In this document: positions 1 to 64,000 of the stretch, piece after piece
Numbering within the stretch: the stretch's first letter is position 1
Layout of the letters: each line of letters starts with the position of its first letter
Assembly: GCF_025751495.1 (NCBI RefSeq)
Contig: NZ_JAOWKZ010000003.1
Location: forward strand, 1-64,000
Reading direction: 5' to 3'
Length of the DNA: 64,000 bases
Source of the DNA: Albidovulum litorale
GTDB taxonomy: Bacteria; Pseudomonadota; Alphaproteobacteria; Rhodobacterales; Rhodobacteraceae
Program-made: the position numbers and the translations under genes
The notes under the pieces: generated by a model
Told to the model about the DNA's origin: nothing
The model's input: the letters and a program-made list of their open reading frames with translations, nothing else
Database searches by the model: none

Positions 1-44
1 AAGGGCGAGCGTTTGGTCATCGGGGAAGGCTACTCAGCCCCCTG

Positions 45-77
45 CCCCGCCGCAAGCCAAGTTCTTCTGACACAGCC
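45..77. repeat. Remnant A of an IS6-family terminal end
   Basis: The stretch ending in TTCTTCTGACACAGCC aligns with the right-hand end of the complete IS6-family element near 15.9 kb (ATCCTTCTGACAAGACC). The bases before it also keep the CTGC-CCGC-CAA pattern of that end. It interrupts remnant B just after the codons for the transposase N-terminus, so one element probably landed in, or recombined with, another. The rest of this copy lies left of the window or is lost. Confidence 0.5.
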
Positions 78-167
78 GTGAAAGCCCTTGAACGGGTCAG
101 GTTTGGTCATGCTCCGACGCTACGTGGCCGCCCTGCCCGTCTCAACCGAAATCCTTCTGACAACACC
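78..167 (-). mobile_element. Remnant B: 5' end and inverted repeat of an IS6-family element
   Basis: On the minus strand from 110 the codons read M-T-K-P-D-P-F-K-G-F. The intact IS6-family transposase at 15861 begins M-T-K-S-N-P-F-K-G-F. Bases 111-167 match the leader and terminal inverted repeat of that element (ATCCTTCTGACAACACC at about 151-167). After residue 10 the frame runs into remnant A, so only about 90 bases of the element survive. It abuts the truncated acyl-CoA synthetase and probably caused that truncation. Confidence 0.6.
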
Positions 168-423
168 CAGTGCTGCAATGCCTCGGCGGCGAACTCGGTC
201 CGTTGTCGAAACGGATGAACGACGGGGCACCACGCAGGTTGAGATCGCTCAATCGCCCCTGGCGCGTGATGCACTGGCAGAGGCTGCGGCACGCCTGTCG
301 CAACTCGCCCATGACGCGCGCCACGTGATCGAGGAGTTACACGTCAATCCGGTGATCGTGGCACTTGACAGTGCGGTTGCCGTCGATGTCCTGATCACAC
401 CAGGGGTACGGGGGCATGAATGA
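168..423 (+). pseudogene. C-terminal remnant of an ADP-forming acyl-CoA synthetase (ATP-grasp)
   Basis: The last 65 or so codons encode a helix followed by the signature E-E-L-H-V-N-P-V-I-V and then D-S-A-V-A-V-D-V-L. This is how the ATP-grasp domain of NDP-forming acetate/acyl-CoA ligases ends (consensus E-x-D-x-N-P-x-x-V, later V-D-A). No start or upstream domain exists, because IS6-family sequence replaces everything left of about 168. The reading frame is open into the IS end by chance. The stop overlaps the next gene's start in an ATGA, showing the two were co-transcribed in the ancestor. Seen: motif and overlap. Inferred: loss of function through IS insertion or deletion. Confidence 0.65.
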
Positions 424-1724
424 GCGGCACAGATGATCTTTTCACGCCGGACTTCAAACCCGCCCCCTATTGGTGGGATCGTACGCCGCGCCCCGATCTG
501 CCCCGCGCCGATCCTCCGACTGAAGCGGATGTGGTCATCATCGGATCGGGCTATACCGGGCTGCACGCGGCACTCGTGACCGCGCGGGCGGGCCTGTCGA
601 CCATGGTGGTGGATGCCGAGGATGCCGGCCATGGCTGCTCGACGCGTAATGGAGGCCAGATCTCGACCAGCATCAAGCCGGGCTATGCGGAGCTTTCCCG
701 GCGCTACGGGCCCGACGTGGCCACCGCGATCCGGGCCGACGGTCAGGCTTCGCTCGACTTCACGGGCGAATTCATCCGGATCGAAGGGATCGACTGCGAT
801 CACCGCGTCGTCGGGCGGTTCCACGGCGCGCATCTGCCGAAAAGTTATGATCAGCTGTCCCGCGACTGCGCGGTCACGCATCCGGGCTATACGACCGACG
901 CCTTCATGGTCTCGCCGCAGGACATGCCCGGCGAACTGGGGACCAAAGCCTATCACGGCGGCTGCGTCTTTCCGCATCACGCCAGCGTCGATCCCGCCCG
1001 CTATCACGCGGGTCTTTTGTGCGTCGCGATGGAAGCAGGTGCCACGGTCATCCCGCATTGCGCGGCGACCAATCTGGCGCGCGGGCCGACCGGCCAGACC
1101 GTGACCACAGCCAGGGGCCGTATTCGCGCAGGGCGGGTGATTCTTGCCACCAACGGTTATTCCGGGCCGCTCTCACCATGGCACCGGCGGCGGATCATCC
1201 CGATCGGCTCTTACATGATCGCGACCGATCCCATCGCACCAGAGTTGATGGACAGTCTTTTCCCTACCGACCGCGTGCTCTCAGACACCCGCAAGCTCGT
1301 CTACTATTACCGCCCCTCGCCGGACCGGACGCGGGTGCTGTTCGGCGGGCGTGTCTCGGTCACCGAGACCGATCCGAGAATGAGCGCGCCAAAGCTCCAC
1401 GCAGAACTGGTCCGGCTGTTCCCTGAGTTGAAGGGCACCAAAGTCAGCCATTCCTGGATGGGCTTTGTCGGTTACACGTTCGACACGCTTGCCCATATCG
1501 GCGAGAGGGACGGCGTTCATTACGCTATGGGCTATTGCGGGTCCGGCGTTGGCATGGCCGGCTATCTGGGCATGAAGCTCGGCCGCAAGGCGGCGGGCCT
1601 CGCCGACGGGGAGACCGGGCTGGAACAGGCACCCTTTCCGACGCGGCCGCTTTACTCCGGAAACCCATGGTTTCTTGCACCGGCAGTTATGGCATACAGA
1701 ATGCGTGACAGGTTCGGTGTTTGA
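420..1724 (+). CDS. FAD-dependent oxidoreductase, DAO family (PuuB/OrdL-like)
   Basis: A 434-residue flavoprotein of the glycine oxidase/D-amino-acid oxidase fold. Residues 38-60 hold the dinucleotide-binding Rossmann motif V-V-I-I-G-S-G-Y-T-G-L, followed by the acidic strand end M-V-V-D-A. The C-terminal part has G-Y-C-G-S-G-V-G-M-A, typical of the FAD-contacting segment. Length and the N-terminal W-W-D segment fit gamma-glutamylputrescine oxidase-type enzymes, which oxidise secondary or primary amines to aldehydes. The start overlaps the stop of the truncated acyl-CoA synthetase by four bases. That suggests an oxidation-then-CoA-ligation pathway for an amine-derived acid, now broken. The substrate cannot be told from sequence. 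Confidence 0.85.
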   Translation: MSGTDDLFTPDFKPAPYWWDRTPRPDLPRADPPTEADVVIIGSGYTGLHAALVTARAGLSTMVVDAEDAGHGCSTRNGGQISTSIKPGYAELSRRYGPDVATAIRADGQASLDFTGEFIRIEGIDCDHRVVGRFHGAHLPKSYDQLSRDCAVTHPGYTTDAFMVSPQDMPGELGTKAYHGGCVFPHHASVDPARYHAGLLCVAMEAGATVIPHCAATNLARGPTGQTVTTARGRIRAGRVILATNGYSGPLSPWHRRRIIPIGSYMIATDPIAPELMDSLFPTDRVLSDTRKLVYYYRPSPDRTRVLFGGRVSVTETDPRMSAPKLHAELVRLFPELKGTKVSHSWMGFVGYTFDTLAHIGERDGVHYAMGYCGSGVGMAGYLGMKLGRKAAGLADGETGLEQAPFPTRPLYSGNPWFLAPAVMAYRMRDRFGV

Positions 1725-2024
1725 TCGCGCGACACGCAATCGCAAACGGCCTGCCGCCTGTAGGTAGCCTTTCGCCCATTTTTACGCATGTCTCAACACG
1801 CCGCGATGCTTATCCGCTGTGAACTGAAGGGCCACATTCTTGCAGACGATGGCCGGTTTGGCGGGCCGCAGCGCAGCACCTATAAGATTCCTCGAGGGTC
1901 CGGTCGGGGTCGGCCGTTACGGCGGTGGCCGCCGACCTCATGGCCTCCGAGCTGTACCGCCGCAGGTCTGCTTTGAGCCCAATGCGGACGCTGAGAATTT
2001 GGCGGATCACCTATCTTTAGGAGC
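1725..2024. other. Intergenic stretch, no gene recognised
   Basis: About 300 bases between the oxidoreductase and the recognisable apbE remnant. Short open stretches exist on both strands but none has a ribosome binding site or recognisable product. Part of it may be unrecognisably decayed apbE sequence, since the remnant downstream lacks its N-terminal two thirds. Confidence 0.4.
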
Positions 2025-2289
2025 AGAAGGAGTCGACCCGCAGCGCGGCGCGCCGCTGATCGCGTCGCCGGCGTCCGTCACGGTCGTCGCCCGCACCTGC
2101 GCAGAGACCGACGCTTGGGCGACGGTCATTATGGTGCTTGGGCTAGAGAAGGGCGCAACGCTCGCAAGACAAAGCGACCTCGACGCCCTGTTCCTCTTGC
2201 GCGATGATGATACCAGCGCAAGGGGCGTGGGAGTCGGACGACTATTTTCCGAGGAACCAGCGGCAATCGCCTCAGCCGAGAGGAGATGA
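2025..2289 (+). pseudogene. apbE: ApbE (FAD:protein FMN transferase) C-terminal remnant
   Basis: The translation keeps the late ApbE pattern V-D-P-Q-R-G-A-P, then A-S-V-T-V-V-A-R-T-C-A-E-T-D-A-W-A-T and V-L-G-x-E-K-G. In intact ApbE these are the H-I-x-D-P-x-T-G substrate loop, the S-V-T-V-x-A strand and the D-A-x-A-T metal/FAD region. The loop His is gone and no upstream flavin-transferase domain is present, so it is inactive. Intact ApbE flavinylates membrane electron-transfer proteins (NosR, Rnf/Nqr). It runs directly into the P-type ATPase start, suggesting the two once formed one transcription unit. Confidence 0.65.
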
Positions 2290-2294
2290 GCCGC

Positions 2295-4202
2295 ATGGAA
2301 ACGACCCGGGCCGATCGCTTCAAGACCGCTATCCTGCTCATTGCCGCGACCGGCTTGACAGTGGGACTCGCATTCCACTTCACCGGCCGGCCCGACATAG
2401 CGAACCTGATCTGGATCGCCGGCGTTGTTCCGGCGCTCGCCGCGCTCTTGGTTGAGATTTTTGGCAGCATCGGGCGCGGTGAAATCGGTCTGGACGTTGT
2501 TGCTGCGCTGTCCATGTCGGCGGCACTTGTCTTCGGCGAGACCCTCGCCGCGGCGGTGGTCGCTGTGATGTATTCCGGCGGCACCTTACTCGAAGCCTTC
2601 GCCGAAGGCCGTGCCCGCCGTGAAATGCACGACCTGCTGTCCCGAGTGCCGCGGACCGCGACCCGGCACCGCAATGGTGGGCTGGAGGAAGTCCCGCTCG
2701 ACCAGATCGCCCCCGGTGACCGTTTGCTGATCCGGCAGGGCGACGTGGTGCCGGTGGACGGCACGGTGGCGTCCGAGGCGGCCTTCGTCGACACCTCGGC
2801 GTTGACCGGCGAGTCCCTTCCGGTGCGCCTAGCGCACGGCGCCGACGCCATGAGCGGCTCGACCAACGCGGGCGAGGCGTTCGATCTGACGGCAACGCGA
2901 GAAGCTAAGGATAGCACCTATGCCGGGATCGTTCGGCTCGTGAAGGCGGCGCAGGCGTCCAAGGCGCCCATGTCGCGGCTGGCCGACCGCTGGTCACTGG
3001 GATTTCTTGCGGTCACCGTGATCATCGCCTTTGCGGCTTGGTGGTTCACCGGCGATCCGATCCGGGCGGTTGCCGTGCTGGTCGTCGCCACGCCCTGTCC
3101 CCTGATCCTCGCCGTGCCGGTCGCGCTGGTCGCCGGCCTGTCGCGCGCCGCGCATTTCGGGGTGCTGATCAAGGGCGCGGGACCGCTGGAGACGATGGCG
3201 CGCATCCGAACGCTGATCCTCGACAAGACCGGCACGCTGACGGATGGCCGTCCGCAGATCGTCTCGATCGACAGCCACGACGGCATGGTTGAGGACGACA
3301 TACTGCGCCTCGCTGCAGCGCTCGATCAGGCGTCCAAGCACCCCGTGGCGCTGGCAATCGTCGCGACCGCGAAGGAGCGGGGCTTCGCTCTGCCCGTTCC
3401 GTCAGACGTGGCGGAGATCCCGGGTGAAGGCGTCGTGGGCCATGTCGAAGGCCGAAAGGTCATCGTCGGTGGGGATGCCTTCGTCGTGTCCCGCGTAGGT
3501 CGGCGGCCCGGCGATCAATCCGTCATCGCCGCCGGCTCGGTCCTCGTCGCAGTCGCCGTCGACGGGCACATGGCCGGGCACCTCGTGATGTCCGATCCGC
3601 TGCGCGAAGGCGCGGGCGGCATGCTCGACGGGCTGCGGCGGGAGGGGATCGCGCGAATCCTGCTCGCCACCGGCGACCGCGCCGACGTGGCCGAGCGCGT
3701 GACCGAGGGGCTTGGCCTCGACGGGCTGCGCGCCGGGCTCACGCCCGACCAGAAGGTTCTGCTGGTTCTCTCCGAGCGCAAGCGCGGGCCCGTGATGATG
3801 GTTGGCGACGGCGTCAACGACGCGCCGGCCCTCGCGGCGGCCGATGTGGGTGTCGCGATGGGCGCACGCGGGGCCGCTGCATCGGCGGAGGCGGCAGACG
3901 TCGTGCTGTTGGTCGACCGTATCGACCGGCTCGGGCCGGGGATCGAGATCGCGCGCGGCGCGCGCCGCATCGCTGTCGAAAGCGTTGTCGCCGGGATCGG
4001 GCTGTCGGTCATGGGCATGATCGCGGCGGCTTTCGGCTATCTCACTCCGGTGCAGGGTGCGCTCCTGCAGGAGGTCATCGACGTTGCAGTTATCCTGAAC
4101 GCCCTCCGTGCGCTGCGCATCGCGCCCCATGAACCCACCACTCCGAAACCAAAGGCTGTCTCCTCCGGGCAGGACGACATCGCGCAAGGAGCCACGCCAT
4201 GA
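2295..4202 (+). CDS. Heavy-metal-transporting P1B-type ATPase
   Basis: About 635 residues. It has the actuator motif T-G-E-S near residue 170, the ion-binding transmembrane motif T-P-C-P-L-I near 264, the phosphorylation motif D-K-T-G-T-L-T near 308, the nucleotide-binding H-P pair near 355, and the hinge G-D-G-V-N-D-A-P near 506. There is no N-terminal CXXC heavy-metal-associated domain. The T-P-C-P motif differs from the copper (C-P-C) and cobalt (S-P-C) classes, so the metal is uncertain; nickel or iron export is possible. The ATG at 2295 is preferred over 2286 because the AGAGGAG ribosome site lies nine bases upstream of it but directly abuts 2286. The stop overlaps the VIT1-type gene by four bases, implying coupled expression and shared metal handling. 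Confidence 0.88.
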   Translation: METTRADRFKTAILLIAATGLTVGLAFHFTGRPDIANLIWIAGVVPALAALLVEIFGSIGRGEIGLDVVAALSMSAALVFGETLAAAVVAVMYSGGTLLEAFAEGRARREMHDLLSRVPRTATRHRNGGLEEVPLDQIAPGDRLLIRQGDVVPVDGTVASEAAFVDTSALTGESLPVRLAHGADAMSGSTNAGEAFDLTATREAKDSTYAGIVRLVKAAQASKAPMSRLADRWSLGFLAVTVIIAFAAWWFTGDPIRAVAVLVVATPCPLILAVPVALVAGLSRAAHFGVLIKGAGPLETMARIRTLILDKTGTLTDGRPQIVSIDSHDGMVEDDILRLAAALDQASKHPVALAIVATAKERGFALPVPSDVAEIPGEGVVGHVEGRKVIVGGDAFVVSRVGRRPGDQSVIAAGSVLVAVAVDGHMAGHLVMSDPLREGAGGMLDGLRREGIARILLATGDRADVAERVTEGLGLDGLRAGLTPDQKVLLVLSERKRGPVMMVGDGVNDAPALAAADVGVAMGARGAAASAEAADVVLLVDRIDRLGPGIEIARGARRIAVESVVAGIGLSVMGMIAAAFGYLTPVQGALLQEVIDVAVILNALRALRIAPHEPTTPKPKAVSSGQDDIAQGATP

Positions 4203-4900
4203 GCCGCCTCTCGCATTTCGAAATTCACATGGTGCATCGCATCGGCTGGCTGCGGGCGGCCGTGCTGGGTGCCAACGACGGACTGGTGTCGACTGCGAGC
4301 CTCGTGGTCGGCGTCGCCGCAGCGGGATCCGGAAAACCGGAGGTCCTGATCGCGGGGCTGGCTGGCCTCGTGGCCGGTGCGATGTCCATGGCGGCAGGAG
4401 AATACGTCTCGGTCAGTTCCCAGACCGATGCGGAACGAGCCGATCTTGCCCGCGAGACCCGCGAGCTGGCGGAAACGCCCGAGGCAGAGCTCGAGGAGCT
4501 CACCCGGATCTACGTAGACCGAGGGCTGGATCGCGACCTGGCGGAAAAGGTGGCCCACCAGCTGACCGAACGGGACGCGCTCGGATCGCATGCCCGCGAT
4601 GAGCTTGGCATCTCCGAGAGAGTGACGGCCCGCCCAATCCAGGCTGCCCTGGTGTCGGCTCTCACCTTTGCCGTTGGCGCCGTGCTTCCGTTGATCCTCG
4701 CGCTGCTTGTGCCGGAAACGCGGATCGGGCTTCTAGTGGCGGCATCGTCGATCGTTGGGCTGGCGGTGCTCGGTGGGCTTGGCGCGTCAGCCGGCGGAGC
4801 AGGCGTGCTACGTGCGGCCGCAAGGGTAACGTTCTGGGGCGCACTGGCCATGGGCGCGACAGCTGCGGTCGGGGCGTTGTTCGGGGTCACGGTGGGGTAG
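4199..4900 (+). CDS. VIT1/CCC1-family iron/manganese transporter
   Basis: A 233-residue membrane protein. The N-terminal half has H-R-I-G-W-L-R-A-A-V-L-G-A-N-D-G-L-V-S-T-A-S-containing helix 1 and a Met/Gly-rich helix (A-G-A-M-S-M-A-A-G-E-Y), both hallmarks of the VIT family. Between helices 2 and 3 lies an acidic cytosolic stretch rich in Glu (residues about 80-130), which in VIT1 forms the metal-binding domain. Three more hydrophobic segments follow. VIT proteins move Fe2+ or Mn2+ by proton antiport. Overlap with the upstream P1B ATPase suggests the pair detoxifies the same divalent metal. Confidence 0.88.
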   Translation: MSRLSHFEIHMVHRIGWLRAAVLGANDGLVSTASLVVGVAAAGSGKPEVLIAGLAGLVAGAMSMAAGEYVSVSSQTDAERADLARETRELAETPEAELEELTRIYVDRGLDRDLAEKVAHQLTERDALGSHARDELGISERVTARPIQAALVSALTFAVGAVLPLILALLVPETRIGLLVAASSIVGLAVLGGLGASAGGAGVLRAAARVTFWGALAMGATAAVGALFGVTVG

Positions 4901-4984
4901 CCTTATCAGACCCGCGCCGAACGACCACAAAGTCCCGCAAAGCGGTCATTGGCTTGGTGAGTACAACTCGGGCACAAAGCCAAC

Positions 4985-5238
4985 CCAAGCGCCCCGCCCA
5001 GCGCCCTAGAGCCGCGCCGAGATGTCACGCTAGAGCCAAGTCCACCGGCGAGCGCTGCAAGCCCCAGTGGTCACGGGCTGGGACGTTTGCCGCATTCACG
5101 GCGCGGGCGGAGGTGCGCCGCGCAGTAAAGCGCATTGAAACTGGAAGCATGGCGGGCGGTCAGCCGATGCGGTCGAAATGCGCCGACTGGTGAACGCGCT
5201 TGCGCGTTTGGCCCGCGATGAAGGGGAAGCTATCTAGG
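4985..5238 (+). pseudogene. Broken copy of the small HGG-motif gene (copy 1)
   Basis: DNA here aligns along its length with the intact gene at 14759-15046: C-x-A-x-x-K-S-T-G-E-R-C-K, then the codons for C-R-I-H-G-A-G-G-G-A-P in a shifted frame, then V-N-A-L-A-R at the end. At least one frameshift separates the N-terminal Cys pair from the H-G-A-G-G-G part, and another follows. The original start is replaced by non-ATG sequence. It is therefore a dead paralogue. Its 3' tail (A-R-D-E-G-E-A-I then stop) may show the ancestral C-terminus better than the intact copy. Confidence 0.6.
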
Positions 5239-5640
5239 GCCCCTCTGACACACCACGTTTTATCGACCCGCAGCCGGTTTAACCAACAAGAAGCCAGTTC
5301 ACCGCCAGAGCGACTACAAGTCCGGCAGTAAATGATGCCGACAGCACCCTAAGCACTACACCCGCATTCGTATTTGGTTTGGGCTTCGGTGCCTCAATCT
5401 CTTGCTGTGATACCAAATCAGGAAACAGTGTTACGTTGTTCATTGCTATTGTCACAAATTTACCATTTACATCATAAGCTTAGCATTCAGACGCGCAACC
5501 GTAGTGAAAAATCGTGCTTCGACGCAAAACTTGTCCGCTCGCCGAACCAGTACCCGGTGACAGCCGAAATTGAAGGGGCAGAGAACACAACCGCATCTGG
5601 ACTATCGGTATCTCCACAGCATTGACGCACTCAATCTTGT
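5239..5640. other. Intergenic, lower-GC stretch, no gene recognised
   Basis: About 400 bases with visibly more A/T than its surroundings. No open frame has both a ribosome site and a plausible product. It separates two broken HGG-motif copies and is probably non-functional accretion sequence. Confidence 0.4.
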
Positions 5641-5654
5641 GCAAAGCAGAGATA

Positions 5655-5765
5655 CACCGCGGTTCAGAGACGCATCCAAGTGCCATGCCAAGGAAAAAGC
5701 TACCGGCGAGCGGTGTACGGCCGCAGCGGTCAAGGGAGGGGCCGTGCAAGCACTCGGCCACCTCG
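5655..5765 (+). pseudogene. Fragment of the small HGG-motif gene (copy 2)
   Basis: A short segment encodes C-H-A-K-E-K-A-T-G-E-R-C-T-A-A-A-V-K-G. This matches the N-terminal C-x-A-K-x-K-x-T-G-E-R-C-K-A-P-A-V-x-G of the intact copy at 14759. After this the H-G-A-G-G-G half is missing and the sequence diverges. It has no own start codon. Confidence 0.5.
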
Positions 5766-5952
5766 CCGGTCTGGCCGGTTATAGCCGTCCGGTGGCCCGG
5801 CGCGGTCAGGCCGCTCTACGGTACCGTGTCAGGAACAATTATGCAGACGGGTTGCAGCGGGGGTAAACCACCGCGCGGTGCGTGCTGACCGTGCATTGCG
5901 CTACGGACGACACAGGCGTTTGCAAGGCCGAAGTCGGACTTCAGTTGCTGCG

Positions 5953-6384
5953 TTATGACGAACCCGCCACTGCGTCTAGCCAGCGCCGGGCTGGCGGCGC
6001 GGCCAGCATTCCGGCAATCATAGCGATGAGGAATACTCCGCCGCCGAACCCGCCATAGCTCAGCGAGGCAATTGCCGGGCCGGGGCAGAGCCCTGCAAGC
6101 CCCCAACCGAGACCGAAAATGAGAGAACCGAGCACGAGGTTATGATCGAGTTTCGGTTCTGGCGGCGCCGGAAACTTGCCTCCAAGCCGTGGCAGACGAC
6201 CATCGGTGTAGCGCCAAGCGAAAAACATCGGCACCACCGCACCGCCGAGCACGAAAGCCAGCGTTGGGTCCCAGTCACCGAATATATCGAGCCAGCCCTG
6301 TACCTTGGTGGTGTCGGTCATCCCGGAGACTACCAACCCGGTGCCGAACGTCCCCCCGGCAATGAATGCAAACAGCGCGCGCAT
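5953..6384 (-). CDS. YeeE/YedE-type sulfur transporter half (DUF6691)
   Basis: A 143-residue membrane protein with four hydrophobic segments. It carries the YeeE/YedE signatures G-x-x-F-G-x-G-L-V-V-S-G-M near residues 10-22 and G-L-A-G-L-C-P-G-P-A near 95-104, where the Cys is thought to pass thiosulfate or sulfide. It is paired with another half-size YeeE/YedE protein upstream, with TGATG start-stop overlap. Such split pairs commonly import reduced sulfur into the cytoplasm. The start at 6384 is fixed by the overlap and by the conserved M-R-A-L-F-A-F-I opening. Confidence 0.85.
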   Translation of the reverse strand: MRALFAFIAGGTFGTGLVVSGMTDTTKVQGWLDIFGDWDPTLAFVLGGAVVPMFFAWRYTDGRLPRLGGKFPAPPEPKLDHNLVLGSLIFGLGWGLAGLCPGPAIASLSYGGFGGGVFLIAMIAGMLAAPPARRWLDAVAGSS

Positions 6385-6809
6385 CAAATCACACCCAGGA
6401 CATGCTTGAAGAGCAGCAACGACGCGCCGCCACCGAGCAGGTAAAAGACTGTGGCGACCATACCGCGCGGAGCCAGCCGGGAGATGCCGCAAACACCGTG
6501 GCCGGAGGTGCAGCCGTTAGCAAGCCTCGTGCCGACCCCAACCAAAAGCCCTGCGAATATCACTACAGCGAGGTTCGGCGTCAGGTGGGTGTCGACGGAA
6601 GAATAAAATGGCACCACCGAAACGGGCACGAGCACCAGCCCCGCCAGGAATGCAAGTCGCTCCTTCGAGTGTGCCCTCTCGGTTCCGTCGACCAACCCGC
6701 CCAGAATGCCGCTCGCACCCAATATCCGGCCATTCACCAGGAGGTAGAGTGCCGCAGCGATCCCAATCAACCCACCACCGACAAGGCCCCAAATCCAGTC
6801 CTGATACAT
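6384..6809 (-). CDS. YeeE/YedE-family sulfur transport protein
   Basis: A 141-residue membrane protein beginning M-Y-Q-D-W. The ribosome site AGGAGAGG sits just upstream on the minus strand. Signatures are G-R-I-L-G-A-S-G-I-L-G-G near 27-38 and N-G-C-T-S-G-H-G-V-C-G near 100-110; the Cys residues are those implicated in thiosulfate/sulfide passage in YeeE (TsuA). It overlaps the downstream partner gene by one base (TGATG), so the two are translationally coupled. No sulfur dioxygenase or ArsR/BigR repressor gene is adjacent, unlike many such loci. Confidence 0.87.
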   Translation of the reverse strand: MYQDWIWGLVGGGLIGIAAALYLLVNGRILGASGILGGLVDGTERAHSKERLAFLAGLVLVPVSVVPFYSSVDTHLTPNLAVVIFAGLLVGVGTRLANGCTSGHGVCGISRLAPRGMVATVFYLLGGGASLLLFKHVLGVI

Positions 6810-7209
6810 GCCCCCTCTCCTGACAAGTTTGTTGCATAAGGGTCTACTGCAACCTGAAGACATGGTCCATTCCCCGCAATTTCGACGCCGCCGACATCGC
6901 ATGTTTTGTGGCCCCTCGGAAATTGCCCGCACTCTCCACGCCGCACAGCCCCTGAACACATCCGGTTCAGATCGTCTGCTACAAGCCTGACTAGATAGAT
7001 CAATGAACGGTAGTTGGTTGGTCTGCAAAATCCGCAAAGCAGTCGTGCATCATGTCAAATGTTGCTGCCACGCAGCAAACGGCAGGTTCGTCCCGCTGAG
7101 CCGACATTGGGCTGAGGATGAAGCACTAACCGAGCGGCGAACGGCAGCGCCGAGCCCAAAATTTACAGCGTGCATATATCTATCATCGAGGCAAACCGTG
7201 CAGCTATGC
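6810..7209. other. Intergenic region between divergent genes
   Basis: About 400 bases separating the minus-strand sulfur-transport pair from the plus-strand oxidase-like gene. It must hold promoters for both directions. No convincing coding frame is visible. The FNR-type box lies at its right end. Confidence 0.4.
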
Positions 7210-7223
7210 TTGATCGTGCTCAA
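7210..7223. promoter_or_regulatory. FNR/FixK-type box upstream of the oxidase-like gene
   Basis: The bases TTGATCGTGCTCAA match the FNR/FixK/Nnr consensus TTGAT-N4-ATCAA at nine of ten fixed positions. It lies about 160 bases upstream of the start at 7386. Small heme-copper-oxidase-like and NO-related genes in this order are often under FnrL, FixK or Nnr control. Seen: the motif. Inferred: low-oxygen or NO-dependent activation. Confidence 0.55.
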
Positions 7224-7385
7224 TGCAACTAAATTCCCGCTCTGTTACGAACATCGCGTTCGGCGTCGTTCTAGTAAGTAAGAGCGTCGGAAGGACTTCC
7301 CCGTCTCTTGCTTTCGAGACGACATCGGCGGACTCCCCGGAGTTTGGCGTGGTGCCAGACAGGGGAGGGTCTGCGGGAGGTTCAG

Positions 7386-7790
7386 ATGCCGCAAGTCTCT
7401 CAAAATTACTTCAAGGTAGCCGCGATCTTTCTTCTGGCGAGTATCGCCATCGGTCTGCAAATGTCGATCAGCGGAGCGCACAATGTCGCCGGTGCTCACG
7501 CTCATATGAGCCTTCTTGGCTGGCTGTCTCCCGCGGTATTCGGGACGTACTTCGCCTTGAACAAGGAGAAAGCAAAATCCGGCTTGGCAACCTTGCAGTT
7601 CTGGATCGTTGTTGCGTCCTGCGCTGTAATGACAGGAGCCCTCTATCTCCTGCTCCTCGGAAATAAGGCAATGGTACCAGTCGTTGCCGCGAGTTCGCTT
7701 GCCTATGCCGTGGGTGCCGCCTTGTTTGCGTGGATCGTCTTTTCACATCGCGCCACGGATGCAGCACTAAGCGATCATGCTCACGGCTGA
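7386..7790 (+). CDS. Small heme-copper oxidase subunit I-like membrane protein
   Basis: A 134-residue protein with four hydrophobic segments. The motif G-A-H-A-H-M-S-L-L-G-W around residues 35-46 resembles the histidine-bearing helix of cytochrome oxidase subunit I / NorB. At 134 residues it is far too short to be a full catalytic subunit. The start has GGGAGG seven to ten bases upstream. Single-module proteins of this type occur near nitrite/NO reductase and cbb3 genes, where they may assist heme or NO handling. The FNR-type box upstream fits that. The C-terminus carries a His-rich H-A-H-G tail. Confidence 0.7.
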   Translation: MPQVSQNYFKVAAIFLLASIAIGLQMSISGAHNVAGAHAHMSLLGWLSPAVFGTYFALNKEKAKSGLATLQFWIVVASCAVMTGALYLLLLGNKAMVPVVAASSLAYAVGAALFAWIVFSHRATDAALSDHAHG

Positions 7791-7883
7791 CTCGAAGCTG
7801 TAGCCTTGGCGAGCCGCCTGCCTTCAGGGCCGGCCGCTCAGAACCCGAAGCGGCGTGGCTAGCACTTCTTCGGAGCGCCAAAA

Positions 7884-8297
7884 TCAGGCGCATGTCATGT
7901 TTTGGACGGGTGTTGCCTGAAAAGCTTCTCTCAGCCATTGACCTTTGTCCCACCGCCAAACTTGCGTGAACGCGATGGACAGATCACGGCTGTCATCGGC
8001 TTTCAAGATTCCTCCTCCGGAAATGTCGTTGAAACCGGTCACGATGGCTATCCCGTCAAAGATGCGGAACTCCACGTCACGAAAGGCGATCTGCGTCCCC
8101 CGACCTGTTCTCTTGGCAGCATAGGAAAGCCAGGCATCGCGTTTCAGATGCTCTCCGGTGGCATCGTTGTGAGTGTAAGTCGGGGAAAGGAGTTCGGCCA
8201 GCGCCACGGTGTCTCCGCGAGCCCATGACTCTCCGAACTTTTGTAATGCACCGTTGAGTGCGTCAGTAGTCGGTTCTTTGTCCACTTGATACTCCAC
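7884..8297 (-). CDS. NTF2-like (SnoaL/DUF4440) protein
   Basis: A 137-residue single-domain protein of the cone-shaped NTF2-like fold. It has an N-terminal helix with F-G-E-S-W-A-R-G-D-T-x-A-L-A-E-L-L and a central D-A-W-L-S-Y segment. Strands end in T-Q-V-W-R-W-D-K-G-Q-W, the typical DUF4440 ending. Members are small enzymes or binding proteins without a common reaction; no catalytic set can be assigned. It is transcribed divergently from a second NTF2-like gene at 8490. Confidence 0.75.
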   Translation of the reverse strand: MEYQVDKEPTTDALNGALQKFGESWARGDTVALAELLSPTYTHNDATGEHLKRDAWLSYAAKRTGRGTQIAFRDVEFRIFDGIAIVTGFNDISGGGILKADDSRDLSIAFTQVWRWDKGQWLREAFQATPVQNMTCA

Positions 8298-8489
8298 GAG
8301 CGATTGCTTGCGTGCTCATCATAACTAGGCGACTATTCCCATGCTTGTCGCGGCGCGACCCTTACAGCGTTTCCCGCCATCCGCCGCTTTTCCCGCGAAG
8401 CAGACGTTCAAGCTGATCCCGGTCGATGGTTGCTTCGAGCCGGAAGGCGACTCTTTTAGATTTCGGAGCCTACATGTAGTCTTCGGACC

Positions 8490-8873
8490 ATGAGTGGCGA
8501 TCCCCAAAAACGAATAGCCTTCCTGAGAGAGTATCTTGCCGGAGTGCAGTCTATGGACCCGGAACGCGCCATGCGTGCTGCTGCACCTGGATACCTCTGG
8601 TACGACGGAATGGTTGCCGAACCGATTACGAAGGATCAGTTCGCAAACTACCTTCTGGGCTGGGAAGACAGAATGAAGGCGATTGGAGGTACCGGTCGAT
8701 ACGAGGTTTCTGATGAGTTATCCGCAGATCAAAATGGACATATACTCCGATGGGCATGGTGGCGGTTCGTCGGCACGGATGTGGGTGGATCTGCCTTGTT
8801 AAAAGTCGGAGATGAAGGCGTGATCTACGAGAAGATCGCATACTTCAAGCCGGTTGATGCCGCAGACGTCTGA
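8490..8873 (+). CDS. Hypothetical NTF2/SnoaL-like protein
   Basis: A 127-residue protein. The N-terminal helix is R-I-A-F-L-R-E-Y-L-A-G-V, followed by M-D-P-E-R-A-M-R-A-A-A and Y-L-W-Y-D-G-M-V. It ends in strands with W-A-W-W-R-F-V-G-T. This fits the NTF2-like superfamily, though more weakly than its neighbour. It faces away from the gene at 8297-7884. No function can be named. Confidence 0.6.
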   Translation: MSGDPQKRIAFLREYLAGVQSMDPERAMRAAAPGYLWYDGMVAEPITKDQFANYLLGWEDRMKAIGGTGRYEVSDELSADQNGHILRWAWWRFVGTDVGGSALLKVGDEGVIYEKIAYFKPVDAADV

Positions 8874-9103
8874 AGAGTCCGCAACTCGGCCGTTAGCGCA
8901 ATTGTCGCGAGTGACCGGTGTCGGCTTGAGCGGTCGTTGAATACGGATTCCGCCAGTCGTCGCCAACCAATGACGGCTAACCGCGAGAGACCGGTCATCT
9001 GACAAAATGGCTAAGATGACGGCTCCGAGCTCAAAGCGGACAACAATCAGCCATCTAATCGGTTCTGCTTCGCAATCTCCAGCCTTCAGTATCGCCTTGC
9101 CCG

Positions 9104-9640
9104 CTAGTTGCGTTCGAAACTGATAATCACCTCTCCAATAAGAACTCCGAAGCGGCGCATGTAAGCCCTGTTCAGCAAACGATCCTCGGACAGAAGCCAC
9201 ATCCAGTCGTCGAAACTTACGCGAACGGTTTCGCCATTCGAGATTGGCAGATCAATGGTGTACTTCCAATTGAATACGTCGCCGCGCTCTTCTCCGGCGG
9301 CCATACCAATCACGCCTGGGGCGGTGCCCTCCCAAGTTTCCAGCCCAGTTTTTCGGAGCTTCCAGACGCGCCGCTCTGTTGAAAGGTCTTCATAAATGAA
9401 GTCTTCGACAAGATGGAGAGTTTCACCATCCCATGTGCCTTCGATATCGACAGTGAACCGTCGGCTTACATTCCCGAAAATATCTTGAAATTGCCCGTGG
9501 GCAATAACCTTGCCTGCGAAGAACTCTTCCAAGTTCAGATCCCGGTCAGACAACACCTTGTCCTCTAACGAGGGTCGGCCAACGCATGCAGACAAAACCA
9601 GGAAGATTGAAAGCAGGGGCGGTGCGAGCAAGCGTCTCAA
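9104..9640 (-). CDS. DUF3833-family lipoprotein
   Basis: 178 residues. A signal peptide with lipobox L-S-A-C places the acylated Cys near residue 19. The mature part contains F-F-x-G-K-V-x-A-H-G-Q-F-Q-D and E-D-F-x-Y-x-D, both DUF3833 hallmarks, and ends with a basic/aromatic strand. The family is a lipocalin-like envelope lipoprotein of unknown role, often near fatty-acid or DUF2878/DUF1365 genes, which are absent here. It stands alone, with about 230 empty bases before the NTF2-like gene and 160 after. Confidence 0.8.
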   Translation of the reverse strand: MRRLLAPPLLSIFLVLSACVGRPSLEDKVLSDRDLNLEEFFAGKVIAHGQFQDIFGNVSRRFTVDIEGTWDGETLHLVEDFIYEDLSTERRVWKLRKTGLETWEGTAPGVIGMAAGEERGDVFNWKYTIDLPISNGETVRVSFDDWMWLLSEDRLLNRAYMRRFGVLIGEVIISFERN

Positions 9641-9798
9641 GAAACAGGCTCCCTAGTTCAGTCGATAGTTGGTTGGATACGATCGGTAGTTGAAAGCAGA
9701 TCATTTGTTTCAGTCAAAGCACCTGCTTCTCTGACACTGTCTACCCGCAGTTGCAGTTAGTTTAGTCTTACGCGAAGGCTCGCAATGAACTTTTCTTG

Positions 9799-11916
9799 CT
9801 AGCGGCCATGACGAGGGGTTGGGGCCGGGACGGAGGTTAGTCCCTTTGGATTTTTGTCACCGCAGGTAATTTCGACTCGGTCGCGTAGTGGCTCGCTGTC
9901 AATGTCGACCGTGGTGTCCAGCGCTAGTGCATAGCGGTGCCCGGAGAGGATGGCGGCTGCGATGATCGCGGGCGCCTCGCAATCGCCGATCCGTGTTAGC
10001 GTAAAGGGCAAGTCGCTATTGCCGGCCTCGTCCTTTAACTCGCGATACAATCGGTCATTGGGTGTCCGCCCGGTGACCATGACCACATGTCCCACGGCGA
10101 TGCGTTCATCTGTACCGCCGTATGTGCCGCGAAGCACCGCTTCGATCCCGTCAAACCCCTTAAGCGTACGCGCGGTCAAGAGAGGTATGCCCAGTTGCGT
10201 CAAATGCCTGCGAATGCGGGCCCGGTCACCAGTATTGCCTGACCAGTTGGAAACGCTGTCATATGCCGTGGCATAGGTCACTTGCAGCCCGGCCGCATGC
10301 AGATGCTCCGCGATCACGCCACCCATGTAGTAGCCATCACCATCGAAGACGAGTGTTGGGCCGGCAGGCAACTTGCCATCCATTATTTCGTCGGGCGTGA
10401 GGACATGTGCTGCCGCTTCAGGGTCATAGGCGGGAAGAAACCTTTCGCCGTCGAAAAGTTCGGGCCGCCAGTTTGATCCGGTTGCGATGACCACATGTGA
10501 GGCATCGACTTCGAAGACGTCGGCGGCACTCATGTGGCTTTCGCGGAACACCTCAACATTGGCCATCTTGCGCAACTGTTGCTCGCGGTAGTCACGCACC
10601 CGAATGTACTCGCGCATCCCCGGTAGTTTGGCTTCGCGGGTAACGCGCCCGCCCAAGTCGCGTCCTGCTTCGGCCAACATGACCTCATAACCACGTTGTC
10701 CGAGCGCGCGGGCCGCTTCCATGCCCGCCGGCCCGGCGCCGACGATTAGAACCCGAGCATGAGATGTCTTAGGTGGCAGCGATTCCGGATGCCAACCGCG
10801 CCGCCATTCCTCGCCCATGGTTGGGTTTTGGGTGCACCGGATCGGTACGCCAATGCTGTCCCCAGAGTAGCATACGTTGCAGCCGATGCACTCGCGGATT
10901 TCGGAAAGCCGGCCCTCTTCGATCTTCTTCGGCAGGAAGGGATCGGCGATCGAGGGGCGTGCGGCACCGATCAGATCGACGATCCCGCTGCGGACCTGCC
11001 GCGCCATTGTGTCGGGTGAGGTGAAGCGCCCCACTGTAACGACCGGCTTGGTCGTCACTGACCTTACCCAGGACATATATGGCTCAAGTGGCGCCTCCTT
11101 GATGAAGCGCGACGCGCCCATCTCGACCGAATAGTCTGAGATGTTGATGTCCCAAAGATCCGGTAGATCGGCCAACATCGCGAGCATGTCACGCCGTTCT
11201 CCAAAGACGGGCTCACCGTCCTCGCCGATCTTGTCGTCCGCCGCGAAGCGCACGGCAACTGCGCAGCGGTCGCCGATGGCCTCCCTGGTTTCTTCGATCA
11301 ACTCTCGCACAAGCCGTGTGCGGTTCTCAAGTGAACCACCATATTCGTCGCAGCGCGTGTTGATACGCGGATTAAGAAAGTTTGACAGCAGATAGCCGTG
11401 CGTAGCGTAGACATAGACGATGTCGAAGCCCGCATCCCGCGCCCTGATCGCAGCCCGTCTGTGCCAACGTCGAAAGGTCCGGATGTCCTCTTTGTCCATC
11501 GCGCGGGTCTGTAGCGGATGGCCGGCGAGATTTGGAAAACTGCCCACGTCCATCGGGGTGATCCGCGTGAGCAGGTTCGGGGTGCGCGCTCCTCCGTACC
11601 AGAGTTCAGCCCCGGCGAGTGCGCCGTGCTGGTGCACGGCGTCAGTCATCAAGCTATGGGCGCGAATGTCGTTGTCGTCCCAAAGCGATGCCGAGGGATG
11701 CGGAAGGTCGTCGGAACTAGGGTGGATCGAATTGTACTCGGTGCAGACCACACCCCAGCCGCCCTCGGCCTTAACCTTTCTCATGGCAGCGAGCATGCGC
11801 GGCCTCAGCCAGCCCATCCCGGTGCAATGCGGCACTTGGTAGAAGCGGTTCTTCGCGGTGACTGGTCCGATCTTCACCGGCTCAAAAAGGATGTCGTAAC
11901 GGGGGTCGCGCGTCAT
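9799..11916 (-). CDS. TMADH-like iron-sulfur flavoprotein (N-demethylase type)
   Basis: About 705 residues in the trimethylamine dehydrogenase / 2,4-dienoyl-CoA reductase layout. An N-terminal FMN TIM barrel (H-G-Y-L-L-S-N-F-L-N-P near 170 and Y-G-G-S-L-E-N-R) is followed by a 4Fe-4S site C-I-G-C-N-V-C at 343-349 with a fourth Cys about 14 residues on. The C-terminal nucleotide-binding domain has V-G-A-G-P-A-G near 388. The R-C-T-Q-N-P and R-R-G-W-H-P-E stretch is very close to true TMADH. Likely role: oxidative demethylation of a methylated amine or N-methylproline-type betaine, with electrons passed to ETF. It begins a few bases after the DMGDH-like gene. The ATG at 11916 is preferred to an upstream TTG at 11922. 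Confidence 0.85.
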   Translation of the reverse strand: MTRDPRYDILFEPVKIGPVTAKNRFYQVPHCTGMGWLRPRMLAAMRKVKAEGGWGVVCTEYNSIHPSSDDLPHPSASLWDDNDIRAHSLMTDAVHQHGALAGAELWYGGARTPNLLTRITPMDVGSFPNLAGHPLQTRAMDKEDIRTFRRWHRRAAIRARDAGFDIVYVYATHGYLLSNFLNPRINTRCDEYGGSLENRTRLVRELIEETREAIGDRCAVAVRFAADDKIGEDGEPVFGERRDMLAMLADLPDLWDINISDYSVEMGASRFIKEAPLEPYMSWVRSVTTKPVVTVGRFTSPDTMARQVRSGIVDLIGAARPSIADPFLPKKIEEGRLSEIRECIGCNVCYSGDSIGVPIRCTQNPTMGEEWRRGWHPESLPPKTSHARVLIVGAGPAGMEAARALGQRGYEVMLAEAGRDLGGRVTREAKLPGMREYIRVRDYREQQLRKMANVEVFRESHMSAADVFEVDASHVVIATGSNWRPELFDGERFLPAYDPEAAAHVLTPDEIMDGKLPAGPTLVFDGDGYYMGGVIAEHLHAAGLQVTYATAYDSVSNWSGNTGDRARIRRHLTQLGIPLLTARTLKGFDGIEAVLRGTYGGTDERIAVGHVVMVTGRTPNDRLYRELKDEAGNSDLPFTLTRIGDCEAPAIIAAAILSGHRYALALDTTVDIDSEPLRDRVEITCGDKNPKGLTSVPAPTPRHGR

Positions 11917-11923
11917 GGACAAC

Positions 11924-14383
11924 TCAGCATTTCACGCGCGCCATTGCCGGATCGAAGAGTGGCTTGAGAGAGGCCACCGCACCTACACGTTGTCCGGCAA
12001 TGTCGATTTCCCAGTTGCCGCCATTCACGATCTCGGCAGTCAGCGACGTCTTGTACTCAGTAAATCCTATACCGACGGCGGCCCCAAGAGTATGTCCGTA
12101 GGCGCCGACCTGAATATATCCCACGTCCGTGCCATCGAGATAGATCGTTTCGTTTCCATGAAGCAGGGGCGCGGGGTCCTTCAGGAGGAATTGCAGCATC
12201 CGTCGCTTTGGCACGCCTGCCGCCTTCAGTGCCGCTAATGCGTCCCGCCCGATGAAGCCACCTGGCTTGTCCAGCCTTACCGCGAAGCCGAGCCCGGCCT
12301 CGATCGGGTTGTCGGTGTTGTCCACATCGACGCCGAAATCGCGATAGGCCTTCTCTAGTCTCAATGACGCCAGCGTCTGCATCCCCGCGTCCCTTACGCC
12401 CAGGTCCCGTCCCGCCTCCTTGAGAAGGTCGTAGACTTGGACAGCGTGAAGGTTCGGCACATGCAATTCCCAGCCAAGCTCACCGACATAGGTCACACGC
12501 AGCGCGACCACGTTGAAGTAGCCGATATCGATCTCCCGCGCCGTCATAAAAGGAAAGGCTTCGTTGGACAGATCCACCGTGCTCACCCGTTGCATGAGGT
12601 CACGCGCTCTGGGGCCATGGACATTGATCTGTGTAGTACCGGGTGTGACGTCGGTGATTGTAACGAACTCGTCGGCTGCGATATGCCGGCGCATCCAGGT
12701 TTCGGTATGGCCGTGCGAGTTCTCGCCGACGACCACCAGGAAACGGTCCTCTGAAAGACGGGTCACGGTTAGATCGGCCTCGAAGCCGCCCATTTCGTTA
12801 GTCCATGCCGTGTAGACAACCCGGCCCGGCGTGACATCCACATCGTTGCAACTGATCCGGCTGAGGAACCTTGCGGCGTCGCGCCCCTGCACAAGAAACT
12901 TCGCCATCGAGGACATGTCCATCAGAATAGCGCCGTTCCGCGCGGCCCGGTGCTCGGCGGCATGCCAGTCCCACCATTTCTGCCGGCCCCAGCTGTAGGT
13001 TTCGAGTCTGGCCTCGTCCGGCGATGGCGCGAACCAGTCAGGCTGTTCCCAGCCATGGCTCTCGACGAAGTGCGCGCCAGCCGATTTCAGGCGATCGTAG
13101 AGGACCGAGCGTTTGAGACCCCGCGCGGTCTTGAAAGTGTCATTCGGGAAATGTGCACCAAAACTCTTTGCAAGCAACTCCTTCGTACGGTCCCGTCGAA
13201 ACGCAGGTGTGTTGTGCGAGCCGTCGGCGAAGCGATCCACGTTGAAGGACGTATGATCGACCGGACAGAACCCATCGATGATCCAGCGCGCCAGCGCCAT
13301 TCCGATGCCCGGCCCGTAGAGAATGCCGAGCGAGTTCAGACCCGCCGCGACCCAGCAGTTCCGAAGGCTAGGCGCTTCGCCTACTAGGGGCGCGAGATCG
13401 GGCGTGAAGCTCTCGGGGCCGCAAAAGAGCTTCCGGACACCCGCATTGGCGGCACTCGGAACCCGTCTGAATGCTGCTTCGAGATGCGGCAGAACCCGAT
13501 CCCAGTTGGGTTCGATCTCGCCGAAGGTGAAATCGCCGGGGATGGAGCCCACATTCCAGGCTGCCGCGTCAGGTTCGAACAGCCCTACAAGAAGCCCACC
13601 TGTTTCCTCGCGGAAATAGGCCCATGAATGTGCGTCTTCCAAAAGCGGTAGGTTTCGATCCAGGCCCTCGAGTTGCTCGGTGATCAGGTAGTAATGTTCG
13701 GCTGCCTGAAGGGGTAGGTTGATGCCGGCCCGCGCCCCGACCTCCCTTGACCACATACCGGCCGCGATGACGACGTGTTCCGCCTTGATATCCCCTTTGT
13801 CCGTCCGCACACCTATGGCGCGGCCGTTGGCGGTGAGGATCTCGCGAACTGGGATATCTTCGATTACCCGGGCGCCGCGGCTCCGCGCTCCGCGGGCGAG
13901 CGCCTGCGTCGTGTCGACCGGATTGGTCCGACCTTCGAGCGGATACCAGAAGGCAGAAATTGTGTCGGAGAAATCGCCAACAGGGAATCGTTCCGTCGCC
14001 TCCCTGGCCGTGATCTCATGCATTTCAATTCCGAAACGGCGCATGAAGGCCGCACCGCGGCGTAGCTCCTCGAGACGTTCGGGCGAGTCTGCCGGCTGTA
14101 TGTAACCGACCTGCCGAAACCCGGTGGCCAGACCGGTTTCTTCCTCCAACCCAGCAATTAGATTACGCCCATAGGTGTAGAGTTCGCATTCCCACTCGTT
14201 TCCGAGCACGGCCGGAACGATTTCACCCGCCGCATGCCATGTCGTACCGGATGTGAGCTTGTCCCGTTCCAGAACTACAACATCACTCATTCCGAACTTC
14301 GTGAGGTGATAGGCAATGTTACAGCCCAGCGACCCTCCGCCAATGATGACGCATTGGGTGTGAGACGGTAACTGGTCGGACAT
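11924..14383 (-). CDS. Dimethylglycine/sarcosine dehydrogenase-like GcvT fusion
   Basis: An 819-residue flavoprotein. The N-terminal DAO domain has V-I-I-G-G-G-S-L-G at 12-20 and S-G-T-T-W-H-A-A-G around His50, the site of covalent FAD attachment in dimethylglycine dehydrogenase. From about residue 450 follow GcvT-type folate-binding domains with G-E-L-G-W-E-L-H and R-L-E-K-A-Y-R. Such enzymes demethylate dimethylglycine, sarcosine or related amines and pass the one-carbon unit to tetrahydrofolate. The start at 14383 follows a weak GAGG. It forms an operon with the TMADH-like gene, so two successive demethylations are likely. The substrate is unproven. Confidence 0.87.
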   Translation of the reverse strand: MSDQLPSHTQCVIIGGGSLGCNIAYHLTKFGMSDVVVLERDKLTSGTTWHAAGEIVPAVLGNEWECELYTYGRNLIAGLEEETGLATGFRQVGYIQPADSPERLEELRRGAAFMRRFGIEMHEITAREATERFPVGDFSDTISAFWYPLEGRTNPVDTTQALARGARSRGARVIEDIPVREILTANGRAIGVRTDKGDIKAEHVVIAAGMWSREVGARAGINLPLQAAEHYYLITEQLEGLDRNLPLLEDAHSWAYFREETGGLLVGLFEPDAAAWNVGSIPGDFTFGEIEPNWDRVLPHLEAAFRRVPSAANAGVRKLFCGPESFTPDLAPLVGEAPSLRNCWVAAGLNSLGILYGPGIGMALARWIIDGFCPVDHTSFNVDRFADGSHNTPAFRRDRTKELLAKSFGAHFPNDTFKTARGLKRSVLYDRLKSAGAHFVESHGWEQPDWFAPSPDEARLETYSWGRQKWWDWHAAEHRAARNGAILMDMSSMAKFLVQGRDAARFLSRISCNDVDVTPGRVVYTAWTNEMGGFEADLTVTRLSEDRFLVVVGENSHGHTETWMRRHIAADEFVTITDVTPGTTQINVHGPRARDLMQRVSTVDLSNEAFPFMTAREIDIGYFNVVALRVTYVGELGWELHVPNLHAVQVYDLLKEAGRDLGVRDAGMQTLASLRLEKAYRDFGVDVDNTDNPIEAGLGFAVRLDKPGGFIGRDALAALKAAGVPKRRMLQFLLKDPAPLLHGNETIYLDGTDVGYIQVGAYGHTLGAAVGIGFTEYKTSLTAEIVNGGNWEIDIAGQRVGAVASLKPLFDPAMARVKC

Positions 14384-14758
14384 TGAAAACCCTCGCAGCT
14401 GGACTTTTGCCGCCCTTTTCGAACAGGCGGTTGAGGTCAATAGGTTTACCCGATCCGAAGGAAGTCAATACCCACAATGCGTCAACGCTCATCTTGCATC
14501 GGTACCCATGTATCCATCAAAACAACCATATCTTGAGTACAGTCAAGCCGAGCGACCAACCGCGTTGGGGTCACAGTAGCGATGTGGCTGGTTTGATAAG
14601 GAAGCCCAGCGCATAAGGTCCATTATGTTAAAGGTGCCCGCACGGTGCCGTGGCCTCAATTCCAACCTTCTCGCAAGGAATTGCCGTTGCAGTGGCTTTC
14701 GGAATCGCGGCGGAAATAAGTCGCACGATTGCGGGGCGCAATGCGTGAGAGGACCTCG
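14384..14758. other. Promoter region of the demethylase operon, no gene
   Basis: About 375 bases between the divergent demethylase operon and the HGG-motif gene. No coding frame here has a ribosome site or a recognisable product. It should hold the operon promoter, but I cannot pick the elements with confidence. Confidence 0.35.
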
Positions 14759-15046
14759 ATGAGCAAGGCCCATGCGGCCCCGAGATGTACCGCAAAATCG
14801 AAACGTACGGGCGAGCGCTGCAAGGCCCCAGCGGTCAACGGATGGGCCGTGTGCCGCGTTCACGGCGCGGGCGGGGGTGCTCCGCGCGGCAAGGCGCACT
14901 GGAACTGGAAGCACGGCGAGCGGTCATCAGAAGCTGTTGAGTTGCGCCGGATGGTGAACGCGCTCGCGCGGGTGGCGGTGCGCCGGTGCGGCAAGCGGTT
15001 AGCTCTGGCAGGCTATCGACATAGGAACACGTGTTCCCCTGAATAA
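14759..15046 (+). CDS. Small Cys/His HGG-motif protein (intact copy)
   Basis: A 95-residue basic protein. The N-terminus holds C-T-A-K-S-K-R-T-G-E-R-C-K-A-P-A-V-N-G and C-R-V-H-G-A-G-G-G-A-P-R-G-K, giving three Cys and one His in a zinc-ribbon-like spacing. A helix W-x-H-G-E-R-S-S-E-A-V-E-L-R-R follows. Databases often call this widespread alphaproteobacterial/phage family 'HGG motif-containing thioltransferase', without experimental support that I know of. The ribosome site GAGAGGA precedes the ATG at 14759. The last 20 residues differ from those of the broken copy at 4985-5238, so the 3' end may have been altered near the adjacent IS6 element. Confidence 0.7.
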   Translation: MSKAHAAPRCTAKSKRTGERCKAPAVNGWAVCRVHGAGGGAPRGKAHWNWKHGERSSEAVELRRMVNALARVAVRRCGKRLALAGYRHRNTCSPE

Positions 15047-15103
15047 GCGTCAATTTGTCGGACACCCTGATAAACAGCCTCTCGACCGCAGGTTTCACGC
15101 GCG

Positions 15104-15918
15104 GGTGCTGTCAGACGGATTCGAACCAGTCTCTCCTGGGGCAGTGACCCTGCCCCTTATTCGGCGCAGAGGCCGCGCCACTCGGCGAGAGCGGCGGCGC
15201 GGTTCTGCTTGAAAAGGTGTCGGCTGGAGAGGCTGCGTTCCGTGTTGAAGAGGTTGTGGACCGAGGCATGGACTGCGGCGAATTTCTGTAACGTTCGCAT
15301 ACGCCGAAAGCGAAGCATGGCTCTTTCCCGTCGTCGAAATGGCAGGTGCGAGTTCTCGGCCCGATTGTTGAGCCAGCGGCCCGTCTCCTGCAGGTCCTCG
15401 ACACCGAGCTCCCGCATCGCCGCACCGTAGGATCGCAACCTGTCCGTGACGTAGCGCGCGCATCGGCCATGCTTTTTTATTGTTTTCATGAGAAATTTCA
15501 GCGCGGCTTTCTTATCACGGGTCTTGGTGACGAAGCTCTCAAGCACTTCGCCCTCGTGGTCCACGGCCCTCCAGAGGTAGTGCCGCTCGCCGTTGATCTT
15601 CACGAAAACCTCGTCGAGATGCCACCGCCAGTGGCTTGATTTCATGCCCTCGATCCGGCGCTTCCGGATCTCGGCAGCAAACATCGGGCCAAACCTTTGC
15701 CACCAGAACCGGACGGTTTCATGGCTGATCTCTATGCCGCGCTCGTGCAGCAGGTCCTCGACGTTCCTGAGCGAGAGCGGGAACCGAACGTACATCATGA
15801 CCGCTAGGCGAATGATCTCCGGGCTGCTTTGAAAACCTTTGAACGGATTGGATTTGGTCATGGCCGGACGCTACGAGCCCGCCCTGCGCCGCTCAACCTG
15901 AATCCTTCTGACAAGACC
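15104..15918 (-). mobile_element. Complete IS6-family insertion sequence
   Basis: An 815-base element bounded by imperfect inverted repeats of about 20 bases: GGTGCTGTCAGACGGATTCG at 15104-15123 and the complement of ATCCTTCTGACAAGACC ending at 15918. It carries one transposase gene on the minus strand. The 8-base flanks (CACGCGCG left, GTACGATG right) do not match. There is therefore no target duplication, as expected after an IS6-type adjacent deletion or replicon-fusion event. Its right end truncates the cytosine methyltransferase gene. Confidence 0.85.
15157..15861 (-). CDS. IS6-family (IS26-like) DDE transposase
   Basis: 234 residues, the normal size for the family. An N-terminal helix-turn-helix region (S-L-R-N-V-E-D-L-L-H-E-R-G) is followed by the DDE triad: D in W-H-L-D-E-V-F-V-K-I (about residue 78), D in Y-V-T-D-R-L-R-S-Y (about 139) and E in N-N-R-A-E-N-S-H (about 169). 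The R-R-R-E-R-x-M-x-R-F-R motif after the last acid is typical of IS6. It is intact and probably active. Its N-terminus resembles that of the remnant at 78-167, so related copies have shaped this region. Confidence 0.93.
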   Translation of the reverse strand: MTKSNPFKGFQSSPEIIRLAVMMYVRFPLSLRNVEDLLHERGIEISHETVRFWWQRFGPMFAAEIRKRRIEGMKSSHWRWHLDEVFVKINGERHYLWRAVDHEGEVLESFVTKTRDKKAALKFLMKTIKKHGRCARYVTDRLRSYGAAMRELGVEDLQETGRWLNNRAENSHLPFRRRERAMLRFRRMRTLQKFAAVHASVHNLFNTERSLSSRHLFKQNRAAALAEWRGLCAE

Positions 15919-16630
15919 GTACGATGAAGTCGGAAGGTTGTGTCGCTTCCTGCAGACTTGCCTTTTCGTCTTCGACCCGGATGGCACGCAGTTCGTAATG
16001 ATGGTCGCGCCCCGTACCGAGCGAGGACAGGTCTTCCATCAGCATCTCGAAGACCAGCCGACTCTCGACCGTCGAAGACAGCATGCCCTTGACGTTCTCC
16101 ATGACGAAGGCGGCTGGGCGAAGCTTGTCCAGCACCCGGATGTACTCGCGGAAGAGGTAGTGCCGTGCGTCTTTCTCGGGAACATAGCCGACTTTGCCCT
16201 TCGACCGAGCGCGCCCGACCAGGGAATAGGCCTGGCAGGGGGGGCCGCCGATCAGGATCGTATCGTCGTATCCCGCCTTCAGATTCTCGATGGCGCAATC
16301 TATTGCGGACGCGGCGACATCGGTTCCAAGTTCAAGCGCACGGGCTTCGTCGACGGCATGCTTCCACGCCTGAGCGTCGACGGCTGACCAGTCTGGTTCG
16401 GTCTCAAGCCCTGCATGAAAATTGATGAACTGATCGGGCAAGGTGCCGTGAAGCGCCATGTATTCACGCAAGAACGCACGCAGCGTCAGGGTCCGATGGG
16501 CCGACGCCTCCTTCTCGACCGAAATGCCGATCCGGAACGGCGCATGGCCGTCCCTGGCAAGGGACGCAAATCCCTCGCCAAGCCCGCCTGGACCGGCAAA
16601 CAGATCGACAATGCCGAAAGTGGAAGGCAA
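15919..16630 (-). pseudogene. C5-cytosine DNA methyltransferase, truncated by the IS6 element
   Basis: Residues 1-237 of a Dcm-type methylase. It has F-A-G-P-G-G at 11-16 (motif I, SAM binding), G-G-P-P-C-Q at 128-133 with the catalytic Cys132, and M-E-N-V at 177-180 (motif VI). Motifs VIII-X and the target recognition domain are missing, because the frame enters the IS6 right end at 15918 and stops soon after. It cannot be functional. The TTG at 16630 is the best start: AGGAG lies six bases upstream and the protein then begins just before motif I. It is divergent from the vsr gene, as in many Dcm-Vsr pairs. Confidence 0.85.
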
Positions 16631-16697
16631 ATCAGGCTCCTGACGAATTTCATTCAGCCGGTGTATACTAGGTTCAGGGACGAAAACCAGGACGGAT

Positions 16698-17195
16698 GTG
16701 AACGATATCGTGGACCAGCAGACCCGTTCCCGGATGATGTCGGGGATCAGGGGAAAGAACACCAAGCCCGAGCTGGCTCTCAGGCGGGCGTTGCACACGC
16801 GCGGTTTCCGCTTCCGACTTCATTCAAGGAAGGTCCACGGGCGACCGGACCTCGTTCTGCCGAAGTATCGCGCCGTCGTCTTTGTGCACGGCTGCTTCTG
16901 GCATCGGCATGAGGGATGCCGCTACGCCACCACGCCCGCAACGCGCTCGGAGTTCTGGCAGGCCAAGTTCGCGGCGAACGTTGCACGGGACAGCGTCGTT
17001 CGCGGAGCGCTGCTTGATCAGGGTTGGCGCGTGGCGACGATTTGGGAGTGTGCTTTGCGTAAGGCCGAACAAGTCTCCGTGGCCACCGACCGTCTTTCAG
17101 AATGGCTGGTGTCTGTAGGTGACACGCTCGAACTCGGTGAAAACGAGGCTTCGGCACACGTAAGAGAAGGCGAGGACGCTGGCTCTTCCCGCTGA
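16698..17195 (+). CDS. vsr: Very short patch repair endonuclease Vsr
   Basis: 165 residues. The opening D-x-x-T-R-S-R-M-M-S-G-I-R-G-K-N-T-K-P-E is the Vsr N-terminal clamp. The catalytic core has G-R-P-D-L-V-L at 49-54 (Asp51 binds Mg2+) and F-V-H-G-C-F-W-H-R-H-E-G-C at 62-74 with the zinc/active-site His and Cys residues. Vsr nicks T:G mismatches made by deamination of 5-methylcytosine. It starts at a GTG and is divergent from the broken cytosine methylase it should serve. With that methylase dead it is an orphan, unless another Dcm-type methylase in the cell supplies substrate. Confidence 0.92.
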   Translation: MNDIVDQQTRSRMMSGIRGKNTKPELALRRALHTRGFRFRLHSRKVHGRPDLVLPKYRAVVFVHGCFWHRHEGCRYATTPATRSEFWQAKFAANVARDSVVRGALLDQGWRVATIWECALRKAEQVSVATDRLSEWLVSVGDTLELGENEASAHVREGEDAGSSR

Positions 17196-17753
17196 TTGAT
17201 CCAGCGCAGCAAGGCTATGATCCGCCTGTTGAATGTTCGATCCGGGTTCCTTTTCACGAACGCCACTGACATCGAAGTGTTCAGGTGGGGCGTCAGGAAA
17301 AACATGAAATTTCTGATAGTTACAAGCTATTCACCAAATCGGCGCAGTCATGAGATCCGGAGAATATCGGCCCTGAGAGACCGCCTCCGGGCCGCCTGGC
17401 AGCAGGGGCAGTGCTCAGCCCCAACCGCATAACCCTCGAATACAACGAGAAAATCCGGCCGCGGCCGGATCGGGAGAACGCTTCCGCTGTGGCAAGTGGC
17501 GGAGGAAGTGCCCTTCCAACTGGACCGTCTCCTGTGACCCCTGAGGGAGCTCCGGCAATCTGCAGGGTTTAACGGAGTTCTAGGGAACATTTCGTAATTC
17601 GACGCCGGTTCACTGGGCAATTCGATGCTGCGCCCACTGTCCGAAGGGCGCCGCCGGCAACGCGCAGCGTCCCCAACACACTGACTTGAATAGGTTTTCT
17701 TTCTACGCATTCGTTGTCGTGCGACCATGGTGGTCGTTCGAAAGGAAACGGAA
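17196..17753. other. Intergenic stretch left of the defence operon, no gene recognised
   Basis: About 560 bases of mixed composition. No open frame has a ribosome site or recognisable product, and I see no tRNA fold. Segments with A/T runs near 17290-17330 and 17690-17710 could hold promoters for the small HTH gene. It may be decayed defence-island sequence. Confidence 0.4.
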
Positions 17754-17954
17754 ATGCGAGAAATGTGCCTCAGTCAAATCGAGCTGGCTGCCCGATGGAG
17801 AATCAGCCCAAGGACACTTGAGCGGTGGCGGTGGATCGGCGATGGGCCGCGCTTCATGAAGCTCGGCGGGCGGGTGATCTATCGCGTCGAAGATGTGCTG
17901 GCGTTCGAACAGCAAGAACTGCGAGATTTGGAGGAGATAAAGGCTGGGCGCTGA
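17754..17954 (+). CDS. Small AlpA/MerR-like helix-turn-helix DNA-binding protein
   Basis: 66 residues, preceded by AAAGGAAA at good spacing from the ATG at 17754. The motif L-A-A-R-W-R-I-S-P-R-T-L-E-R-W-R followed by G-P-R-F-M-K-L-G-G-R-V-I-Y-R is the winged HTH of AlpA/excisionase-type regulators (the HTH_17 family). Such proteins often accompany mobile islands and regulate excision or an adjacent operon. It lies about 290 bases upstream of the WYL regulator and points the same way. No integrase is near. Confidence 0.8.
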   Translation: MREMCLSQIELAARWRISPRTLERWRWIGDGPRFMKLGGRVIYRVEDVLAFEQQELRDLEEIKAGR

Positions 17955-18193
17955 AAACGGCGCTGGCATCGTCAGCCAAGCCCTGCGCGGCGACTATTTC
18001 TGACCTGCGCAGGGAAGTTACGTGCGCCGAATAGCCTGCAGTTCGCCACCACGCACCATTCCGCCCCTCCGGCCGAAGCCATAACCTCCATCCACATCTG
18101 CAGATAGAACCCCGTTCGAAAACAAGCACTTTACGCGCAATTTCGATTGCCCGCTTTCCTCCCGTCAGTTAGCGTCATCGAGAGCACAGAAAA

Positions 18194-18218
18194 TGGGCCC
18201 GCATAGTTTGCGGGTCCA
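18194..18218. promoter_or_regulatory. Dyad operator candidate for the BrxR-like regulator
   Basis: TGGGCCCGCA and TGCGGGTCCA form arms matching at nine of ten positions around a five-base centre (TAGTT). The dyad ends 22 bases before the TTG start at 18241. BrxR and CapW proteins bind inverted repeats in front of their own genes and repress the defence operon. Position and symmetry fit such a site. No T-run follows, so a terminator is unlikely. Confidence 0.55.
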
Positions 18219-18240
18219 CCGATCTGGCCCGGAGGTGATT

Positions 18241-19128
18241 TTGGAGAGCGACCGGTCGGAACTTCGCTGGGGTGTCGAGCAGCGCCTAGAGTTCATAGAG
18301 TTCCGCCTGTTCTGGGAGGGGCATGTGAACCGCAGCGATCTTATGGATCAGTTCGGGGTATCGGTGAACCAGGCGTCCACCGACCTGAATCGGTACATCG
18401 GCTTCGCCCCCGACAACATGCTCTACGACAAGAGCGCGCGAACCTATGTACGAGGCTCCGAGTTCAAGCCGCAGTTCCTCGAGCCTGACGCGAGCCGCTA
18501 CCTTGCACAGCTGCGATCGGTCGCCGACGGGATCCTCGACCGCGAGGACGCCTGGATCGCCAACCTCCCGCCCTACGCGGCCGCCCCTACGCCGGTTCGT
18601 GGGGTCAATCCGGCGACGCTTCGTTCTGTCGTTGGCGCCATCCGCCGGTCCGAGGCGATCGAGGTAAAGTACCAGTCCCTGTCCCGCCCCGAGCCGCGCT
18701 GGCGCTGGATCGCCCCCCATGCCATCGCGTTTGACGGTTTCCGCTGGCACACTCGGGCGTTCTGCCAAACTGACGATTGCTTCAAAGACTTCCTGTTGTC
18801 GCGGATGCTCGAGATCCGAGGCTCGGGCGAAAGCGACAAGTCGGCCGGCGACGATCACGACTGGCTTTTCGAGGTTACGCTGGAAGTCGGGCCCCACCCC
18901 GACCTCTCGGAAACACAAGCGAAGGTTATCGCGCTCGACTATGGCATGCGAGGCGGCAAGGCGAAAATCAAGGTGAGACGTGCGCTCCTCTACTATGCGC
19001 TCAAACGCCTCGGTCTAGATACCGCCCCCGAAGCGCGCACGCCCCAAGACCAGCAAATCGTGCTGATCAATCGCGACGAGATTTTCAGCGGCATTCGAGC
19101 AGATGGCGCTCCGGAGGGTTCGAAATGA
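18241..19128 (+). CDS. BrxR/CapW-like WYL-domain transcriptional regulator
   Basis: 295 residues in the BrxR order. A winged HTH (R-W-G-V-E-Q-R-L-E-F-I-E-F-R-L-F-W at 9-25; F-G-V-S-V-N-Q-A-S-T-D-L at 38-49) is followed by a WYL domain with R-W-R-W-I-A-P-H-A-I near 160 and F-R-W-H-T-R-A-F-C near 175, then a C-terminal WCX-like part. BrxR represses BREX operons and CapW represses CBASS operons, sensing an unknown ligand through WYL. GGAGG lies five bases before the TTG at 18241, and the upstream ATG would put the dyad inside the gene, so TTG is chosen. It is the first gene of the defence operon, 63 bases before the DUF262 gene. Confidence 0.85.
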   Translation: MESDRSELRWGVEQRLEFIEFRLFWEGHVNRSDLMDQFGVSVNQASTDLNRYIGFAPDNMLYDKSARTYVRGSEFKPQFLEPDASRYLAQLRSVADGILDREDAWIANLPPYAAAPTPVRGVNPATLRSVVGAIRRSEAIEVKYQSLSRPEPRWRWIAPHAIAFDGFRWHTRAFCQTDDCFKDFLLSRMLEIRGSGESDKSAGDDHDWLFEVTLEVGPHPDLSETQAKVIALDYGMRGGKAKIKVRRALLYYALKRLGLDTAPEARTPQDQQIVLINRDEIFSGIRADGAPEGSK

Positions 19129-19191
19129 AGCCTTCTTCGTACACCGCGCCCAGTTGCCAGAAGCCAGCAAGTTCATTTGAGGAGAACCAGA

Positions 19192-21114
19192 TTGGGTAAA
19201 CAAGCGGCATTCAAGACCAACCCGGTCAGCTTGGAGGAGCTTCTCCGTCAGTGCGGGAACGGCAAGATTCAGTTGCCGGATTTCCAGCGCAGTTGGGTTT
19301 GGGACGAGGAACGGATCAAGGGGCTGATCGCCTCGATCTCGCAGGCGTTTCCGGTCGGCGCCTTGATGACGCTCGAGGTGAAGCCTGGTGCGGCTGATAC
19401 CTTCGCACGCCGACCAATCCAGGGGGCGGATGCCGCAGTTGGCGACGACGCACCGGATCAGCTATTGCTGGATGGCCAGCAGCGCATGACCTCGCTTTAT
19501 CAGACCTGCTTACGCCGCGAGGTGGTGCAAACGGTCACGCCTCGCCTCAAGCTCGTGAAGCGCTGGTTTTACATCGATATTCGAAAAGCAATGAACCCGG
19601 CCGAGGATCGCGAAAACGCCATTGTCTCAGTACCCGAGGATCGGCGGATCAAGTCGGACTTCGACCGGAAGATCGACCTCGATCTCTCCACCCCGGAACT
19701 CGAATACCAAAATCTCATGTTCCCGCTGAACCAGGTTTTTGACTGGGACGAATGGCAAGATGGCTTCAACGAATACTGGCTGGAAAACGACCCGGAGACA
19801 CGCAAGCTCTTCAAGCCGTTCAAGGATGAGGTCCTTCAGAACTTCAAGGCGTACCAGCTGCCCGTAATCGCATTGAGCCCCGACACTTCCCACGAGGCCG
19901 TCTGTCTGGTCTTTGAGAAGGTGAATACCGGCGGCAAGCCGCTCGACGCATTCGAGCTTGTGACCGCGATGTACGCTGCCCGCGGCCATCGCCTGCGGGA
20001 CGATTGGCTCGGCGCCGACGGCCAACCGGGGCTCCAGACGAGACTTCAGCTCTTTGGGCGGGCGGCCGAACAGAAGTTCGGCGTGTTGGAAAAGGTCGCG
20101 GCAACAGATGTGCTCCAAGCCATCGCCCTCCTGCATGGGGTCGAAACTCGTGCGGCCGAAATTGCCGCCGGGCGCAAGGAGTCGGAGCTGTCCGCAGTTC
20201 GGGCCACGCGTCAGTCGCTCCTCGACCTGCCGCTGGAGGCCTACCTGAAGCACCGCGCTGCGGTCGAAGAAGGGTTCAAGACTGCGGCAAAGTTCCTCCG
20301 GCAGAACCACATCTATCGGGTCATCGATCTGCCCTATCAGGGCCAACTTGTCCCCTTTGCCGCGATCCTCGCCATCATCGGGCCTAGGTTCGACCACGCT
20401 GCAGTGAAAGACCAGCTTGCCCGCTGGTTCTGGTGCGGCATTTTTGGCGAACTCTATGGCTCGGCCATCGAGTCCCGATTTGCCAAGGACGTGCTCGAGG
20501 TGCCCGCATGGCTTGACGGTGGTCCCGAACCCAGCACGATCACCGATGGCCGCTTCCGCCCGGAGCGACTGCGCACCCTGCGCACCCGTCTGTCGGCTGC
20601 CTACAAGGGCATCCACGCCCTTCTGATGGCCGAAGGCGCGAGAGATCTCCGCTCCGGCCAGCACTTCAAGGACACCGTGTTCTTTGACGAATACGTCGAT
20701 ATCCACCACATCTTCCCGCAGGACTGGTGCAAGAAGCAGAAGATCGAACCGAAGGTCTTTGACACCGTCGTCAACAAGACGCCACTCAGCTACAAGACTA
20801 ACCGCATTCTTGGCGGCGTAGCACCATCGGTCTACCTGGAACGACTGGAAACAGGCGGAAAGGACAACCCGCCGATCGCCCGCGAAGCGCTTGACGATTA
20901 TCTGGGGTCCCACGGGCTGGATCCCTCTTTGCTGAGGGCGGATGACTTCGAGGGATTCATGGCGGATCGGGAGACGCGGCTCCTTGCCATGATTTCAAAG
21001 GCAACCGGGCATGCGATCGTCAGGGCAGATTCCGTGCCGGAGGAAGGCGAGGACGTTCTCCAGGACGACGAAGGCTTCGATGTTCCAAGCCCGGACGCCG
21101 AGAGGGCCGCCTGA
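19192..21114 (+). CDS. DUF262-HNH (GmrSD-like) nuclease
   Basis: About 640 residues. The N-terminal DUF262 domain has L-P-D-F-Q-R-S-W-V-W at 28-37 and L-L-L-D-G-Q-Q-R-M-T-S-L at 91-102; the D-G-Q-Q-R motif is the ParB-like NTP-handling site of GmrS. The C-terminal part has V-D-I-H-H-I-F-P around 502-509 and K-T-P-L-S-Y-K-T-N-R later, a His-Me/HNH nuclease signature as in GmrD. Fused GmrSD proteins cut modified phage DNA, and relatives (BrxU, SspE) cut under NTP control. The TTG at 19192 is chosen because GAGGAG lies seven bases upstream. The next gene starts directly after its stop. Here it is probably a cutting arm of the system. Confidence 0.83.
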   Translation: MGKQAAFKTNPVSLEELLRQCGNGKIQLPDFQRSWVWDEERIKGLIASISQAFPVGALMTLEVKPGAADTFARRPIQGADAAVGDDAPDQLLLDGQQRMTSLYQTCLRREVVQTVTPRLKLVKRWFYIDIRKAMNPAEDRENAIVSVPEDRRIKSDFDRKIDLDLSTPELEYQNLMFPLNQVFDWDEWQDGFNEYWLENDPETRKLFKPFKDEVLQNFKAYQLPVIALSPDTSHEAVCLVFEKVNTGGKPLDAFELVTAMYAARGHRLRDDWLGADGQPGLQTRLQLFGRAAEQKFGVLEKVAATDVLQAIALLHGVETRAAEIAAGRKESELSAVRATRQSLLDLPLEAYLKHRAAVEEGFKTAAKFLRQNHIYRVIDLPYQGQLVPFAAILAIIGPRFDHAAVKDQLARWFWCGIFGELYGSAIESRFAKDVLEVPAWLDGGPEPSTITDGRFRPERLRTLRTRLSAAYKGIHALLMAEGARDLRSGQHFKDTVFFDEYVDIHHIFPQDWCKKQKIEPKVFDTVVNKTPLSYKTNRILGGVAPSVYLERLETGGKDNPPIAREALDDYLGSHGLDPSLLRADDFEGFMADRETRLLAMISKATGHAIVRADSVPEEGEDVLQDDEGFDVPSPDAERAA

Positions 21115-24100
21115 ATGAAAGCGTTTGAGTTCGACCATCAATTGATCCGTGCTTACGAGCACTTTTCGCGTTCATTCAGCGCAATTCGGGCACCCGACCT
21201 GAAATCCGAGATCGATGCCCAGTACGACGCCGGAAAATTCTGGCCGGATGCCCTCTTGTCTCTGAACCCACGCTTCATGGCGGGGCCGACGGTCGATGAA
21301 CTCGTCGCCACGGGTGATCTCGACGACGGCACGGGCAAGGTTTTCCGGTTTGGCACTACGCCTCTTCGCTTTCACCGGCACCAAGCCGAGGCTATCGCTA
21401 AGGCGAAGCAAGGAAAGAGCTTTGTCGTCACTACCGGCACGGGTTCGGGGAAATCCCTGTGCTTCTTCGTGCCGGTTGTCGACGCAATCATCCGCGCGCG
21501 ACGCGCAGGAAAGCCGCGCCGCACGACGGCAATCATCGTTTACCCCATGAACGCACTGGCAAATAGCCAGTTGAAGGAGATCGACAAGTTCATCGCCGGT
21601 TCCGGTTTGCCCGATGAGCTCAAGCCGGTGGTCAAACGTTACACCGGTCAGGAAAGCCGTGAAGAGCGGGAGCGCATCGCAGCCAATCCGCCCGACATTC
21701 TCCTGACGAACTACATGATGGCAGAATTGCTTCTGACGCGTCAGGACGACCTGGACTCGAAAGTCATCTCGAACGCGTCCGGTCTCGAGTTCATCATTCT
21801 CGACGAACTCCATACCTATCGCGGGCGCCAAGGTGCCGATGTCGCGGTCCTCGTTCGACGCCTGCGGGACAGGTGCTCGCCGGACAAGGAGCCAATCTGC
21901 ATCGGAACCTCGGCAACGATGGCCTCCGAGGGATCGGACGAGAGCCGCGCGCTTGCTGTCGCGAAGGTAGCGTCTCGTCTGTTTGGCACCGACATTGGCC
22001 CGGACGCGGTCATCGACGAGTCCTTGCAGCGCGCGACCGATGACACCCTGAAGACCGAGCACGTCCTTGGCGCTTTGAAGACGGCCCTAACTCAGCCTTT
22101 GCCGGACGCACTCGATGACGAAACCCTAAAGCGCCATCCGCTCTCGGTGTGGGCCGAACTCGAACTCGGATTGGACGATGGGCTTGAGCTTCGCAGGAAG
22201 AAGCCTATCCCTTTCGAAGAAGCCGTTGAACAGCTTTCTCTGGCCAGTGAGGTCGATGCCGAAACCTGCCGAGACTATCTCGAAAAATTCCTGACCCGGG
22301 TAAGCCTGCCGGAGCATGAGCGCGGCGGCACGAAGGACGGAGCCTTTCTCGCCTTCAAACTCCACCGTTTCATCTCCGGTGCCGGTGAAGTCTTTACGAC
22401 GCTCACAGCCAGGCCGCGTCGGATCCTTCTTGAAGGGCAGCTCGAGGACCCCGAAGCACCCGGAAACCGCCTCTATCCCACGCGGTTCTGCCGAAATTGT
22501 GGCCAAGAATACCATGTCGTGACCAAGGTTGACGATGATGGGAGCTTGCGCTTTCTGCCCCGAAGCATCGACGACACACCGCTCGACACTGAAGAAGACG
22601 AAGTTGCAGGGTATCTCTGTCCGGTGACGCCCGGCGATACTGATTTTCAGTTCACTGGCGAGCTTGAGGGTTACCCCGAAAGCTGGCGAGAAGAGAAAAA
22701 CGGCATTGAACGGCTGAGAGGGTATCGCAAGAAGCGTATGCCGGTATCCTACGTCGTGGGTGCTGATGGTCGCCACGGAGCGGGCGGAAACGATTTCTGG
22801 TTCATCCCGGGAAAGTTTGCGTTCTGCCTGTGCTGCCATGACGAACCGACGCAGGGGATGCGAGAGCGCAGCAAGTTGGCGGGGCTGTCCGGCGAAGGGC
22901 GAAGCTCGGCAACAACCTTGCTGGTCGCCAGCGCCCTGGAGTGGATGAACAAACCTGGCAGCAGCGTACCCGAGACGAAGCGGAAGCTTCTAGGATTCAC
23001 GGATAACCGTCAGGATGCAGCCCTGCAGTCTGGCCATTTCAATGACTTCCTGTTCGTAAGCCTGTTGCGCGGAGCCATCCTTCGCGCGGTCATTTCTGCT
23101 GGCTCAGGTGGGCTCGCAGAAGACGAGTTCGGCCTGCAGGTGGTGAAGGCGCTCGGCTTTACTGCCGCCAACAAAGAGGCGCGACAGCATTGGCTGCTGG
23201 ATTCGAATGCTGGTGCCATCATTCGTGAAGATGCCCAGCGGTCGCTCGCAAAGGTTCTCGCCCATCGTGTCTGGACCGACCTGCGTCGCGGTTGGCGCTT
23301 CACCAACCCCAGCTTGTCTGTCCTGAACCTGATCGACGTGAATTTCCTCGGCCTCGAAGAAATCTCTGAAGATCGCGAGCGCTTCATGGCCATCCATCCA
23401 GCGCTGGGAGACCTCAGCCTCGAACAGCGGCAGGCAATTCTAAAGGCGATTTTGTCCGCGATGCTCGAGGGCCTGGCTGTTCAGACCGAAGCCTTGGACC
23501 TGACTGTCCTCGACGGCGTGGCCCAGAAATCCCGAATGCTGCTTCAGGCACCTTGGGCCATTGACCAAAAGGAAAACCCGCGAGCGCGGTCCTCGCTTGT
23601 CCTGCGCGCGGGCAGCAAGAACGTCGTCACGCTGCGTGAAGAACAAACGCTTCTTCGGGCAGGTCCCAATTCGCGGATCGCACGGCTCGTGAACCGGAAG
23701 TCCGTTCTCGGCACAAAGCTGAACAAGGATGAATACTACGAGTTCATGGAAGGGATGCTTGCCTTCCTGAGCGACGAAGGGCTGCTGGTTCCTGTCGAAC
23801 TCGATAGCGATGTGACGGGCTGGCGTCTGTCACCATCTGCGGTTCGGCTTGTGCCGGGACCGGCCCTCGATGATGAAACCCACCGCGGCAACCGATATTT
23901 CCACGATCTTTATACCGCGATTGCCAGTGATCTTGGCCACGGGCGCAGTTCCTACTGGGGGCTGGAGGGACGCGAGCACACGGCTCAGGTCTCACAGAAG
24001 CAGCGTGAATGGCGGGAATGGCGGTTCCGTTTCGAGCAGGACGACATGGACCATCTCGCGACCTCGGAGTACCGAACGGAAATTCGGGCGACTGGCGAGT

Positions 24101-26292
24101 CAGACCGATTCCTGCCCACGCTGTTCTGCTCTCCGACCATGGAACTCGGCGTTGATATTTCCGCCTTGAACGCCGTCTACCTGCGCAACGTACCTCCTAC
24201 GCCGGCGAATTACGCGCAGCGTGCTGGTCGTGCCGGTCGATCGGGTCAGGCCGCGGTTGTCGTGACCTACTGCGCCTCGGGGTCTCCGCATGACCAGTAT
24301 TTCTTTGAACGGCGCAACGATATGGTCGCCGGCGTCGTGCGGCCGCCAGCGCTCGACATAACCAATGAAGAGCTGGTCCGATCGCACCTGCATGCGGTGT
24401 GGCTGGCGGAAGCGAAACTGGCGCTTTCTCCCGACATCCCAGAGATCCTGGACCTTCACGGGGACAAATTCCCGCTGAAGGAAGACGTTCTGGAGGTCAT
24501 CTCGAAACCCGCTCTGGTCTCGCAGGCACGGGGACCGATGGCGCGTGTCTTGAAGCAGATTCTGGCGTCCGAGGGAGGGCAAACCCCGATCTGGATGGAC
24601 GACCCAGACGAGTTCGTTCTTTACACGGCCATGAATGCCCCAAAGGAGTTTGACCGCGCCTTCGACCGTTGGCGGGAGCTTTATAGTTCTGCCAGGACGC
24701 AATTGGCCGAGGCCAACAAGCGTTCGGAGATTACGGGGCTATCGGGAGCTGACCGGCGCAAGATCAAAGCCGCGCAAATGCAGGCCCAGGATCAGATCGC
24801 CATCCTCGAACAAGGCAAAGCCTCGAATGGCTCCGATTTCTATTCGTATCGGTATCTGGCAACAGAGGGCTTCCTGCCCGGGTACAACTTCCCGCGCCTG
24901 CCACTCTACGCGTTTGTTCCTGGCGAAGGTAAGACAGGGTCATTCCTGTCCAGAGCCCGCTTCCTCGCAATTTCCGAATTCGGCCCGCGCAGTCTGATCT
25001 ATCATGAGGGCCGCGCCTACCGGGTCATGAAAGCCAAACTGCCGCCCGAGGTGCGTCAGGGCGACGGATCGGAATTGGCGACCAAGGATATCTACATCTG
25101 CTCCAACTGTGGCGCATCGCATGAGGGCGAGGTCGAGCGGTGCCATGGGTGCAACAACCACATGGCGGGTGAGGTCCCCATCAAGAAGACCCTGCGCATC
25201 GACAACGTCGAGGCCGCCCCGACTGAGCGCATCACGGCGAATGATGAAGAGCGCGTTCGGCAGGGCTTTGACATCCAGACCGTCTTCTCCTGGCCGAAGA
25301 AGGATGGGCAGGTCCAAGTGACCAACGCCAAATTCGTCTGTGGCGAGACTTCCCTCTTGGCCCTGCAATACGCCAACAGCGCAGAAATCAGCCGACTGAA
25401 CAAGGGCTTGAAGCGCCGAAAGGACCAGACGGTCTTCGGTTTCCACATCGATCCGAGGTCCGGATACTGGGCGAAATCCGACGACGAGGACAGCGACACG
25501 GACGTCCCGCCGGACGTGGTCAAGCCGGTTCGCATTGTTCCGATCGTCCGCGATAGAAAGAATGCCCTGCTGTTTCGCTTCGAAAAGCCAGAGCAGTATG
25601 AGCCCGAGACAATCGCGACGGTTCAGCATGCGTTGCTGCGCGGAATTGAGGTGGTTTTCCAGTTGGAAGAGGGCGAAATCCTCGGTGAACCGCTGCCCGC
25701 GAGGGACAACCGTCGCGCAATCCTTGCCTACGAGGCAACGGAAGGCGGCGCCGGCGTGCTCACGCGCCTGATTGATGACGGAAAGGCAATCAACGAGGTG
25801 GCGAAAACCGCACTGGGTCTGATGCACTTCGAGAATGTGGATGCAGCGATTGCGGCGGGTGATGCGGATCTGTTGCAGGAGAAGAAAGACGGAAGCTGTG
25901 TTCGCGGCTGCTACCGTTGCCTGCTGTCCTACTTCAACCAACCGGACCATGAGCTGATCGACCGCTCCAGCCCGGAAGTGGCGCAATTCCTGATCGATCT
26001 TGCACGCGGCACAATTTCCCTTGCTGCGAAGCCGACCGCTGGAACCGTGCCATCACCATGGCTTGAGGCATTCAGCGCGGCAGGCATTCCCCAAGTCGAT
26101 ACGATGCCTGCGAGCTTTGGTGGGCGCGAATTCGAGTTCGTTTGGCGCGCTTTTGCGGTCGCCGCTACGACCGCTGACCTGACGGCAGAAGCTGAGGCAG
26201 ACGCGGTAAACAAGGGCTGGGTCGTTTTTGGATTGCCTTCGGCGCCACCGGAAGGACTGCCGGATGGCTTCATGAAGAATTTTGAAGGTTGA
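21115..26292 (+). CDS. DEAD/DEAH-type helicase with DUF1998 (fused DrmA-DrmB-like)
   Basis: 1725 residues. Walker A T-G-T-G-S-G-K-S is at 107-114, the DEAH-box variant D-E-L-H near 229, and G-T-S-A-T near 264. A Cys insertion (C-R-N-C-G near 460, C-L-C-C near 571) precedes the second RecA lobe, which carries R-A-G-R-A-G-R-S-G near 1038. A zinc ribbon C-S-N-C-G with C-H-G-C lies near 1330. The DUF1998 Cys cluster C-V-R-G-C-Y-R-C-L-L-S-Y sits near 1597. In DISARM these functions are split between DrmA (helicase) and DrmB (DUF1998); here one chain holds both. YprA/MrfA DNA-repair helicases have a similar but much shorter layout. It abuts its neighbours by zero and one bases, in the middle of the operon. 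Confidence 0.87.
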   Translation: MKAFEFDHQLIRAYEHFSRSFSAIRAPDLKSEIDAQYDAGKFWPDALLSLNPRFMAGPTVDELVATGDLDDGTGKVFRFGTTPLRFHRHQAEAIAKAKQGKSFVVTTGTGSGKSLCFFVPVVDAIIRARRAGKPRRTTAIIVYPMNALANSQLKEIDKFIAGSGLPDELKPVVKRYTGQESREERERIAANPPDILLTNYMMAELLLTRQDDLDSKVISNASGLEFIILDELHTYRGRQGADVAVLVRRLRDRCSPDKEPICIGTSATMASEGSDESRALAVAKVASRLFGTDIGPDAVIDESLQRATDDTLKTEHVLGALKTALTQPLPDALDDETLKRHPLSVWAELELGLDDGLELRRKKPIPFEEAVEQLSLASEVDAETCRDYLEKFLTRVSLPEHERGGTKDGAFLAFKLHRFISGAGEVFTTLTARPRRILLEGQLEDPEAPGNRLYPTRFCRNCGQEYHVVTKVDDDGSLRFLPRSIDDTPLDTEEDEVAGYLCPVTPGDTDFQFTGELEGYPESWREEKNGIERLRGYRKKRMPVSYVVGADGRHGAGGNDFWFIPGKFAFCLCCHDEPTQGMRERSKLAGLSGEGRSSATTLLVASALEWMNKPGSSVPETKRKLLGFTDNRQDAALQSGHFNDFLFVSLLRGAILRAVISAGSGGLAEDEFGLQVVKALGFTAANKEARQHWLLDSNAGAIIREDAQRSLAKVLAHRVWTDLRRGWRFTNPSLSVLNLIDVNFLGLEEISEDRERFMAIHPALGDLSLEQRQAILKAILSAMLEGLAVQTEALDLTVLDGVAQKSRMLLQAPWAIDQKENPRARSSLVLRAGSKNVVTLREEQTLLRAGPNSRIARLVNRKSVLGTKLNKDEYYEFMEGMLAFLSDEGLLVPVELDSDVTGWRLSPSAVRLVPGPALDDETHRGNRYFHDLYTAIASDLGHGRSSYWGLEGREHTAQVSQKQREWREWRFRFEQDDMDHLATSEYRTEIRATGESDRFLPTLFCSPTMELGVDISALNAVYLRNVPPTPANYAQRAGRAGRSGQAAVVVTYCASGSPHDQYFFERRNDMVAGVVRPPALDITNEELVRSHLHAVWLAEAKLALSPDIPEILDLHGDKFPLKEDVLEVISKPALVSQARGPMARVLKQILASEGGQTPIWMDDPDEFVLYTAMNAPKEFDRAFDRWRELYSSARTQLAEANKRSEITGLSGADRRKIKAAQMQAQDQIAILEQGKASNGSDFYSYRYLATEGFLPGYNFPRLPLYAFVPGEGKTGSFLSRARFLAISEFGPRSLIYHEGRAYRVMKAKLPPEVRQGDGSELATKDIYICSNCGASHEGEVERCHGCNNHMAGEVPIKKTLRIDNVEAAPTERITANDEERVRQGFDIQTVFSWPKKDGQVQVTNAKFVCGETSLLALQYANSAEISRLNKGLKRRKDQTVFGFHIDPRSGYWAKSDDEDSDTDVPPDVVKPVRIVPIVRDRKNALLFRFEKPEQYEPETIATVQHALLRGIEVVFQLEEGEILGEPLPARDNRRAILAYEATEGGAGVLTRLIDDGKAINEVAKTALGLMHFENVDAAIAAGDADLLQEKKDGSCVRGCYRCLLSYFNQPDHELIDRSSPEVAQFLIDLARGTISLAAKPTAGTVPSPWLEAFSAAGIPQVDTMPASFGGREFEFVWRAFAVAATTADLTAEAEADAVNKGWVVFGLPSAPPEGLPDGFMKNFEG

Positions 26293-26293
26293 T

Positions 26294-29065
26294 ATGACTG
26301 TGAATTTTACTCCTGGAGACCTTGTCAGAGCGCGCGGCCGTGAATGGGTTGCCTTGCCGACACCCGGTGAGGGCCTGCTTGCCCTGCGTCCTCTCTCGGG
26401 CAATGAAAACGACATCGTGGTTCTTGCTCCGGATCTGGAGCTTACACCGGTCGAAGCCGCTCGTTTCGACCTGCCTGACGACGCGCGCACGACAGTGCAG
26501 TCCAAGGCGGCCCTTCTTGCCGACGCGTTGCGACTGACACTCCGCCGAGGGGCAGGTCCGTTCCGATCTGCCGCACAGCTCGCGTTCGAACCTCGGACTT
26601 ACCAGTTGGTCCCGCTTCTCATGGCCCTTCGGCTTCAGGTCCCGCGGCTGTTGATTGCCGACGACGTTGGCATCGGCAAGACCATCGAAGCGGGTCTGAT
26701 CCTCCGCGAACTGATGGATCGCGGAGAAGTCGATGCGTTTTCGGTTCTCTGCCCTCCGCACCTCGTGGACCAGTGGATCACCGAATTGAACGATCGCTTC
26801 GGGATCGATGCTGTTGCCGTCACCTCCGGGACTGCCGCACGTCTGGAGCGCAACCTCCCATTGGCGCAAACCCTTTTCGATGCCTACCCCTTCACGGTGG
26901 TCAGCCTTGACTACATCAAAGCCGAGAAACGTCGGGATGGGTTCGCCAGGGCCTGTCCGGATTTCGTTATCGTCGATGAAGCACACGCCTGCGTCGGCAC
27001 GCACAAGGGAAAGCAGCAGCGTTTCGACCTACTCCAAGGCCTTGCACGCGATCCTGCGCGTCGGTTGATCCTGCTGACAGCCACGCCGCACTCCGGGGAC
27101 GAAGAAGCGTTCGCTCGGCTTCTGTCGCTAATCGATACGGAATTCGGGACCGTCAACTTCGACAACCAGAAGTACCGAGAGCGCTTGGTCAGGCACTATG
27201 TTCAGCGGCGGCGCGTTGACCTTGTCGAGGGCGACTGGGATGAGAACCGCTCCTTCCCCAAACACGAGACGACCGAATACTCGTATCGCCTGAACGACGA
27301 GCATCGGGCCTTCCAAGAGGCCGTACTTGATTACTGCTTCTCGGTCGTATCTCGGGCTGGAGACGCGCAAAAGGATCGCCGCCTCGCATTCTGGGGCACT
27401 CTGGCACTAATGCGTTGTGTCGGATCGTCACCAGCAGCCGCGATGAGCGCTTTGCGGAACCGCGCTTCCAATGAAGACGACCGCCTCGAGCCGCAGATTT
27501 ATGACGAAGATGGCGATGACGAAGACGCCGTCGACATTGAGCCAAATACTGTCTTCTCAAATGATCCCGCTCTCCAAGGGCTACTTGACGAGGCCAGCGA
27601 ACTTCTTGCGGTCGAAGATCCCAAACTGAACGCCCTGATCAAGGCCCTCAAACCCTTGATCAAAGACGGCGCCAACCCTGTCGTCTTCTGCCGTTACCTC
27701 GCCACGGCCGAACATGTGAAGGAAGGACTTCGTAAGGCCTTCCCCAAACTCAATATTCAGGCGGTAACGGGTGAATTGACGCCGGACGAACGTCGCGACC
27801 GCGTCGCGGAAATGGCGGCGGAAGAAAATGCCGCCACAGATCAGCGCATCCTTGTCGCCACGGACTGCCTGTCGGAGGGGATCAACCTTCAACAGCTGTT
27901 CGACACCGTGATCCACTACGACCTTTCCTGGAATCCGACGCGCCATCAACAGCGTGAAGGTCGCGTGGATCGTTTCGGACAGCCCGCCGAACTCGTTCGC
28001 TCGATCATGATGTTTTCGCCCGACAGCGCCATCGACGGTGCCGTGTTGGACGTCATTCTCCGCAAGGCTGAAGAAATCCGCAAGGCGACGGGCGTGACTG
28101 TGCCTCTCCCCGACGAGCGGGGACCGGTCACCGATGCGCTGATGGCGGCAATGATGCTTCGCCGTGGCGGTGGCAGCCACAAGCAGCTGACGCTGGACCT
28201 GCAAATCGGCGACGGTATCCAGGTGATGGAGACCCGCTGGCGCGATGCAAGCGAGAACGAAAAGCGGTCGCGCGCCCGGTTTGCACAAAACGCAATGAAG
28301 CCAAGTGAAGTCGCTCCTGAATGGGACAAGGTGAAGTCACTGCTTGGATCGCCAGCGGAAACGCTCGAATTCCTCGAGCGCGCGATGTCTCGCTTCGGGG
28401 TGCCCCTCGAGAAGAAGAAATCGCTGCAGTTCGCCCATGTGCACGCCCTTCAGGACAGCCTCAAGGAAAAGCTGGAGCAGCGTGGGCTGAAGGGCTCTCT
28501 GAAACTGGCCACGCAGGAACCGGTACCCTCTGGCGCTTCACTTCTGACAAGAACCCATCCGCTGACATCGTCCCTGGCAGAAAGCCTGCTTGAAGCCTCT
28601 CTTGACACCGAAGCGCTGCCGGATCTGGGCATCGGTCGTGTCGGGGCCTGGCCGAGTGCCGCCGTCACTCAGATGACGCGTGTCGCGCTCCTGCGTATTC
28701 GTTACAAGCTCACGGTTCATGCAAGGCGCGAGCGCCTTCTGCTGGCAGAGGAGGCCGCCCTCGTTGCCCTCGACAGCAACACGGTGATCGCCTCTGGCAG
28801 CGAGGCGCGCGCGCTGCTTGCCTCTCCCGCGACTGCTGATCTTGCGCCTGTTGCCCGCGACCGGATGATCAATACGGCGAAGGCGGCCCTTCCTGACCTG
28901 CTGGGCGGCCCGATTGCCGATTTCGTGCAAAAGCGTGCCGCGGAGCTGGTTGAAGACCACGCCCGTCTTCGTGCTGCCGCCGGTTCCGCGTCGCGTGTCA
29001 GTGTCGAGCCGATCATTCCCCCAGACGTCATCGGCCTCTTCGTTCTTGTTCCGGGGGAGGTGTAA
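26294..29065 (+). CDS. SNF2/HepA-like helicase (DrmD-like)
   Basis: 923 residues of a superfamily 2 Snf2-type translocase. Walker A-type A-D-D-V-G-I-G-K-T-I-E-A-G is at about 122-134, the DEAH box V-D-E-A-H at about 226, and L-T-A-T-P-H-S near 260. The C-lobe has E-G-I-N-L-Q and R-H-Q-Q-R-E-G-R-V-D-R-F-G-Q near 550. RapA/HepA and DISARM DrmD share this order. An acidic insertion (E-D-G-D-D-E-D near 405) lies between the lobes. Start ATG at 26294, one base after the previous stop, with GAAGG upstream; an in-frame TTG at 26282 is less likely. Role inferred: ATP-driven movement on invading DNA together with the DUF1998 helicase and the methylase. Confidence 0.88.
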   Translation: MTVNFTPGDLVRARGREWVALPTPGEGLLALRPLSGNENDIVVLAPDLELTPVEAARFDLPDDARTTVQSKAALLADALRLTLRRGAGPFRSAAQLAFEPRTYQLVPLLMALRLQVPRLLIADDVGIGKTIEAGLILRELMDRGEVDAFSVLCPPHLVDQWITELNDRFGIDAVAVTSGTAARLERNLPLAQTLFDAYPFTVVSLDYIKAEKRRDGFARACPDFVIVDEAHACVGTHKGKQQRFDLLQGLARDPARRLILLTATPHSGDEEAFARLLSLIDTEFGTVNFDNQKYRERLVRHYVQRRRVDLVEGDWDENRSFPKHETTEYSYRLNDEHRAFQEAVLDYCFSVVSRAGDAQKDRRLAFWGTLALMRCVGSSPAAAMSALRNRASNEDDRLEPQIYDEDGDDEDAVDIEPNTVFSNDPALQGLLDEASELLAVEDPKLNALIKALKPLIKDGANPVVFCRYLATAEHVKEGLRKAFPKLNIQAVTGELTPDERRDRVAEMAAEENAATDQRILVATDCLSEGINLQQLFDTVIHYDLSWNPTRHQQREGRVDRFGQPAELVRSIMMFSPDSAIDGAVLDVILRKAEEIRKATGVTVPLPDERGPVTDALMAAMMLRRGGGSHKQLTLDLQIGDGIQVMETRWRDASENEKRSRARFAQNAMKPSEVAPEWDKVKSLLGSPAETLEFLERAMSRFGVPLEKKKSLQFAHVHALQDSLKEKLEQRGLKGSLKLATQEPVPSGASLLTRTHPLTSSLAESLLEASLDTEALPDLGIGRVGAWPSAAVTQMTRVALLRIRYKLTVHARRERLLLAEEAALVALDSNTVIASGSEARALLASPATADLAPVARDRMINTAKAALPDLLGGPIADFVQKRAAELVEDHARLRAAAGSASRVSVEPIIPPDVIGLFVLVPGEV

Positions 29066-29067
29066 TC

Positions 29068-32000
29068 ATGGCCCGCAAACCAATCACCGATATGTCCGCG
29101 TGGCCGTCGCTGAGCCTCGAAGGCAACCTGATCGCGCCAGCGATGATCGCCAAGATCGATCAGCGCCAAGCACCCGAGCAATCCCCCGAGGAATACGGGG
29201 TTCGCAAAGGTCTGCAGATCCGCGAGGAAATCGCCACCGCCTTCCGCGTAGGCCAATCGCATTTCGATGCCTTTGCGAAGATCGAACACCCCTCGGCCGC
29301 CGCTACCTCACGCTTCATCGCCGACTTCTTCAAGGAAACCTTCGGGTACACCGATCTCGCGGTAGCAGCAGCACCGATCGCCTTGATCGCGTCCGACCGT
29401 GTGCCTGTCGTCGTCGTCCCGCCGTCCGAGCTGCTTGATCGCCGCAGCCCGACGCTCTCGACGGACAGGTCGCGCTCTCCGGCATTCGCCCTTCAAGATC
29501 ATCTGAATGATCGGGACGAGGCCCTTTGGGGTATCGTGACCAACGGGATGCAGTTGCGCCTCATGCGCGACAATGCCTCGCTGACCCGTCCGGCTTATAT
29601 CGAGGCCGATCTGGCGCAGATGTTCACAAACGAAGACATCGCGTCCTTCGCAGTGCTCTGGCTCCTGATCCACCGCACCCGCTTCGGCGCGGCAGATACC
29701 CCCGCCACCGATTGCCCCCTCGAACGCTGGCGCGATGCTGGTTCAAAGGAGGGCGAAGCCGCGCGTGATCGCCTGGCCGGTCAGGTCCAGCTGGCCCTCA
29801 AACTGCTCGGCTCGGGTTTTCTGGAGGCCAACCCCGACCTCGCCGCGAAACTTCACTCCGGCGAAGTGAACCTGACCGAATGGTTCAACGAACTCCTGCG
29901 TCTCGTCTATCGCCTGATCTTCCTCATGGTGGCCGAGGACCGGAACCTCCTTCACCCGGAAAAGGCCAAGCCCGAGGCCCGCGCCCTTTACGCCCAGGGC
30001 TATTCGCTCCAGTCGCTGCGCAAGCAATGCTACCGCGCCGCCACCTGGGACAAGCACCATGACCGCTACGAGGGGGTGAAGATCGTCTTCCGCGCCCTCA
30101 CGCATGGCCAGCCCGCCCTTGCGCTGCCCGCCCTCGGCGGCCTTTTTGCCGAGGACAGGCTGCCCCACCTCGAAACCGCCCGCCTGCGCAACCGCGCCTT
30201 CATGGAGGCGCTCTACCGCCTCTCCTGGCTCGCCGACAAGAACGGCATGGTCCCGGTCAACTGGCGCGCGATGGAGACCGAGGAACTGGGCTCGGTCTAC
30301 GAATCCCTCCTCGAACTGCAGCCGCAGCTGGGCGACGACGGCAAGACGCTGGTCTTCGCGTCCGAGGCCGCCGAGCAGAAGGGCAACCAGCGCAAGACCA
30401 CCGGCTCCTACTACACACCCGACAGCCTCGTTCAGGCGCTCTTGGACACCGCGCTCGACCCCGTGCTCGACAAGACCGAGGCCGAGGCGGATGATCCCGC
30501 CAAGGCGCTGCTGAAACTCTCGGTCATCGACCCCGCCTGCGGCTCGGGCCACTTCCTGCTGGCCGCCGCCCGCCGCATCGCCACGCGGCTTGCCCGCATC
30601 CGGGCCGAGGGCACGCCCTCGCTCGCCGATTTCCGCCATGCGCTGCGCGATGTGGCGCGTTGCTGCATTCATGGGGTGGACCGCAACCCGATGGCGGTGG
30701 AGCTGACCAAAGTCGCGCTCTGGATCGAGACGGTGGACCCGGGCCTTCCCCTCGGCTTCTTCGACGCGCAAATCCGCTGCGGCGATGCGCTGCTGGGGGT
30801 GTTCGACCTGCAGGTGCTGCAGGACGGCATTCCCGATGCCGCCTACAAGCCGCTGACCGGCGACGACAAGGAAACCGCGAAATACTACCTCAAGGCCAAT
30901 CGCGATGCGACGGCGGGGCAAGGCGGGTTCGACTTCGGCACCGGTCAGGCGTCGATGCCCGCGATGAAGCCGCTGGCGCTGGATTTCTCGGGCTTCCGCG
31001 ACTTGCCCGAGGATACGGTCGAGCAGATCGGCGCCAAGGCCAAGCGGTTCAAGGAACTGCGCAAGGGGCAGACCTTTGTCCGCGCCAAGGCGGCGGCGGA
31101 CCTCTATGTGGCGGCCTTCCTGCTGCCCAAGGTCGGTGGCGCACCGGCGGGGGCCTCGGCCCGCACCGTGCCGACGACAGAGGAACTGTGGATGGCCCTC
31201 AATCAGGGCAAGATGCGCCAGGCGATGGTCGAGGCGCCTAAGGCCGCCCGCAACGCCCGCGCCCTGCATTGGCCGTTGGAGTTTCCTGATGTGATGCAGC
31301 GCGGTGGGTTCGACGTGGTACTGGGCAATCCGCCTTGGGAGCGGATCAAGCTGCAGGAACAGGAGTTCTTTGCCTCCCGCTCGCCCGAGATCGCCAATGC
31401 GCCGAACAAGGCTGCGCGGGACAAGCTAATCAAGGCGTTAGATAAGGCGGCTCCCGGTACTCCAGATCGCGCTCTGTTTAGCGCCTTCACTGCGGCCAAG
31501 CGCGAGGCCGAGGCGACCAGCGAATTTGTCCGTGTGGCGGGCGAGGATGGCGGACGCTTTGCGCTGACCGGACGGGGCGACGTGAACACCTATGCCTTGT
31601 TCGCAGAGCTTTTCGCCAATCTTGCAAGGCAGCGGGCGGGAGTGATTGTACCCACCGGTATTGCCACCGATGCAACCACTGCGCCCTTCTTCGCGCATCT
31701 GGTGGGGGCGCGGCGGCTCGCAAAGCTCGTGGACTTCGAGAACTCCGCACCGATTTTTTCAGGCGTTCACCGCAGCTTTAAATTTGCCCTGCTCACCTTG
31801 GGCCGCGATGAAACCAACGCGCGTTTCGCGTTCTTCCTGACTGATCCGTCGCAACTTGCTGAACCAGAACGCAACTTTGCTCTCACACCTGACGATATCG
31901 CGGCGATCAATCCAAATACCAACACCGCGCCCGTGTTTCGCGCGCGCGCAGATGCGGAACTGACAGCCAAGATCTACGCAAGGGCCCCTGTTTTGATTGA

Positions 32001-32985
32001 TGAAGGGAAAGGCGCGTCTGGCAACCCTTGGGGCATTTCGTTCATGGCCATGTTCCACATGTCGAACGATTCCCATTTGTTTCGAACCGCTGAGCAGCTT
32101 AGCGCCGATGGTTTCGCCCGCGATGGAACAGACTGGCGAAATGGAAGCGACCACTTCGTCCCACTATATGAAGCGAAGATGATTTGGCACTTCGATCATC
32201 GGGCTTCTTCGTATCACACGCGCGGCAATGATCGAGGAAACCGTATCCTGCCGCCGACCACTGAAGAAGAGCATGAGGACATCGCGTTCGAAGCAGAGCC
32301 TTTCTACTGGGTGGCCGCAAAGGACTTGAACGGTGCGCTTCGGGATCGAAGCAACCAAGTCGAATGCCTGTTCGGATGGCGTGATGTTACAACCGCAATT
32401 GCAGAAAGGACCATGGTGCCATGTATCATTCCACGATACGGCACCGGGGATACTTTTCTCTTAGCCTTCACAGAAAAGCCGGCCGAATTGCTGCTCTGTC
32501 TCTATGCAAACTGGGCGTCTTTGGCTTTTGACTACGCCACAAGGCAAAAGATCGCATACGTCCATCTGAAATATAACATAGTCAAGCAGTTGCCGACGAT
32601 TGCGCCCGACTTTTACACTGAAGTTCATCGCGCCTTCATCACCCCGAAGGTGCTGGAACTCACCTACACCTCGCACAGTCTCGCCCCCTTCGCCCGCGAT
32701 CTGGGCCATGACGGCCCGCCCTTCGCCTGGGACGAGGACCGCCGCGCGCTCCTGCGCGCCGATCTCGACGCCTTCTACGCCCGCGCCTACGGCCTGACCC
32801 GCGACGAGCTGCGCTACATCCTCGACCCCGCCGACGTGAAGGGCCCCGACTACCCCTCGGAAACCTTCCGCGTCCTCAAGGAAAAGGAAATCCGCACCCA
32901 CGGCGAATACCGAACCCGCCGCCTCGTCCTCGAAGCCTGGGACCGCATGGAAGCGAACGGCGAATTCACGGCGATGGGGATGTGA
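29068..32985 (+). CDS. Eco57I/PglX-type adenine-N6 DNA methyltransferase (DrmMI-like)
   Basis: 1305 residues. SAM-binding motif I D-P-A-C-G-S-G-H-F is at about 488-496 and the catalytic N-P-P-W at about 754-757, preceded by V-V-L-G. The long N-terminus and C-terminus match PglX (BREX), DrmMI (DISARM class 1) and Eco57I-type fused enzymes. I see no clear PD-(D/E)xK endonuclease motif in the first 300 residues, so cutting is probably by other subunits. A block at about 31420-32640 (residues about 785-1190) uses noticeably more A/T-ending codons than the flanks. It coincides with where the target recognition domain should be, suggesting recombination of specificity. GGGGGAGG precedes the ATG; spacing to the neighbours is two and three bases. 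Confidence 0.9.
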   Translation: MARKPITDMSAWPSLSLEGNLIAPAMIAKIDQRQAPEQSPEEYGVRKGLQIREEIATAFRVGQSHFDAFAKIEHPSAAATSRFIADFFKETFGYTDLAVAAAPIALIASDRVPVVVVPPSELLDRRSPTLSTDRSRSPAFALQDHLNDRDEALWGIVTNGMQLRLMRDNASLTRPAYIEADLAQMFTNEDIASFAVLWLLIHRTRFGAADTPATDCPLERWRDAGSKEGEAARDRLAGQVQLALKLLGSGFLEANPDLAAKLHSGEVNLTEWFNELLRLVYRLIFLMVAEDRNLLHPEKAKPEARALYAQGYSLQSLRKQCYRAATWDKHHDRYEGVKIVFRALTHGQPALALPALGGLFAEDRLPHLETARLRNRAFMEALYRLSWLADKNGMVPVNWRAMETEELGSVYESLLELQPQLGDDGKTLVFASEAAEQKGNQRKTTGSYYTPDSLVQALLDTALDPVLDKTEAEADDPAKALLKLSVIDPACGSGHFLLAAARRIATRLARIRAEGTPSLADFRHALRDVARCCIHGVDRNPMAVELTKVALWIETVDPGLPLGFFDAQIRCGDALLGVFDLQVLQDGIPDAAYKPLTGDDKETAKYYLKANRDATAGQGGFDFGTGQASMPAMKPLALDFSGFRDLPEDTVEQIGAKAKRFKELRKGQTFVRAKAAADLYVAAFLLPKVGGAPAGASARTVPTTEELWMALNQGKMRQAMVEAPKAARNARALHWPLEFPDVMQRGGFDVVLGNPPWERIKLQEQEFFASRSPEIANAPNKAARDKLIKALDKAAPGTPDRALFSAFTAAKREAEATSEFVRVAGEDGGRFALTGRGDVNTYALFAELFANLARQRAGVIVPTGIATDATTAPFFAHLVGARRLAKLVDFENSAPIFSGVHRSFKFALLTLGRDETNARFAFFLTDPSQLAEPERNFALTPDDIAAINPNTNTAPVFRARADAELTAKIYARAPVLIDEGKGASGNPWGISFMAMFHMSNDSHLFRTAEQLSADGFARDGTDWRNGSDHFVPLYEAKMIWHFDHRASSYHTRGNDRGNRILPPTTEEEHEDIAFEAEPFYWVAAKDLNGALRDRSNQVECLFGWRDVTTAIAERTMVPCIIPRYGTGDTFLLAFTEKPAELLLCLYANWASLAFDYATRQKIAYVHLKYNIVKQLPTIAPDFYTEVHRAFITPKVLELTYTSHSLAPFARDLGHDGPPFAWDEDRRALLRADLDAFYARAYGLTRDELRYILDPADVKGPDYPSETFRVLKEKEIRTHGEYRTRRLVLEAWDRMEANGEFTAMGM

Positions 32986-32988
32986 GCG

Positions 32989-34143
32989 ATGGCGGTCATC
33001 GACCCCGTCGTCAACGGTCGCGTGGCCGACTTCATCCGGGGCGCGGTCCAGTCGATCTTCGACTCGCGCTTCGACTGGACGCCGGACGCCGAGTCCATCC
33101 TCGTGCTGATGCGCGAGGGTGGCATGTCGCCCGAGCAGGAGCGACGCTTTCTCCCCTATTTCGATCTGTTCGTCGAACAGGCCCGGCAGGGCGAAGTTAG
33201 CGGTTTCAGCCCGCGGGTCGACGATGAAACCTTCGTCGATTACCCGCCGAAGTTCGACCTCGACGCACTACTGACACCGCCATCGTCGCCCGACGCTCAA
33301 AAGGACCTGTTCGACGGAACTGGTCCAAGAACCGAGTCCGAGCGCGCCCTGATCGACCAGCTGATCGCGGCGACAAAGCTCTATGACAGCAGCGAGGCGA
33401 TCCAGGAGCTGTTCGCCTTCACGGTCCGCCTTCGCGAGTTCGCCCCTTTCAACGCGATGCTGCTGCACATCCAGAAGCCGGGCCTCACGCATGCCGCGAC
33501 AGCGCATGACTGGTGGCACAGGTTCGGCCGCGTGCCGAAAAAGAGCGCACGGCCGCTCCTGGTGCTGCGCATGAAGGGCCCGGTCGACTTCGTGTTCGAC
33601 GTGCAGGATACCGAGGGCAAGGACCTGCCGATCGATGCGTTCTCCTTCCCGACCTTCGGCAATCTGAGCGACAACCGCTTCGCCGAGTTCATGCGAGCCG
33701 TCGGCAAGGAGAAGATCGATCTCGTCCCGCTCGACGCAGGAGACGGTCAGGCAGGCTGGATCCGACTGCTCGCCCGCGCGAAGAACGACAAGGGCAAGAA
33801 CGTCTACCAGCTTGCCTACAACCGGAATCACGCCGCACCGACGCGCTTCGTGACTGTCGCCCACGAACTGGCGCACCTGTACCTCGGCCACCTCGGAGCC
33901 GATAACGGACGCCGTGTTCCGGATCGGCGTAACACGCCCCACGCGCTGATGGAAGTGGAAGCCGAGATGGCGGCATACCTGGTGGCGATGCGCAACGGAC
34001 TCACGCCGAGGAGCGAAAGCTACCTGTCGAACTACAAAGGGGCCTTTGAGGACCTGAACCTCTACGCGGTGACGAGAACCGCGAATGCCGTGGAAACCGC
34101 GATGGGCATCTCCGCCCAGAAGCTCTGGAACGAGAAGGCATGA
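32989..34143 (+). CDS. ArdC/ImmA-IrrE-like metallopeptidase
   Basis: 384 residues. The middle part has F-N-A-M-L-L-H-I-Q-K-P-G, then W-H-R-F-G-R-V-P-K-K-S-A-R-P, the pattern of the ArdC N-terminal ssDNA-binding domain. After it comes the zincin motif V-A-H-E-L-A-H-L-Y-L-G-H-L-G at about 290-303 with a downstream Glu (E-V-E-A-E-M-A-A-Y-L-V) as third zinc ligand, as in ImmA/IrrE. ArdC blocks restriction. ImmA cleaves repressors in phage or mobile-element switches. Inside a restriction-like operon it could process a regulator or protect DNA. Three bases separate it from the methylase stop, so it belongs to the operon. Confidence 0.82.
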   Translation: MAVIDPVVNGRVADFIRGAVQSIFDSRFDWTPDAESILVLMREGGMSPEQERRFLPYFDLFVEQARQGEVSGFSPRVDDETFVDYPPKFDLDALLTPPSSPDAQKDLFDGTGPRTESERALIDQLIAATKLYDSSEAIQELFAFTVRLREFAPFNAMLLHIQKPGLTHAATAHDWWHRFGRVPKKSARPLLVLRMKGPVDFVFDVQDTEGKDLPIDAFSFPTFGNLSDNRFAEFMRAVGKEKIDLVPLDAGDGQAGWIRLLARAKNDKGKNVYQLAYNRNHAAPTRFVTVAHELAHLYLGHLGADNGRRVPDRRNTPHALMEVEAEMAAYLVAMRNGLTPRSESYLSNYKGAFEDLNLYAVTRTANAVETAMGISAQKLWNEKA

Positions 34144-34147
34144 GGGA

Positions 34148-34924
34148 ATGATCGAGACGCCCCAATCCTTCGTGACCCGCCAGGAATGCGACAAGGTCAC
34201 CTACCAGAACGGCTTCCGGCGCCCCCATGGCGAATTCGATGGCTGGCAGCGGTACAGTTCGACGACCGCGCAGGGGTCGATCTGGCTCGCTCGGGACACT
34301 TCCGGTCCGTGGCTCCTCGCCCTGGATCACGCCGGGGTCATTGCTGAGATCGGGATTGAGGCGTCAGATGCCCCAGGACCAGGCCTCGCACGGTTCCGGT
34401 TTGCCTCGCTGGCACAGCTTTATGGCGTGATGCCAAGAGTTTACGAGCTTGCCGCAAGCCTTCCCGACGCACCACTTCAGGAGTTTCTTCACCGCACAAA
34501 GAACTTGCCGAAGACGACAGAGGCGGAACGCCTTGTGGTCCAGCGTGTCGGCCAGAACATTTTTCGTGAGCGTCTGATCAAATACTGGCGGGGGCGATGC
34601 CCTCTGACCGGGATTGTCGACAAGCCGCTTCTCCGTGCCTCTCACATCAAGCCATGGCGCGACTGTGAAAACGACGCAGAGCGTCTGGATGTCCATAACG
34701 GCCTGCTTCTGTCGGCTCTTTGGGATGCCGTTTTCGATGGCGGTCTGGTTACCTTCGGCGATGACGGCATCCCTGTCTTTTCGGAGAACCTCAGCGAGCA
34801 GGCGCGTGCGCGGCTTTATTTTGATCGGCCAGTCGCTTTGACGGACAGGCATCGAGTCTTCTTGGAGTGGCACCGGACGAAGGTATTCGACGTCAAAGCG
34901 TCTGACGCCCCGCCTGCCGATTGA
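34148..34924 (+). CDS. HNH endonuclease
   Basis: 258 residues. The N-terminal half is an unassigned beta-rich domain (S-S-T-T-A-Q-G-S-I-W-L-A). The C-terminal half has C-P-L-T-G near 151-155, A-S-H-I-K-P-W at 164-170 and H-N-G-L-L-L-S-A-L-W-D-A-V-F-D at 183-197. This is the HNH_2 signature found in many restriction-associated nucleases. It is the last gene of the defence operon, four bases after the peptidase gene. In the absence of the DISARM phospholipase-D protein DrmC it is a plausible nuclease. Its stop faces the prophage fibre gene across only 30 bases. Confidence 0.85.
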   Translation: MIETPQSFVTRQECDKVTYQNGFRRPHGEFDGWQRYSSTTAQGSIWLARDTSGPWLLALDHAGVIAEIGIEASDAPGPGLARFRFASLAQLYGVMPRVYELAASLPDAPLQEFLHRTKNLPKTTEAERLVVQRVGQNIFRERLIKYWRGRCPLTGIVDKPLLRASHIKPWRDCENDAERLDVHNGLLLSALWDAVFDGGLVTFGDDGIPVFSENLSEQARARLYFDRPVALTDRHRVFLEWHRTKVFDVKASDAPPAD

Positions 34925-34954
34925 GACGCGATAGGTCGAAAGCTGGTCGGCTGG

Positions 34955-36880
34955 TCAATAGTCCGTCTCGACATAGACCCCCGAGCAATCATAGGCGACC
35001 GCCGCCGCCGTCGCGCCGTTGTTCATGAAATTCCGGGGGCTCAGGAGTTGCGTCGCGGCGGGGATGTCGCTGTCGAGCATGGTCTCGACTACCGCCCCGC
35101 TGACCTCCTCGACCACCCGGACGCCGATCTCGCTGCTGTTCGGGGCCGCGAGGAGCGTCAGGGTCAGTACGTTCGTCGTGCTCGCCACCGGGAAACTCGC
35201 TCCGAGATCGGTGAGCGTCGGCGCGCCGGAGCCGTCGTTCTGCACCAGCTGCCAGTTCGTGTGGGTGCCGCGCTGGAAGCCGATGCCGATGCAGTTCACC
35301 ACGGCGGACAACGTCAAGGTCGTGGCCAGCGCCGTGGTCGATCCGTAGAGGCCGAAGAAGCCCATACCGGTCGCCTGCAGCGTCACCAACGAGAGTCTGT
35401 TTACATAGGTGAAGCCGCCGAGGCCATCCGCATTGCCGCGCCAGCAGACCCAGCCGGCCGAGCGTTCCTCGGCCGCCGCATCGACGGTTGCGGCGCTGGT
35501 CACGCGCCAGCGGCGCATCGAGGTCGAGAGGTTGGTGGTGGCGAGCGTCGGGGTGGAGACGGTGCCGACGGCGGTGCGCGGCATGCCGTTGGTGTTGACG
35601 GTCGTGCCGGTGGACGGCGCCCAGGTCGCGATCCGGTTCACCCCGAAATGCGGCTGGAGCGGAAAGAACCGCCCCGAGGGGCGCTGGACGTCGAGCCATC
35701 CAGCCCCGGCGCGGTCCCGCGCATAGACGGCGAGCTTGCCGGAGGGGGGCGGCGTGGGCACGGCATCGAGCGCCGGGAGCACGACGGGTTCGGGCATCTC
35801 GACCCGGCCGCTGCTGCGGTCGATCCGGAGCGCCTCGTAGAAGGCCGAGCCGTCCGGGCTGACCTTGAAGCTGAAATCGTCGCTGCCCAGAAGTCCGATC
35901 AGCGCCCGGGCCGACCAGTTGGTCTTGAAGGCGAAGCTCGCATCGTTGGCGGGCGCGGCCTTGTTGATGGTCGCCTCAACCCCGGCACCTGCGTTGTTCA
36001 GCAGTACTGCGGGCGTGTTAACCGAGAGCCGGTTGTAGCTGTCGGCCGTCGCCCCGCCGAGGCCCAGAAGCTGGGCGGTCAGGTTCGCCTGGGGCATGCC
36101 GACCTGGGTCACGGCATTGGCGAAGGTCACGGTTGGGGTGTTGATCACCGTGGTGCCATTCGCGCCTGAGGTCGCGGGGCCGATGTTGATGACCGTGTTC
36201 GAGCCCGATGCACCGCCGGTGCCAAGGTTTACGGTCTTGGTGAGGCCGGTCGTCGTCGCCCCCGTGCCCATGCCGTAGGTCGCGGTGCCCGTCGCCGTGC
36301 CGATGGTCGCGGTTGCGCCCGAGACAGTGACGGTGCCAGAGGCCGTCAGCGTGCCCGAGAAGGTCTTGTTGCCGGTGAAGGTCTGGGTGCCCGCGAGGAT
36401 CGCCAGTTCCGAGGAGGTGTTCGGCAGCGTATAGTTGCGGGTCGTGCCGGTGCTGATACCGGCGAGCGAGAAGACCGCCTTCTTGGTGGGATCGGCGTCG
36501 TTCACGAGGCTGAAGACGGCGTCAGAGATGTCGCTCGGCTCGCCCATGACCTCCCAGGCAGCACCTGTCCAGACGAGCAGCACGGCCTCGTCCTCGACCC
36601 ATGTCCGCCAGCCGATGCGCGGCGGCAGGCGTAGCCAGGCGCCGTTGGTCCAGAGGGCAACGTTCAGGTCCCAACCAGCCCAATCGCCCGCCGCGCCCGA
36701 AGCGACGATATAGCGGTCGCCATCGGCGGGGCTTCCCGGCGGAACGGTCAGATCCCGGTCGAGGACCGAGAGCTGGACGAGTCCGTCGAGGATCCGCAGC
36801 GCCTCGTTATGGGTGACATGCTTCTGGGCCTGCGCCGCGAGGATATAGGGCAGCAGCAGATGGGTCGTTGCGTCGGACAT
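34955..36880 (-). CDS. DUF2793 prophage tail fibre/spike protein
   Basis: 641 residues. The first 120 match DUF2793 ([18 protein letters not shown], then W-T-N-G-A-W and P-R-x-G-W), a domain of siphophage and GTA-related tail-tip proteins in Rhodobacterales. A Gly/Thr/Ala-rich shaft with short repeats (residues about 170-260) suggests a beta-helical trimer. The C-terminal 250 residues are a probable receptor-binding lectin-like domain. It is the last gene of the late operon, 10 bases after the hub gene. The left end of the prophage must lie between its stop and the HNH gene, unless the defence operon is prophage cargo. Confidence 0.85.
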
Positions 36881-36890
36881 GGGATGGCCT

Positions 36891-39800
36891 TCAGAAGGTC
36901 AGCGTGACGATTTTCGGCGCGCCCCGCCCCGCGAGGGCGGAGAGCTGATAGATGCGAATGTCGAGGGTGTCGCCGGGGCCCAGCATTGCGCCCCAGTCGG
37001 TGATCTGCTGGGCGACGGCGTAGACGGCATTGGTGGTGGCCGTGCTCAGCACTCGCTTCACCGTGGCGCCGTCGAGGATCTCGACCTCGTAGGCTTCGAG
37101 CTCCTCGGCCAGCGGCACCTCCAGCCCACCCCAGTTGTCGGCGGACAACGCGCGGGATCGGCGCGTCCAGCGGATCGTGAGGTCGCCGGGCGTGCGCGGC
37201 GTGCGCCACGGCTGCTCGACATGGGCGACAGAGAATGGTCGCAGCCCCACGCCTTCGGGCGTGAAGGCCTGCGCCACATAGGTCTCGTCGCTGACCGTGC
37301 GGCTCGCGGGGCCGATGCGCCAGTTCCATGGAATGCCGAGCTCGGCCTCGGCGATCGGCAGCGATGTCAACGCTGCGTCGAGTACCACGACCCGCGCACC
37401 AGAAGGCGTCGGATTGCCCATGGCGCCCTCGGTGCCGCGCTGGCCGCGCAGGAGTCGGGTCAGGCGATACCGGCCAGGGGCGATCAGTTCCGCCGCGCCC
37501 GCCTGCACGATCTCCCAGACACCGGACGCGCTCTCGATGGCCAGCGCATTGGCGCCGCCGAACAGGGTCAGATCTGTGACGCTTTCCAGAGTGCCGGTCA
37601 GCAGATCGATGACCAGCATATTGCCGAGGTCGAAGCGCGACGTCGGCCCGGCATAGAAGTCCGACACCAGCGTGCCGATCCGGGCGCGTGTGCCAAACGT
37701 GGTTAGCAGGTCGAAGCCGTCCGTCGATGGGCTTCGATAAACCGCGATCTCGCCGGGCCAAGGCACCGCATGCGCCGCCGCGAAGGGCCGATGCGCGGCC
37801 TGATCATCGGTCAGCTGCGGCAGATCGAGAAGGACCGCCTCGGGCGTGCCGAAGACGACGGCCTGCGACAGCGCCGAGGGTCGCGGCGCGCCGGGCGGCA
37901 GGTCGTAGGCCTCCCGATCCTGACGCACGGCTTCGATGCCACGCGCGTCGGCGTCGGCGATGGAGATGAGCCGCAGCGGAATGGACCGGCCGTCATGGGC
38001 TAGCATCACCACATCAGCCGGGTCGAGTGCCAGCCGTGACGGCGGCAGCCGAAAAGCCGCGCTTTCCCGGCCGGTCCAAGCTTCCATCAGCGCGCGGCGG
38101 CAACGGCGCTCGGCCTCCTCCGGCGGCACAGCCATCGGGAAGCTCTCGGAGGCGATGCGCGTCGTGTCGACGGTGATGCGCCGGGCCTCGACCTGCGCGG
38201 CCTCGTAATCCTCGTCAGCACGGGCCACCTGCCACTTCAGCGCCTGGGGCAGTTCGGTCTCTTGGCCACGGGTGAGTTCCAGCACGTCGCCCTCGCGCGC
38301 GGCGACCAGACCGTCCGGTGCAACACTCGCCACCGCCGCCCTGCCACGCATGACGAAGCGGATCACTCCCTCGGTCTCGACGGCATCGAAGCCGAAGTGG
38401 CGGGCCAGCGTCGTGATCGAGGCCCGCGGGCTTTCCAGCGCGGTGATTGCGTAGCCCTCCACCGCACCCCAGAGCCCGGTGACGTCGATCCGGGTCCCCG
38501 GCAGTCCGGCGCGCAGGCAGAGGTGCCGCACGAGCGCGGCCAGAGCCACTGATCCGAGCCGTCCGGTCAGCCAATGGCCGAGCCGCCAGTTGGGGCCATC
38601 GGTCCAGACATCGGTCAGTTCAGGAAAGAACGGGTACGGACGGGCGTCCCAGGTCCAGGCCGCGCATTCGGGGACATCGACCATCCGGCCGCCGTAGACC
38701 GAGGACAGCGGGTTGTTTGCGGCCTCGCCCCAGAAGAGATAGGTCGCCTCGAGATAGGCGCGCTGGATGGTGTCGTCGCGCCAGCCCCGCGAGAAATACG
38801 GCGTGAAGCTTTCGGAGGATTTCGGGTCGAAGAAGACGTTGGGCTGGTTGGTGCCCCGGTCGATGGCCGGGCAGCCGAGTTCGGTGAAACGGATGGGCTT
38901 GGACTCCGGCACCCACGCGGTCGGCGTGCCGCTCTCCACCCCACCCGGACGATTGAAATGCGGGTTCGACCACCAGCTGCGCAGATCCTTGTAGCGGAAG
39001 ACCCACGGCTTGCCGGCGGCACCGTCGGTGATCGGCGTGCGGACCTGTGCGGAGCGGTCAGCGGCACTGGCATAGAACCAGTCGAAGCCTTCGCGGCCCG
39101 CGATGTTCGCCTGCAAATAGGCCCGGTCGTAGATCGCTGGCCAGCCCTCGGCCGCGTCCGCATGTCCGAACCCGTCGCGCCAGTCCGACAGCGGCATGTA
39201 GTTGTCGATGCCGACGAAATCGATGTTGGCGTCCGCCAAGAGCGGATCGAGGTGGAAGAAGACGTCGCCGCTGCCGTCGCCCGGATGGTGGCCGAAGTAT
39301 TCGGACCAGTCGGCCGCGTAGCCGATGTCCGTGCCTGCTCCGAGAATGGCGCGCACATCGGCGGCAAGCGCCTTGAACGCGGTGACGGCGGGATAGGTGC
39401 TGGGGCCCGAGCGGATGGTGGTCAGGCCGCGCATCTCCGAGCCGATCAGGAAAGCGTCGACCCCACCCGCCATGGCGCAGAGATGGGCGTAGTGCAGCAT
39501 CATGCGGCGCAGGCCCCAGTCCCCGGACGGGCCGGTCCAGGAGACGGTCTCGCCCGAGATCGCGAAGTCGGAGGGGCTGGCAGCGCCAAAGAACGCCGAG
39601 ACCTGGCTGGCAGCAGTCGCCATCTTGTCCACGCTCCCGGCATAGTCCGCGGCGGGCGAACAGGTGATCCGCCCGCGCCAGGGGAATGTCGGCTGGCCCG
39701 TCTCGGCGGCATTGTCGGAGTAAGGGTTCGGCAGCGTGTTGCCGAGCGGGACGTCCATCAGGAGGAACGGATAGAAGGTCACGCGCAGACCACGCGCTTT

Positions 39801-40856
39801 CATCTCCCGGATCGCCTGCACCACCGCGAAATCGGCCGGCGTGCCGCCATAGACCGGGCGATCCTCGGCGTCGCGGCTGACAAGGAAGGCATTCGCGCGG
39901 CTGACGCCATTGACCGACCAGCCGACCGGCGTCGTGGATTTCGCCGTGACCTCGACGCCGGGGCGCAGCTTGCAGGAGCTCGCGCGCAGGTCGTCCCCAA
40001 ACCACGCCACGACCAGGCTGACGCTTTCGACGGCCGGGGCCATGGCCTGCAGGCGGTCAAGCGCGACCACAATGTCGGTGATGTCGGGCAACGCGTTCAG
40101 GTTTTCGGAAACCGTCGCGCCGCCAGAGGATTTGCGGATCGCCTGCGTGGCATAGGTGAACTCGCCCGAGGCCGGGATCAGGGTGACGGCGCGGGTCAGC
40201 CCCTCGGCGGTGTCGGGATCGGCGAGCGGCCGGAACACCTCGAAGGAGAGCTGCGGCAGGCGGTTGCCGTAGGTCGAGAGCGCCAGTTCCTCGAAGACCA
40301 CATAGGCGGTGCCGCGGTAGGCAGGCGTGCTGGCCGCGCCCATCCTCGCGGCGATGAACGGATCGGCGGACTGTGCTTCGTCGCCGGGATACCAGCGCCA
40401 GGTGACGCCGGAGAGGTCCATCGACTTGCCGTCAGCCCACATGCGCCCGATGCCGGTGATCGGGCCTTCACACAAAGCGACGGCGAACGACGCATAGTAG
40501 AGATACTCGGTGGTCTTGACCTTGCCGCCCCCGCCGCCTTTGCCGCCGCCTTGGGTGGTGGTCTTGGTCTCCTCGCGGAAATCGGTTGCCCAGATGATGT
40601 TGCCGCCGATCCGCATCCGCCCGTAGAGGCGCGGGATGACCGCGCCTTCGGTCGAGGACGTGATGCGCAAGCTGTCGAGCCGTGCCCCTTCGATCCGCTG
40701 CGTCGGTGCGAGCGAGGACACGATCCAGCTGTCGACGACCGAGCCGATGGTGGAGCCGATGAAGCCGCCGATGGTCGCGGCGCTGACGCCGAGGATCGCG
40801 CCACCGATCGAGCCGCCTATGGCGGCACCGGCAGCGCCGAGAATGAGGGTGGCCAT
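36891..40856 (-). CDS. Baseplate hub protein with TIM-barrel domain (GTA gp15-like)
   Basis: 1321 residues. The N-terminus has Gly/Ala-rich helices ([14 protein letters not shown]), followed by tail-hub strands. A glycoside-hydrolase-like TIM barrel lies around residues 430-720 ([11 protein letters not shown] near 545, F-T-E-L-G-C-P near 660). Phage-tail baseplate domains follow, and then a fibronectin-like end with [14 protein letters not shown]. Size and order match gp15 of the Rhodobacter capsulatus gene transfer agent, the 'megatron' protein that crosses the envelope. It follows the NlpC/P60 gene by nine bases. Confidence 0.9.
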
Positions 40857-40865
40857 TTCGGGGTC

Positions 40866-41300
40866 TCAGCGTTGCGGAAACAGGAAGGCGAAGGCGATGC
40901 GCCGCCGCCAGGCGTTGGTGAGCGGTTCCTCGATCACGCCGAGCCGCTCATAGGCATGGAGGAAGCTGTCCGGCCCGGTCAGGATGCCGACATGCTTGGC
41001 GATGGCCCGCGGCACCATCCGAAAGAGGACCAGCACACCGGGACCGGCATCTGCCGGGACGATCTCCGGCATCATGCGCCGCGCGCCCTCGGCCAGCACC
41101 TCGCGAGGGCCGGTTTCGCCCCAGTCCCGGCTGTAGGGCAGGATCGGAAACGGCTCGGGACCGACAACCTCGCGCCAGACGCCTCGGGCCAGCCCGAGGC
41201 AGTCGCATCCGACGCCCTTAAGGCTTGCCTGGTCGTGGTAGGGCGTACCGAGCCACGCGCGCGCTGCCGCGATCACCTTGTCTGGATCAGCGGTATTCAC
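40866..41300 (-). CDS. NlpC/P60-type tail peptidase (GTA gp14-like)
   Basis: 144 residues. Motif G-V-G-C-D-C-L-G-L-A-R-G-V-W near 28-41 holds the catalytic Cys (C31 or C33), and K-H-V-G-I-L near 100 the catalytic His. The domain opens murein during DNA delivery. The GTG start at 41300 overlaps the DUF2163 stop (GTGA), as ATGA overlaps do elsewhere in this operon. Starting further upstream would add an unrelated basic stretch. Confidence 0.88.
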   Translation of the reverse strand: MNTADPDKVIAAARAWLGTPYHDQASLKGVGCDCLGLARGVWREVVGPEPFPILPYSRDWGETGPREVLAEGARRMMPEIVPADAGPGVLVLFRMVPRAIAKHVGILTGPDSFLHAYERLGVIEEPLTNAWRRRIAFAFLFPQR

Positions 41301-42181
41301 AGCACACCCCCGTCGTGGCCGCCGTCCTTGGTGGCATAGCGCAAAACGGCGTCCTGGCCGGGGATATGCGGAAAGCCACGGAAGTTGACCGTGTTGGCGA
41401 ACTTCGCCCCGCATGTCTCGATCCGCTTGTCGCAGCCCGCGCGGATCGTGAATGCGTCTTCCTCCGCGATGGCCCGCACCGGTGCCTCGAGCAGGGTCAG
41501 TACGGCGACGCCATCCGCCACGTCATGGCCCAGCACCTCAGTGCGCCGCCCCGAGTTCGCGCCGCTGGTCCATTCAATGGTACCGAAGGTAAACCAGCCG
41601 GCCGCGAACCAGCCGAGGCCCGATGCGGTGAAGGCGCGGTCGCGCAGAAGATCGATCACCGCGCCTGTCCCCTTGAAGGCCGGATCCTCGAGATCGAGAC
41701 CGCAGCGCGCATCGCCGAGCGCCGCGTCGCAACTCGCCTGGAAGGTCCGCCCCACTGTCTGCCCGAGGACATGGGCGAGCGAGCGGACCTCGGCTACGAA
41801 GGCCAAGCGCCCGCGCCGGATCTGGCCGATAGCCCCGCGTCGCATGAGGACGCGTTGGCCGGTGTCGGCCCAGTTCACCCGCCAGACCTCGACGGCCGCG
41901 TTGTCCCAGCGGCCGTCGAGGATATCGGTCTCGGTGATCCGGTCCGAAGTCAGCACGCCTTCCGCGTCCTGCGCATCGACCGACAGGTCCGAGCCCGAGC
42001 GAACCTCGGACGCCGTCAGCCCACTCTCTGGCTCGAAGTCCGTGCCGTCGAAGCTGAGCGTCCGGTCGTGGTCGGTGAAGCCGAAAGTGACACCATCGGC
42101 CCGCGCGATCCGCCAGCACCAGGCCAGCGTCGTCGTGCCCTCGTCGAGATGGGCCTGCAGCGCGGGAGAGAGGGATTTCAC
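41297..42181 (-). CDS. DUF2163 phage tail hub protein (GTA gp13-like)
   Basis: 294 residues. Starts M-K-S-L-S-P-A-L-Q-A-H-L and carries G-F-T-D-H-D-R near 52-58, G-Y/I-Q-x-G-R-L-type strands, and a C-terminal Cys cluster (C-D-x-R-x-x-x-C near 253-260). In related hubs this binds an Fe-S cluster or metal. It is one of the four conserved GTA-like distal tail genes. It is separated from its usual neighbour DUF2460 by an inserted lysis cassette. Confidence 0.9.
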   Translation of the reverse strand: MKSLSPALQAHLDEGTTTLAWCWRIARADGVTFGFTDHDRTLSFDGTDFEPESGLTASEVRSGSDLSVDAQDAEGVLTSDRITETDILDGRWDNAAVEVWRVNWADTGQRVLMRRGAIGQIRRGRLAFVAEVRSLAHVLGQTVGRTFQASCDAALGDARCGLDLEDPAFKGTGAVIDLLRDRAFTASGLGWFAAGWFTFGTIEWTSGANSGRRTEVLGHDVADGVAVLTLLEAPVRAIAEEDAFTIRAGCDKRIETCGAKFANTVNFRGFPHIPGQDAVLRYATKDGGHDGGVL

Positions 42182-42387
42182 TTCCGCCCCCAGCCGCGAA
42201 GCAACGCCAGAGAGGCCAGTGCGGACGAGACGACACCGCCGCCAGCGCCGGTCAGGGCGTAGAGGTTGAAGGGCCTCAGGTCGAAGGTGCCGGTCGCCAG
42301 ATCGAAATCAGCTAACCCGGCCATCGCCAGACCGGAGGCTGCCAGACAGGCAAGGTAGATCAGCCCACGCGCGAGGTTCCAGTTCAT
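42178..42387 (-). CDS. Small prophage membrane protein (holin-like candidate)
   Basis: 69 residues starting M-N-W-N-L-A-R-G-L-I-Y-L. Two hydrophobic segments (about 8-24 and 43-60) are separated by a short polar loop, and the end is basic. Position next to the endolysin gene suggests a holin or spanin-like role. The ribosome site AAAGGAAA lies upstream of 42387. Its first 80 bases overlap the end of the lysozyme frame. Confidence 0.65.
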   Translation of the reverse strand: MNWNLARGLIYLACLAASGLAMAGLADFDLATGTFDLRPFNLYALTGAGGGVVSSALASLALLRGWGRK

Positions 42388-43027
42388 GATGTTGCCTTTC
42401 CTTTGAATTGGTCCAACAGCCTCCGCCACCAAGACGGGGCGAATTGGTTTGCGTCGGCACCGGCGCGCTTGCGGGGCGCAGCAGCGCCAGCGCTTCGTCC
42501 TCGGTCAGGCGCCGGATCGGTCGCGAGAAATCGACTCGGCCGTTGCGGTCGACCGACCAGATGGGGATGTTGCCAGCGGGATAGTGGCCTTTGGCGAAGA
42601 GGTCGCGCTCGGCCTCGCGGCGCGGGCGGATCGCAACGGGCTTGAGCCAGCCCATGAAGGCTGCTGCCGCAGCAGCCCGGTCGCCCGCGTTCAGGTGCCG
42701 GGTGAGCGCCGCCTTGGCGATGCCGCCTGTGTTGTAATGGAAGGAGACCAGCGCATCGAATTCGTGCCGCTCGAGCGGCACCTTCACGGCGCGCAAAACG
42801 TCAGCCTCGTAACGCGCGAGGTCGGACTGGAAGACCCGGAACGCCTCGCGGATCGCGGCATTGAGATCGGCGGGCATACCGCGCGGCATCGTGGCGGGGT
42901 CGGGTGCCCCGGCTGCGGCCGTGTGGCCGATGCCGAACGTCCAGACCTGTTTCACATCGAGATAGGGTCCGGGCACGATCCCTTCGTGCCGGACGAGGGC
43001 CAGAAGGCCCTGGTCAGTCATCTGCAT
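42308..43027 (-). CDS. Phage lysozyme, GH24 endolysin
   Basis: 239 residues as read. The catalytic triad of T4-type lysozyme is visible: Glu15 in V-R-H-E-G, Asp24 in Y-L-D and Thr30 in W-T-F-G-I-G-H-T. F-D-A-L-V-S-F-H-Y-N-T-G near 90 is the second hallmark. The last 40 residues read through the ribosome site and start of the following gene and look non-native, so the true stop may have been lost by frameshift. A C-terminal peptidoglycan-binding domain is not seen. It degrades murein at the end of the phage cycle. Confidence 0.87.
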   Translation of the reverse strand: MQMTDQGLLALVRHEGIVPGPYLDVKQVWTFGIGHTAAAGAPDPATMPRGMPADLNAAIREAFRVFQSDLARYEADVLRAVKVPLERHEFDALVSFHYNTGGIAKAALTRHLNAGDRAAAAAAFMGWLKPVAIRPRREAERDLFAKGHYPAGNIPIWSVDRNGRVDFSRPIRRLTEDEALALLRPASAPVPTQTNSPRLGGGGCWTNSKERQHHELEPRAWADLPCLSGSLRSGDGRVS

Positions 43028-43032
43028 GGAAG

Positions 43033-43164
43033 TTACCCCAGAAGCGAGAGGATCAGGATCAGCGCGGCGACGGCGATGCCGATGCCCAGGCGGTGGCGGA
43101 AGGCCTGGCCGGGATCGGCCGGGTCGCAGCGCAGGGAGCGCGCGAGGCGGAGAAGGTCATGCAT
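43033..43164 (-). CDS. 43-residue single-span membrane protein of the lysis cassette
   Basis: Starts M-H-D-L-L-R-L-A-R-S-L at 43164, eight bases inside the end of the upstream holin-like gene. It has a basic/proline-rich cytosolic part and one hydrophobic helix (I-G-I-A-V-A-A-L-I-L-I-L-S-L-L-G) at the C-terminus, and stops six bases before the lysozyme start. Overlap on one side and tight spacing on the other support translation. It may be a pinholin or antiholin. Confidence 0.55.
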   Translation of the reverse strand: MHDLLRLARSLRCDPADPGQAFRHRLGIGIAVAALILILSLLG

Positions 43165-43507
43165 CGCCATCGCCTTTCCCGGCATGGCGCAGGCGGGCGA
43201 GCAGCACCTCGATGAAGGCAGGTCCGAAGACGCCGACCAGATAGGCGGCCGATCCGGCCGCGCCCCCGGCCGGGATCGCCTCGGGCGGCAGGCTGAGCCA
43301 GCGGGTGATGATCGCCATCGACAGGCTCCCCATCCCGGCCGCGATCAGACCGCCGAGCAGGATGTGGCGCAGCGCGTCGCGCAGCCGCATCTTCGTGGTC
43401 AGCGCATTGGTCGCGCCCCCGAGCGCGCCCCAGGCGGCAAGGATCACCGCCGTGGAGGCGAGTAGTTCCTTCAGCGCCGCCGCCAGAAATCCGGTTTCGT
43501 CGTTCAT
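43157..43507 (-). CDS. Prophage holin-like membrane protein
   Basis: 116 residues with three or four hydrophobic helices (about 12-32, 44-66, 80-100) and a basic end L-R-H-A-G-K-G-D-G-D-A. The start M-N-D-E-T-G overlaps the stop of the DUF2460 gene by four bases. Topology and place before the lysozyme fit a holin that makes membrane lesions to release endolysin. Confidence 0.65.
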   Translation of the reverse strand: MNDETGFLAAALKELLASTAVILAAWGALGGATNALTTKMRLRDALRHILLGGLIAAGMGSLSMAIITRWLSLPPEAIPAGGAAGSAAYLVGVFGPAFIEVLLARLRHAGKGDGDA

Positions 43508-44130
43508 CGTCGGATCTCCAGAAGCGGGATGGAGGTGATCGAGCCCAGCCGCTCGAGGTCGAGCGTCACGTCGAGCGCGTCGGTGTCGAAACGGACCGGC
43601 ACGTCGAACTCGAAGCCTGCGGTGATCGCGACGCCAGCGCCCGGCGGGGTGGTGAAGGTGATGACGCCGGTCGTGGTATCGACGGACCAGCCGGACGCCT
43701 GGGGCGTGCCATTCAAGGCGATGGTGACCGAGCCCGCGACCGGCTTGGCGATGGTCCGCACCCATGTCTGGCTACCCGAGGCGTAGCGCTTCACGAGCTG
43801 GAAGGCGGTTGTCGTGCCATCGCCGGTGGCAATCACCTGATTGGTCGGGGTCGGTGCTCCCGAAGGCAGGCAAGATTTGTGATCGCCCCAATCCTTGAAC
43901 CGGAAGCCATGGAGGCGCCCGTTCCGCGCCTCGAAGAAGGCGACGACCGCCGCCAGATCGTCGGTGCGGCGGATGCCGTAGGCCACATCATAGCGGCGGC
44001 GCGAATTGGCCCAGCTGGCGTTGCGCTCTTCGTCGCCCGATGCCAGCTCGACGATCTGCGTGCGCCGCTCCGGCCCGCCGCGCGCGCCGCGGCTGATGTT
44101 GTCCGGGAACCGGACCTCATGGAACGCCAT
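43504..44130 (-). CDS. DUF2460 distal tail protein (GTA gp12-like)
   Basis: 208 residues. The N-terminus F-H-E-V-R-F-P-D-N-I-S-R-G-A-R-G-G-P-E-R-R-T is the DUF2460 signature, and R-F-K-D-W-G-D near 78 is the conserved centre. The C-terminal half has strand pairs ending F-D-V-P-V-R-F-D-T-D. The ATG at 44130 overlaps the tape-measure stop by one base (TGATG). It forms the distal tail ring. Confidence 0.92.
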   Translation of the reverse strand: MAFHEVRFPDNISRGARGGPERRTQIVELASGDEERNASWANSRRRYDVAYGIRRTDDLAAVVAFFEARNGRLHGFRFKDWGDHKSCLPSGAPTPTNQVIATGDGTTTAFQLVKRYASGSQTWVRTIAKPVAGSVTIALNGTPQASGWSVDTTTGVITFTTPPGAGVAITAGFEFDVPVRFDTDALDVTLDLERLGSITSIPLLEIRR

Positions 44131-46565
44131 CACATGCCCCTCCGTCCCAGCGAGACCGCGCGGGCGATGTCCGCCGCGACCTGCGTGCGGGATTGCCGGA
44201 AGCTCTCGGCGTCGCGCGCCATGATGGTGACGTTGATCCCGCCGCCCGCTCCGTAGCTCTGCGCCTCGCGGCGCGAGAGCACCCGCTCGCCGCGCTGCAG
44301 GATCGCAGGCACCTCGTCGTGGCGAAGCCCGGCCACTCCGCCGCTATGCATGCGGGGCGCGGCGGCGAAGGCCATGGCCGGGACCATGCGCGAGGGACCT
44401 GTCGAGCCGACCATGCCGCCCGCGTGCAGGATGTTGGCGAAGATCCCGCCCGCGCCGCCGAGCGCGCCCGAGAGCGCGTTGGCGATAGGGCCGAGGATGA
44501 AGCGGCGCGCCGCCAGATTCGCCAGATCGGCGATGATCGAGGTCACCAGATCGCGGAAGTTCAGCTTGCCGGTCTTCACGAACTCTCCCACCGCGTCCTC
44601 GGCCGACTGAAACGCGCTGACGAGGCTCTGGCCAATATCGCCGCCGATCTCCCGGGCCCGGCTGGCATAGTCCGAGAGCGCGGCCGTCACCGCCTGCCAT
44701 CCGGTCAGCGCACGCTCCGCCGCTTCGCCGGCGGCGGTTCCGGCATCGCGGGCAGCGCCACCGGCGCCACTGGCTGCGGATGCAGTGCCGTCGAGCCCGG
44801 CCGCGAGTGCATCGGCGGATGTCGTGGCATCCGTCAGCGCGGTTTCGGCCTCCGTGCCGGACCCGGTCACGGCATCCTTCAGCGCCTGCCAGGCGGCAAG
44901 CGGCCGGGTCGCCGCGTCGGTCAGCATGCCCGCGGCCTCACGATAGGCATCGGCCCGGGCGCGCGCGTCATCGGCCATGGCGCCGAGCCCGAGATCGGGC
45001 GGTGCGATATAGGTTCGGGCAAGCGCCGCCGAAAACGCATCCGCAGCCGCCGTTCCCGCCGCCGTCGCGGCCCCTTCGAACGGGTTGTCGATCCGGCTCA
45101 GATCCACCGCGTCGAGCGTGCCGATCCGCACGCCGCCTTCGCCGGTCGCCCATTCCGGCAGCAGGGCCAGCGCGGCGTTCAGCGTCTCGATGAAGCTGTT
45201 TATGCGGGTGACGACGCCGTTCAGCATCGCCTCGACCCCGCCGATCAACCCGTTCGCGGCCTGGTAGGCGAAATCGCCGATGGCACCCGGCAGGCTGCCC
45301 CAGATCGCCACCGCGCCGTCATAGGCCCCCTGGAAGATCGCGACGGTGCGGTCGCCGAACCCCACGACGCCCGCGACGGTTCCGTCGAGCGCCGAGAGTG
45401 CTGCGGCCTTCAGCCCCTCCCATCCGGCGGCCATGCGGGCCAGCGCGGCATCGAGCGCGAGCCCGATGCGCGACCAGACCTCAGAGGCGAGATCGGAGAG
45501 CAGCCGGAAGGCTTCGCCGACGCCACCCACCCGGGCGACGAATTGGGAAAGCCGATAGATCAGCTCGCCTACGCCGACGATCAACGCGCCGATGCAGGTG
45601 CGGATCAGAGCCCCGCGCAGCACGACGAGCGCGGTTGCAAACCCGCGCACCGACAGCGCGGCAGCTGCCAGCCCGGCAACCCAGCGGCCCGCGAGAAAGG
45701 TCGCGAAGGTCACGGCATAGGTGGTCAGGCGGCCGATGTTGTCGAAAAGACCGCGAATGGCGATGCCGAGCGGCCCGGTGCGGCTGGCAATGGCGGCCAG
45801 CGCGTTGGCGACGGCTTCCAGCGCGGGAGCCGCGGCGACCGCCAGCTGGTTCGAGAGACCACGCCAGATGAGGCCGAGGCGCGAGATCGCGTCATTCGTC
45901 CGCTCGATCTGGTCGGCGTCCTGTTCGGAGACCACCACCCCGAAGGCAAGCACGTCCTCGGTCGCCTGGCGAAGAGTCGCGGTATCGATGCGCGACATGG
46001 CAATGGAGCCTTCCTCACCGAACAGCTGTCCCGCGACAGCGGCACGCTCGGCGGCGGGCACGAAGTTCTCGATGGCGGCATTGATCGCGCCCACCCGCTG
46101 GTCCAGCGGCAACGCGATCAGGTCAGAGGCGGAAAGGCCCAGCCGGTCGAGCGCGTCAGCAGCAGGACCGGTCCCGGCGGCCGCCTGGCTGAGACGGCGC
46201 GTCAGATCCTTGGTGGCCTGCTCGATGCCGGATATCGAAACGCCCGCCAACTCGCCCGCGCGCCCTAGCGTCTGGATCGAAGCAACGGTGGTGCCGAGCG
46301 ACTGCGCGAGCTTGGCCTGCGCATCGACGGTCTGCAGGCCGGAGCGGACCATGGCAACGCCAGCGGCAGCGGCAGCGGCCAAAGCGGCTGCGGCGGCCAC
46401 GCGCACCCGGCGCGAGAAGGCCGCGAGCCGGGTGTTCGTCGCTTCCATTTCGCGGCTCAGCCGACCGAAACCTCGGGCACCGGCTTCACCGACGCCTTCC
46501 AGTTCGGCGCGCACCTGCCGACCACCGACCGCCGCGAGGCGGACGCTGACGCGTTTCTCAGCCAT
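44130..46565 (-). CDS. Phage tail tape measure protein
   Basis: 811 residues, Ala-rich and largely helical. A coiled-coil start (L-S-R-E-M-E-A-T-N-T-R-L) is followed by hydrophobic stretches near 55-75 and 265-345. The end, Q-A-A/V-A-x-x-A-R-A, resembles the lambda-type tape measure C-terminal domain with L-x-R-G-E-R-V-L-S. It sets tail length and travels with DNA. Its start overlaps the stop of the frameshifted chaperone product, the usual gene order chaperone then tape measure. Confidence 0.88.
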   Translation of the reverse strand: MAEKRVSVRLAAVGGRQVRAELEGVGEAGARGFGRLSREMEATNTRLAAFSRRVRVAAAAALAAAAAAGVAMVRSGLQTVDAQAKLAQSLGTTVASIQTLGRAGELAGVSISGIEQATKDLTRRLSQAAAGTGPAADALDRLGLSASDLIALPLDQRVGAINAAIENFVPAAERAAVAGQLFGEEGSIAMSRIDTATLRQATEDVLAFGVVVSEQDADQIERTNDAISRLGLIWRGLSNQLAVAAAPALEAVANALAAIASRTGPLGIAIRGLFDNIGRLTTYAVTFATFLAGRWVAGLAAAALSVRGFATALVVLRGALIRTCIGALIVGVGELIYRLSQFVARVGGVGEAFRLLSDLASEVWSRIGLALDAALARMAAGWEGLKAAALSALDGTVAGVVGFGDRTVAIFQGAYDGAVAIWGSLPGAIGDFAYQAANGLIGGVEAMLNGVVTRINSFIETLNAALALLPEWATGEGGVRIGTLDAVDLSRIDNPFEGAATAAGTAAADAFSAALARTYIAPPDLGLGAMADDARARADAYREAAGMLTDAATRPLAAWQALKDAVTGSGTEAETALTDATTSADALAAGLDGTASAASGAGGAARDAGTAAGEAAERALTGWQAVTAALSDYASRAREIGGDIGQSLVSAFQSAEDAVGEFVKTGKLNFRDLVTSIIADLANLAARRFILGPIANALSGALGGAGGIFANILHAGGMVGSTGPSRMVPAMAFAAAPRMHSGGVAGLRHDEVPAILQRGERVLSRREAQSYGAGGGINVTIMARDAESFRQSRTQVAADIARAVSLGRRGM

Positions 46566-46878
46566 TGGGGCGTTCCATCTGTTCGTTGAGTTTGGCCACC
46601 ATCACCGCTTCTATGATGGGCAGCAGTTCGGCCGCGGCGGCTGGCGGTACGCCGAGAGCCTCGCCAAGGGCCAGCGCGGCGGTCAGGTCCCAGCCGACGA
46701 CGGCGCCGGGCAGCACCCGCAGCTGCCCACCAAGGCGGCCGACGAGGTCCCAGACCTGCCAGCCTTCATGGGTAAGCGGTCGGTTCAGCTGCGCCGGACA
46801 GTCTTCGCAGGCTTGCGCGCAGGCTTCGCAGTATCGCTCGCCCCCACCGAAGGACCAATCGGCGAGAGCGCGGAGGCG
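46558..46878 (-). CDS. Tail assembly chaperone, frameshift extension (T part)
   Basis: This frame has no start of its own and continues the upstream gene by a -1 shift at 46878-46884. It encodes about 106 residues: R-L-R-A-L-A-D-W-S-F-G-G-G-E-R-Y, then C-E-A-C-A-Q-A-C-E-D-C-P, then H-E-G-W-Q-V-W-D-L-V and a hydrophobic helix, ending P-N-G. The stop at 46558 overlaps the tape-measure start. The long extended chaperone made by about 221 codons in total would tether the tape measure, like gpGT in lambda. Confidence 0.75.
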   Translation of the reverse strand, partial: RLRALADWSFGGGERYCEACAQACEDCPAQLNRPLTHEGWQVWDLVGRLGGQLRVLPGAVVGWDLTAALALGEALGVPPAAAAELLPIIEAVMVAKLNEQMERPNG

Positions 46879-47222
46879 TTTTTTTCCTGTTCCAGCAGCA
46901 GGCCCTTGGAGACGTAGGTCAGCTGGAACGCCTCGAAGATCGGCCAGAGGTCGAGCAGCGCGTCGATGGCCTCGGGGCTGGGATCGATCGTCTTGCCGTC
47001 CGCATCGCCGATACCCTCCCAGGCGAGCACCGCGCGTCGGGCCAGTGCCTTGGCGAAGGCGACGGCCCGTTCCTCGTCGGAAACCTCCTCGGGCACCGCC
47101 TCGACGGCCGGATCGCTGCGCGTCGCCACCATCAGCGCGGTGGTCAACGGGCGCAGTTGCACCCGCACGCCGGGCGCGAGGTCATGCCAGCGCGGGGCGT
47201 TGGTCAGGTCGAGCGTCAGCAT
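46785..47222 (-). CDS. Tail assembly chaperone (G part)
   Basis: 145 residues starting M-L-T-L-D-L-T-N-A-P-R-W-H-D-L-A-P-G-V. The core is mixed alpha/beta with F-A-K-A-L-A-R-R-A-V-L-A-W-E-G-I-G, typical of GTA-related chaperones that precede the tape measure. The start overlaps the tail-tube stop by one base. A slippery A-AAA-AAC lies at codons 113-115, giving a second, longer product. The unshifted end is basic (K-P-A-K-T-V-R-R-S). Confidence 0.8.
   Translation of the reverse strand: MLTLDLTNAPRWHDLAPGVRVQLRPLTTALMVATRSDPAVEAVPEEVSDEERAVAFAKALARRAVLAWEGIGDADGKTIDPSPEAIDALLDLWPIFEAFQLTYVSKGLLLEQEKNASALSPIGPSVGASDTAKPARKPAKTVRRS
46878..46884 (-). promoter_or_regulatory. Programmed -1 ribosomal frameshift site (A-AAA-AAC)
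   Basis: On the minus strand the codons GAA-AAA-AAC contain the canonical slippery heptamer A_AAA_AAC in the correct phase. A -1 shift here opens a frame of 106 codons that ends exactly at the tape-measure start. Such shifts in the tail-chaperone gene are conserved in dsDNA phages with long tails. Confidence 0.8.
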
Positions 47223-48160
47223 CAATAGGTCTCCACATCGTTCACGAGGGTTGCCGTGCACATCCGGCCGACCACGCTGTCGCGGGCGGCCTGCCAGTCG
47301 AAGGTGGCCTGCACACCCTGTGGTCCGGAGATATCGATGCGCGGGCGCGGCAGGTAGACGGCGTGCACCGTGAAGGTGAAGCTCTCGCCTGAAGGCAGGA
47401 CGTAGGCGAACTCGAGCTCGCAGGGATCGCCGTTGATCGCCTGCGTCACCAGTGTGCTGTCGGCGAACCGAACCTCAATGGAGCCGGTGAGCGCAGCGAT
47501 GGACGGGTCCGCGCCGTCGATCCGACCATCTGAGCGGATGGTCTCGATCCGGTCGAGGTTGTTGGCATAGGCGATGTCGGCCGAAACGACGTTGCCGAGG
47601 GCGGTGCCATTCCGGGTGATCGCCCCGTTGAAATGGCCAAACCGCTTCAGCTCCAGCGCGGTGGGCGTCCCGGCACTGGTGGTCGTGCCGACAGTCTCGC
47701 CCTGGGCCACCAGACGCGCGGTCGCGGTCAGCAGCCCCGAGCGTTGCATCTGCCAGGTGATCTGGTCGAGGACACAGCCGGAATACATGGCGTAGCGCGG
47801 GACCTCGGGCATGCCGGTCTCAATGGAGAGGCTCGGCAGCGTCCAGGCGCCGGACTGGAACTCATGCGTCCAGGGGCCGGTGCCCGTGGTGGTCGGCCCG
47901 CCGAAGGCCGCCTTCAGCCAGAACCCGAACGCCTCCGCGTCCAGCGGCACGACGACATCGCCGTCGGCCGTTACCGCATCCTTGATCGGTGCCAGCGGAT
48001 CGCGGCCGTAGCCGAGAAGCTCGGAGTTCAAGAGCGGCTGCTCCGCGCCGAGCGTGGTGCTGGCGAAGGGCATCTTCGTGAAGCCGCCTGCTGGCGGCGT
48101 GCCATAGGTCGTCTCGAACGCAAGCGCCATCAGCGCCCGCGCCCCCTGGGCTCGTGCCAT
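47222..48160 (-). CDS. Major tail tube protein
   Basis: 312 residues. The start M-A-R-A-Q-G-A-R-A-L-M-A-L-A-F-E-T-T-Y-G-T-P-P is that of siphophage tail tube proteins of the GTA-related type. It continues with beta-rich sequence, F-G-H-F-N-G-A and N-N-L-D-R-I-E in the middle, and R-I-D-I-S-G-P-Q-G-V-Q-A-T-F-D-W-Q at the end. It lies after the tail terminator and before the chaperone, the standard order. Confidence 0.85.
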   Translation of the reverse strand: MARAQGARALMALAFETTYGTPPAGGFTKMPFASTTLGAEQPLLNSELLGYGRDPLAPIKDAVTADGDVVVPLDAEAFGFWLKAAFGGPTTTGTGPWTHEFQSGAWTLPSLSIETGMPEVPRYAMYSGCVLDQITWQMQRSGLLTATARLVAQGETVGTTTSAGTPTALELKRFGHFNGAITRNGTALGNVVSADIAYANNLDRIETIRSDGRIDGADPSIAALTGSIEVRFADSTLVTQAINGDPCELEFAYVLPSGESFTFTVHAVYLPRPRIDISGPQGVQATFDWQAARDSVVGRMCTATLVNDVETY

Positions 48161-48185
48161 GTCTCAACTCCTTTTGTTGGTTGGA

Positions 48186-48605
48186 TCAGCCGAGTGGGTC
48201 GGCCGTGGAATAGTGCAGCACGATCGGGATCACGGCGGCCTTCAGGCTCGCCGCGCCCTCGACCGGCAGATCGACTGGCCGCGGCGCTTCCGCCTCGACC
48301 CAGTCGCAGAGCCCACCGAGCGTGCGGTCGGCGGAGAGCGCCGCGCCGATGCTGGCGGTCAGCGTGTCGAAGGCGGCGTCACGCGAGGTGCCCTGCACGA
48401 CCGCCTCGATTTCGGCCCTGTGCTGGTAGTGGTAGGCCAGCGGCGAGAGGGTCACCTCCGGCTCCCCCGGCTCGCCATCGCGCAGGATCAGCAGCCCTCC
48501 GGCTGGCACGCGCTCGGGCAGCACCTCGCCGCGCAGGGTGGTGGCGGACAACGCCGAGAGCCGCGCGTGCAGCGCGGCGAGGACGGTTTCGCGGGGGGTG
48601 GGCAT
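48186..48605 (-). CDS. Tail terminator/completion protein
   Basis: 139 residues: an N-terminal helix (R-E-T-V-L-A-A-L-H-A-R-L) followed by strands and the segment L-A-Y-H-Y-Q-H-R-A-E-I-E-A-V-V-Q-G. This fits the tail-terminator fold of siphophages. Homologues are often mislabelled acyl-CoA transferase. It stands between the connector genes and the tail tube. The upstream neighbour is a plus-strand moron instead of the next late gene. Confidence 0.65.
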   Translation of the reverse strand: MPTPRETVLAALHARLSALSATTLRGEVLPERVPAGGLLILRDGEPGEPEVTLSPLAYHYQHRAEIEAVVQGTSRDAAFDTLTASIGAALSADRTLGGLCDWVEAEAPRPVDLPVEGAASLKAAVIPIVLHYSTADPLG

Positions 48606-48689
48606 GCGGAAAACCCTTGGAAATGCGTTGCGAGCTCTTCGCGCTCCGCCTATTCAGCAGTTTCAACCGAGAGTATTGGAGATCATCTT

Positions 48690-49172
48690 TTGTCAGAAAA
48701 ACAAAACCATGCGGCAGAAGACGCGCGAGAGATCTGGAACATTCTTCAGACAGCAAAATGCATGGCCCGCTATGACAAGATCAGCCACGAAATCCTAGCT
48801 GAAATCCTGGTCGCGATCGCAACGGGCGGCGAGGTTATTGGTGGCAACAACCGCGGATCAGATGTTCGCTCTCCGCAGTTTGGTCTCATTGAGGTCAAAT
48901 CGCGGATCCTCGGCACTGATGGCCCTTATCCCCGCGTTTCGCTGAAGCAGCACAATCTCGACAAGGCGCAGTGGTTCGCGGCTATACGATGGGACCGCAA
49001 TTATACTCTCTACGACGCGGTCATGCTGCCCAAGCTTGTCGCTCAGGGACTCTACGAGAAGAAGAGGCAGTCATCCGGTTTGGCTCACATTAGCTGGGCT
49101 GATTGGTCGTCAGTTGCTGGCGCAAAAAACATTCGGGCGGAATGCGAATCTGTGATGCAGGGGTTGTGTTAG
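48690..49172 (+). CDS. PD-(D/E)xK nuclease-like moron
   Basis: 160 residues on the strand opposite to the late operon. N-terminal helices are followed by G-S-D-V-R-S-P-Q-F-G-L-I-E-V-K-S-R (residues 57-72), giving Asp58, Glu68 and Lys70 in the order and spacing of PD-(D/E)xK nucleases. A helix with W-F-A-A-I-R-W follows. The TTG start at 48690 has GGAG eight bases upstream. The composition is more A/T-rich than the neighbours, pointing to recent transfer. Its 3' end overlaps the convergent DUF6441 gene by four bases. I do not recognise the family; a prophage-borne defence or superinfection-exclusion nuclease is possible. Confidence 0.65.
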   Translation: MSEKQNHAAEDAREIWNILQTAKCMARYDKISHEILAEILVAIATGGEVIGGNNRGSDVRSPQFGLIEVKSRILGTDGPYPRVSLKQHNLDKAQWFAAIRWDRNYTLYDAVMLPKLVAQGLYEKKRQSSGLAHISWADWSSVAGAKNIRAECESVMQGLC

Positions 49173-49798
49173 AATCGCTGATCTACCCAATTCGCCACAA
49201 TCAACCCCGGCACGCTGTCCAACGCCCGGTCTGCATCCCGCGCCAGATCCAGCCGTTTCGGCAGCTTCACCTGCGGCACCAGCAGGAAGATCGGCGCGCT
49301 GACCTTGCCGCGCCCGGTTCTGGAGCGCGACACCACCGCCTGGCCCTTCGTGTTCAGCCGTCCCTCCGCCACAAGCAGGCTCGGGCCGGTGCGGCGATAG
49401 ACGAAGCGCAGGCGCAACCCGCGTCGCCGTTCCCACTCGCCGGGAGTGATCCGGCCGCCGCGCAGGGACTTGCCTGCGGCGGGCAGCGGGATGGCAAGCC
49501 AAAACCCGTCTTTCGAGCGGATCAGCGGGCCAGTGTCGTGCGCGCCAACGATAACCGGAGCCTGGGACCAGACCAGCGCGGCGGCGTCCAGGCTTTCGCC
49601 CGACTTTGGAAAGGTCTGGCTCCGGATCGTGTTGGCGAGGCGTGTGCCAAGCCCTGCGCCGGTGACCTGCAAGCGCCACGCGGCCTTCAGCCCGGTTCCG
49701 GCCTCGCGCATGGCGGCCGTCACGGCGCGTTCGCCCGCCGCGACTTCGGCGGCCATCATCGCGACAATGTCGGGATCGATGTCGAGCTTCAGTTTCAT
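49169..49798 (-). CDS. DUF6441 head-tail connector-region protein
   Basis: 209 residues starting M-K-L-K-L-D-I-D-P-D-I-V-A-M-M. A helix with T-A-A-M-R-E-A-G-T-G-L-K-A-A-W-R is followed by strands with G-A-H-D-T-G-P-L-I and R-G-L-R-L-R-F-V-Y-R-R-T-G. The DUF6441 family occurs in siphophages between head-completion and tail-terminator genes. Its start overlaps the upstream stop by four bases. Confidence 0.75.
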   Translation of the reverse strand: MKLKLDIDPDIVAMMAAEVAAGERAVTAAMREAGTGLKAAWRLQVTGAGLGTRLANTIRSQTFPKSGESLDAAALVWSQAPVIVGAHDTGPLIRSKDGFWLAIPLPAAGKSLRGGRITPGEWERRRGLRLRFVYRRTGPSLLVAEGRLNTKGQAVVSRSRTGRGKVSAPIFLLVPQVKLPKRLDLARDADRALDSVPGLIVANWVDQRF

Positions 49799-50106
49799 GT
49801 GGGCCTCAGATCGACGGTCCAGACCAGCCGTTCACGGTCGCGTACTAGCTCGCCTTGAATGAGGAAGGCGTCGCCTTCGATCTCGATCCGGTCGCCGGGA
49901 CGCGGTTCCGGTATCTCGGCCACCTGCAGATCCACGCGCGTGGTCTCGGACCAGATCCTTGCATCGCCGAAATCCGTAACCGCGTCCGCGCGCCGGGCGA
50001 CGACGCGCACCAGAACGGGCGCGCCGCCCTCGGGCGTGTAGACCGCATCCCTGCCGATATTCGGATCGGCGAAGAGCGCGCTGACGGCGGCAGCGAAAGC
50101 GCTCAT
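49795..50106 (-). CDS. Head-tail joining protein
   Basis: 103 residues. The opening F-A-A-A-V-S-A-L-F-A-D-P-N-I-G-R-D-A-V-Y is that of small phage connector proteins. A compact beta barrel follows, with P-R-P-G-D-R-I-E-I-E-G-D-A-F and a final V-W-T-V-D-L-R. It overlaps both neighbours (ATGA-type on the left, one base on the right), so is part of the late operon. Confidence 0.75.
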   Translation of the reverse strand: MSAFAAAVSALFADPNIGRDAVYTPEGGAPVLVRVVARRADAVTDFGDARIWSETTRVDLQVAEIPEPRPGDRIEIEGDAFLIQGELVRDRERLVWTVDLRPT

Positions 50107-50441
50107 CAGAACGCGCCGTTCAACCGCACCCGGCCGAGGGTGTCACCGGCGCCGCCCGCGACCGCCTCGGTGGCGACGCCGATCAGCGTGTTTGAGGTGG
50201 CCACGTTAGTGGTGCGCTTGTTGGTATCGTCCCAGTAGATCCTGGCACCCGCGGTCCAGGCCTGCGAGCCGATCTTGGTGATGTCGAAGATGCCGGTGAG
50301 CGCGGTCTCGACGCTCTCGCCGAGGGCGGCCGTACCTGCCGCCACGCCGAAGATGGAGCCGACGAGCAGGCCATCGCCGGAGGCGACGGCATAGGGCGCG
50401 GTCAGGGTGATGGTGTTGCCGGGCTGGACGAAGTTTTTCAT
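50106..50441 (-). CDS. DUF2190 capsid cement/decoration protein
   Basis: 111 residues. The start K-N-F-V-Q-P-G-N-T-I-T-L-T-A-P and G-D-G-L-L-V-G-S-I-F-G-V-A near 23-35 are the DUF2190 pattern, ending G-D-T-L-G-R-V-R-L-N. DUF2190 proteins decorate capsids of HK97-like phages. It sits directly after the capsid gene. Confidence 0.85.
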   Translation of the reverse strand: MKNFVQPGNTITLTAPYAVASGDGLLVGSIFGVAAGTAALGESVETALTGIFDITKIGSQAWTAGARIYWDDTNKRTTNVATSNTLIGVATEAVAGGAGDTLGRVRLNGAF

Positions 50442-50515
50442 GGGGAGGATCCTCGTGGAAAGACGAAGGGCGGCCCATCTGGACCGCCCGCGTGTCAGGG
50501 TTCAGGAAGCGGGCG

Positions 50516-52552
50516 TCACGCGCCCGGGTTCTTGTAGAGGCCGCGCCAGTCGATGGCCTTGGCGCCGAAGTCGAGGCGGCACTTGATCTCGACGCCGTCG
50601 ACGTCGAAGCCGTTGCGCGTCTCGATGTAGGCACCCTGCTGACCCTCGAGATAGGCGTATTCGATGGTGTCGATCTGGTTCGGGCTGGCGGCCAGATACC
50701 AGGCGGTGGCGCTGGCGGCATCGAGGCGCGGCTCGCTGATCGGCGAGAGCGTGCGGATCGACTGCGGCACCACGCTGGAGGTCGCAGCGGGCACGAGGTT
50801 CTGCGCGACCAGCTGTTCGGCCTTCAGCTCCAGCGCGGCCGGGACGATCAGGAAGGCGGGCCGGATGTTCAGCACCGTCTTCTTGTCGAGGCCCGTCTGC
50901 AGCGCCATCGCCGCACGGGCCGCCCCCACCGCATCGACGGCCAGCGCCGCGCCGGTGCCCGCGAGGTTCTTGTGGTTGGCGTGGAACAGCGCGGTGCCGT
51001 CGGCCATTGCCGGGTTCGCGGTGATGATGCCCCAGACCACATCGCTTTCCAGCTGGGCGATGGAGTTGCCGTACATCGCCGGGATCCGGGTGAAGGCATC
51101 CAGATCGTCGTTGATCAGCACCTGGCGGGTGATCGCAACCACGCGGCCATAGGTCTTGACCTTGTAGCTCTCCTTGCTCTCGCCCAGCGTGCCGCGCTTG
51201 AACTCGCCGCTCTCGCCCACTTCCAGAAGCTGCGGCGCTTCGCCAAGCTGGACCCGGTGCATCGCCTTGAAGTCGGTCGCCAGCACCTGGCGGCAGAAAA
51301 GCGAGAAGGTGCGCGGATAGGCGTCATAGGCCTGACGCAGGGTCTTGTTGGTGACGGCTGAGAGGATCTCGGGGAAGTCCGAGGTCGAGTGCAGTGCCCG
51401 CGTCGCCACCTCATCACGCGAGAGACCGCGCGTGTTCACCCCGGCATTGCCGAGACTTTCACGGGCCAATTCCAGCAGCGTCATGCCGCGATATTGGCGC
51501 GCGGCATCCTCCAGCGGGAACAGCGTCGGGCTGTAGCGGTGAAGCAGCGCGTTCGCCACGGCATCGCGGCGGGTGATGCGTTCATCCCGGCCGCCAAGGG
51601 GGACCGAGACATGCGGGAAGGTCCGGGTCTCGTCCGACTTTGCCGCGACCTGGTCGAGGATCAGGCGGCGGGACTCGTCCACGCTGACGCCGCGCTTGAC
51701 CAGATCCTCGGCGAAGCTGCGCTCGAGGTTCAGCCGCCCCGCGAGATCATAGATGGTGGAGACGCGGTCGCGCTCGGCCTCGCGGGCGCGGGTCGCGATG
51801 GCCTCGGTGTCGGGGGCCTCGGGCTTGGGGGCCTTCGGCTGGCTGCGCGTCTCTGCCGCGCGCGTCTGCGCCTCGGCCGCGCCGGTCTTGTCGTCGGGCA
51901 TGGTGATCTCCTCGGTCGCTGCCGTGTCGGTTGTGTCGTCGGCCGGGGCGGCCGGGGTCGTCTTGTCGGTCATCGGGGATGCTCCTTCGCTGGTTTCGGC
52001 GTCCCGGCGATGGAGGACGCAATCGTGATGTTCGCCCTTGGCGCGGAATCCCGCGGCGGGATCGGCGCCGACCGGCACGGCCGAGATCTCGAACGGGGTC
52101 CAGTCGACCGCGCGCCAAAGCTCGCGCCCGCCATCGGGTTTCGAGATGTCGAAGCGGTGGACCTGGTAGCCGATCGAGACGGCCCGGATGTGCCCGGCCT
52201 GGATGTCGCGCCAGATCGGCTCGACATCGGCGCGCTCACTGATCCGCACCTGTGCGATGCCGCGCCCGTTCTCGATCCGCACCGACCCCGGCACAACCGA
52301 GCCGATGACGGCATCGAGCGTGTCGATCTCATGGACCTTCAGGAACGGCGCGCCCGCGTTCAACCGATCAAGCCGCACATGGGCGGGGTCGAGGCTCAGT
52401 TCCTCGTCATAGGGTTCGCCGAAGAAGCTGGAGCGACGAACGCGGGCGCCCGCCGACCAGATCACCTCGACGGTGCGCGCGTCATTATCGACGCTATTCG
52501 GCGCAAGCTCCGCCGACCGGCGCAGGGCCGGCAGTTCGATCATTGTATCCAT
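50516..52552 (-). CDS. Prohead protease-major capsid fusion protein
   Basis: 678 residues. The N-terminal 190 form an S78-type protease with His74 in L-K-V-H-E-I-D-T-L and Ser126 in R-A-V-S-I-G-Y-Q. A disordered Ala/Thr/Glu-rich linker (about 195-290) acts as scaffold. The C-terminal 380 are an HK97-type major capsid protein. Such fusions self-process during prohead maturation. The start M-D-T-M-I-E-L lies four bases inside the gap after the portal stop. Confidence 0.9.
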   Translation of the reverse strand: MDTMIELPALRRSAELAPNSVDNDARTVEVIWSAGARVRRSSFFGEPYDEELSLDPAHVRLDRLNAGAPFLKVHEIDTLDAVIGSVVPGSVRIENGRGIAQVRISERADVEPIWRDIQAGHIRAVSIGYQVHRFDISKPDGGRELWRAVDWTPFEISAVPVGADPAAGFRAKGEHHDCVLHRRDAETSEGASPMTDKTTPAAPADDTTDTAATEEITMPDDKTGAAEAQTRAAETRSQPKAPKPEAPDTEAIATRAREAERDRVSTIYDLAGRLNLERSFAEDLVKRGVSVDESRRLILDQVAAKSDETRTFPHVSVPLGGRDERITRRDAVANALLHRYSPTLFPLEDAARQYRGMTLLELARESLGNAGVNTRGLSRDEVATRALHSTSDFPEILSAVTNKTLRQAYDAYPRTFSLFCRQVLATDFKAMHRVQLGEAPQLLEVGESGEFKRGTLGESKESYKVKTYGRVVAITRQVLINDDLDAFTRIPAMYGNSIAQLESDVVWGIITANPAMADGTALFHANHKNLAGTGAALAVDAVGAARAAMALQTGLDKKTVLNIRPAFLIVPAALELKAEQLVAQNLVPAATSSVVPQSIRTLSPISEPRLDAASATAWYLAASPNQIDTIEYAYLEGQQGAYIETRNGFDVDGVEIKCRLDFGAKAIDWRGLYKNPGA

Positions 52553-52556
52553 GGGG

Positions 52557-54077
52557 TCAGTCCTGTTGGTCGGCCTGCGCCGGTGTGGTTTCCGTGTCAG
52601 CGGGGGCTGTCGGGTCGCCCGCCTGCGCGCTGCCGGTCTTGGTGACGCGGCGCGGGTCGCTGTCGAGCACGAGGCCGAGGTCGTCGAGCTTCGCATTGGT
52701 TGCAGCGATCTCGGCCAGCACGGCATCGGGGTTGCGCCCCTGCCGTGCAATGGCCTGTGCCAGCGTCATGGTGCCCGACCGGATGGCCAGCAAGTCCGCC
52801 ATCGCATCCTTCTGCGGATCGACGGCCTCGAACTTCGGCGGTTGCCATTCGACAGGCACGTCGGGTGTCGGGATCTGACCCGCCGCCCATGCGGCTTCCG
52901 TGAACCAGCGCCAGACCGGCGCGCAGAACATCGGAATGAAGAGCTGCCATTGCACGGCGTCGATCTGGCGGCGGAATTCGACAAGCCCCGCGCGGATCGA
53001 GGAGTAGTTGACCTGGGACAAGTCCCCGGTCAGCAGCTCGTAGGGCACCCGGAACCCGGCCGAGATCGTGTGCAGGCTCGCCCGCTTGTACTCGCCGTAG
53101 CCGCCGGTGGCGGCAGGCTGGTTGAAGCGGATGTCCTTACCGCCCCGCGCATAGGCGATCAGACCCGGCTCAAACTGCTCGACCCGGTTGCCGTCGGCAT
53201 CGACCACGGCTGGCGCGATACCCTGCTGGGCCTCGTCGTCGCCGAAGACGATGGCGGTGACGCAGGCCTCGGTCTTCTTGCGGACCAGTTCGGCCACCTC
53301 GTAATCGTCGAGGTCACGCAAGCTGCGGATCACCGGCGCGCCCCAGGGAACGCCACGCGCCTGTGTTCGCTGCTTCTCGTAGACATGGGCGATCTCGGTC
53401 GCTGGCACCGGGCGCGATCCAAGTCCGCCATTCAACGCGCCCCAGGTATCGCCGGGGTGGTCGGTATGGAGCCAGTAGGCTCGCCGCTTGCCGAGCTGGT
53501 CGAACTCGATTCCCTGCACAAGGCGTCCCGCGCCGAGCGCGCCGGATTTAGAGGCGTCGAGGAAGTCGGCCTCCAGCACCTGCAATTGCAGCGGCACCGG
53601 CAGTCCGTCCGAGGATCGCCGCAGACGGCGGCGCACCAGCACCTCGCCCGCCTCGACCATCTCGCGGCAGATCAGCGTCTGCAGCCCGTAGAAGTCCAAC
53701 TGGCCGTCGGCGTCGCACTCCGCTGTCCAGCGTTCGAAGAGCGTGTCGACCGTGCGGTCGAACGCCTCGTTGCCACTCGCGGCGCGCGGCATGATCCCTG
53801 CGCCGATGATGTTGTTGACCAGCACCGCGACGGCCTTGGCCGCATGCGGGTTGTTGCGCACCAGATCGCGCATCCGGTCGCGCAAGAGCGCCCCGGCCAC
53901 GCCGATCTCGGTGTCTGCGGAGGATCCCGGCGCCCGCCAGCCCTCTGTCCGCCGCCCTTTCGCTGCCCCGTCATACCCGCGCGTCAGAGTCTCGAAGGCC
54001 TGGCGGGCCAGCACGCGCCTGGCGGCGGTCCGAGGGGCGAAAGAGGCAATTGCCCTATCGAACGAGTTGGCCGACAT
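52557..54077 (-). CDS. Lambda-family phage portal protein
   Basis: 506 residues. R-D-L-V-R-N-N-P-H-A-A-K-A-V near 70-83 and N-N-I-I-G-A-G-I near 88-95 are the lambda-portal signature. Later comes Q-V-N-Y-S-S-I-R-A-G-L-V-E-F-R-R near 355. It forms the dodecameric DNA gate. The acidic end E-T-T-P-A-Q-A-D-Q-Q-D may bind scaffold. It overlaps the gpW-like gene by one base. Confidence 0.93.
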   Translation of the reverse strand: MSANSFDRAIASFAPRTAARRVLARQAFETLTRGYDGAAKGRRTEGWRAPGSSADTEIGVAGALLRDRMRDLVRNNPHAAKAVAVLVNNIIGAGIMPRAASGNEAFDRTVDTLFERWTAECDADGQLDFYGLQTLICREMVEAGEVLVRRRLRRSSDGLPVPLQLQVLEADFLDASKSGALGAGRLVQGIEFDQLGKRRAYWLHTDHPGDTWGALNGGLGSRPVPATEIAHVYEKQRTQARGVPWGAPVIRSLRDLDDYEVAELVRKKTEACVTAIVFGDDEAQQGIAPAVVDADGNRVEQFEPGLIAYARGGKDIRFNQPAATGGYGEYKRASLHTISAGFRVPYELLTGDLSQVNYSSIRAGLVEFRRQIDAVQWQLFIPMFCAPVWRWFTEAAWAAGQIPTPDVPVEWQPPKFEAVDPQKDAMADLLAIRSGTMTLAQAIARQGRNPDAVLAEIAATNAKLDDLGLVLDSDPRRVTKTGSAQAGDPTAPADTETTPAQADQQD

Positions 54078-54286
54078 CAGCGATCCCCACGGGAGAAGCC
54101 CGCCAACCCGGCCACAGGCAGCAGACGTGCGGTCCCAGCGATGGCGCGTTCGATGGTCCGGATGCGTGCCAGCAGGTCTTCGGCCGAGCCGTAGTCGACG
54201 GACTTGCCGTCATAGCTGACGCGTGTCGTGCCGCTGGCATAGGCCCGGCGCAGCGCTGAGAGCTCGGTTTCCGTCCAGTCGGTCAT
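54077..54286 (-). CDS. gpW-like head-tail joining protein
   Basis: 69 residues starting M-T-D-W-T-E-T-E-L-S-A-L-R-R-A-Y-A-S-G. It has the gpW-type helix then V-S-Y-D-G-K-S-V-D-Y hairpin and a second helix. It lies between terminase and portal, as in lambda. Two bases separate it from the terminase stop. Confidence 0.82.
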   Translation of the reverse strand: MTDWTETELSALRRAYASGTTRVSYDGKSVDYGSAEDLLARIRTIERAIAGTARLLPVAGLAGFSRGDR

Positions 54287-54288
54287 CT

Positions 54289-56259
54289 TCAAAACCATCC
54301 TTCCCGCCGCCCAAGCCAGTCGGAGCGGCGCTTGCCCTGTGGGGCCTGTCCGGGTCGGTGAATTTGACCGGCGGGATCGGTGTCACCGTAAGGCGCAGCC
54401 CCGAGCTGATTCTCGAGGTCGCGCCATTTCTCATCAGACCAGCGGTCCGCGCCCGCGATCCAGGCGGCGGCGCGGGCATAGACCCTGCAATCCAGCGCCT
54501 CGTTGCGTTCGCGGAGTTTCTGCCATTCGAGTTTCGCGAAGCCGCGCTTGGTGCGGACGGTCACCAGCTGTTCGGCCACGACCTGCTTCAGCCACTCGCT
54601 TTCGACCCATGTCGGCAGGTGGATCGTGCCGGGCGCAAAGGCCGCGCCCTCGGCGCGTTCTTCCTCAGTCGGCCGTCCCAGCCGCAGAAAGCGGTAGGTC
54701 TCGGCTTTGAAGGTTGAGACAGCCACGGTCCAGAGTCGAGCTCCGCGCCGCAGACGTTTGCCTCCCTCGGTCGCATCGACAAACGTCGGCCCCGCCACCG
54801 GGCTCGAGCGGTTGAACCCCTCAACGCCCTTCACGGGTGCGACCTGTGCGAAGCCTTGCGCCCGCGACCAGGAATAGACCGCCGGAGCCTCGTAGCCAGT
54901 ATCGATGGCGAGCCGGGCGATGCGCAGATGCGCGCCGCGTTCATGTGGCCAAGACTTGTCCAGCAGCGCGGTCAGCTCCGACCATGCGTCATGCCGGTCC
55001 GGCCCGCCCTCGATCACAACGTGATCGACGAGCCAGCTTTCCAACCCGCGGCCCCAAGCCCAGACATCGACCTCGATCCGGTCCTTCTGCACATCGGCCC
55101 CGGCGGTCAGGAACAGCCCGCCGGCAGGCACCGTGCCCGGTTTCCACGCCTCGCGCCGGTCGTAGAGACGCTGCCAGTCTGGGGCTTCCCCGGCCTCGAC
55201 CCAGGTCTCGCCCAGCGAGGTGTTGACGAAGGTCTTCATCGTCTCGTCCCCGCCGGAGCGCGCCGAGAGAAAGGCCCGCACCATCGCCTCCAGTCTGACC
55301 CATGGCGAGTAGATCTCGTTCAGGTGGAAGCCCGCCACGCCCGCGAAGGGCTGCTCCGCCACCCAATGTCCTTTTGAGACGGCCGCCCAGCGGGTTTCGT
55401 CCCGCCAAGCCGCATCGCATTCCGCGCAGTGGTAGCGCGCCGTTTCGGGCCGGTGGTTGCCCCCGGGCCCCTTGCTCCAGCGCACCTGTGTCCAGGTCAG
55501 CACCTGTTCTGCCCCGCAGTCCGGGCATGGCACCCAGAACCGGCGCTGATCGCTTTCCTCGAAGGCTGCCTCGATCCGGCTGGTGCCCTTGTTCGTGGGC
55601 GTCGACACCAACACAATCTTGCGGTTCCAGAAGGTCACCGTGCGTTTCCGTGCGAGGTTGACAGGATCACCCTCGGCACCCGCGCTGAACGGGTAGCGGT
55701 CCACCTCGTCGCAAAGCAGCAGGCGGATCGGGCGGCTGGCCAGACCTGAGGGTGCGTTCGCACCCACGATGGTCAGATGTCCGCCCGGAAACCGCTTGTG
55801 CAGGATCTTGTTGTTGCCGTCGCGCGAGCGCGGATCGGCGATCTTGCCCTGCAGGCAGGGCGTGTCGCGGGCCATCGGCGAGAAGCGGTCCTTCGACCAG
55901 GTTTCCGCGTCGCGCTCGGTCGGCATCACCACCATGATTGGCGCGGGATCCTGATCGATGTGATAGCCGCAGGCGTTGTTCAGCACCTCGGTCTTGCCGA
56001 CCTGGGCGGAGGACATGATGACCACCGTCTCAGTCGAGGCGTCCGAGATCGCCTCCATGATCCCGCGCTGATATTCGGCCCGGCTCGTGCGCCATTGCCC
56101 GGGTTCGGCGCTGGCCTCAGAGCTCAGCCGTCGGTTCTGGTCCGCCCAATCGCTGATTGTCAGTTCCGGAGGTGGGCGCAGCACCTTCAGCGCCGTCTCC
56201 ACCGTCCGCTTCAGGATCGGCGAGCCCGTCAATGTCAGCGCTGGCTTCGAGTTGGACAT
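54289..56259 (-). CDS. Terminase large subunit (lambda GpA family)
   Basis: 656 residues. Walker A S-S-A-Q-V-G-K-T is at 83-90, Walker B L-L-L-C-D-E-V-D near 175, and a zinc finger C-P-D-C-G with C-A-E-C-D near 240-275. The C-terminal nuclease domain contains D-V-Q-K-D-R-I-E-V. It packages DNA into proheads. The start M-S-N-S-K-P is chosen over an ATG six codons upstream. It begins well inside the small subunit's 3' end. Confidence 0.92.
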   Translation of the reverse strand: MSNSKPALTLTGSPILKRTVETALKVLRPPPELTISDWADQNRRLSSEASAEPGQWRTSRAEYQRGIMEAISDASTETVVIMSSAQVGKTEVLNNACGYHIDQDPAPIMVVMPTERDAETWSKDRFSPMARDTPCLQGKIADPRSRDGNNKILHKRFPGGHLTIVGANAPSGLASRPIRLLLCDEVDRYPFSAGAEGDPVNLARKRTVTFWNRKIVLVSTPTNKGTSRIEAAFEESDQRRFWVPCPDCGAEQVLTWTQVRWSKGPGGNHRPETARYHCAECDAAWRDETRWAAVSKGHWVAEQPFAGVAGFHLNEIYSPWVRLEAMVRAFLSARSGGDETMKTFVNTSLGETWVEAGEAPDWQRLYDRREAWKPGTVPAGGLFLTAGADVQKDRIEVDVWAWGRGLESWLVDHVVIEGGPDRHDAWSELTALLDKSWPHERGAHLRIARLAIDTGYEAPAVYSWSRAQGFAQVAPVKGVEGFNRSSPVAGPTFVDATEGGKRLRRGARLWTVAVSTFKAETYRFLRLGRPTEEERAEGAAFAPGTIHLPTWVESEWLKQVVAEQLVTVRTKRGFAKLEWQKLRERNEALDCRVYARAAAWIAGADRWSDEKWRDLENQLGAAPYGDTDPAGQIHRPGQAPQGKRRSDWLGRREGWF

Positions 56260-56713
56260 TTGGCTGCGCGAGATCATCGAGCACCTCGCGGATGGTCATT
56301 CGGATCAGGTTCCGGGTGTCTCCGACGGTTGATTGTTCAAAAACCTGCGGCGCCAGCCGGTCCGGCAGCGCGAGCAAGCGGGAGCGCAGAAGCGCCAGAA
56401 CGGCGATCCAGGCGGCCTCGATCTCTTCGGCCGCAATCAGCGCGCCACGCTTTTCCTCGGCCTCCATCTCGGCGAGATCAGCCCGCGCCCGAATGAAGCG
56501 CGCCCGCTCGGCCGCGTAATCCGGCGCACCGGCCTGCGCCTTCGTGGCCTGATCGCGCAGGTAGCGGACATAGCCGCGCACCGATCCGATTAGTTCGTAC
56601 TGGCCGCGCTCGGCCTTCGGGATCACGCCTTCGCGGCTCAGCTGCTGAACCCGCCGCTCCGAGAGATCGAGGAGCCGCGCGATCACGCCGATGGGTTGCG
56701 TGGCTGATGACAT
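56117..56713 (-). CDS. Terminase small subunit (Nu1-like)
   Basis: 198 residues. The N-terminal HTH (I-G-V-I-A-R-L-L-D-L-S-E-R-R-V-Q-Q-L-S-R-E-G) reads packaging sites. A coiled-coil helix follows (R-A-R-A-D-L-A-E-M-E-A-E-E-K-R). The C-terminal tail is acidic and probably disordered. The last 143 bases overlap the large subunit gene in another frame, more than usual for such pairs. Confidence 0.85.
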   Translation of the reverse strand: MSSATQPIGVIARLLDLSERRVQQLSREGVIPKAERGQYELIGSVRGYVRYLRDQATKAQAGAPDYAAERARFIRARADLAEMEAEEKRGALIAAEEIEAAWIAVLALLRSRLLALPDRLAPQVFEQSTVGDTRNLIRMTIREVLDDLAQPNVQLEASADIDGLADPEADGGDGAEGAAPTSGTDNQRLGGPEPTAEL

Positions 56714-56734
56714 TAGATGATTCGCGCGCTCCGA

Positions 56735-56764
56735 TTAAAGCCATGTAATTGCTGCGATTATACT
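56735..56764 (+). promoter_or_regulatory. Candidate promoter of the plus-strand early genes
   Basis: TATACT at 56759-56764 resembles a -10 box. TTAAAG at 56735-56740 is a weak -35 match at 18-base spacing. The site lies in the short gap between the divergent terminase and the small plus-strand genes. It is a guess from similarity only. Confidence 0.3.
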
Positions 56765-56828
56765 GGATGATGGGCCCCGGCAGAGCGAAGCTGATCCTAC
56801 GAAAACGATGCACACCACGGAGCCTGCC

Positions 56829-57011
56829 ATGACCCTCGCCGAACGCTACAACCTTGAAGCCGCCCGCCTGCTTCCGCACATGGCCGCCGAACTTCAGGTC
56901 GATCCCGCCATCACCCGCGCGACCGAGATCGACGAGATCGTCTTCCGGCGCGGCGAGTTTCTGGGCGGCATGGCCTGCGCGATCCTCGCGATGATCGAGC
57001 AGAAGAACTGA
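56829..57011 (+). CDS. Hypothetical prophage protein, 60 residues
   Basis: Starts M-T-L-A-E-R-Y-N-L-E-A-A-R-L-L-P with GGAG six bases upstream of 56829. It is helical and acidic, ending A-C-A-I-L-A-M-I-E-Q-K-N. I do not recognise it. It leads a group of three small plus-strand genes running opposite to the late operon; similar groups beside DUF3489 genes are common in alphaproteobacterial prophages. Confidence 0.6.
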   Translation: MTLAERYNLEAARLLPHMAAELQVDPAITRATEIDEIVFRRGEFLGGMACAILAMIEQKN

Positions 57012-57019
57012 GGGGCAAG

Positions 57020-57271
57020 ATGATGATCGACCGCCACCAACTCCACGCCGAAAAGGCCCGCAGGAACCAAGAAGCCGCACTGGCGGCCTTCATCGGCAAG
57101 AAGGCCGAGATCGACGCAATGCTCGCCCGCCTGCAGAGGCTGAGCGATGACCACTTCGACGCCCAGCCCGACGAGATCAACTGGGGCCACGTCGGCACCC
57201 TCGAACACTACGCGAGCCTGTTGAAGCGCATCACCGACAGCGCATTCGGCGAAGGCGAATTCGCAGACTGA
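57020..57271 (+). CDS. Hypothetical helical prophage protein, 83 residues
   Basis: Starts M-M-I-D-R-H-Q-L-H-A-E-K-A-R-R-N-Q, eight bases after the previous stop, with GAGGGG upstream. It is mostly coiled-coil-like (A-E-I-D-A-M-L-A-R-L-Q-R-L) and has an acidic end. No known domain. Probably co-transcribed with its neighbours. Confidence 0.6.
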   Translation: MMIDRHQLHAEKARRNQEAALAAFIGKKAEIDAMLARLQRLSDDHFDAQPDEINWGHVGTLEHYASLLKRITDSAFGEGEFAD

Positions 57272-57364
57272 CCTCCGGCATCTCCGGACCTTTTCCGCGC
57301 GGGTGCGCGGCTTGGAGTCGTAGAAGGATCGCGACGGCCGCGACCCGAATACGGAGACGACCCC

Positions 57365-57877
57365 ATGACCCAGCTTTCCGATACCCAAGCCATCATCCTC
57401 AGCGCCGCCGCACAGCGGCCCGAGCACATCGCGCTGCCGCTACCCGAGAGCCTGCGCGGCGGCGCCGCCGCCAAGGTTGTCGGCGCGATGCTCACCAAAG
57501 GCTTCCTCGAAGAGGTCGACGCCGACATGCGCAAGGGCGAACCCATGTGGCGCGAGACCGGCGACGGGCACGGCGTCACGCTGGTTGCCACCGACGCAGG
57601 GCTCGCGGCCATTGGCATCGAACCGGACACCTCCGCCGCCCCCGAACCCTCACCCAAGACGCGCACGCCTCGCGAGGGCACCAAGCAGGCGACCCTGATC
57701 GCCATGCTGCGCATGCCGAACGGCGCGACCATCGAGGAGATCATGGCCGCGACGGGCTGGCAGTCGCACACTGTGCGCGGAGCGATGGCAGGCGCGCTGA
57801 AAAAGAGGCTCGGGCTCGAGGTGTCCTCAGAGAAGATCGAGGGGCGTGGGAGAGTGTACAGCCTGCCGTCGGCCTAG
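57365..57877 (+). CDS. DUF3489-family winged-helix protein
   Basis: 170 residues. The C-terminal DUF3489 part has T-R-E-G-T-K-Q-A-type helix start, L-R-M-P-N-G-A-T-I-E-E-I-M-A-A-T-G-W-Q-S-H-T-V-R-G-containing HTH near 120-140, and the final strand G-R-V-Y-S-L. The N-terminal half is a second small domain with two helices. Likely DNA-binding; role in the phage unknown. It converges on the DarT-like gene 47 bases away. Confidence 0.82.
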   Translation: MTQLSDTQAIILSAAAQRPEHIALPLPESLRGGAAAKVVGAMLTKGFLEEVDADMRKGEPMWRETGDGHGVTLVATDAGLAAIGIEPDTSAAPEPSPKTRTPREGTKQATLIAMLRMPNGATIEEIMAATGWQSHTVRGAMAGALKKRLGLEVSSEKIEGRGRVYSLPSA

Positions 57878-57923
57878 AAACCAAGAAACGGATTCTTACT
57901 GCTGAACCGCGACTACGTGCGGC

Positions 57924-58610
57924 TCAGCCCCACCAATAGGGCTTTGAGCAGATCCTTGGAACGAAGGGCTGGACAACTACATCACATTGATCACGCCCGG
58001 ATGCGTCGAAAGCCTTCCGGACGTGGTCGCCGATTTCAGGCGTCTCGACCCATGCACCCAAGAGATAATCCGGGTGGACAGGGTTCATGACCTGCACTTC
58101 GGCGTCTGGAAAAGTTGGCCAACCCGTTGGCAAGCCATGCGCCTCTCGAAACCCGGTCCCGCGCGGATCCATCATCATTGAGCAATCGTCAAAAAGGCGT
58201 TCCAGCGCAAACCCGCCGTACCTCTTGCCGTGCTCGTATTTGGTTGCATTCGTTGATGCGCCATTCCGGTAGAACAGACAGTGATGGGTCCACAATAAGC
58301 TGGGGTCGAACGCAAGGATAACCCACGGCGCGTTGCCAGATCGATATCGTTTCGCGTCGAACATCTTTGGATAGAAACAGGAGATGGACATGGATATTGC
58401 GCCATCCTCTCCATCCAATCTATCTACGTCACTGGCAAATACGTCGTAATCCGCGTCTTGAAGGATTGCTCGGCTGAGGAGCCCATTCCTCAGAATGCCC
58501 GGCAGATTTTCTAGCAGCGTGAAGTGCAAGATATGCTCGATATTTCGGGCCTGCACTACCGCGGTGATGTGATCCGCGATCTTTTCACCATAGGTCTTTT
58601 TTCGTGCCAT
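57924..58610 (-). CDS. DarT-like (DUF4433) ADP-ribosyltransferase
   Basis: 228 residues. The N-terminus has I-E-H-I-L-H-F-T-L-L-E-N-L-P-G-I-L-R-N-G-L, the NAD-binding opening of DarT. D-R-L-D-G-E-D-G-A-I-S follows, then C-F-Y-P-K-M-F. The late D-A-E-V-Q-V near residue 170 should hold the catalytic Glu. DarT attaches ADP-ribose to DNA bases as a toxin or anti-phage effector and is normally paired with the macrodomain antitoxin DarG. No macrodomain gene is seen in the window. It is somewhat richer in A/T than its neighbours, suggesting later gain as prophage cargo. Confidence 0.75.
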   Translation of the reverse strand: MARKKTYGEKIADHITAVVQARNIEHILHFTLLENLPGILRNGLLSRAILQDADYDVFASDVDRLDGEDGAISMSISCFYPKMFDAKRYRSGNAPWVILAFDPSLLWTHHCLFYRNGASTNATKYEHGKRYGGFALERLFDDCSMMMDPRGTGFREAHGLPTGWPTFPDAEVQVMNPVHPDYLLGAWVETPEIGDHVRKAFDASGRDQCDVVVQPFVPRICSKPYWWG

Positions 58611-58732
58611 TGCTCGCCCTACCGCCCCTGCAGTAGTTGCATACGAAATGCGATGCCGGGCGGGAAGCCGCTTTGCATTCTGGCGGTTCAGATATTCCGA
58701 AGTTGATGCAGCCGCCGCTATTTCAACGCGAT

Positions 58733-58960
58733 CTATTCAGGTATGGTCCGTATCCGGATCGCCTCGAACAGCCGCCGAAGGGCGAAGGAACGGGCGATCG
58801 ACACCACCGTGAATATGGCGCCCATCTTCAGGTTCTGCGCCAGCGTCGTGTGCAGCCCGAAGATCGGGAAGATCAGGATCTGTGTGACGACCGCAATGCC
58901 GTAGCCCACGATCACGTTGGCGACGGACTCCACCAGCGACATGAGGCGCGACTGTTTCAT
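58733..58960 (-). CDS. DUF7220 small membrane protein
   Basis: 75 residues: M-K-Q-S-R-L-M-S-L-V-E-S-V-A-N-V-I-V-G-Y, then a hydrophobic segment and P-I-F-G-L-H-T-T-L-A-Q-N-L-K-M-G, then a second helix and R-R-L-F-E-A. This is the DUF7220 pattern, common next to phage methylases. Two membrane spans are likely. Function unknown. Confidence 0.75.
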   Translation of the reverse strand: MKQSRLMSLVESVANVIVGYGIAVVTQILIFPIFGLHTTLAQNLKMGAIFTVVSIARSFALRRLFEAIRIRTIPE

Positions 58961-59586
58961 GCCGCTGCCTCATCCATCGGCCAGCAGTTCAGCTGCCAGA
59001 GTTTGAAGCGCATGCGCCGCAACCAAGGGGACCACGCCGTTGCCACAGAGGCGAAGGCGGTCCACCCGGTGGGCCAGCCCATCAGCGCCTCGACGAACAG
59101 CGGGTTCAAGGTCCGGCGCGGCTCGGAGGTATCGCGCCCAGCCATCGGCGTCGCCAGGACCTGGCGGCCAAGCAGGCCGTTCACCGGCGTATTCGCCAGC
59201 GTCGTCGCGCCGTCCTTGTGATCGCGCGCCGTCGGCGTCATCCACATGCCCGCCGCATGGGTCAGATCGGCTGTCTTGCGCTTGCCCCCGCTCGGTTTGC
59301 AGCCGTCGTTCGCCATCGGCGTCGGCCAGTCCCGCGCCATCCGGTCCAGACCCTTCTCGTCGCGCCGTTCGCCGCCCCGGCTGCGAAAGCTGTCCGTCTG
59401 CGGCGTCGGCCACCTCGCGGCCGTCGTCGCGAGGTTCATGCCGTGCTGGCCTGCTGCCTGCGAGGGCGTCGGTTTCGTCTGCCGGTTCTCGTTGGCGCTG
59501 GCGCGGGGTGTTGGCCAGAGCCGCAGCAGTTCCGTCCGGTTCCCGCCACTCGACCGGGTGCCAGAGCAGGCGCGCGGGGTCGGCCA
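58957..59586 (-). other. Second open frame over the 3' half of the cytosine methylase gene
   Basis: In a different frame from the methylase, the same DNA encodes repeated W-P-T-P-x-A or W-P-T-P-x-T-D blocks (about five) spaced 20-40 residues apart, then N-P-L-F-V-E-A-L-M-G-W-P-T-G-W-T-A-F. I recall this repeat plus M-G-W-P-x-G-W-T ending from the C-terminal parts of other phage methylases. The annotated frame here instead ends with the standard motif X (C-G-N-G-V-V-P). No start codon with a good ribosome site precedes this frame. It could be a fossil frame or used by frameshift. Confidence 0.4.
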
Positions 59587-60151
59587 GCTCGTCGCCCTCT
59601 CGGATGGCGAGAATGAAGAGCCGCTCGCGCTTGTGGGGCGCGCCGACTTCCGCCGCCGTGAAGAGGCCTGCCGCAAGCTTGTAGCCCATGCTGACCAGTC
59701 CTGCGGCGACTTCGGGGAAGCCGAGGCGGAGATGATGGGCGACATTCTCGAGGAAGACGAAGGGCGGCTCGACCTCGCCGATGATGCGGGCGACATGCGG
59801 CCAGAGGTGGCGCGGGTCGTCCGCGCCCCGTCGCTTGCCCGCGACCGAGAACGGCTGGCACGGATAGCCCGCAGTGACGACGTCCACCGCGCCGCGCCAC
59901 GGGCGGCCGTCGAAGGTGGCAACGTCGTCCCAGACAGGCGCGTGATCCAGGGCCGCGTCTTCCATCCGCGCCACGAGAGTGGCTGCGGCGAAGGTTTCCC
60001 GTTCGACATGGCCCACAGTTCGATATCGGGGCAAGGCGATGGTGAGCCCGAGATCGATGCCACCGGCACCGGAGCAGAGCGATAGGCCGAAAAGGCATGC
60101 GTCGCGTGTTCCGTCAGGCAGGCCTGCGGAAGATAAAGCCAGGTCATCCAT
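58970..60151 (-). CDS. Prophage C5-cytosine DNA methyltransferase
   Basis: 393 residues. Motif I L-S-L-C-S-G-A-G-G-I-D-L-G is at 24-36, P-C-Q-P-F-S at 97-102 with catalytic Cys98, E-N-V at 135-137, R-E-R-L-F near 176 and motif X C-G-N-G-V-V-P near 365. The target recognition part (about 190-350) is low-complexity, with repeated A-D-A-D-G and A-N-T-P blocks. Probably protects phage DNA from host restriction. It follows the ParB-methylase stop by three bases. Confidence 0.87.
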   Translation of the reverse strand: MDDLALSSAGLPDGTRDACLFGLSLCSGAGGIDLGLTIALPRYRTVGHVERETFAAATLVARMEDAALDHAPVWDDVATFDGRPWRGAVDVVTAGYPCQPFSVAGKRRGADDPRHLWPHVARIIGEVEPPFVFLENVAHHLRLGFPEVAAGLVSMGYKLAAGLFTAAEVGAPHKRERLFILAIREGDELADPARLLWHPVEWREPDGTAAALANTPRQRQREPADETDALAGSRPARHEPRDDGREVADAADGQLSQPGRRTARREGSGPDGAGLADADGERRLQTERGQAQDSRSDPCGGHVDDADGARSQGRRDDAGEYAGERPAWPPGPGDADGWARYLRAAPDLEPAVRRGADGLAHRVDRLRLCGNGVVPLVAAHALQTLAAELLADG

Positions 60152-60154
60152 TCC

Positions 60155-61381
60155 TCAGCGGTCTTTGGTCTTGAGGTCGTCGTAGGGCGTTCCATCCCCG
60201 TCGAGGACGGCCTGTTTCCCGGTGAATTTCTGCCAGCGCTGGACGGCCACATCGACATAGGCCGGGTTCAGTTCGATGCCGTGGCAGACGCGGCCCGTGG
60301 TCTCGGCCGCGATCAGCGTGGTGCCCGAACCCATGAAGGGCTCGTAGATCGCCTGACCCGGGCTCGAATTGTTGAGGATCGGCCGACGCATGCATTCCAC
60401 AGGCTTCTGGGTACCGTGGACGGTCTTTTCGTCCTGATTCTTGCCCGAGATATGCCAGAGCGTTGTCTGCTTGCGGTCGCCCGCCCAATGGCCCTTGCCG
60501 GACTTGCGGACGGCGTACCAGGCGGGCTCATGCTGCCAGTGATAATCGCCCCGGCTCAGAACCAGCCGATCCTTCGCCCAGATGATCTGGGACCGGATCG
60601 TGAAGCCCGCGACCTCGAGACTTTCCGCCACGGTCGCCGCGTGCAGCGCGCCGTGCCAGACATAGGCAACATCGCCCGGGAACAACGCCCAGGCCTCGCG
60701 CCAATCGGCCCGATCGTCGTTCAGCACCTTGCCAGTGCGTTTGGTCTTGGCCGCCCCCGCCTGGTTGCGCCAGCCCGGGTCATACTCGACGCCGTAGGGC
60801 GGATCGGTCACCATCAGAAGTGGCTTCACAGGGCCGAGCAGACGCTCGACATCCGTGGCGACCGTGCTGTCGCCGCAAAGGAGGCGGTGGTGCCCGAGGA
60901 GCCACAGATCGCCGGGGCGGCTGATCGGCTCCTCCGGGGTTTCCGGGATCTCGTCTTCGCCCTCCTGCGGACCGGTGCCCGCATCGAGACTCGACATCAG
61001 CGCGTTCACCTCGTCCTCAGTAAAGCCGGTCAGGCCGAGGTCGAAATCCGCCTCCAGCAGGTCCACCAGTTCGAGGTTCAAGAGGTCCTTGTCCCATTCG
61101 GCATTTTCGCCCGAACGGTTGTCCATGATCCGGAACGCGCGGGCTTGCGAGGCGGTCAGCCCCTTGGCGACATGCACCGGGGCGGTCTTGAAGCCGAGCT
61201 TGCGCGCCGCCTCCAGCCGGGTGTGCCCGGCCAGCACGACCATCGCCTCGTCCACCACGATGGGCTGACGCCAGCCAAATTCCTGGATCGAGGCCGCGAC
61301 CGTGGCGATGGCCTGCTCGTTGCGCCGGGGATTGCGCGCATAGGGAATGATCTGCTCGAGCGGCAGGTCGACGACGTCCAT
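60155..61381 (-). CDS. ParB-domain/N6-adenine or N4-cytosine methyltransferase fusion
   Basis: 408 residues. The N-terminal ParB/sulfiredoxin-like domain has I-I-P-Y-A-R-N-P-R-R-N and V-L-A-G-H-T-R-L-E-A-A near 48-58. The methylase has D-P-P-Y-G near 194 (motif IV) and F-M-G-S-G-T-T near 349 (motif I), the permuted beta-class order. Such fusions are common in phages and methylate specific sites for protection or packaging control. It is preceded by a strong inverted repeat 40 bases upstream. Confidence 0.9.
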   Translation of the reverse strand: MDVVDLPLEQIIPYARNPRRNEQAIATVAASIQEFGWRQPIVVDEAMVVLAGHTRLEAARKLGFKTAPVHVAKGLTASQARAFRIMDNRSGENAEWDKDLLNLELVDLLEADFDLGLTGFTEDEVNALMSSLDAGTGPQEGEDEIPETPEEPISRPGDLWLLGHHRLLCGDSTVATDVERLLGPVKPLLMVTDPPYGVEYDPGWRNQAGAAKTKRTGKVLNDDRADWREAWALFPGDVAYVWHGALHAATVAESLEVAGFTIRSQIIWAKDRLVLSRGDYHWQHEPAWYAVRKSGKGHWAGDRKQTTLWHISGKNQDEKTVHGTQKPVECMRRPILNNSSPGQAIYEPFMGSGTTLIAAETTGRVCHGIELNPAYVDVAVQRWQKFTGKQAVLDGDGTPYDDLKTKDR

Positions 61382-61420
61382 GGGAATGTCCTTGGGGTGC
61401 CGGGTGGCGAAATGGGGGCG

Positions 61421-61456
61421 TGAACCGAAATGCCCCCGCAGGGCCGTTTCGGTTCA
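61421..61456. promoter_or_regulatory. Perfect inverted repeat upstream of the methylase pair
   Basis: TGAACCGAAA and TTTCGGTTCA are perfect 10-base arms around a 16-base centre that contains a second short stem (GCCC/GGGC). It lies 40 bases before the ParB-methylase start at 61381. No T-run follows on either strand, so an operator or RNA structure controlling the methylases is more likely than a terminator. Confidence 0.45.
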
Positions 61457-61751
61457 GGCAAGGGGTCTCGGGCCGTCAGGCCTTTCGCACGTTGCCGCGT
61501 AGGCCCAAGCGAAACGAAACAGGTGTTTTCAGGGGCGTCACTGGGAAACCCTCGCGCTTCGCCCGCCCGCATAGGATGGACGCCGGGAAGGACCCGCCGA
61601 TTTCAGGGAGATGCGCTCCGCTGCGGCCCTGCTGTCGCGGGTCCGCGCGAACGGAAACGGGGAGAGCCGTCTTCCGACGCACTCTCCCCATCATATCCTT
61701 CAGATAGCACGGATATGTTGCAGCTGTCGAAGATCAAAGCGTTGCAACACT
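61457..61751. other. Intergenic, no gene recognised
   Basis: About 295 bases between the methylase hairpin and the DUF6362 gene. No supported reading frame. It probably carries the promoter of the methylase pair and the terminator of the DUF6362 group. Confidence 0.35.
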
Positions 61752-62138
61752 TCATGCACGCGCAGCATTCAGCCGCGCGGCGATCTTGGTGAGCGCGAGC
61801 TTGTGCTGGCGCCATGCGGTGCTGCGGTCGACGCCCAGCTCATGGGTGATCTGCTTCCACGGCCGCCGGGCGGCACGCCACCAGATCAGGCGGCGCTCGG
61901 ACTCGCCGAGCCAGAGCACCCAGTCGAAGGTTTGCTCGAGCCGCGAGATCGCGGCGGCCGAGGGCCAGACCCGCATCGGTTCGGGCTCCATGGCGAGGAT
62001 CTCGCGTTCGGTGCGGATGACCTGCGGCCAGGCGTTGAAATAGCCCTGCACCTTCACGGGCGGCAGCTTACGCAGGGTGCGGAACGCCTCCTCGAAGTGA
62101 TCGGCGACGTCCTCGGCGGTCCAGATGTGCTCAGCCAT
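61752..62138 (-). CDS. DUF6362 helix-turn-helix protein
   Basis: 128 residues starting M-A-E-H-I-W-T-A-E-D-V-A-D-H-F-E-E-A. The end contains R-R-P-W-K-Q-I-T-H-E-L-G-V-D-R-S-T-A-W-R, a sigma-like HTH. DUF6362 genes lie upstream of terminase genes in alphaproteobacterial prophages and may act as late regulators. The start overlaps the stop of the 65-residue gene by eight bases. Confidence 0.8.
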   Translation of the reverse strand: MAEHIWTAEDVADHFEEAFRTLRKLPPVKVQGYFNAWPQVIRTEREILAMEPEPMRVWPSAAAISRLEQTFDWVLWLGESERRLIWWRAARRPWKQITHELGVDRSTAWRQHKLALTKIAARLNAARA

Positions 62139-62328
62139 GGCGCAGATCCTCGACCGGGCGCGGACCATAGAGCCGCGTGCCCAGCTGCTCGACGAGCTCG
62201 CGCTCGGGCCAGGTCAGGCGCTGATCGTCCACGCTAACGGCCAGCAGGCCCTGTTCGCGCCAACCGTCGCGCTTCACCTCATCAGGCGACCGGCGCTGGC
62301 CGCCATAACCCTTGGGGTGGAACCTCAT
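62131..62328 (-). CDS. Hypothetical prophage protein, 65 residues
   Basis: Starts M-R-F-H-P-K-G-Y-G-G-Q-R-R-S-P-D-E-V-K-R, a basic N-terminus, then W-P-E-R-E-L-V-E-Q-L-G-T-R-L-Y-G. It overlaps the RuvC-like gene by four bases and DUF6362 by eight, so translation is well supported. No family recognised. Confidence 0.65.
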   Translation of the reverse strand: MRFHPKGYGGQRRSPDEVKRDGWREQGLLAVSVDDQRLTWPERELVEQLGTRLYGPRPVEDLRHG

Positions 62329-62813
62329 GCCGCACCTCCCCGGGCGTCGAGTGCCCAGAGCAGGATGGCGATGGCATCGGCCTCGTTGTCGTCTTCGGGG
62401 CCGAAGCCCTTCGCGCGGGCCGCATCGATCATGGCCTGCTTGGGCGCATTGCCCTTGCCGGTAGCGTGGCGCTTGATCGTGCCCACCGGCACGCCCTCGT
62501 AAGGGACGCCCCGCAACTCGCCCCAGCTGGTGAGCGAGGCCATCAGCCCGCCATAGACATGGGCCGCATCGGTTCCGGCGTGGCGACGGACCTCCTCGAA
62601 CCAGATGGCCGCGACGGGCCCCGACAGGTGGTCCAGTTCGGTCAGCCAGTTGGTGAAACGCAGATAGCGCATGCCACCGCCGTCATAGCGCCCGGGCCGG
62701 AAGCTGGCGGTGCCGCTGGTGATCAGCCCGTCGTGGCTGCGCAGCGCCCAGCCGGTGGTGGTGCCGAGATCCAGCGCAAGGATGCAGCGCGGGTTTTCGT
62801 TGGATTGGGTCAT
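62325..62813 (-). CDS. RuvC-like Holliday junction resolvase of phage type
   Basis: 162 residues of the RNase H fold. The first strand I-L-A-L-D-L-G-T-T-T-G carries Asp15. I-W-F-E-E-V near 72 supplies Glu. The last helix has D-D-N-E-A-D-A-I-A near 144-152, with the final acidic pair. Together these are the four metal ligands of RuvC. It should resolve branched DNA before packaging. It is distinct from chromosomal RuvC in having the short phage form. Confidence 0.85.
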   Translation of the reverse strand: MTQSNENPRCILALDLGTTTGWALRSHDGLITSGTASFRPGRYDGGGMRYLRFTNWLTELDHLSGPVAAIWFEEVRRHAGTDAAHVYGGLMASLTSWGELRGVPYEGVPVGTIKRHATGKGNAPKQAMIDAARAKGFGPEDDNEADAIAILLWALDARGGAA

Positions 62814-62935
62814 GAGAGACCTCCTCTTCGCGTTTGTGAGCGAGGCGAGCGGGCTGGCCGGTGAAGGCTGCGGTCTCGCCAGGCCCCGAAGGGTGGTCTG
62901 GTCAGTTCATGGGCTGGGCAGCTGGGCCGCCCGGC

Positions 62936-62975
62936 AAATCCTTCAGAACCTTCAGAGGGGCGTCTTGAAGGATTT
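62936..62975. repeat. Inverted repeat of the TGAAGGATT unit
   Basis: AAATCCTTCA at 62936-62945 and TGAAGGATTT at 62966-62975 are perfect 10-base arms 20 bases apart. The arm is the same unit that recurs in tandem at 63099-63124. It lies in the A/T-rich gap between the RuvC-like and primase/helicase-like genes. Confidence 0.6.
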
Positions 62976-63098
62976 CTGCCCCTAAGTGGTTGTCCTGTAT
63001 GTGTAATATATAATCTTTCAATTGTTCAATATTTCAATAGGTACCTGTCTCTCTCTTTGAGAATGCGCGTGCACGCGTATAGGGGAAAGGGGTCCTCT

Positions 63099-63124
63099 TG
63101 AAAGATTGAAGGATTTGAAGGATT
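63099..63124. repeat. Tandem TGAAGGATT repeats (iteron-like)
   Basis: Three consecutive units TGAAAGAT, TGAAGGATT and TGAAGGATT. A further unit with a changed last base lies at 63190-63198, and two are in the inverted repeat at 62936-62975. They surround an A/T-rich stretch (62995-63050) within a 390-base gene-free gap beside a replication gene, the setting of a phage origin or regulator-binding array. Confidence 0.5.
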
Positions 63125-63203
63125 CGGTTTTTCCCATTCGTTTCTGTGACTTGTCGGAATTTCGGCTTCAAGGGCCACTTCAGGCGGATTGAAGGATCTC
63201 CGG

Positions 63204-64000
63204 TCACCCGCCCCACCGCGCCATCCGGTAGACCATGGCCTGCTTGGTCGAGGAGCCACGCATTCCGGTGGTGATGTCGCCGCTCTCGATCAGGGTCAGC
63301 AGGATGTCGTCGCGGTCGCGCGATTTCAGCCATTGGGAGGCACGGGTGATCTCGGACTTGGTGATCCCCTTGGGCCCAGCGGCGCGGACGATCTCCTTCA
63401 GACGCTTCAGATGCGCCTCGGTCTCGGTGTCCGCCACATGGCGCTCGACCGCCTCCATGGTGCGCCGCGCGTAATGGCGCACGAAGCCGATGGCCCAGTC
63501 CGCCGCGGTGATGTCGATCTCGGGGCGCACAGGGTCGCGCCCGACGGCGACGATGAGCGCCAGCTTCAGCGCGTTCTCTCCGATGCGGGCGAGAATGGCG
63601 GTGAAAGCGGTGCCGGCTGCTGCCCGCAGCTCCTCCGTCAGGGCGTCGCTGAGATCGACGAACCTTGCCCTTGCCGCGTCGGACATTGGCACTGTCATCG
63701 GGCTCACGGCGGTGTTCTGATCGGCGGTCTTGCCGGTCAGGTTGCCCTTCACGGCCCCGCCGCCTTTGGCAACCAGCTGGAGCGCTTGGATCAGCGCGGG
63801 CGGCGCTTGCCGGATTCCCACGGCGAGGTTCTCGTCCGGATAGTCGTCATCACTCGGCAAGATCAGAAAGCGCGCAAGCGAGCCGTCGACCACATTCGCG
63901 CCCTGCAGCGCGCCCCAGAAATGCAGCGGCGTCGTGGTGCCATAGACGCAAAGGCAGGGCTGGTTGATGTCGCGCCGCTCATTGGTGCCGTCACGGTTCG
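63204..64000 (-). CDS. DUF3987-type prophage primase/helicase-like protein, 5' end outside window
   Basis: At least 265 residues of the C-terminal part; the frame is open through the right edge. C-L-C-V-Y-G-T-T-T-P near the edge, then F-W-G-A-L-Q and V-D-G-S-L-A-R-F-L, are the DUF3987 pattern. The end is a winged-helix-like segment (G-I-T-K-S-E-I-T-R-A-S-Q-W-L). DUF3987 proteins accompany phage primase/helicase functions. It should be the leftmost replication gene, read toward the RuvC-like gene across the repeat-rich gap. Confidence 0.8.
   Translation of the reverse strand, partial: NRDGTNERRDINQPCLCVYGTTTPLHFWGALQGANVVDGSLARFLILPSDDDYPDENLAVGIRQAPPALIQALQLVAKGGGAVKGNLTGKTADQNTAVSPMTVPMSDAARARFVDLSDALTEELRAAAGTAFTAILARIGENALKLALIVAVGRDPVRPEIDITAADWAIGFVRHYARRTMEAVERHVADTETEAHLKRLKEIVRAAGPKGITKSEITRASQWLKSRDRDDILLTLIESGDITTGMRGSSTKQAMVYRMARWGG

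Follow-up and report, generated by a model that had tools for sequence, protein, structure and literature searches.

A probable ARMADA Type I variant in Albidovulum litorale with a decayed Vsr-like helicase domain and a separate HNH endonuclease gene

The closest described relatives of the operon presented here are the ARMADA systems. In the accessible part of the preprint that describes them (Bell et al. 2025; PMC12458937), the Type I operon begins with a YprA helicase gene, which is followed by a BrxHII-like and then a PglX-like gene. The Type I helicase carries BrxA-like, MarR-like and coiled-coil insertions, and its C-terminal Vsr domain is described as predicted active, as is that of Type II. 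The published experiments in that part of the text, including those on anti-phage activity, are for Type II only, and no experimental mechanism for Type I was found in the portions of the literature that were searched. Druantia Types I and II also have a DruE-type helicase, in which the Vsr domain is inactivated according to the same portion of the preprint (PMC12458937).

The DNA analysed here (the window) is a stretch of 64,000 nucleotides from A. litorale (contig NZ_JAOWKZ010000003.1, positions 1 to 64,000), in which seven open reading frames (ORFs) on the + strand at 18193-34924 were all confirmed to be real. The protein families were checked by Pfam, PADLOC, NCBIfam and PDB sequence searches of the seven proteins; the PADLOC models date from 2023 and are older than the description of ARMADA. 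The features of the operon are as follows:

18193-19128, + strand: WYL-domain transcriptional regulator of the CapW/BrxR type (Pfam WYL)
19177-21114, + strand: DUF262/GmrSD_N protein with a C-terminal HHIFP (HNH) motif, an optional accessory (TTG start; Pfam GmrSD_N E=3e-27)
21115-26292, + strand: YprA-family (DUF1998/MZB) helicase, assigned to ARMADA Type I (Pfam DEAD, Helicase_C and MZB)
25948-26289, + strand: predicted Vsr-like nuclease domain without its catalytic motif, at the C-terminal end of the helicase (YprA residues 1612-1725; alignment, hhalign and AlphaFold model)
26282-29065, + strand: SNF2/RapA-like translocase, BrxHII/DrmD-like (PADLOC model PDLC02853, labelled DpdE, E=5e-193 over the full length; also DrmD and BrxHII)
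29068-32985, + strand: PglX/DrmMI-like adenine methyltransferase (Pfam Eco57I; PADLOC DrmMI E=2e-75)
31340-32605, + strand: variable, presumably target-recognition, region of the methyltransferase (approximately residues 758-1180; breaks in DNA similarity and per-bin protein identity)
32989-34143, + strand: M78/ImmA-like metallopeptidase (HELAH), occupant of a variable slot (Pfam Peptidase_M78 E=4e-6)
34148-34924, + strand: HNH endonuclease, last gene and fixed in this lineage (Pfam HNH_2; PDB match to VcaM4I, 6yex, E=5e-18)

From the DUF262 gene onward the gaps between ORFs are 0, -11, 2, 3 and 4 nt. The overlap of 11 nt is between the helicase ORF and the SNF2 ORF, which has a TTG start and an in-frame ATG 12 nt further on. 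The HNH protein begins at 34148 (MIET...); a longer ORF from 34085 would overlap the peptidase. The operon has a G+C content of 61%, against 66-67% on both flanks. Searches with Pfam, PADLOC and NCBIfam detected no PglZ, BrxC, DrmC or PLD domain among the seven operon proteins.

An earlier note on this DNA had described seven genes of these families on one strand, tightly packed from the second gene, and had placed the helicase and DUF1998 functions on one chain. It had also reported drmC and the BREX hallmarks pglZ and brxC as absent, proposed a BREX-style regulator and viewed the whole as a self-contained, DISARM-related defence-type operon. All of this is borne out by the ORFs and family matches: DEAD, Helicase_C and MZB lie on a single 1725-aa chain, and the WYL protein matches CapW (9c5g, E=6e-67) and BrxR (7t8k, E=8e-43) in the PDB. 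Its DUF262-HNH protein stands in part, as the GmrSD_N domain is matched in Pfam whereas the C-terminal HNH has no Pfam match and is read from a VDIHHIFP motif.

The helicase-SNF2-methylase order (21115-32985) matches the published layout of ARMADA Type I. The best reading of these sequence comparisons is that the core belongs to this already described class, and that the new part is a variant with a decayed Vsr domain, an HNH gene and exchange sites. DUF1998 is fused into the helicase and a Vsr-type domain follows at the C-terminus, as in Type I, but the Vsr domain of the window is decayed. A domain in this state is not predicted to be active, but ARMADA types are defined by clade and operon in the accessible text (PMC12458937), and the locus was therefore filed as a variant and not as a typical member. 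Over 1691 residues the helicase shares 38% identity with a Deinococcus radiodurans plasmid protein, where the operon order is the same, and the SNF2 protein is 42% identical over its full length to a D. radiodurans protein. Walker motifs are intact in both YprA and SNF2, by inspection. In a small tree with outgroups the helicase groups with those of operons with the ARMADA I layout, the outgroup branches being very long. The 2023 PADLOC models label the helicase DruE and the SNF2 protein DpdE. Druantia Types I and II are not known to have the SNF2-methylase-HNH set of the window.

The E. coli ARMADA II and Druantia III proteins align with those of the operon only in parts in pairwise comparisons, and this includes the alignment of the window helicase with ArmC of ARMADA Type II. 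Type II has homologous SNF2, methylase and YprA proteins, but its order is SNF2-methylase-YprA with an ArmD helicase, whereas in the window YprA comes first and there is no ArmD. On the E. coli plasmid pTEM135_005215 (L146 and L149), Zorya II, Druantia III and an ARMADA II-like set are found consecutively.

Alignment of the helicase tails showed that a DGPHH-type motif is conserved in Deinococcus, Actinomycetota, cyanobacteria and some Proteobacteria, and that the DGxxH motif and the surrounding loop are missing in the lineage of the window. The motif-less and intact tails are homologous (hhalign 96.2%; each of ten column shuffles gave less than 1%). The window tail was also modelled with AlphaFold (mean pLDDT 73.5), and the best PDB match to the model is the catalytic domain of the homing endonuclease I-Bth0305I (3r3p; Z=7.4, rmsd 2.8, 75 residues, where a Z below 8 is suggestive only), which has a Vsr-like fold. 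The alignments and the model show a Vsr-type domain that keeps its predicted fold and from which the catalytic motif is gone. In the ARMADA I loci L109, L110 and L134 the Vsr domain is intact or partly degenerate, and McrBC-type genes follow instead of HNH.

The distribution of these features was surveyed in 80 loci from named genomes and in further loci from whole-genome searches and plasmids. More than 60 loci show the order YprA-SNF2-methylase-(slot)-HNH, too many for a chance arrangement. A decayed Vsr domain occurs with HNH in 68 informative loci; these are 67 loci and L014, in which the HNH gene lies further downstream, after a DUF262 gene. Where the Vsr motif is intact, HNH is present in 0 of 15 informative loci. 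Five loci have a decayed domain without HNH: L055 ends inside DUF262, L059 is cut off, L128 is uninformative, with an IS21 insertion after the methylase, and L134 and L141, which lie outside the main clade, have degenerate tails and no HNH. The decayed-HNH loci belong mainly to one clade (SH-aLRT 97). A plasmid of Hydrogenimonas combines a decayed tail with a homologous HNH gene and is likely an independent second case of decay plus HNH; its helicase pairs (SH-aLRT 89) with an intact, HNH-less one, inside an otherwise intact set (95). The link between decayed Vsr and HNH cannot reach significance, since it comprises only two informative independent contrasts. The main text of the ARMADA paper, as far as it was accessible, says nothing, for Type I, of an HNH gene, of DUF262 or M78, or of an exchange slot, and the supplement may record the HNH link (PMC12458937).

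The HNH gene follows the methylase, directly or past the slot, in 56 of the 58 survey loci whose sequence continues past the methylase, and the two exceptions end at the locus edge. Where the slot is empty, as in several loci, the methylase and HNH frames overlap by a few bases. HNH distances track YprA distances (Mantel r=0.93, 0 of 2000 permutations). Among close relatives the median identity is 81% for HNH against 96% for SNF2, so that HNH, too, is sometimes exchanged. The S/H/N/D catalytic residues are invariant in an alignment of 46 homologues, and the AlphaFold model matches 6yex with Z=8.3 over the HNH domain, Z values of 7-8 being suggestive only. PADLOC HNH and Type II restriction-enzyme models also match the protein. 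It shares the HNH catalytic domain with the VcaM4I-type endonucleases but differs in its N-terminal ~105 residues, which have no clear fold match; the best non-HNH candidate, the T4 MotA DNA-binding domain (Z=6.8), was tied with unrelated folds and was rejected.

The earlier view of HNH as a probable nuclease is kept. The proposal that it replaces DrmC had to be changed, as HNH would instead stand in for the Vsr domain that has decayed at the C-terminal end of the helicase chain. Similarly, the seven-gene set proposed as a unit is retained for YprA-SNF2-methylase-HNH and not for DUF262, which is optional, or the M78 peptidase, which is one of many slot occupants. The note had named, as grounds for refuting its proposal, the finding that DUF262, peptidase and HNH genes usually lie elsewhere; this holds for the DUF262 and peptidase genes but not for HNH.

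Two sites of exchange are evident when the window is compared with loci whose helicases are more than 90% identical to its own, as DNA similarity breaks within the methylase (approximately 31340-32605) and in the methylase-HNH interval (32990-34148). Against close relatives, similarity in the methylase ends at 31340-32082 and returns at 32527-32707. Protein identity in this variable stretch is approximately 15-80% and is lowest at residues 981-1180; in the N-terminal 500 residues it is 88-100%, and the DPACGSG and NPPW motifs are intact. The slot between methylase and HNH differs among loci with cores more than 90% identical. Its commonest occupant is an ATPase-like DUF2326 protein of approximately 655 aa, and others are the M78 peptidase, an HD protein with a 169-aa partner, CBS/EAD7 proteins, a UDG-like protein, unnamed proteins of 247 and 262 aa and, in Croceicoccus, a 900-aa protein annotated as ATP-binding; some loci have none. 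The M78 peptidase is one occupant of a variable slot, and it had no match among PDB sequences. The window and L060 have the slot in common and differ in the recognition region, and L069 and L052 have the recognition region in common and differ in the slot; the two sites swap independently.

The DUF262-HNH gene is an optional add-on. Only in the closest relatives does it separate WYL from YprA; it is missing in the close relative G013, and elsewhere lies directly upstream of YprA (P. marcusii), inside the slot (L014) or after HNH (L038 and L106). The WYL gene is often present at the surveyed loci; a scan for inverted repeats upstream of it in the window returned only short pairs and no clear operator.

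Immediately downstream of the operon is a prophage late/structural region on the - strand (34955-61381) with genes for a tail fibre, a GTA-type tail protein, tape measure, head, portal, terminase and ParB-like/DNA methylases. The terminase gene is sporadic in the genus. The region 17496-36500 of the window, which holds the operon and part of the tail-fibre gene, has 92-95% DNA identity with Seohaeicola (L031) and Paracoccus siganidrum (L058), and that the operon and this part of the tail-fibre gene are common to both suggests that the operon moved together with phage DNA. The helicase had no match in phage genome records, and no empty site was seen in the relatives searched with the left-flank gene. 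A small AlpA/excisionase-like helix-turn-helix reading frame was seen by eye just upstream of the operon (~17753-17953, + strand), and further left (15157-16798) are an IS240-type transposase and a cytosine DNA methylase fragment. An IMG/VR contig of 12,994 bases (L154) is approximately 90% identical to 16673-24197 of the window, joined to pieces of the window prophage, and may be an assembly chimera.

We read the operon as an ARMADA Type I subtype whose helicase tail has ceded DNA cleavage to a separate HNH protein, and give this a probability of roughly two in three. The WYL repressor would keep the operon down, as judged from CapW/BrxR homology, and the PglX-like methylase, by homology with DrmMI and PglX, would mark host DNA, the site being determined by its recognition region, which can be swapped. 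The SNF2 translocase and YprA helicase may then load on unmarked or replicating phage DNA, as ARMADA II and DISARM would suggest. The Vsr-like domain, its catalytic motif lost, may persist as a structural or docking element, and cutting would be done by the HNH endonuclease, whose catalytic residues are intact and whose gene is co-inherited and fixed in last position. The slot gene, in the window the M78 peptidase, is from its turnover a candidate exchangeable accessory with a second sensor or effector activity, and the DUF262-HNH protein may be an optional type IV-like module that covers phages with modified DNA.

The main rival, which we consider unlikely, is that the helicases and methylase alone form the ARMADA core and that HNH, the slot gene and DUF262 are embedded, independent defences sharing a promoter and directed against other phages. 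The turnover of slot occupants among loci with near-identical cores and the several positions or absence of DUF262 are as it predicts, and an HNH of the modification-dependent VcaM4I type is able to act alone. Against it stand the near-fixation of HNH, the overlap of its start with the methylase stop at loci with an empty slot, its co-variation with YprA, and its absence from all informative loci with an intact Vsr motif. It is considerably less probable that the helicases have acquired an ordinary restriction-modification unit, HNH with the methylase, in which HNH cuts unmarked sites and the helicases merely enhance this. HNH does adjoin a methylase with a swapping recognition region, and the restriction-enzyme models match it, but in L031 and in L054, a Paracoccus denitrificans locus, the recognition region is less than ~50% identical to that of the window and HNH is ~94% identical, and such a mismatch would be dangerous for a site-matched pair. 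Least probable of all is the class 1 DISARM or DISARM/BREX hybrid first proposed: the SNF2 and methylase proteins do match the DrmD and DrmMI models, but the DrmD score, 291 bits, falls well short of the 610 that NCBIfam requires, the helicase obtains much better scores with DruE-type models than with DrmA models and is homologous over its full length to those of ARMADA I-layout operons, and in place of the separate DrmA and DrmB and the PLD nuclease DrmC of DISARM the window has a fused DUF1998 and none of DrmC, PglZ or BrxC among its seven proteins.

With the preferred reading, in which HNH has taken over cleavage, goes a wider proposal to which we would give even odds: that Alphaproteobacteria commonly carry this form as a separate subtype of ARMADA I, with a dead fused nuclease, an HNH protein in its stead and independent exchange of the recognition region and slot, so that a conserved translocase core is refitted with new specificities and effectors. 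The lineage would then represent a natural separation of translocase core from nuclease, in which HNH could be removed with the helicase left as it is, and in which the decayed Vsr domain could be compared with its intact relatives. The exchange slot would also be a place to seek unknown defence proteins by position alone, candidates being the DUF2326-type ATPase and the CBS, UDG-like and 247- and 262-aa proteins.
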